Assembly: GCA_002343505.1 (NCBI GenBank)
Contig: DDQZ01000094.1
Span: forward strand, 110,976-129,001
Direction of reading: 5' to 3'
DNA length: 18,026 nt
Source of the DNA: Verrucomicrobiaceae bacterium UBA2429
GTDB lineage: Bacteria > Verrucomicrobiota > Verrucomicrobiia > Verrucomicrobiales > Verrucomicrobiaceae
Part shown: positions 1 through 18,026 of the stretch, one piece after another
Layout: each line of letters opens with the position of its first letter
Numbering within the stretch: position 1 is the stretch's first letter
Notes under the pieces: model-generated
Databases searched by the model: none
Seen by the model: the letters and a program-made list of their open reading frames with translations, nothing else
Told to the model about the DNA's origin: nothing
Translations under genes and position numbers: made by a program

Positions 1-3
1 CGA

Positions 4-35
4 ATCCAAAGCGGTGCCGAGCACTGCACTCCAAA
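4..35 (-). repeat. Solo or truncated REP hairpin arm at the window edge
   Basis: This is one hairpin arm of the repeat family in this window. On the minus strand it reads TTTGGAGT, then a 7-bp stem around a 3-nt loop, then TTTGGAT. The stem GCGGTGC/GCACTGC carries one mismatch. It abuts the next composite unit at 36 with no gap, and it is probably the right arm of a unit that starts before the window. Confidence 0.8.
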
Positions 36-150
36 TTTGGAGTGCGGCGGTTCCCGCCGCTTTGGATCAGGGGGCTGCGGATGCTGGAGGGACGTTCGTG
101 CGGCTGTCCGGCGAGCGAATCCAAAGCGGTGCCGAGCACCGCACTCCAAA
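36..150 (+). repeat. Composite REP unit 1 (inverted hairpin pair)
   Basis: The left arm (36-67) has stem GCGGCGG/CCGCCGC. A 51-nt spacer follows, then an inverted right arm (119-150) with stem GCGGTGC/GCACCGC. Each arm has a GGAG tetranucleotide 5' of the hairpin, which is the known layout of RAYT-linked REP elements. The right arm ends two bases from the stop codon of the minus-strand surface protein gene, so the unit forms its 3' flank. There is no T-tract, so a role as an ordinary intrinsic terminator is not shown. The spacer is 8 nt shorter than in most copies. Confidence 0.85.
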
Positions 151-152
151 TA

Positions 153-3100
153 TTACTGAGCGAGGCGGACTTGGATTTGGTAGAAGCGGCGGTCGTTGGG
201 CGGGGTGGTGTCAGTGAAGATGAGGAAACCGCCGGTGCCAGCGATTTCCTGACCGACTCCAGTGAAGGCAGTCAGGTTGTCGCTGATGAAGAGGCGGTAG
301 AGGCGGCCAACTTCGGATTTGAAGCTGACGGTGAAGCCGCTGGCGTTTTTGCTGGGTTCGGCGCTGAAGCGGGAGTTGGGGTCTTTTGAACTGGTGAGTG
401 CGGTGAACTCAAAGAGGTTGCTCATGCCATCGAAGTCGTCGTCGAGAAGCGGGTCGCCGCCGGTGATGGTGCCGAAGTTGTCGAGTTCGTAGTCATCGCT
501 CATGCCATCGCCGTCCGTGTCCACAAAGGTGAAGCCGGGAGCGATGGTGAGCGCGGGGCCGAACTCGGAAGTGTTGCCATCGGGATCGGTGGCGGTGACG
601 GAAACGAAGTGCCCGGCGGTCATGGCGATGGGTGACATGAGGGCAAAGTCGGCGTCGCCATTGGCATCGGTGGTGAGGTCGATGTGGCCGAGGAAAGTTT
701 CACCTTCGCCGTTGCCGGAGGGATCGGCGGCGGCATTGGAGAAAAACTCGACGTGGAAGGTGGTGTTTGGCGTGGAGTTGAACGCGCCGATGAGCGATCC
801 GCCGGTGGCCTCCGCGAGGGTGACGACGGGGAAGTTTTGCAGGTTGTTGGGACCAGGGTCGGCGTCCATCGCGTCGTTGGCGGTGATGCCGTCGTCGTTC
901 AGGTCGATGCCGAGACCGCCGTTGTTGTGAATCGAGTTGCCGGAGATACGGTTGTTGAACGCGGGCGCGGAGACGTTGGTGGTTAGAATGCTGACGCCGT
1001 CGGCGGTGTTGTGGGCAATGAGGTTGGCCGCGCCGGGGGTGGTGCCGCCGATGACGTTGTCTTGCGCGCTGTCGAGCTGGATGCCGTGGTTGCCGTTGCC
1101 GAGGGGCGCGCCGTCCACGTTCACGCCGATGCGGTTGCCCTGGACGGTGTGGTGGCGGGCGGCGCTGCTGCCTGAACGGAACAGGCGGATGCCGTTGCCG
1201 GTGTTGCCGGCGATGAGATTGCCCGCGCCGGGGAGGCTGCCGCCGATGGTGTTGCCGGCGGTTTCCCGCGAGTTGCTGAGGATGCCGTTGCTGCCGTTGG
1301 GGATGGCGGTTTTGCCATCGGGACTGGTGCCGATGAAATTGCCGACGATGTGCGATCCGCTCACGCCGGTGGCTTTGAGGAACACGCCATGGCTGGGATT
1401 TCCGGAGATGACGTTGCCGTGACCGGGAAGCGGGCTGCCGAGCACGCAGGGGGAGGTGGCGCTGGAGAAGTTGAAGCGCACACCGACTGCGTTGGGGTCA
1501 AGCCCGCCGACGGCCTGCGTGCCGGTGATGTCGAGGCCGATGTAGTTGCCGATGACGAGGCAGCGGTTCTGCATGCGGACGTTCTCGACTCTATTGCCGG
1601 AGATGATGTTGCGCTGGCCGGGATCGGGGCCGCCGATCTGACAGTTCGAGCCGCCCGCGACGATGCCGGCCTGGCGGTCGGCGAGCGCGCTGGTGCCGTT
1701 GGGCAGGGATGCGGTGCCGGTCGCGTCGGTGCCGATGAGGTTGCCGAAGACCTTGTTGTTGCTGCCGCCCAACTGCACGCCCTCTTCGCGGTTGCCGGAG
1801 ATCTGATTGCCCTCTCCGAAGCCGGTGCCGCCGATGAGACTGTTGAAAGCGTTGAAGGTGATGCCCTCGCTTCCGTTCTCGATGGCTGCAGTGCCGCCGA
1901 AGTTGCAGCCAATGCGGTTGCCCTGGATCACATGGCCGGAACCACTTTGGGCAAAGATTCCGTCAGCGCCGTTGCCGGAAATGACACAGCCCTGCCAGAA
2001 CTCGGGTCCACCGATGGTGACGCGATCGGCAAAGACGAGCTCAATGCCGTCGCCCGTGTTGCCGAGGTCGAGCGTGCCGGACGGGTCCACACCGACACTG
2101 CAGGAGAAGATTTGCACGTTTTCGATGATGCTCGCGGAATCGATGGCGGAGATGAAAATGCCGTCGCGCGGACTGCGGTTGATCGTCAGGGAGCGGACCG
2201 TCACGTCATCGCTGCGGATGACGAGCACGTTGGAGTTGGCTCCCTGGCCGGCGCCATTGATTTCCACGCCAAACTCCGGCTGCGACCAGCCATCGATCAT
2301 CACGGGCGCGGTGATGTCCGGCAGCGGGGTGGCGGGCGCGATGGTGGGCACCACGCCGCCGGGGATGGCGAATCCGATGGTGTCGGCATCGGGCGCGGCG
2401 TTGGAGTCGAGGATGGCCTGGCGCAGCGAGCCCGCGCCGGAGTCGTTGGCATTGGTGACGGTGAGCGTGGGTGCGATCACGCTGGTGACGAGATCCGCGC
2501 TGTGGTTCGTCGCGTCGGGATCAGCCTCGGTGGCATCGAGGGAGAAAGTGGTGGTGAAATCGCCGGTGGTGGTGGGTGTGGCGAAGACGAAGACGCTGGT
2601 CTCGGTGCCCGGCGCGAGATTGCCGAGGGTGATGGTGACGACCTGACCCGCCGCGCTGCTGCCGGTGCCGCCGGAGACGCCTGCGAAGGCGAGTTGCGGC
2701 GGCAGGGTGACGGTGGCCTCGGCGTTGGTGGCGGTGGCGGGGCCTTCGTTGCGCGCCGTGAAGGAGAGGAGAACGGTGCCGATCGTGAGCACGGGCTGCG
2801 GGCCGGACTGGAGGCGCAGCAGGACGAGATCGGCGCTGGCGTTGGGCGTGGTGTCGTCGCTGCCGGTGTTGTTGCCGGGCGTGGAGTCAGCGGGCGAGGT
2901 GGCGGTGGCTTCGGTGATGAAATTGGCCGTGCCGTCGGCGATGCCCTGCACGGTGATCGTCGCTGTTTCACCGGAGGGGATCGTGCCGAGAGAGGCGGTG
3001 AGATTTTGTCCGCTCAAAGCCGCGCTGCCCTGCGTGGCCGTGGCGCTTTCGGGCAGGAAGGCAGCGGGAAGCGCGGAGGTGACTTGCACGTTCGGCGCGG

Positions 3101-3383
3101 GATCGGGGCCGAGGTTCTGGACCGTGATGGTGGCGGTGACGGGCAGGCCTTGGGCAGCCGGATCGGGCGTCAAGGTCAGCGTCGTGAGGAGATCGGCGTT
3201 CGGCGTGGCATTCGCAGGGATCACGCGGCGCTCGGTGCGGTTGCCGGCGGCGTCGTAGCTGTGGAGGATGTGCGCGTTGTTGGAAAACGACTCTGCGCGC
3301 AGACGGCCGAGGGCGTCGTAGGTGTAGTCCACGGCTTGGGCCGTGGTGGCGGCGAGGATCAGGAGAAGGGCGTGGAGTTTCAT
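153..3383 (-). CDS. Large secreted surface protein: YD repeat, two DUF11, parallel beta-helix, thrombospondin-3-like C-terminus
   Basis: This 1076-residue protein is predicted to be exported. It opens with a signal peptide (MKLHALLLILAATTAQA). Next come a short YD/RHS-type stretch (about 19-55, YTYDALGRL and YDAAGNRTERR) and two DUF11-type beta-sandwich repeats (about 60-300). A GAGSLRQAILDSN motif lies near residue 319. A right-handed parallel beta-helix (about 400-830) has many IGG-PG-N-ISGN and GN-IGT turns. An Asp-rich DTDGDGMSDDYE calcium-binding-like segment (about 950) leads into a C-terminal domain ending QVRLAQ. The ATG at 3383 is chosen because the signal peptide starts there. The open frame continues 103 codons upstream, but that stretch is translated repeat DNA. 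No Shine-Dalgarno is visible; the start lies 9 bases from a REP hairpin arm. The architecture suggests an adhesin or cell-surface structural protein. No enzyme motif is seen and no specific function can be assigned. Confidence 0.85.
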   Translation of the reverse strand: MKLHALLLILAATTAQAVDYTYDALGRLRAESFSNNAHILHSYDAAGNRTERRVIPANATPNADLLTTLTLTPDPAAQGLPVTATITVQNLGPDPAPNVQVTSALPAAFLPESATATQGSAALSGQNLTASLGTIPSGETATITVQGIADGTANFITEATATSPADSTPGNNTGSDDTTPNASADLVLLRLQSGPQPVLTIGTVLLSFTARNEGPATATNAEATVTLPPQLAFAGVSGGTGSSAAGQVVTITLGNLAPGTETSVFVFATPTTTGDFTTTFSLDATEADPDATNHSADLVTSVIAPTLTVTNANDSGAGSLRQAILDSNAAPDADTIGFAIPGGVVPTIAPATPLPDITAPVMIDGWSQPEFGVEINGAGQGANSNVLVIRSDDVTVRSLTINRSPRDGIFISAIDSASIIENVQIFSCSVGVDPSGTLDLGNTGDGIELVFADRVTIGGPEFWQGCVISGNGADGIFAQSGSGHVIQGNRIGCNFGGTAAIENGSEGITFNAFNSLIGGTGFGEGNQISGNREEGVQLGGSNNKVFGNLIGTDATGTASLPNGTSALADRQAGIVAGGSNCQIGGPDPGQRNIISGNRVENVRMQNRCLVIGNYIGLDITGTQAVGGLDPNAVGVRFNFSSATSPCVLGSPLPGHGNVISGNPSHGVFLKATGVSGSHIVGNFIGTSPDGKTAIPNGSNGILSNSRETAGNTIGGSLPGAGNLIAGNTGNGIRLFRSGSSAARHHTVQGNRIGVNVDGAPLGNGNHGIQLDSAQDNVIGGTTPGAANLIAHNTADGVSILTTNVSAPAFNNRISGNSIHNNGGLGIDLNDDGITANDAMDADPGPNNLQNFPVVTLAEATGGSLIGAFNSTPNTTFHVEFFSNAAADPSGNGEGETFLGHIDLTTDANGDADFALMSPIAMTAGHFVSVTATDPDGNTSEFGPALTIAPGFTFVDTDGDGMSDDYELDNFGTITGGDPLLDDDFDGMSNLFEFTALTSSKDPNSRFSAEPSKNASGFTVSFKSEVGRLYRLFISDNLTAFTGVGQEIAGTGGFLIFTDTTPPNDRRFYQIQVRLAQ

Positions 3384-3392
3384 GGCGTCAAA

Positions 3393-3515
3393 TTTGGAGT
3401 GCGGCGGTTCCCGCCGCTTTGGATCGGGTGGTAAGGGGGCTGCGGGAGCTGGAGGGACTTTCGCGCGTCTGTCCGGCGGGCGAATCCAAAGCGCCGCGGA
3501 GCGGCGCACTCCAAA
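3393..3515 (+). repeat. Composite REP unit 2, upstream of the surface protein gene
   Basis: The left arm (3393-3424) has stem GCGGCGG/CCGCCGC. The 59-nt spacer (3425-3483) is of the common type, with GCTGCGGGAGCTGGAGGGAC and CTGTCCGGCGGGCGA. The right arm (3484-3515) has stem GCGCCGC/GCGGCGC. Both halves of the right stem differ from the usual GCGGTGC/GCACCGC, yet they remain fully paired. The unit abuts unit 3 directly at 3515/3516 and supplies the leader region of the minus-strand gene that starts at 3383. Confidence 0.85.
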
Positions 3516-3641
3516 TTTGGAGTGCTGCGCTCTGCGCAGCTTTGGATTGGTCTTGCGGGAAGTTTTGAGGAAAGATGACCGCGTGAAATCCGACGAACCC
3601 TCTCCTGAAATCCAAAGCGGTGCGGAGCACCGCACTCCAAA
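3516..3641 (+). repeat. Composite REP unit 3 carrying the start of the RAYT gene
   Basis: The left arm (3516-3547) has stem GCTGCGC/GCGCAGC with loop TCT, another fully compensated stem variant. The right arm (3610-3641) has stem GCGGTGC/GCACCGC with loop GGA. The spacer (3548-3609) is unlike that of the other units. It holds the ribosome binding site and GTG start of the transposase, so the right arm is translated as part of that protein (residues reading IQSGAEHRTPK). This may be the arrangement that links the RAYT gene to its repeats. Confidence 0.8.
3567..3574 (+). promoter_or_regulatory. Ribosome binding site for RAYT
   Basis: The sequence GAGGAAAG ends 8 nt before the GTG at 3583. It is the main reason for choosing that start over other in-frame positions. 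The ATG at 3575 is out of frame. Confidence 0.65.
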
Positions 3642-4179
3642 ATATTGGCCGCACGCTCCGGCGCATCGGCTGAGTGAAGGGGGGACCTTCATTGTGACGG
3701 CGGGGACTTATCGGAAGGAGCACTTCTTCGCGGGGGATGCGCGGCTGAAGGGACTGCATGACGGGCTTTTGAAGTATGCGGCGAAGTATGGCTGGCGGCT
3801 GGAGGCTTGGGCGGTGTTTCCGAATCATTACCACTTCGTGGCGCACTCGCCGGCGGGTGCGGAGGACGGGGCGGGGTCGCTGAGTGTGTTTCTGGCCGAC
3901 CTGCATCAAAACAGCGCGTCGTGGGTGAACGGGCTGGATGGCGCGGAGGGGCGGAAGGTGTGGCACAACTTCTGGGAGACGCGGCTGAGCTTTGAGAAGA
4001 GCTACTTCGCGCGGCTGAACTACGTGCATCAGAACGCGGTGAAGCACGGACTGGTGCCGGTGGCGAACCAGTATCGCTGGTGCAGCGCCGCGTGGTTCGA
4101 GCGCGAGGCGTCGCCCGCCATGGTGAAGACCATCTATGGATTCAAGACCGATCACGTGAAGGTGCTGGATGAGTTTTGA
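3583..4179 (+). CDS. REP-associated tyrosine transposase (RAYT, Y1_Tnp/IS200-like)
   Basis: This 198-residue protein belongs to the HUH single-strand endonuclease superfamily. RAYTs cut and join REP hairpins in other bacteria. The HUH motif is FPNHYHFV (H82, H84). The downstream segment LNYVHQNAVKHGLV, with Tyr147 as the probable catalytic tyrosine, matches the conserved RAYT YIHxNPVKxGLV block. An N-terminal GGTFIVTAGTYRKEHFF strand fits the family fold. The GTG start is chosen for the GAGGAAAG site and because the usual RAYT core begins shortly after it. Residues 9-20 are encoded by a REP arm. The stop codon is followed 3 nt later by unit 4. The gene lies alone on the plus strand between two minus-strand genes and has composite repeats on both sides. 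It is very likely the source of, or the enzyme acting on, the repeats in this window. It appears intact. Confidence 0.88.
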   Translation: MKSDEPSPEIQSGAEHRTPKYWPHAPAHRLSEGGTFIVTAGTYRKEHFFAGDARLKGLHDGLLKYAAKYGWRLEAWAVFPNHYHFVAHSPAGAEDGAGSLSVFLADLHQNSASWVNGLDGAEGRKVWHNFWETRLSFEKSYFARLNYVHQNAVKHGLVPVANQYRWCSAAWFEREASPAMVKTIYGFKTDHVKVLDEF

Positions 4180-4182
4180 GAA

Positions 4183-4305
4183 TTTTGAGTGCGGCGGTTT
4201 CCGCCGCTTTGGATCGGGGGGTGAGGGTGCTGCGGGAGTTGGCGGGACGTTCGTGCGTCCGTCCGGCGGGCGAATCCAAAGCGGTGCCGAGCACCGCAGT
4301 CCAAA
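4183..4305 (+). repeat. Composite REP unit 4 between converging RAYT and RHS genes
   Basis: The left arm (4183-4214) has TTTTGAGT instead of TTTGGAGT, which damages the GGAG head, and stem GCGGCGG/CCGCCGC. A 59-nt common-type spacer follows, then the right arm (4274-4305) with stem GCGGTGC/GCACCGC and a GCAGTCC variant tail. It fills most of the 145-bp gap between the RAYT stop (4179) and the RHS stop (4325). The two convergent genes share it as their 3' region. Confidence 0.85.
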
Positions 4306-4324
4306 AGGTGCTGCTGCTTATTCA

Positions 4325-4921
4325 TCACCATGGGAAGAAGAAGTTGAACCAGGAGCGGTTTTCCTTCTTCCGACGCTGCTCCTCTTCGTATCGTCGCTCT
4401 CTTTCCCTGGCCTCGTTCCACCGTTGCTCGGACTCAGCCTTTTCGGCATCCACATCGAATCCCAACACCCTGCGGATGTCATCAATCTCCGCCTGGATTC
4501 GTCCCACTGGATCATCGCCTGGCATCGTGAGTTGGTTACCCACATGATACAATTGCATCTGAAGCTCAGACAAACGTCGGTTTAACTCGCCGATCCGATC
4601 CTGCTCAGCATCGACAACATCCTCTTCAGCCTGCTTTACCGCAGCTTTTGCGATGGCTTTTCCAAGGCGATTCGCGGATTCGAAGATGGCCTCGCTAAAA
4701 TTGACGCCGGGGAAAAATTTGTTGCTGTCCGCCTCCCGACGTATTGCAATTGCAAACTGGTCAGAGGCTCCAAGGGCGGACAGGTCAAACTGAATGCCAA
4801 CCTGTTGTGCAAGTGAATTAACGACGACTCTAACGACGAATGAGTCTTTGATCTGTTGTTCTGTAAAGCCAATATCCTCGAGGAGCTCTCGACTTTGGGT
4901 GCCAAATCCAAACGCAATCGC
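4325..4921 (-). other. C-terminal tip domain of the RHS protein (lower GC, coiled-coil)
   Basis: This covers the 198 residues after the DPSGLRG boundary. The first about 90 residues are globular-looking. A charged helical region follows (from KQAEEDVVDAEQDRI through RERERRYEEEQRRKK) that should form a coiled coil. The protein ends in the aromatic tail WFNFFFPW. The DNA composition drops: a hand count gives 31/60 GC at 4561-4620 and 25/60 at 4801-4860, against 42/60 at 5041-5100 in the YD region. This is the usual signature of an exchangeable RHS/polymorphic-toxin tip. The tip family is not recognised, and toxicity is only inferred. Confidence 0.65.
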
Positions 4922-7900
4922 TCCCCTCAACCCACTCGGATCCACCACCGAGGTCACCATCCCTTCGACGAAGTGATACGGATTGGCGTGCTGGCCGTTT
5001 CTTCCCATCAGCGAGAGGTGGATGGGATCGCGGCTGAGGAAGCGGCCGGTGACGGGGTCGTAGTGGCGGGCGCGCATGTGGACGAGGTTGGCATCGGGAT
5101 CGTGGCGGACGCCGAGCTGGCCGGTGAAGGCGTAGATCTGGTCGCTGGCGCCGGTTTTTCCGAGCAGGCGGCCATGGCCGTCGTAGGCGTAGGCATCGGT
5201 GACGGCTCCGGCGGCGTCGGTGAGGAAGCGGGTTTCGCCGACTTTGCCGAAATGATAAAAGCGGACGGCGGGCGCGGGTGTGAGATCGATTTGATACAGC
5301 AGGCGGCCATCCGGCAGGGCGACGTAGAAGCGGGTGAAGGCGGCGCTTTTTCGTTCGGCCAAAATCGGCTGGCTGGCGACGGAGTAGGCGTAGCAGTAGT
5401 CGGTGGTCTGGCCGTTGAGGGTGCGGGAGGTGATCTGGCCTGTGGCGGTGTAGTCGTAGGCGAGGGTGCTGCCGCCATTGACGACGCCGATGAGGCGGTC
5501 GGCGCTGTCCCAGGTGAAGGTGCGGGTGCCGTCGGAGGTGGGGCGGCCACGGTCGTCATAGGTGTGCGTGGTGATCTGGTTGGCATCGTCAAAGGTCTGC
5601 GTCTCGACGCTGGCGCTGGTGAGGAAGGCACCGCCATCGACGGGGAAGCCGGTGTCGGTGATGGCGGTGGGTTCGTTGGCGGCGTTGTAGGTGAAGACGA
5701 TGGTGCCGAGCGCGACATGGGCGATCTGGCTGATCTTGCCATCCGCGTCGTAGGTGTGGGTGGTGCCGACGCCGTTCGAGCGGGTGATGCCGGTGAGCAG
5801 GCGGTCGGCGTCGTAGCTGAGATCAATCTGCGCGCCGGTGAGCGAATCGGTGACGCGGGTGACGAGGCCGCGCGCGTCGTAGGTGTAGGTGACGGTCATC
5901 TGCCCGGCGTAATCGAGCGTGGTGAGGCGGTTGCGCGAGTCGTGCGCGGCGGTGAAGGTCTGGCCGTGGAGCGTGGTGGTGGTCAAATTCCCGCGTGAGT
6001 CGTAGCCAATTTGGAGTGCGGCGCTCTGCGCCGCTTTGGATTCGGCGGATAGACGATCCAACGCATCAAACGCCATCGTCAGCGACAGCCCGTCCGAAAA
6101 ATTCCGCGCCGTCAGATGCGACTCCGCGTCATAAGCGCGCGTCTCGACGACGGTGTCGGGATGCGTGATCTGCGAAAGCCGCCCGCGCGAGTCGTAATCA
6201 TAGTCCCACGTTTTCGCGTTCGGATCGGTGACGGTGTCGAGGCGGCCCATGCCGGTGTAGGTGAGATTCCACTGTTTGCCGCGCACGTCGGTGAGCTTGG
6301 TGAGGCGGCCATTGTCGTCGTATTCATACTGCGTGCCGCCGGAGACGGGTTCGTCGCGGCCCGTGATGCGGCCCTCGCCATCGCGCTGAAGCGAGTGCTC
6401 GCGGGCGAGCGGATCGGTGGACTGCGTGGTGCGGGAAAAGGCGTCGAGAGCGCGCGTCGAGGTGTCGCCGCTGGGATCGGTGACGGAGGTGACGGCGCCG
6501 ATTTCATCCCGCCCGAGCGAGAGCGTGCGGCCTGCGGGCGTGGTGGTGGCGATGATATCCTCGACCTCGTCGCGCTGGAAGGTGGTGCGGTGGCCGAGCT
6601 GATCGATGACCGCCGACAGGGCGCGGCGGGCGTCGTATTCGAAGCGGATGGTGGAGCCATCGGGCAGCGTGATTTTCGAAACGGAATCGAAGTAGGGATG
6701 CTCGAAGGCGGTGGCGTTTCCCGCAGGATCGGTTGAGGTGGCGAGGCGGTCGAGCGCGTCGTAGGCGAAGGCGAACGGTTGCTCCAATGCGCCGCCGAAG
6801 TCGCGGGTGAGCGCGGTGAGGTTGCTGTTCGCGTCGTAGTCGAACTTCGTCACGGTGCCGCGCTCGTCGGTGCGCGTGGTGGTGCGGTCGAGCGCATCGT
6901 AGGTGTAGCCCATGACGCTGGTGTCGGGATGGGTGACCGAGGTGAGGCGGTTTAGCGTGTCGTAGCCGAAGGTGGTCACGCCGGTGTCGGCATCGGTGAG
7001 CGTCTGGAGATTCGCCGCCGCATCGTAGGTGAGGGTGGTGACGCCAGTCTCGGGGTTGGTGGAAGTGAGTGGCTGACCGCGCGTGTTGAAGGTGCGCGTG
7101 GTGGTGTCGCCATCGCGGTCAGTGCTGGAGGTGGGGTTTCCTTTCGTGTCGAAGACGAAGGCGGAGAACGTGCCATCGACGTGATCAATTCGGGTGAGGT
7201 CGAAGAAGGTCACGTTCACCGTCTCGGCGTTGGCGGGATTCGTGATCGTCTGGACGACAGGCGTGAAAGTGGCGGTCGAAGTGTCACCACGCGCATTGGT
7301 GATGCTTTTCACGAAGCCGCTGGCCTCGTCGTAGATGATTGAAGACCGTGCGCCATCGCGATCCACGGTCTTCGCAATGGCGCGGCGGTCGGGATCGGCC
7401 TCGAAGGTCATGTATTTGCCGGCTTCATCGAGCACGCCGGCCATGAGCGTGCCCTGCCCGCTGTGGAAAAAGCCGCGCCGCGAGCCGTCGGGATGCGTGA
7501 TGGCGCGGTGCCGGTCGCCGAGGCCGATGACGGGTGCCTCGCTGGCAAAGGTGAAGAGACGCCCGAGCGCGTCGGTCTGCGTGAGCACGGCGCGGTCGGT
7601 GAGCGTGGCAGGATAGGTCTGCGAGTAAGGCGTGTTGCCGCGCGGCATTTGCTTGGCGGAGATGCGGTTCGCGCCCTGGTAGGTGAAGGTGCAGACGCCG
7701 CTGATCGGATCGGTGATCGAGCGCAGCGTGACGAGCGGCGTGGCGTCGGCGGGCGGATTGTCGGCGGTGTTGTTCTCGTATTGGAACGTCCACGCACGGC
7801 CCGTGTGGTCGGTGACGCTGGTGAGCATCTTCACGCCGCCGATGGTCGTGTAACCAAACGTGAGCGAGCGCCCCAGCCCGTCGCTGACCGAGAGCGGCCC

Positions 7901-8557
7901 GGTGGTGGTGGCCTCGTCGTGATTCGCGGGCAGCGTGTAGGTGTGGGTGTTGCCATTGCGATCCATGACGTGCGTGCGCGGCGCGGCGTCTTCACCGGCG
8001 GCTTTCACGAACATATGCACGACGCCGCGCCCCGGCTCGCCGAGGTAGTAATGCGTGGCCGTCTCGATCAGCTCGTGACGCTCCGGTGTATCGGAGAGTT
8101 GCTCCCACAGCGAGGTCGTCGTGTTGAGCTGAAACGCGAGATCCTCGCCGAGTCCCATGCGCACAAAAGCCTGCGTGAACTGAAAGCCGGGGCCGAAATC
8201 AATGTTCACCCGCTGCACGAAAGCATGATGCGAGCGGCGGAACTTCCCTGCCATGCCGCCGAGCCCTTGCGGTGTGGTGTTGGCACCCGGCGCAGCCCCA
8301 CCGCCAGAGGAATACGCGATGCCAAACGAGAGCGGCAGCGGACCGCCGAGCGAGAGCAGCCGCTTGGTGAAATAGAACTCGCCTGTGGCCATGTTGACCG
8401 GATCGGCGGCGTCGAGCGTGGCGTTGATCAGGTTGACGGCATCGGAGCCGGTGACCCCGCCGCTTAAGCCGCTGGTGCTCCCGCTCGAAAAGTCGGGGAT
8501 GGGGTCGTTCGCCAGCAGCGGCGCGGCGAGGAGGAGGAGAATGGCGTGGATTTTCAT
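4325..8557 (-). CDS. Secreted RHS/YD-repeat protein with variable C-terminal tip
   Basis: This 1410-residue protein has a signal peptide (MKIHAILLLLAAPLLAND). An N-terminal region contains DPVNMATGEFYF, typical of the start of RHS/YD proteins. A long array of YD repeats of the form YDALDRL, YDSRGNL and YDADGK follows (about 250-1100). The RHS-associated core runs through YDPVTGRFLSRDP to the DPSGLRG boundary near residue 1210. The last 198 residues are an unrelated tip. The family forms hollow shells around C-terminal cargo and often delivers toxins, but no known toxin motif is seen here. The ATG at 8557 is preferred because of the signal peptide. The frame stays open further upstream only through repeat DNA. 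No Shine-Dalgarno is visible. A REP hairpin arm is inserted in frame at residues 839-850. No partner immunity gene follows. Confidence 0.88.
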   Translation of the reverse strand: MKIHAILLLLAAPLLANDPIPDFSSGSTSGLSGGVTGSDAVNLINATLDAADPVNMATGEFYFTKRLLSLGGPLPLSFGIAYSSGGGAAPGANTTPQGLGGMAGKFRRSHHAFVQRVNIDFGPGFQFTQAFVRMGLGEDLAFQLNTTTSLWEQLSDTPERHELIETATHYYLGEPGRGVVHMFVKAAGEDAAPRTHVMDRNGNTHTYTLPANHDEATTTGPLSVSDGLGRSLTFGYTTIGGVKMLTSVTDHTGRAWTFQYENNTADNPPADATPLVTLRSITDPISGVCTFTYQGANRISAKQMPRGNTPYSQTYPATLTDRAVLTQTDALGRLFTFASEAPVIGLGDRHRAITHPDGSRRGFFHSGQGTLMAGVLDEAGKYMTFEADPDRRAIAKTVDRDGARSSIIYDEASGFVKSITNARGDTSTATFTPVVQTITNPANAETVNVTFFDLTRIDHVDGTFSAFVFDTKGNPTSSTDRDGDTTTRTFNTRGQPLTSTNPETGVTTLTYDAAANLQTLTDADTGVTTFGYDTLNRLTSVTHPDTSVMGYTYDALDRTTTRTDERGTVTKFDYDANSNLTALTRDFGGALEQPFAFAYDALDRLATSTDPAGNATAFEHPYFDSVSKITLPDGSTIRFEYDARRALSAVIDQLGHRTTFQRDEVEDIIATTTPAGRTLSLGRDEIGAVTSVTDPSGDTSTRALDAFSRTTQSTDPLAREHSLQRDGEGRITGRDEPVSGGTQYEYDDNGRLTKLTDVRGKQWNLTYTGMGRLDTVTDPNAKTWDYDYDSRGRLSQITHPDTVVETRAYDAESHLTARNFSDGLSLTMAFDALDRLSAESKAAQSAALQIGYDSRGNLTTTTLHGQTFTAAHDSRNRLTTLDYAGQMTVTYTYDARGLVTRVTDSLTGAQIDLSYDADRLLTGITRSNGVGTTHTYDADGKISQIAHVALGTIVFTYNAANEPTAITDTGFPVDGGAFLTSASVETQTFDDANQITTHTYDDRGRPTSDGTRTFTWDSADRLIGVVNGGSTLAYDYTATGQITSRTLNGQTTDYCYAYSVASQPILAERKSAAFTRFYVALPDGRLLYQIDLTPAPAVRFYHFGKVGETRFLTDAAGAVTDAYAYDGHGRLLGKTGASDQIYAFTGQLGVRHDPDANLVHMRARHYDPVTGRFLSRDPIHLSLMGRNGQHANPYHFVEGMVTSVVDPSGLRGAIAFGFGTQSRELLEDIGFTEQQIKDSFVVRVVVNSLAQQVGIQFDLSALGASDQFAIAIRREADSNKFFPGVNFSEAIFESANRLGKAIAKAAVKQAEEDVVDAEQDRIGELNRRLSELQMQLYHVGNQLTMPGDDPVGRIQAEIDDIRRVLGFDVDAEKAESEQRWNEARERERRYEEEQRRKKENRSWFNFFFPW
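6010..6041 (+). repeat. Solo REP hairpin arm inside the RHS coding sequence
   Basis: A complete 32-nt arm has a TTTGGAGT head, stem GCGGCGC/GCGCCGC with loop TCT, and a TTTGGAT tail. It lies within an open reading frame and encodes ESKAAQSAALQI (residues 839-850) on the minus strand. It sits between YD-type sequence (FDALDRLSA) and the next repeat (GYDSRGNLT), so it replaced or extended an inter-repeat linker without breaking the frame. It is the only copy in the window that is far from a gene boundary. Confidence 0.85.
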
Positions 8558-8566
8558 GGCGTTAAA

Positions 8567-8689
8567 TGTGGAGTGCGGCGGTTCCCGCCGCTTTGGATCG
8601 GGCGGTGAAGGGGCCGCGAGGGCTGGAGGGATGCTCGTGCGTCTGTCCGGCGAACGAATCCAAAGCGGTGCGGAGCACCGCAGTCCAAG
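8567..8689 (+). repeat. Composite REP unit 5, upstream of the RHS gene
   Basis: The left arm (8567-8598) has head TGTGGAGT and stem GCGGCGG/CCGCCGC. The 59-nt spacer is of the common type, and the right arm (8658-8689) has stem GCGGTGC/GCACCGC with a GCAGTCC tail variant. It lies 9 bases upstream of the RHS start codon, the same placement that unit 2 has relative to the surface protein gene. It abuts unit 6. Confidence 0.85.
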
Positions 8690-8812
8690 TTCGGAGTGCG
8701 GCGGTTCCCGCCGCTTTGGATCGGGCGGTGAGTAAGCTGCGGGAGCTGGAGGGATGCTCGTGCGTCTGTCAGGCGAACGAATCCAAAGCGGTGCGGAGCA
8801 CCGCAGTCCAAT
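8690..8812 (+). repeat. Composite REP unit 6 in tandem with unit 5
   Basis: The left arm (8690-8721) has head TTCGGAGT. The 59-nt spacer differs from that of unit 5 at only a few positions and shares the AGGGATGCTCGTGCGTCTGT segment. The right arm (8781-8812) has the same GCAGTCC variant as unit 5. The close match between units 5 and 6 suggests a recent tandem duplication. Confidence 0.85.
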
Positions 8813-8901
8813 TGCCGCTTTGGATCGGGTGGTGAGGAGGACATCGGGGACGGAAGTGTGTGGGACGTTTGTGCGATTGTCCGGCTGACGAATCCAAGGC
8901 G
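8812..8901 (+). repeat. Degraded composite REP unit 7
   Basis: Only the 3' end of a left arm remains (TTGCCGCTTTGGAT, 8812-8825). A diverged spacer still starts CGGGTGGTGAGG and retains GTCCGGCTGACGA. It ends in a broken right arm that begins AATCCAAGGCG (8891-8901). Neither hairpin can form. It is a decaying member of the same array. Confidence 0.65.
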
Positions 8902-9097
8902 CCGGGACTTGCTGATGCCTGGCGGCGGCGGAACTTGTGCAGATTTTGATTTTTTTTCCTGCTCCATGACGCCCGCGATCAAAAGGCACGCCCGGAGTTT
9001 CGTCATGTCGGGGGAAACACCTACAGATGGATGAAGCTCGGTGTTTGACGAAGCGGCCAGCGCTCCGTTGGTTTGGGAGTACGTTTTGTTCCCACCC

Positions 9098-10978
9098 ATG
9101 ACACCGCACCGGGCAATCCTGCTGACGGGCACGACGATGCTGCTCGGCATCGCCGTGCTGGCGCTGCCGTGTCAGGCGCAGGAGATGCCGGACATGCCTG
9201 AGGACGCCTTTGCCGAGATGCCGGCCACCGCGCTCTTCCGCGAGGGCGACGATCCGGCCTGGGCCGCAAACGAACTGGACACGACGGGCTGGCATGAGGT
9301 GCGGCTGACCCTGCCGCCTGCCCGTCAGGGCGTGGCCTTCGACGCACACGTCGGCTGGTATCGCATCACGCTGCCGCCCATGCGGTATCCGAACGGAGGG
9401 GCGCTACAGGTGCAGTTCGACGGCATCGGCGGAGCGGTGGAGGCCTTCATGAAGGGCATGCCGCTGCGGGCGCGATATGGCGGCGTCGCACGCGTCACCC
9501 ACGGCGTGCCGGGGGAGCGCACCGTTTTCCCGCCGCCGGGTGCGCCCGCCGGTTTCACCATCAAGGGACCCCACTGGAACGAAAAGGGCAACAACACGCT
9601 CTGCCTGCGGGTGACACGCGCCCCGCGTGCGGGCGGCATCGAGGAAGGCGCCGCCCGGCTGGGGTTTGCGCTGTGGATGTCCGGCATCGTGCATCCGGAA
9701 AATCGCCGCCTCGTGGCATGGGAGTATGCAGCCCTCGCCGCGTGCTGCCTGGGCATGCTGACGGCCCTTTTGATGGCCTGGGGAGACCGGCGCGACGCCT
9801 GGCACCGGTGGAATGCAGTCCTCTTTTTCGCCATCGGGCTGGCGGTGCTGCTCGGCGGCTACTCGATCTTCTTCGATGCGAGGCTGACGCATGGCCTGAT
9901 GCGGCTGGGGTGGTTCAGCACGGCGTTGATTCCGGTTTGTCTGCTCTTCCTCGGCAAAAGCGCAGCCAGTGGGCCGTCGCCGGTCATTTCACGCGTGACG
10001 GTCGGCGTCATCGGTGTGGCGGGCGTGATGGCCGCGCTGCTGCTCCTGCTGGCGCGGGAGGTGACGACGCTCGTATGGGCGCACTGGATCACGGCCGCGG
10101 CCTTTCTATGGTCGGCGGTCTGCCTCGTCATTACCTGCCGCTTTCCCACACACCGGGTAGAGAAGGGGATCGGCCTTTTCCTCGCCACGACGGCGGTTCT
10201 TTCACTCGCCTGGGCGCTGCATCTCATCGCGGCACAGACTGGCCTCACACTCTTTTCGCGCACAGCGCTGCATGTGACGGTCACCTGCCACGCGATCGCC
10301 TTCTACGTGCTGCTCGTCGTGCGCCTGCACATTCTGCGGGAGTCCAGCCGACTGCTGCTGCGTCGCAATTTGGAAGCTCAGGAAGACGAGCGCAGGCGCA
10401 TCGCCATGGACCTGCATGACGGTGTGGGGCAGTCCATGCAGTCGCTGAAGCTCCGCCTGCAAATGGATGCGCAAAAAGCCGGGCGGGCGGAAGAATGCCA
10501 ACCGCAGATCGCGGCAGTCGATGCATGCATCCAGGAACTGCGCAACGTCGCCGCGCACCTCCGCCCCGTCTTCCTCGGCCGCCATGCACTGGCAGAGGCG
10601 CTGCGTGCGCTGTGCGAGCAGTATGCCGACGAGTCGGGAGCAAAGGTCCGCTTTGAAAGCAATGTCACGCGACCGGTGGAGGCACGGGCGGAGGAGCACA
10701 TCTTCCGCATCCTGCAGGAGGCGCTCACCAATGCCAGCCGTCACGGGAAGGCACAGCAGATCGAAGTGAGCCTGCACGAGAAGGACGGGCGGCTGGGCAT
10801 GATCGTGCGCGACGACGGTTGCGGCGCGAAAGCAACCGCTTCGTCCCGCGGCGGGCGCGGAGTTTTCAACATGCACGAGCGGGCGCATCTCCTCGGCGGA
10901 GATCTGGCTCTTGCCATTCGTTCTGACGGCGCCGAACTGAGCGTCACCGTCCCGTTTCCAGCCGCGCCTGTCACATGA
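9098..10978 (+). CDS. Histidine kinase with periplasmic sensor and 7TM region (HisKA_3/HATPase_c)
   Basis: This 626-residue sensor kinase is of the NarX/DesK type. A signal peptide (1-27) precedes a periplasmic domain (about 30-200) with a jelly-roll-like stretch (DTTGWHEVRLTLPP, VGWYRITLPP). Seven hydrophobic segments follow between about 205 and 413, as in 7TMR-DISM receptors. The dimerisation helix carries the phospho-acceptor His440 in RRIAMDLHDGVGQ. The ATPase domain shows the N box (EALTNASRHGKA, N545), the G1 box (DDGCGA, 572-577) and the G2 box (GGRGVFNM, 585-592). All catalytic boxes are present, so it should be active. The ATG at 9098 is chosen because the signal peptide begins there; a GTG at 9041 would add 19 residues without helping. 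Its stop overlaps the next gene by 4 bases, so kinase and regulator are coupled. The ligand is unknown. Confidence 0.92.
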   Translation: MTPHRAILLTGTTMLLGIAVLALPCQAQEMPDMPEDAFAEMPATALFREGDDPAWAANELDTTGWHEVRLTLPPARQGVAFDAHVGWYRITLPPMRYPNGGALQVQFDGIGGAVEAFMKGMPLRARYGGVARVTHGVPGERTVFPPPGAPAGFTIKGPHWNEKGNNTLCLRVTRAPRAGGIEEGAARLGFALWMSGIVHPENRRLVAWEYAALAACCLGMLTALLMAWGDRRDAWHRWNAVLFFAIGLAVLLGGYSIFFDARLTHGLMRLGWFSTALIPVCLLFLGKSAASGPSPVISRVTVGVIGVAGVMAALLLLLAREVTTLVWAHWITAAAFLWSAVCLVITCRFPTHRVEKGIGLFLATTAVLSLAWALHLIAAQTGLTLFSRTALHVTVTCHAIAFYVLLVVRLHILRESSRLLLRRNLEAQEDERRRIAMDLHDGVGQSMQSLKLRLQMDAQKAGRAEECQPQIAAVDACIQELRNVAAHLRPVFLGRHALAEALRALCEQYADESGAKVRFESNVTRPVEARAEEHIFRILQEALTNASRHGKAQQIEVSLHEKDGRLGMIVRDDGCGAKATASSRGGRGVFNMHERAHLLGGDLALAIRSDGAELSVTVPFPAAPVT

Positions 10979-11601
10979 CTTCACAAAACAACAGCCCCAT
11001 CAGCGTCGTCATCGTGGATGATCATGGCATGTTCTGCGAGGGCCTGGCCTCCATGCTCCGGCAGCACGAGGACTTTACCGTCCTCGCTGCCATGCAGGAC
11101 GGGCCGTCAGCGCTCCAATCATGCCGCGTCACTCCGCCTGACATTCTCATTGCCGATCTCGCCATGCCCGGCATGGACGGCCTGGAAACCATCCGCACCG
11201 CGCTTGCGGAGCGACTATGCAAATCCGCCGTGCTGCTGACCATGCACAAGCACGCCGTCATCGCCGAAGACGCCCGCCGCGCCGGAGCCGCCGGCTACAT
11301 CATCAAGGACGAGGCCTTTCACGAACTGGCGGACGCGCTGCGGGCCGTGGCCGCCGGGGAGGAGTTCGTCGAGCCCGCCAGCCTGCCGGACAACTCCGGT
11401 GCGACACCTGTGCTCAGTCCGCGGGAGAGGAGCATCCTCCTCCTCATCGCCCAGGGTCAGATCACCAAGGAGATCGCCGACAGCCTGAACCTCAGCGACA
11501 AAACGGTGGAGACTTTTCGAGGTCGCCTGATGAAAAAAACCGGTTCCCGCAATATGGCCGACCTTGTCCGATTCGCGCACGAGACCGGGCTCATGGCGTG
11601 A
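10975..11601 (+). CDS. NarL/LuxR-family response regulator
   Basis: This 208-residue partner of the kinase overlaps its stop codon at ATGA, which implies translational coupling. The receiver domain (about 9-125) has the acidic pair D15/D16, phospho-acceptor D61 in LIADLAMPG, the switch Thr89 and Lys111 in YIIKDEA. The C-terminal LuxR-type helix-turn-helix (about 145-205) reads LSPRERSILLLIAQG, then TKEIADSLNLSDKTVETFRG. On phosphorylation by the kinase it should bind DNA as a dimer. Target genes cannot be read from the window. The pair forms its own two-gene operon with REP units on both sides. The gene ends 2 bases before unit 8. Confidence 0.95.
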   Translation: MTSQNNSPISVVIVDDHGMFCEGLASMLRQHEDFTVLAAMQDGPSALQSCRVTPPDILIADLAMPGMDGLETIRTALAERLCKSAVLLTMHKHAVIAEDARRAGAAGYIIKDEAFHELADALRAVAAGEEFVEPASLPDNSGATPVLSPRERSILLLIAQGQITKEIADSLNLSDKTVETFRGRLMKKTGSRNMADLVRFAHETGLMA

Positions 11602-11603
11602 AA

Positions 11604-11702
11604 CATGGAGTGCGGCGGTTCCCGCCGCTTTGGATGGGGACGTCGGGAGGGCTGCGGGAGCAGTGGGAGAATCCAAAGCGGTGCAAAGCCCCGCACTCCA
11701 AA
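11604..11702 (+). repeat. Composite REP unit 8 between converging genes (short-spacer form)
   Basis: The left arm (11604-11635) has stem GCGGCGG/CCGCCGC. The spacer is only 35 nt and keeps the GGGCTGCGGGAGC part of the common spacer. The right arm (11671-11702) has stem GCGGTGC/GCCCCGC, which is mismatched. The unit fills the 106-bp gap between the response regulator stop and the epimerase stop. It is the last copy in the window; none was found from 11.7 kb to the right edge. Confidence 0.8.
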
Positions 11703-11707
11703 GGTGC

Positions 11708-12571
11708 TCACGCAATTCCAAACTGAAAGGGATCAGCAGAGTCGAGGATCAATGTGGTCTCCGCCGTGATGAAGGCTTCTCCGGTGATCGTGGGGATGAT
11801 GCCGCTTTTGCTGTTTTGGTAGCTGCCTTCAAAAACACTGCCGAGGATGCTTTCCTGCCGCCACACCTGACCAGGGGCGAGTTTTCCATCGGCGGCGAGG
11901 CAGGCGAGCTTTGCGCTGGTTCCCGTGCCGCAGGGCGAGCGGTCGTATTCACCCCCAGGGCACAAAACAAAGTTCCGGCTGTGATTCGCGGCATTCTGCG
12001 GCGGACCAAAAAGCTCGACGTGATCGACTTCCGGGTATCCAGCGGCGCGCACGGCCTCGCGCATCGCCAGACTGGCCTGCGTGAGCTGATGCACGTTTTT
12101 CAGTGTGAGATCAAGGCTGTGATCGGCGACGAGAAAGAACCAGTTTCCTCCCCACGCGACATCTCCGGTGATTCCGCCGGCTTTCACGCCCTTCGCTTTG
12201 CGATAGGAGGGCACATTGCGAATGCTCACGCGGCCATCTTCATGCAGCATTGCCGTCACCACGCCCACGGGCGTCTCCACGCGATGCTCGCCTGCCGAAA
12301 TCCGTCCGAGATGCTTCAGCGTGGCGATGAGGCCGATCATGCCGTGCCCGCACATGCCGAGCAGGCCGGCGTTGTTGAAGAAAATGACTCCCGCCGCGCA
12401 GCTTGCGTCTTTCGGCTCCACCAGCAGCGCACCGACGATCACCTCATGCCCGCGCGGCTCGCAGATGATGGCGCGGCGATACGTTTCCAAGTTCTCCGCT
12501 GTCACGCCGCCAAGCACCGCACGCGTGGGCTCGCCACCGGTGTGGGAGTCAATGATGGGAATGCGGGTCAT
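11708..12571 (-). CDS. 4-hydroxyproline 2-epimerase (proline racemase family)
   Basis: This 287-residue cofactor-independent enzyme of the proline racemase fold should interconvert trans-4-hydroxy-L-proline and cis-4-hydroxy-D-proline, the first step of hydroxyproline breakdown. Diagnostic features are [11 protein letters not shown] near the N-terminus, the first catalytic cysteine C74 in NMCGHG-like GMCGHGMIG, and the second, C214, in [12 protein letters not shown], with D210 nearby. Two cysteines fit an epimerase or racemase rather than the Thr-containing 3-hydroxyproline dehydratases. It is about 20-25 residues shorter than typical family members (about 310), mainly in the loop after TRAVLGG. 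Proline racemase activity cannot be excluded. It is the last gene of the minus-strand operon, and its ATG overlaps the stop of the upstream sulfatase (ATGA). Confidence 0.87.
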
Positions 12572-12789
12572 GGAGCGGGGATGATGGCTTTCGACGTGCG
12601 ATCACCGATTTTGAAATGGCCGAGCGGTTGCTGTTTGCCATCGCGGATTTGCCAGACGGCACCCGGCCGTGTGGACTGGCGTTTCTGCCCCTTGGGCTTG
12701 ATCATTCCATAGGACTTGGGTTCGCCAGTGGGAGACATCCAGCACAGCTCGACGGGTTGTGTGTGCTGATTGATGAAGACGACATCGAA
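12568..12789 (-). other. VHL-beta-like C-terminal domain of the second sulfatase
   Basis: The domain covers residues about 490-562. It begins [17 protein letters not shown], which matches the strand pattern of the VHL beta domain. It then has [11 protein letters not shown], against WLNFDGEPQPY in human VHL, with W506 and Y516 at the spacing of W88 and Y98. A further 19 residues on is W535, as W117 is in VHL. T529 takes the place of Ser111 and A533 that of His115. The family assignment is by eye from memory of the human sequence. Confidence 0.65.
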
Positions 12790-14256
12790 GGTGCCGCCGT
12801 CCGGTTTCGAGGGAGGGGCGGAATCACGGGATGGATGCCATTTCAATTCTGGCAATGATGCCACGGGCACTTGCGGCACGGGGACGGGATTCTCAGGCGC
12901 AAGGGCGCGAAGCTCGGCAAGTTTGGCGGCGTGCGCGGGCATTGCGGCGAGGTTGGTCCATTCGTGAGGATCGTTCACGATGTCATAGAGTTCCTCATCG
13001 CCGTTGCGGTAGTGGATGTAGCGCCACGCCTTGGTGCTGATGGCGTATTCATCAGGCACGCCGAGCTGGGTGACAGCGGCATGCGGCCACGCGGCATCTG
13101 GATTCCGCAGCAGCGGCACCAGGCTGTTCCTGCTGATGCCTTGCGGTGCGGGCAGGCCGCAAAGATCGGTGACGGTGTGGAAAAGATCCGTGAGGCTCAC
13201 CGGTTGATCACAGATTGCGCCGGATTTTCCGCCGGGCACGCGAATCATCAGCGGCACGCGCGTGCAGATGCGCCAGCCGGTGTACTTCTGCCAGTGCTGC
13301 TTCTCGCCGAGATGCCAGCCGTGATCGCTCCACAGCACGACGATGGTGTTGTCGCGATACGGGCCGCTTTCGAGCGCATCGAGCACACGACCGAGCATCG
13401 CATCCGCGTAGTGAATGGAGGCGAGATAGGCCTGGATGGCGTGCTTCCACTGTCCCTGCTTCTGAATGTGCTCGAAGTAGCGGTTCGGGCCCATTTTTTG
13501 TCCCGAGGGCGGAAGATCGTCCAGATCATCCTCCTTGTAGCCGGGTCCGGGCTGAATGGATTCGAGCGGGAACGGTTTGAAATACTCCTTCGGCACAAAC
13601 CACGGCTCATGCGGCCGGTAGATGCCGCAGGCGAGGAAGAAGGGCTTGTCGTGCGGGCGTTGAAGCTGCCCGCCAATCCACTTTGTCACGCTCCAATCGC
13701 CGCCGCAGACTTCATCGCTCGCCTCCAACGCGGCCCAGTCGGTTTCCACATATTGCCAAGGACCACCCACAGGCAGGCTGATGGGACGATTTGGCGGATC
13801 GAAGGTCGGCGGGAACGGGTTCTCTTTTTCTTTGGCGGGGAAGTAGTCGTCCCACGAAGCGGCATCAATGAAGTAGTGCAGCAGCTTGCCGGAACCGGCG
13901 CTCCAGTAGCCGTGCCGGGAGAAGAACTTCGGCATGATCTCCGCATCCGGCAGCACATCGCGCATCTTCTGGCCGTTGTGATACACGCCCGAGCGATAGG
14001 GCGGAATGCCGGTGAGAATGGCCGTGCGCGACGGGTTGCACTGCGGCGCGGCGCAATGCGCGTTGGTGAAAAGCGTGCCGCTCTTCGCAAGGCGGTCGAA
14101 GTTCGGCGTCTTCGTCTGCGGATGACCGCCGAGGCAGCCGATCCAGTCGTTGAGATCGTCCACCGAGATGAAGAGGACGTTGGGTTTCTCAGATGCAGCG
14201 GCGCAGACCGACGAGGCAGCGACAAAGATTCCGAGGATGAAGCACAAGGTTTTCAT
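12568..14256 (-). CDS. Secreted formylglycine sulfatase with C-terminal VHL-beta-like domain
   Basis: This 562-residue type I sulfatase should hydrolyse sulfate esters outside the cytoplasm. It has a signal peptide ([20 protein letters not shown]), the metal-binding pair D33/D34 ([10 protein letters not shown]) and the formylglycine motif CNPSR with C73. Active-site blocks include [16 protein letters not shown] and [12 protein letters not shown], all typical of the family close to iduronate-2-sulfatase. Residues about 490-562 form a separate small beta domain like that of VHL. The ATG at 14256 is chosen for the signal peptide; it overlaps the stop of the upstream sulfatase by 4 bases. The gene is followed by the epimerase in another ATGA overlap. 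The formylglycine-generating enzyme needed for maturation is not in the window. The substrate is unknown. Confidence 0.9.
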
Positions 14257-14483
14257 GGTGCAGGAATGATGGCTTTCACAGGTTTGTCTGCGGTTCCATG
14301 GATCTGAAAATGACCGAGAGGTTTGTTGTTGGCATCTTTGATCACCCACACGGCGCCGCCGCTGCTGCGGATGCTGAAGGCATCTTTTGGTTCAAGCGTC
14401 TTGTAGTGCTTCTCGGCCCCTTGGGGGCTGATCCAGATGAGTTCCACAGCAGCCGTGCTCTGATTTTGAAAAGTGACGGCGAG
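14253..14483 (-). other. VHL-beta-like C-terminal domain of the first sulfatase
   Basis: The domain covers residues about 530-605, after a low-complexity Ala/Pro linker (ATMASAAAAPTSLPWHP). It shows LAVTFQNQSTAAVELIW, then WISPQGAEKHY. W546 and Y556 keep the VHL W88-Y98 spacing, S569 falls at the Ser111 position and W575 at the Trp117 position. A573 replaces His115. So four of the five classical hydroxyproline-pocket residues are retained, better than in its neighbour. Confidence 0.68.
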
Positions 14484-16070
14484 CTTCGGTCCTTTGGGTT
14501 CCGATTTCGGCAAGGCAGCGCCGGTGGCCGGATGCCATGGCAGCGATGTGGGCGCTGCGGCGGCGGAGGCCATTGTCGCGGGTTCCTGCCATTGAAAGGT
14601 CGGACGCGGCAGCGTCTTCCACATCTGCGCGCTGAGGCTGGCGAGAAGGTCGGCGTGTTCCGCCTTGGTGGCGATGTTCTCGTTTTCGTCGGGATCATTT
14701 TCGTGATCGTAGAGTTCTTGCGCGGTGATCTTCCGTGAGGAAAGCTCCAGCCACTCGATGTAGCGATAGCGTTCGGAGCGCATCGCATAGCCCATGTGGT
14801 GGCCATCCTTTTCACGACGGGGGAACTGGCTGAAGGCGGCGTCTTTGACCTTTGTGGCGGTTCCGTTAAGCAGCGGCTTGAGGCTGGTGCCTTCGAGCTT
14901 TTCAGGAACGGGCAGGCCGGCCAGATCGGCGAGCGTGGGATAAACGTCCACGAACTCGACGAGCGCATTCGACTTGGTGCCGTTCGCCTTGGCACCGGGC
15001 ATGCGGATCATCAGCGGCGCGCGTGTGTCGATCTCGTAGTTGGTCTGTTTGCACCAGCCGCCGTGCTCGCCGAGCTTCCAACCGTGGTCGCTCCACAGCA
15101 CGACGATCGTGTTGCCGGCGAGACCAAGGCGATCAAGCTCATCGAGCAATCGGCCGACTTGCGCGTCGATGTAGGACACCGCCGCGTAGTAGCCGTGCTT
15201 CAGTTCGCGCTGTTGCGCTTCCGAAAGCGGTCCCTCTCTCGGCCAGCGGGCGTCCGAGTAGTCCATGTAGTCGCGCAGCTCATAGAATCCGCCCTGGAAT
15301 TCGCCAAAGGCCATGCTTGGAGCGCCGTGGGGCAGGTGGTCGTTCGTCGCGAGCGGAATCTTCGAGCGGTCATAGAGATCCCAATACTTCCTCGGCACGA
15401 CGAACGGCAGATGCGGGCGGATGAAGCCTGCCGCGAGGAAAAAGGGCTGCTTTTCAGATGCGAGCCTGCGCATGGCGGTGACGGCCTGTTCTCCGATTGC
15501 GCCATCGAAGTGTTCCTCGTCAGGAATGTCGAGCACCTCAGTGGCCGCGGCGCGCATGCGTTCGATCCGAGCCTTTGGTTTGCCTTCGGCCCGCATTTGC
15601 TCGCGAAACTCCGCAAGCTTCCCGGTTGCCGCTTTAGACCATGATGGTTTTTCCGGCCACACATGCGGCTCGTCCCACGACACATTGTCCGGCCACGGAT
15701 TGTGGAAGATTTTGCCGAAGCCAAGCGTGTAGTAGCCGTGCTTGCGGAAATGCTGAGGAATCGTGACCGCGTCCGGCATGACGGAGCGCATTTCGGTCGA
15801 GAGATACCAGACCTTGGTCGAATCCGGCCGCATGCCAGTCATGAGCGAGACGCGCGAAGGATTGCAAACCGCCTGCTGGCAGTACGCGCGGCTGAAAAGC
15901 ACGCCGGAAGCCGCGAGGCGGTCGAGATTCGGCGAGATGACGTGCTCCACACCGTAGCAGCCGAGATCACAACGCATATCGTCCACGGCGATAAACAGCA
16001 CGTTCGGGCGTTCCGCCAAGGCGGAGAGCAACGGCAATCCAATGATGAGCGCTAAGAGCAGGTGTTTCAC
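14253..16070 (-). CDS. Iduronate-2-sulfatase-like secreted sulfatase with C-terminal VHL-beta-like domain
   Basis: This 605-residue formylglycine sulfatase has a signal peptide (MKHLLLALIIGLPLLSALA), metal ligands D30/D31 (FIAVDDMRCD) and C69 in the CNPSR motif to be oxidised to formylglycine. The blocks AYCQQAV, GFGKIFHN, FIRPHLPFVVP and WSDHGWKLGEHGGW are close to those of iduronate-2-sulfatases. Iduronate itself is not proven as substrate, since bacterial relatives act on several sulfated sugars. Residues about 530-605 are a VHL-beta-like module. The start is GTG at 16070, supported by the signal peptide. No good Shine-Dalgarno is seen and the lyase gene ends 30 bases upstream. Its stop overlaps the next sulfatase start (ATGA). 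Both sulfatases end in the identical residues KAIIPAP, pointing to tandem duplication. Confidence 0.9.
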   Translation of the reverse strand: MKHLLLALIIGLPLLSALAERPNVLFIAVDDMRCDLGCYGVEHVISPNLDRLAASGVLFSRAYCQQAVCNPSRVSLMTGMRPDSTKVWYLSTEMRSVMPDAVTIPQHFRKHGYYTLGFGKIFHNPWPDNVSWDEPHVWPEKPSWSKAATGKLAEFREQMRAEGKPKARIERMRAAATEVLDIPDEEHFDGAIGEQAVTAMRRLASEKQPFFLAAGFIRPHLPFVVPRKYWDLYDRSKIPLATNDHLPHGAPSMAFGEFQGGFYELRDYMDYSDARWPREGPLSEAQQRELKHGYYAAVSYIDAQVGRLLDELDRLGLAGNTIVVLWSDHGWKLGEHGGWCKQTNYEIDTRAPLMIRMPGAKANGTKSNALVEFVDVYPTLADLAGLPVPEKLEGTSLKPLLNGTATKVKDAAFSQFPRREKDGHHMGYAMRSERYRYIEWLELSSRKITAQELYDHENDPDENENIATKAEHADLLASLSAQMWKTLPRPTFQWQEPATMASAAAAPTSLPWHPATGAALPKSEPKGPKLAVTFQNQSTAAVELIWISPQGAEKHYKTLEPKDAFSIRSSGGAVWVIKDANNKPLGHFQIHGTADKPVKAIIPAP

Positions 16071-16100
16071 ATTCGGGTGTCGGCGAGGTGATGCGACGGA

Positions 16101-17003
16101 TCAAGCCGGCCTCTTCGCCAACGCATCACGGATGATGTTGAGCACCTGCTCGCGTTCAGCTCCGGCGAGGGGCAGGCGCGGCTCGCGCACCCATTCGTTG
16201 CCGAGGCCGGTCTCCTGGCAGAGCAGCTTGATGTACTGGACGAAGTGCAGGTGGGTGTCGAGCTTCATGAGCGGCTGGCTCCAGCGATAGAGCGCGCGGC
16301 ATTCGTCCCAGCGGCCGGCCTGGGCGAGGTCCCAGAGCTGCTGGTTTTCTTTCGGAAAGGCGATGCCGCTGCCACAGACCCAGCCGTCAATGCCGAGGAT
16401 GGCGGACTCCAGGAAGAGATCATCCACACCGGTGAAGATGCGGTAGCGGTCGCCTGCGAGATTGCGAAGTTCGGTGATGCGGCGGGTGTTGGCGCTGCTT
16501 TCCTTGATGGCGAGCAGGTTCGGGATGTCAGCAAGCTCGACGAACGTCTCCGGCGTCACATCGGTGTGATAGCCGACGGGGTTGTTGTAAAGCATCCAGG
16601 ACAGCGGTGTGGCGGCGGCGAGGGTGCGGAACCAGTGCTGCGTCTCGCGCGGGTCGGGCTTATAGACCATGGGCGGCATGACCATGAAACCGGCGGCGCC
16701 GAGCTTTTCGCAGTCGTGCAGGTAGCGGATGGCGGCCTGCGTGCTCATCTCCGCCACGCCGCAGACCACGGGCACGCGGCCAGCGGCCACAGCGAGGGCG
16801 TGTTTCACCACGGTGCGTTTTTCCTCGGGCAGAAGCGTCTGGTTTTCGCCGAGCGAGCCGCAGACGATAAGGGCGGAGACGCCGGACTCAATGAGCGCCT
16901 CCCAGTGACGGGCGCAGGCGGGAAGGTCCAGGCTTTGGTCCGGATGCATGTGGGTGACGACGGCGGGGAAGACGCCTGACCATTCGATGGAGGACTGGGA
17001 CAT
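16101..17003 (-). CDS. DHDPS/N-acetylneuraminate lyase family enzyme
   Basis: This 300-residue class I (Schiff-base) aldolase-fold enzyme is probably cytoplasmic. The Schiff-base lysine is K167 in LLAIKESS, and the catalytic tyrosine is Y139 in MLYNNPVGYH. The substrate loop reads CGSLGEN (48-54) instead of the GTTGE of true dihydrodipicolinate synthase. The family includes 4-hydroxy-2-oxoglutarate aldolase, pyrroline-4-hydroxy-2-carboxylate deaminase and sialic acid lyase. The hydroxyproline epimerase in the same operon favours one of the first two by context; sequence alone does not decide. The ATG at 17003 gives the usual family length. The frame extends 55 codons further, but that would overlap the divergent regulator. 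It is the first gene of the operon. No clear Shine-Dalgarno is visible. Confidence 0.85.
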   Translation of the reverse strand: MSQSSIEWSGVFPAVVTHMHPDQSLDLPACARHWEALIESGVSALIVCGSLGENQTLLPEEKRTVVKHALAVAAGRVPVVCGVAEMSTQAAIRYLHDCEKLGAAGFMVMPPMVYKPDPRETQHWFRTLAAATPLSWMLYNNPVGYHTDVTPETFVELADIPNLLAIKESSANTRRITELRNLAGDRYRIFTGVDDLFLESAILGIDGWVCGSGIAFPKENQQLWDLAQAGRWDECRALYRWSQPLMKLDTHLHFVQYIKLLCQETGLGNEWVREPRLPLAGAEREQVLNIIRDALAKRPA

Positions 17004-17047
17004 GCGCGCAGGGTGGCCGCCCGTCAGCGAGGGGTCTTGATTGCTTT

Positions 17048-17066
17048 TTGGCAGGACGGCTGCCAA
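17048..17066. promoter_or_regulatory. Palindrome in the divergent promoter region, candidate operator
   Basis: The sequence TTGGCAG, 5 nt, CTGCCAA is a perfect 7-bp inverted repeat. It lies in the 73-bp gap between the lyase start (17003, minus) and the regulator start (17077, plus). Its position suits a binding site for the adjacent AraC-type regulator or another dimeric factor. AraC proteins more often use direct repeats, so the binder is uncertain. Confidence 0.45.
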
Positions 17067-17076
17067 TTCAGGCAAA

Positions 17077-17829
17077 ATGACCGCGATGAATGATCCTTTT
17101 GCCGCGCATGAAGTCGCCGAGGCGCTCTTCGACGAGCTGCCGGACGTGGTCTTTTTCATCAAGGACACCTCCGGGCGCTACGCGCGCGTGAATCAGACGC
17201 TGGCGGACCGCTGCGCAGGCGGCGACAAGAAGCGCCTGCTCGGCAAACGCCCCGCCGAGGTCTTTCCCGCCGCGCTGGCGGCCGGTTACAGCCGCCAGGA
17301 TGAGCAGGTGCTAAGGACAGGCCGCACGGTGCGCGACCAGCTGGAGATGCACATCTACCCGCGCAGTGTGGCGGGATGGTGCCTGACCACGAAGCATGCC
17401 CTGCGCGACGCTCGGGGCCATGTCATCGGTGTGGCTGGCATTTCGCGGGACTTGAACGCGCCTGGGGACAAGGCGCCAGGATTCGCCGAGCTGTCCGCAG
17501 CGCTGCGCCGCATGCGCAGGGATTTTGCCACGAGCCTGCGCATTGAGGAAATCGCCAGGGAGGCGGGCATGAGCATGCATCAGTTTGAGCAGAAAATCCG
17601 GCGGCTTTTCCAGATGAGTCCGCTGCAGTTGCTGCACAAAATGCGACTCGACGAGGCGATGCGGCTGCTGCGTGAGACGGACAAAAGCCTGGGCGAGATC
17701 GCGCTTGAGACGGGCTGGTGCGACCAGAGCGCCTTCACCCGCCATTTCAGCCGCCACACGGGCATGTCGCCGGGAAGGTTTCGCGCTTTCGAGGCTGCGC
17801 GCGCCACCGGGAAGGCCGCGGCGGAATGA
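17077..17829 (+). CDS. PAS domain-containing AraC-family regulator
   Basis: This 250-residue transcription factor has an N-terminal PAS sensor (about 12-125; FDELPDVVFFIKDTSGRYARVN, GKRPAEVFP, HVIGVAGISRDL). The C-terminal AraC/XylS double helix-turn-helix (about 145-240) reads SLRIEEIAREAGMS, FQMSPLQLLHKMRLDEAMRLL, SLGEIALETGWCDQSAFTRHF and HTGMSPGRFR. The PAS domain takes the place of the usual cupin-type sugar pocket and could bind a small ligand. No heme or flavin motif is evident. It is divergent from the lyase-sulfatase-epimerase operon and is the likely activator of it. The ATG at 17077 is chosen; the ATG at 17086 is an equally possible start, and a TTG at 17041 would overlap the palindrome. 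Confidence 0.9.
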   Translation: MTAMNDPFAAHEVAEALFDELPDVVFFIKDTSGRYARVNQTLADRCAGGDKKRLLGKRPAEVFPAALAAGYSRQDEQVLRTGRTVRDQLEMHIYPRSVAGWCLTTKHALRDARGHVIGVAGISRDLNAPGDKAPGFAELSAALRRMRRDFATSLRIEEIAREAGMSMHQFEQKIRRLFQMSPLQLLHKMRLDEAMRLLRETDKSLGEIALETGWCDQSAFTRHFSRHTGMSPGRFRAFEAARATGKAAAE

Positions 17830-17871
17830 GGCGGCGGCCTCCCTTTCCATCCGGCGCGCGTAGTGGCTCTC

Positions 17872-18026
17872 ATGCCGCGCGTCTCACGCCTCATTCTTGT
17901 TCTCGGTGACCAGCTCGATTTGGAGTCGGAGGCATTTGACGGCTTCAACGCGGGGGAGGATGCGGTGTGGATGGCGGAGGCGGCGGCGGAGTCTGTGAAG
18001 GTGTGGAGCACGAAGGCGCGCATCGC
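17872..18026 (+). CDS. Cryptochrome/photolyase-related protein, 5' part only
   Basis: Only the first 51 residues are in the window. They read MPRVSRLILVLGDQLDLES, then FDGF, DAVWMAEAAAES and VWSTKARIA. This matches the N-terminus of the deoxyribodipyrimidine photolyase-related (FeS-BCP, bacterial 6-4 photolyase) family, where LGDQL opens the Rossmann-like domain and the VW-KARIA segment follows. The iron-sulfur cysteines and FAD pocket would lie beyond the right edge. The gene starts 42 bases after the AraC gene on the same strand. It may be co-transcribed, but no functional link is evident. Confidence 0.8.
   Translation, partial: MPRVSRLILVLGDQLDLESEAFDGFNAGEDAVWMAEAAAESVKVWSTKARI

Follow-up and report, generated by a model that had tools for sequence, protein, structure and literature searches.

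The window, i.e., the whole stretch of 18,026 nucleotides that we analysed, contains two adjacent sulfatase genes, A (12568..14256, 562 residues) and B (14253..16070, 605 residues), whose coordinates had been given correctly in an earlier note on this DNA. Both lie on the minus strand, a detail absent from that note. Their products carry the Sulfatase domain (Pfam E 4e-49 for A, which also has SGSH_C, and 9e-47 for B) together with the CxPxR motif of S1 sulfatases, here CNPSR, and both have, as judged by eye, a Sec signal-like N-terminus. The solved structures nearest to sulfatase B (phmmer against the PDB) are an arylsulfatase (6hhm, E 5e-93) and an iduronate-2-sulfatase (5fql, E 2e-80). Each enzyme ends in a VHL beta-like module, encoded at 12571..12804 (minus strand) in A, residues ~485–562, with W506, Y516, T529, A533 and W535, and at 14256..14498 (minus strand) in B, residues ~525–605, with W546, Y556, S569, A573 and W575.

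On the same strand, a gene for a 4-hydroxyproline epimerase-family protein of 287 residues (11708..12571, Pfam Pro_racemase E 6e-83) overlaps the end of the sulfatase A gene by 4 bases. The hydroxyproline epimerase that the earlier note had placed in the operon holds up at the level of the family (the Pro_racemase Pfam cut-off is reached), of the best NCBIfam model, which is 4-hydroxyproline epimerase, and of the two Cys motifs, MCGHG and SPCGTG; its score against that model, however, is 369.5 bits, below the equivalog cut-off of 442. Beyond sulfatase B lies a DHDPS-family gene (16101..17168, minus strand; Pfam DHDPS E 4e-55, best NCBIfam model dapA, under its cut-off). Its true start is probably further in, because the open reading frame overlaps a divergent AraC-type regulator with a PAS domain (17041..17829 as listed, plus strand; Pfam HTH_18 and PAS_4), which presumably controls the operon. 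The regulator has homologues that diverge from the DHDPS gene (L066, L079, L080 and L183) or from the epimerase gene (L185 and L186). According to the available text of PMC4113996, the DHDPS superfamily has a role in the hydroxyproline pathway. A DHDPS homologue also adjoined the epimerase in 15 (one at 26% identity) of 20 VHL-free genomes, taken from 38 with a full-length racemase gene and mostly the best scorers of the window's order or class. A search of the whole window with Rfam returned no matches.

The resemblance of the sulfatase modules to VHL exceeds chance. The Pfam VHL search proposed in the earlier note (PF01847, gathering score 21 bits) gave 27.0 bits for A (E 4.5e-6) and 23.7 bits for B (E 5e-5), both above the gathering score. 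The alignment to human VHL is gapless, as had been claimed: a phmmer search of PDB chain sequences with the last 88 residues of each protein produced ungapped, if weak, single-sequence matches to VHL (best E 0.011 for B and 0.023 for A). A profile built from 51 bacterial domains, on the other hand, found human VHL at E 5e-12, the runner-up being an unrelated chain at E 0.15, and a template-free comparison matched the predicted fold of the modules to the VHL beta-sandwich. With the curated cut-off, the profile and the fold match in agreement, the modules are real VHL beta domains, members of a bacterial family. In the fold comparison, the sulfatases stop at the position that corresponds to VHL residue 154.

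In VHL, the hydroxyl of hydroxyproline is hydrogen-bonded by His115, and Ser111 and His115 both contact it. The W-10-Y-19-W spacing reported for A and B is correct, and the aromatic cage of Trp88, Tyr98 and Trp117 is present in both; position 111 is Ser in B and Thr in A, and His115 is replaced by Ala in both, again as described. The broader proposal that the pocket is kept in the sulfatases stands for the cage and Ser/Thr111 but not for His115, which is gone, with an Arg gained alongside. Among 11 distinct sulfatase VHL domains, none keeps the full pocket: nine have Ala115, all nine with Arg at 110 or 112, while the remaining two keep His115 and have lost Tyr98. Trp88, Trp117 and Ser/Thr111 are retained in 11/11 and Tyr98 in 8/11. 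Arg at 110 or 112 occurred in none of 59 peptidase VHL domains, a count from which one peptidase domain and one other domain without a Trp at the site were dropped. Judging from these sequences, the sulfatase branch has mostly lost His115 and acquired an Arg beside position 115. Because His115 is missing in 9/11, the sulfatase domains may not bind hydroxyproline itself; they may have taken a substituted hydroxyproline as ligand or have lost binding altogether. Targeting of the sulfatases to hydroxyproline-rich proteins, as the earlier note suggested, is plausible.

The genome contains three Pfam VHL matches in all, and the third, ~335 bases to the left of the window, sits in a DPP-IV-like S9 peptidase and has Trp88, Tyr98, Thr111, His115 and Trp117. 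On its residues, the peptidase VHL domain is a better candidate hydroxyproline reader than the sulfatase modules. An S9 peptidase of this kind, with a signal-like N-terminus, is the commonest VHL host in the sets examined: the 84 distinct VHL domains in Pfam-derived loci comprised 60 in peptidases, 11 in sulfatases and 13 elsewhere. Sulfatases as the main carriers of VHL were rejected on this count. Region searches gave, at E ≤ 0.001, 2 protein clusters among 89 candidates for the module of sulfatase B and 155 among 202 for the peptidase module; these figures are no census, because both searches need shared 5-residue words.

We also considered whether VHL replaces the double-Glu N-terminus clamp of DPP-IV. 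The strict clamp was found in 0/132 VHL-peptidases and in 4/4 canonical paralogues. A looser pattern matched five of the 132, in four cases no more than 3 residues from where the VHL domain ends, and a still looser one (V.EE) matched 65, most commonly in a VVEET-like propeller strand that aligns elsewhere; in six aligned VHL-peptidases the clamp segment is absent. Eight further S9 genes were checked. Four of them (L207, L208, L209 and L210) have neither a clamp pattern nor a convincing VHL (best local E 0.04), and L212 has no VHL and a clamp variant, WVYGEE, that the strict pattern misses. VHL without a clamp was seen in L213 and, in degenerate form, in L206; L211, with a broken frame, was uninformative. 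Since four VHL-less relatives also lack the clamp, the loss does not go hand in hand with VHL, and the replacement idea was rejected.

Few positions of the bacterial VHL domains are as conserved as the side chains of the hydroxyproline pocket, which bears out the relevance given to them at the outset. By relative entropy, the top six of 52 columns in 51 domains were W117, W88, N78, Y98, H115 and S111. This set was drawn from 61 non-redundant domains by leaving out five repeats of L068, one of L028 and the domains of L046, L052, L053 and L067 (a 315-residue protein), an omission that raises the conservation seen in the ranking. With all 61 domains, the same six columns stayed within the top eight, along with F76 and G114, and the five pocket columns ranked 1, 2, 4, 5 and 8; H115 and S/T111, fifth and sixth among 51 domains, came fourth and eighth. 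Plain Shannon entropy over the 61 domains left W117, W88, S111 and H115 in the top ten (H115 tenth) and Y98 outside it. These rankings carry an ascertainment bias, because the domains were found by the VHL model. The top columns include every pocket side chain named in the available text of PMC9528729 except His110, whose contact in VHL is there described as made through the backbone carbonyl. Position 109 is mostly Gln in the bacterial domains and Ile in human VHL. In the 60 distinct peptidase domains, all from Pfam-derived loci, conservation was nearly complete (W88 60, Y98 58, S/T111 60, H115 60, W117 59). A VHL-like insert missed by Pfam, that of L206, has lost Tyr98 and His115, and its genome has no epimerase match.

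In two other genomes (G015 and G004), sulfatase B, sulfatase A, the epimerase and a VHL-peptidase follow one another head to tail. Among relatives, an epimerase gene lay within 10 kb of 23/34 VHL-peptidases as opposed to 2/21 VHL-less DPP genes, those two both being beside a VHL-peptidase; the count omitted DPP matches below ~100 bits and VHL rows other than peptidases (two from G000 and one each from G001, G004, G030 and G031). By genome, 28/66 with VHL had an epimerase and a VHL domain no more than 10 kb apart and 24 had no full-length epimerase-family gene, where racemase fragments and sub-cut-off matches are scored as none (e.g., G061, G099, G364 and G412; fragments in G001, G016, G044 and G265). 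The cluster of G265 combines DHDPS, aminopeptidase P, epimerase, VHL-peptidase, a POT peptide transporter and a member of the D-amino-acid oxidase family. An oxidase, a transporter and an aldehyde dehydrogenase were observed in the clusters of relatives. In a broad genome collection, an epimerase was found in only 1/80 VHL-peptidase loci, with flanks of at most 7 kb. The epimerase link that the earlier note had thought striking is thus real and recurs in relatives, but is lineage-limited. In a draw of 383 genomes, a full-length racemase-family gene (rows above ~180 bits) was present in 8/26 with VHL and 38/357 without, a weak co-occurrence across the phylum in which kinship of the genomes is not controlled.

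Given the observed homology, fold, conservation of pocket side chains and operon linkage, we give slightly better than even chances to an explanation in which the VHL modules serve a system for the use of hydroxyproline-containing peptides and glycopeptides. Such a system would comprise the VHL-peptidase, the two sulfatases, the epimerase and the DHDPS-family deaminase; in relatives it would extend to a peptide transporter, further peptidases and an enzyme of the D-amino-acid oxidase family. The peptidase VHL domain would grip 4-hydroxyproline residues of the substrate, while the sulfatase modules would keep their enzymes attached to substrates of the same class, the rebuilt pocket (His115 to Ala, Arg at 110 or 112) accepting a substituted, anionic hydroxyproline or some other proline-like ligand. 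Hydroxyproline bearing sulfated sugars, as in algal hydroxyproline-rich glycoproteins, would be an example; the available text of PMC9818292 describes the O-linked sugars of pherophorin, mainly on hydroxyproline, as highly sulfated.

The VHL fold might instead be a structural or docking beta-sandwich, with Trp, Tyr and His kept for folding or for an enzyme interface and no proline-like ligand at all. We regard this as unlikely. The pocket side chains of VHL are buried (available text of PMC9528729), and folding may thus be the reason why some of them persist; VHL copies occur alone or linked to LRRs and kinases, and most VHL-peptidase loci of the broad collection have no hydroxyproline gene in their flanks. 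Yet the hydroxyl-contacting His115 and Ser/Thr111 rank high and occur together in 60/60 peptidase domains, and the main host is related to peptidases with a preference for Pro or Ala in the P1 position, as the available text of PMC5807507 has it. Somewhat less probable still is that the sulfatase module binds carbohydrate or sulfate and is VHL by descent only. The Arg in all nine Ala115 domains would suit such a role, as would the action of sulfatases on sulfated glycans and the iduronate-2-sulfatase among the nearest solved relatives, but the cage and Ser/Thr111 persist in the sulfatase domains to the extent given above. Least probable is a ligand that is unmodified proline, polyproline or some other group resembling proline, with hydroxyl recognition lost from the sulfatases along with His115: Ala at that position and the kinship of the main host to DPP-IV would fit, but the neighbouring genes (epimerase, DHDPS family, D-amino-acid oxidase family) point to 4-hydroxyproline, and the peptidases retain both members of the hydroxyl-binding pair, Thr/Ser111 and His115.

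In the oxygen sensing of animals, VHL is known for reading hydroxyproline. Taking the hydroxyproline-peptide system one step further, we tentatively suggest, as a possibility well short of probable, that the VHL fold has long served bacteria outside the cell to recognise hydroxyproline, and that animal VHL shares this ancestry. S9 peptidases in Verrucomicrobiota, Planctomycetota and further phyla would use their intact pockets to handle hydroxyproline-rich proteins, and the sulfatases would have borrowed and rebuilt the module for sulfated or glycosylated hydroxyproline. A bacterial family with this pocket, joined to a DPP-IV-like peptidase and located in clusters for hydroxyproline use, would allow the purpose of the fold to be tested independently; it would also offer a possible origin of VHL's key property, natural hydroxyproline-binding modules as reagents, and a hint at how bacteria degrade collagen or the hydroxyproline-rich glycoproteins found in algae and plants.

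Among the open-access matches listed (most subscription papers fall outside this scope), PMC9002001 alone centres on a bacterial VHL domain, and none connects bacterial VHL with hydroxyproline use, sulfatases or peptidases. Its subject, a hypothetical protein of Litorilituus, is likewise bacterial, described as secreted and equipped with a VHL domain; the topic is tumour suppression, and the main text, as available, has 'peptidase' and 'sulfatase' zero times and hydroxyproline once, with regard to HIF. With bacterial DPP-IV (PmDAP IV, available text of PMC5807507), the VHL-peptidases share DPPIV_N, the S9 hydrolase domain and the GxSxGG nucleophile motif, but they place VHL ahead of the propeller match and lack the strict double-Glu clamp. 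Iduronate-2-sulfatase and the S1 arylsulfatases have Sulfatase, SGSH_C and CxPxR in common with the present enzymes, in which the C-terminal VHL module is extra. The 4-hydroxyproline catabolic clusters, as far as PMC4113996 is available, share the epimerase and the DHDPS superfamily and, in relatives, the D-amino-acid oxidase superfamily and aldehyde dehydrogenase; a VHL-bearing peptidase, sulfatases and an aminopeptidase P or DUF885 protein are added here. Human pVHL uses its beta domain as the hydroxyproline reader of a CUL2 E3 ligase. By comparison, the sulfatases appear to end before the elongin C-binding alpha domain, their modules lack His115 and have gained an Arg, and the bacterial enzymes bear signal-like N-termini.

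Both sulfatases in the window have a signal-like N-terminus (judged by eye) and a CNPSR sulfatase motif, and both end in a VHL beta-like module. They are encoded on the minus strand, where a DHDPS-family gene (16101-17168) lies ahead of sulfatase B (14253-16070); this overlaps the downstream sulfatase A (12568-14256) by 4 bases, and after another 4-base overlap comes a racemase-family gene (11708-12571), the product of which is matched best by models of 4-hydroxyproline epimerase and by solved structures of the proline racemase family. The ORF of an AraC/PAS regulator starts divergently at 17041. Right of the window, two further sulfatase-like genes without a VHL match (L005:12343-18001) adjoin a long gene whose product has a CxxCH motif like that of c-type cytochromes.

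The source genome (G000, a 90% complete draft) contains a third Pfam VHL match at G000:C64:110150-110287, the window itself being G000:C64:110976-129001. This match falls within a 734-residue DPPIV_N + Peptidase_S9 protein (hereafter VHL-peptidase). Its gene lies ~335 bases to the left of the window, at a distance of ~12 kb from that of the epimerase. The named database relatives of this peptidase are from Prosthecobacter and Verrucomicrobiaceae, which makes G000 probably a member of that group. Two related genomes (G015 and G004) show the order sulfatase B, sulfatase A, epimerase, VHL-peptidase, head to tail. The hydroxyproline/VHL cluster thus seems to be split in G000, because an RHS-repeat protein, a DUF11/beta-helix protein and a two-component pair intervene between epimerase and VHL-peptidase. 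The DUF11/beta-helix gene and the large RHS-repeat gene (window 153-9349) may be an insertion that carries a dispersed repeat; SAALQIW/RRFPPLWI-like stretches recur in the frames around them. The HisKA_3 sensor kinase and LuxR-type response regulator (9041-11601) are convergent with the epimerase gene.

Counting G000, 43 of 56 relatives have a Pfam VHL match; a draw of 383 genomes across the phylum gave 26, and the two sets together comprise 66 VHL genomes. Among ten typical hosts examined by Pfam scan, eight were DPPIV_N/Peptidase_S9 proteins (one truncated before the S9 part) and two were sulfatases. When 84,980 species genomes were searched for the pattern [ERD]QHT[FY]xGHV, it was present at 181 loci. 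The best 80 can without exception be aligned to the VHL-peptidase, over 240-878 residues; with VHL masked, 75 of 75 distinct domains of these 80 still classify as peptidase. Their titles name Planctomycetota, Verrucomicrobiota, Chthonomonas and Abditibacteriaceae (Armatimonadota), Poribacteria, Sumerlaeota and others.

A batch chosen for its odd appearance contained unusual hosts: an LRR protein (L015:1438-2310), a protein kinase with an NPCBM domain that ends in VHL (L069:1951-4854), a 1359-residue frame that contains five VHL-like repeats and ends in a MACPF domain (L068:3-4079, in G282:C2), and small VHL-only proteins of ~130 residues (L040, L059). One VHL-peptidase relative (L206, G029:C3:19500-24500), from a genome with no epimerase match, has a VHL insert that Pfam missed and in which the equivalents of Tyr98 and His115 are lost.

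According to PMC9528729, the human VHL pocket comprises Trp88, Tyr98, His110, Ser111, His115 and Trp117, with the hydroxyproline hydroxyl hydrogen-bonded to Ser111 and His115. When 51 bacterial domains (ten divergent ones excluded) were ranked by relative entropy over 52 columns aligned to human VHL 73-124, the top six were W117, W88, N78, Y98, H115 and S111. The hypergeometric chance of finding the five named side chains there is 2.3e-6, for domains found with a VHL model that itself favours pocket columns. With all 61 domains, the five columns rank 1, 2, 4, 5 and 8; by plain Shannon entropy, which gives no advantage to rare residues, H115 comes tenth and Y98 lower. Position 110 is variable (S, H, N).

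Counts by host were taken over distinct domains from Pfam-derived loci. The 60 peptidase domains keep W88 in 60, Y98 in 58, Thr/Ser111 in 60, His115 in 60 and W117 in 59, and the 13 domains from other hosts often lack part of the pocket, five of them having His115. The earlier note described the sulfatase modules correctly, and the feature is real and notable; the proposal that such modules read hydroxyproline is better founded for the peptidase than for the sulfatases. Of the pocket residues, W88, Ser/Thr111 and W117 persist in 11 of 11 sulfatase domains, whereas Y98 is found in eight, His115 in two, and the complete pocket in none. Arg or Phe replaces Tyr98 in the two domains keeping His115, and His does so in one Ala115 domain. 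Arg at 110 or 112 occurs in 9/9 Ala115 domains (perhaps two lineages, A-type and B-type, rather than nine independent events) versus 0/59 peptidase domains, so that by sequence the loss of His115 to Ala and the gain of Arg look like a concerted change.

In PmDAP IV, as described in PMC5807507, a double-Glu motif clamps the substrate N-terminus and is essential for exopeptidase activity. Its strict form was present in 4/4 canonical DPP-IV paralogues (DWVNEEEL) versus 0/132 VHL-peptidases, because of which the latter are probably not strict dipeptidyl peptidases; GxSxGG was found in 126/132, some frames being cut. A looser form matched 5/132, four directly behind the VHL domain, and was taken as chance. 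The motif is also absent from four VHL-less genes of related S9 proteins. A re-check slightly weakened both the clamp argument and the conservation ranking, neither of which bears the main claim by itself. In the VHL-peptidases, the VHL domain follows the first propeller-like segment and precedes the remainder of the protein. As the PmDAP IV stretch between blades 1 and 2 holds a substrate-binding Arg (PMC5807507), a role in substrate binding would be reasonable, though the alignment there is uncertain.

The 4-hydroxyproline pathway outlined in PMC4113996 consists of the epimerase, a D-amino-acid oxidase superfamily oxidase, a DHDPS superfamily deaminase and an aldehyde dehydrogenase. A full epimerase-family gene occurs in 42/66 VHL genomes, in 28 at most 10 kb from a VHL domain. 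In epimerase-bearing relatives, 23/34 VHL-peptidases versus 2/21 VHL-less DPP-IV genes lie within 10 kb of the epimerase (Fisher p 2e-5, overstated since relatives were counted as independent), and both of the latter adjoin a VHL-peptidase. In VHL-free genomes of the phylum, 15 of 20 epimerase neighbourhoods contained a DHDPS homologue and none a DPP-IV homologue.

Outside the genus, G265 has in a row DHDPS, aminopeptidase P, epimerase, VHL-peptidase, a POT-family peptide transporter and a D-amino-acid oxidase family gene; in G037 the set is DHDPS, a short HExxH protein (no Pfam match), epimerase, VHL-peptidase and a D-amino-acid oxidase family gene; that of G291 consists of a D-amino-acid oxidase family gene, epimerase, DHDPS, aldehyde dehydrogenase and VHL-peptidase. 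A DUF885 protein takes the sulfatases' place in G012, and a protein of similar sequence is found there in G027. Against the generality of the link, a full epimerase-family gene is lacking from 24/66 VHL genomes, and only one of the best 80 of the 181 pattern loci has such a gene in its flank. Near 4-hydroxyproline epimerase genes of genomes without a Pfam VHL match, three AraC-type regulators (L162:4555-5760, L163:723-1985, L166:14012-15259) show a weak C-terminal VHL-like stretch (local profile E ~1e-4) that keeps VELFW and lacks Tyr98 and GHVW, perhaps a sensor relic.

Most likely, the peptidase VHL domain would keep partly degraded proteins near the active site by gripping their hydroxyproline residues, and the freed peptides would be imported and their hydroxyproline catabolised. 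The sulfatases would remove sulfate from the same substrate class. The O-glycans of Volvox pherophorins, attached mainly to hydroxyproline, are highly sulfated (PMC9818292); this would account for the presence of sulfatases and hydroxyproline genes in one operon. Sulfation of such glycans would also be why the sulfatase module may have swapped the hydroxyl-contacting His115 for space and an Arg. As far as the literature searched shows, both the combination of an intact VHL pocket, an S9 peptidase host and a hydroxyproline cluster, and the rebuilt VHL pocket of the sulfatases, are new.
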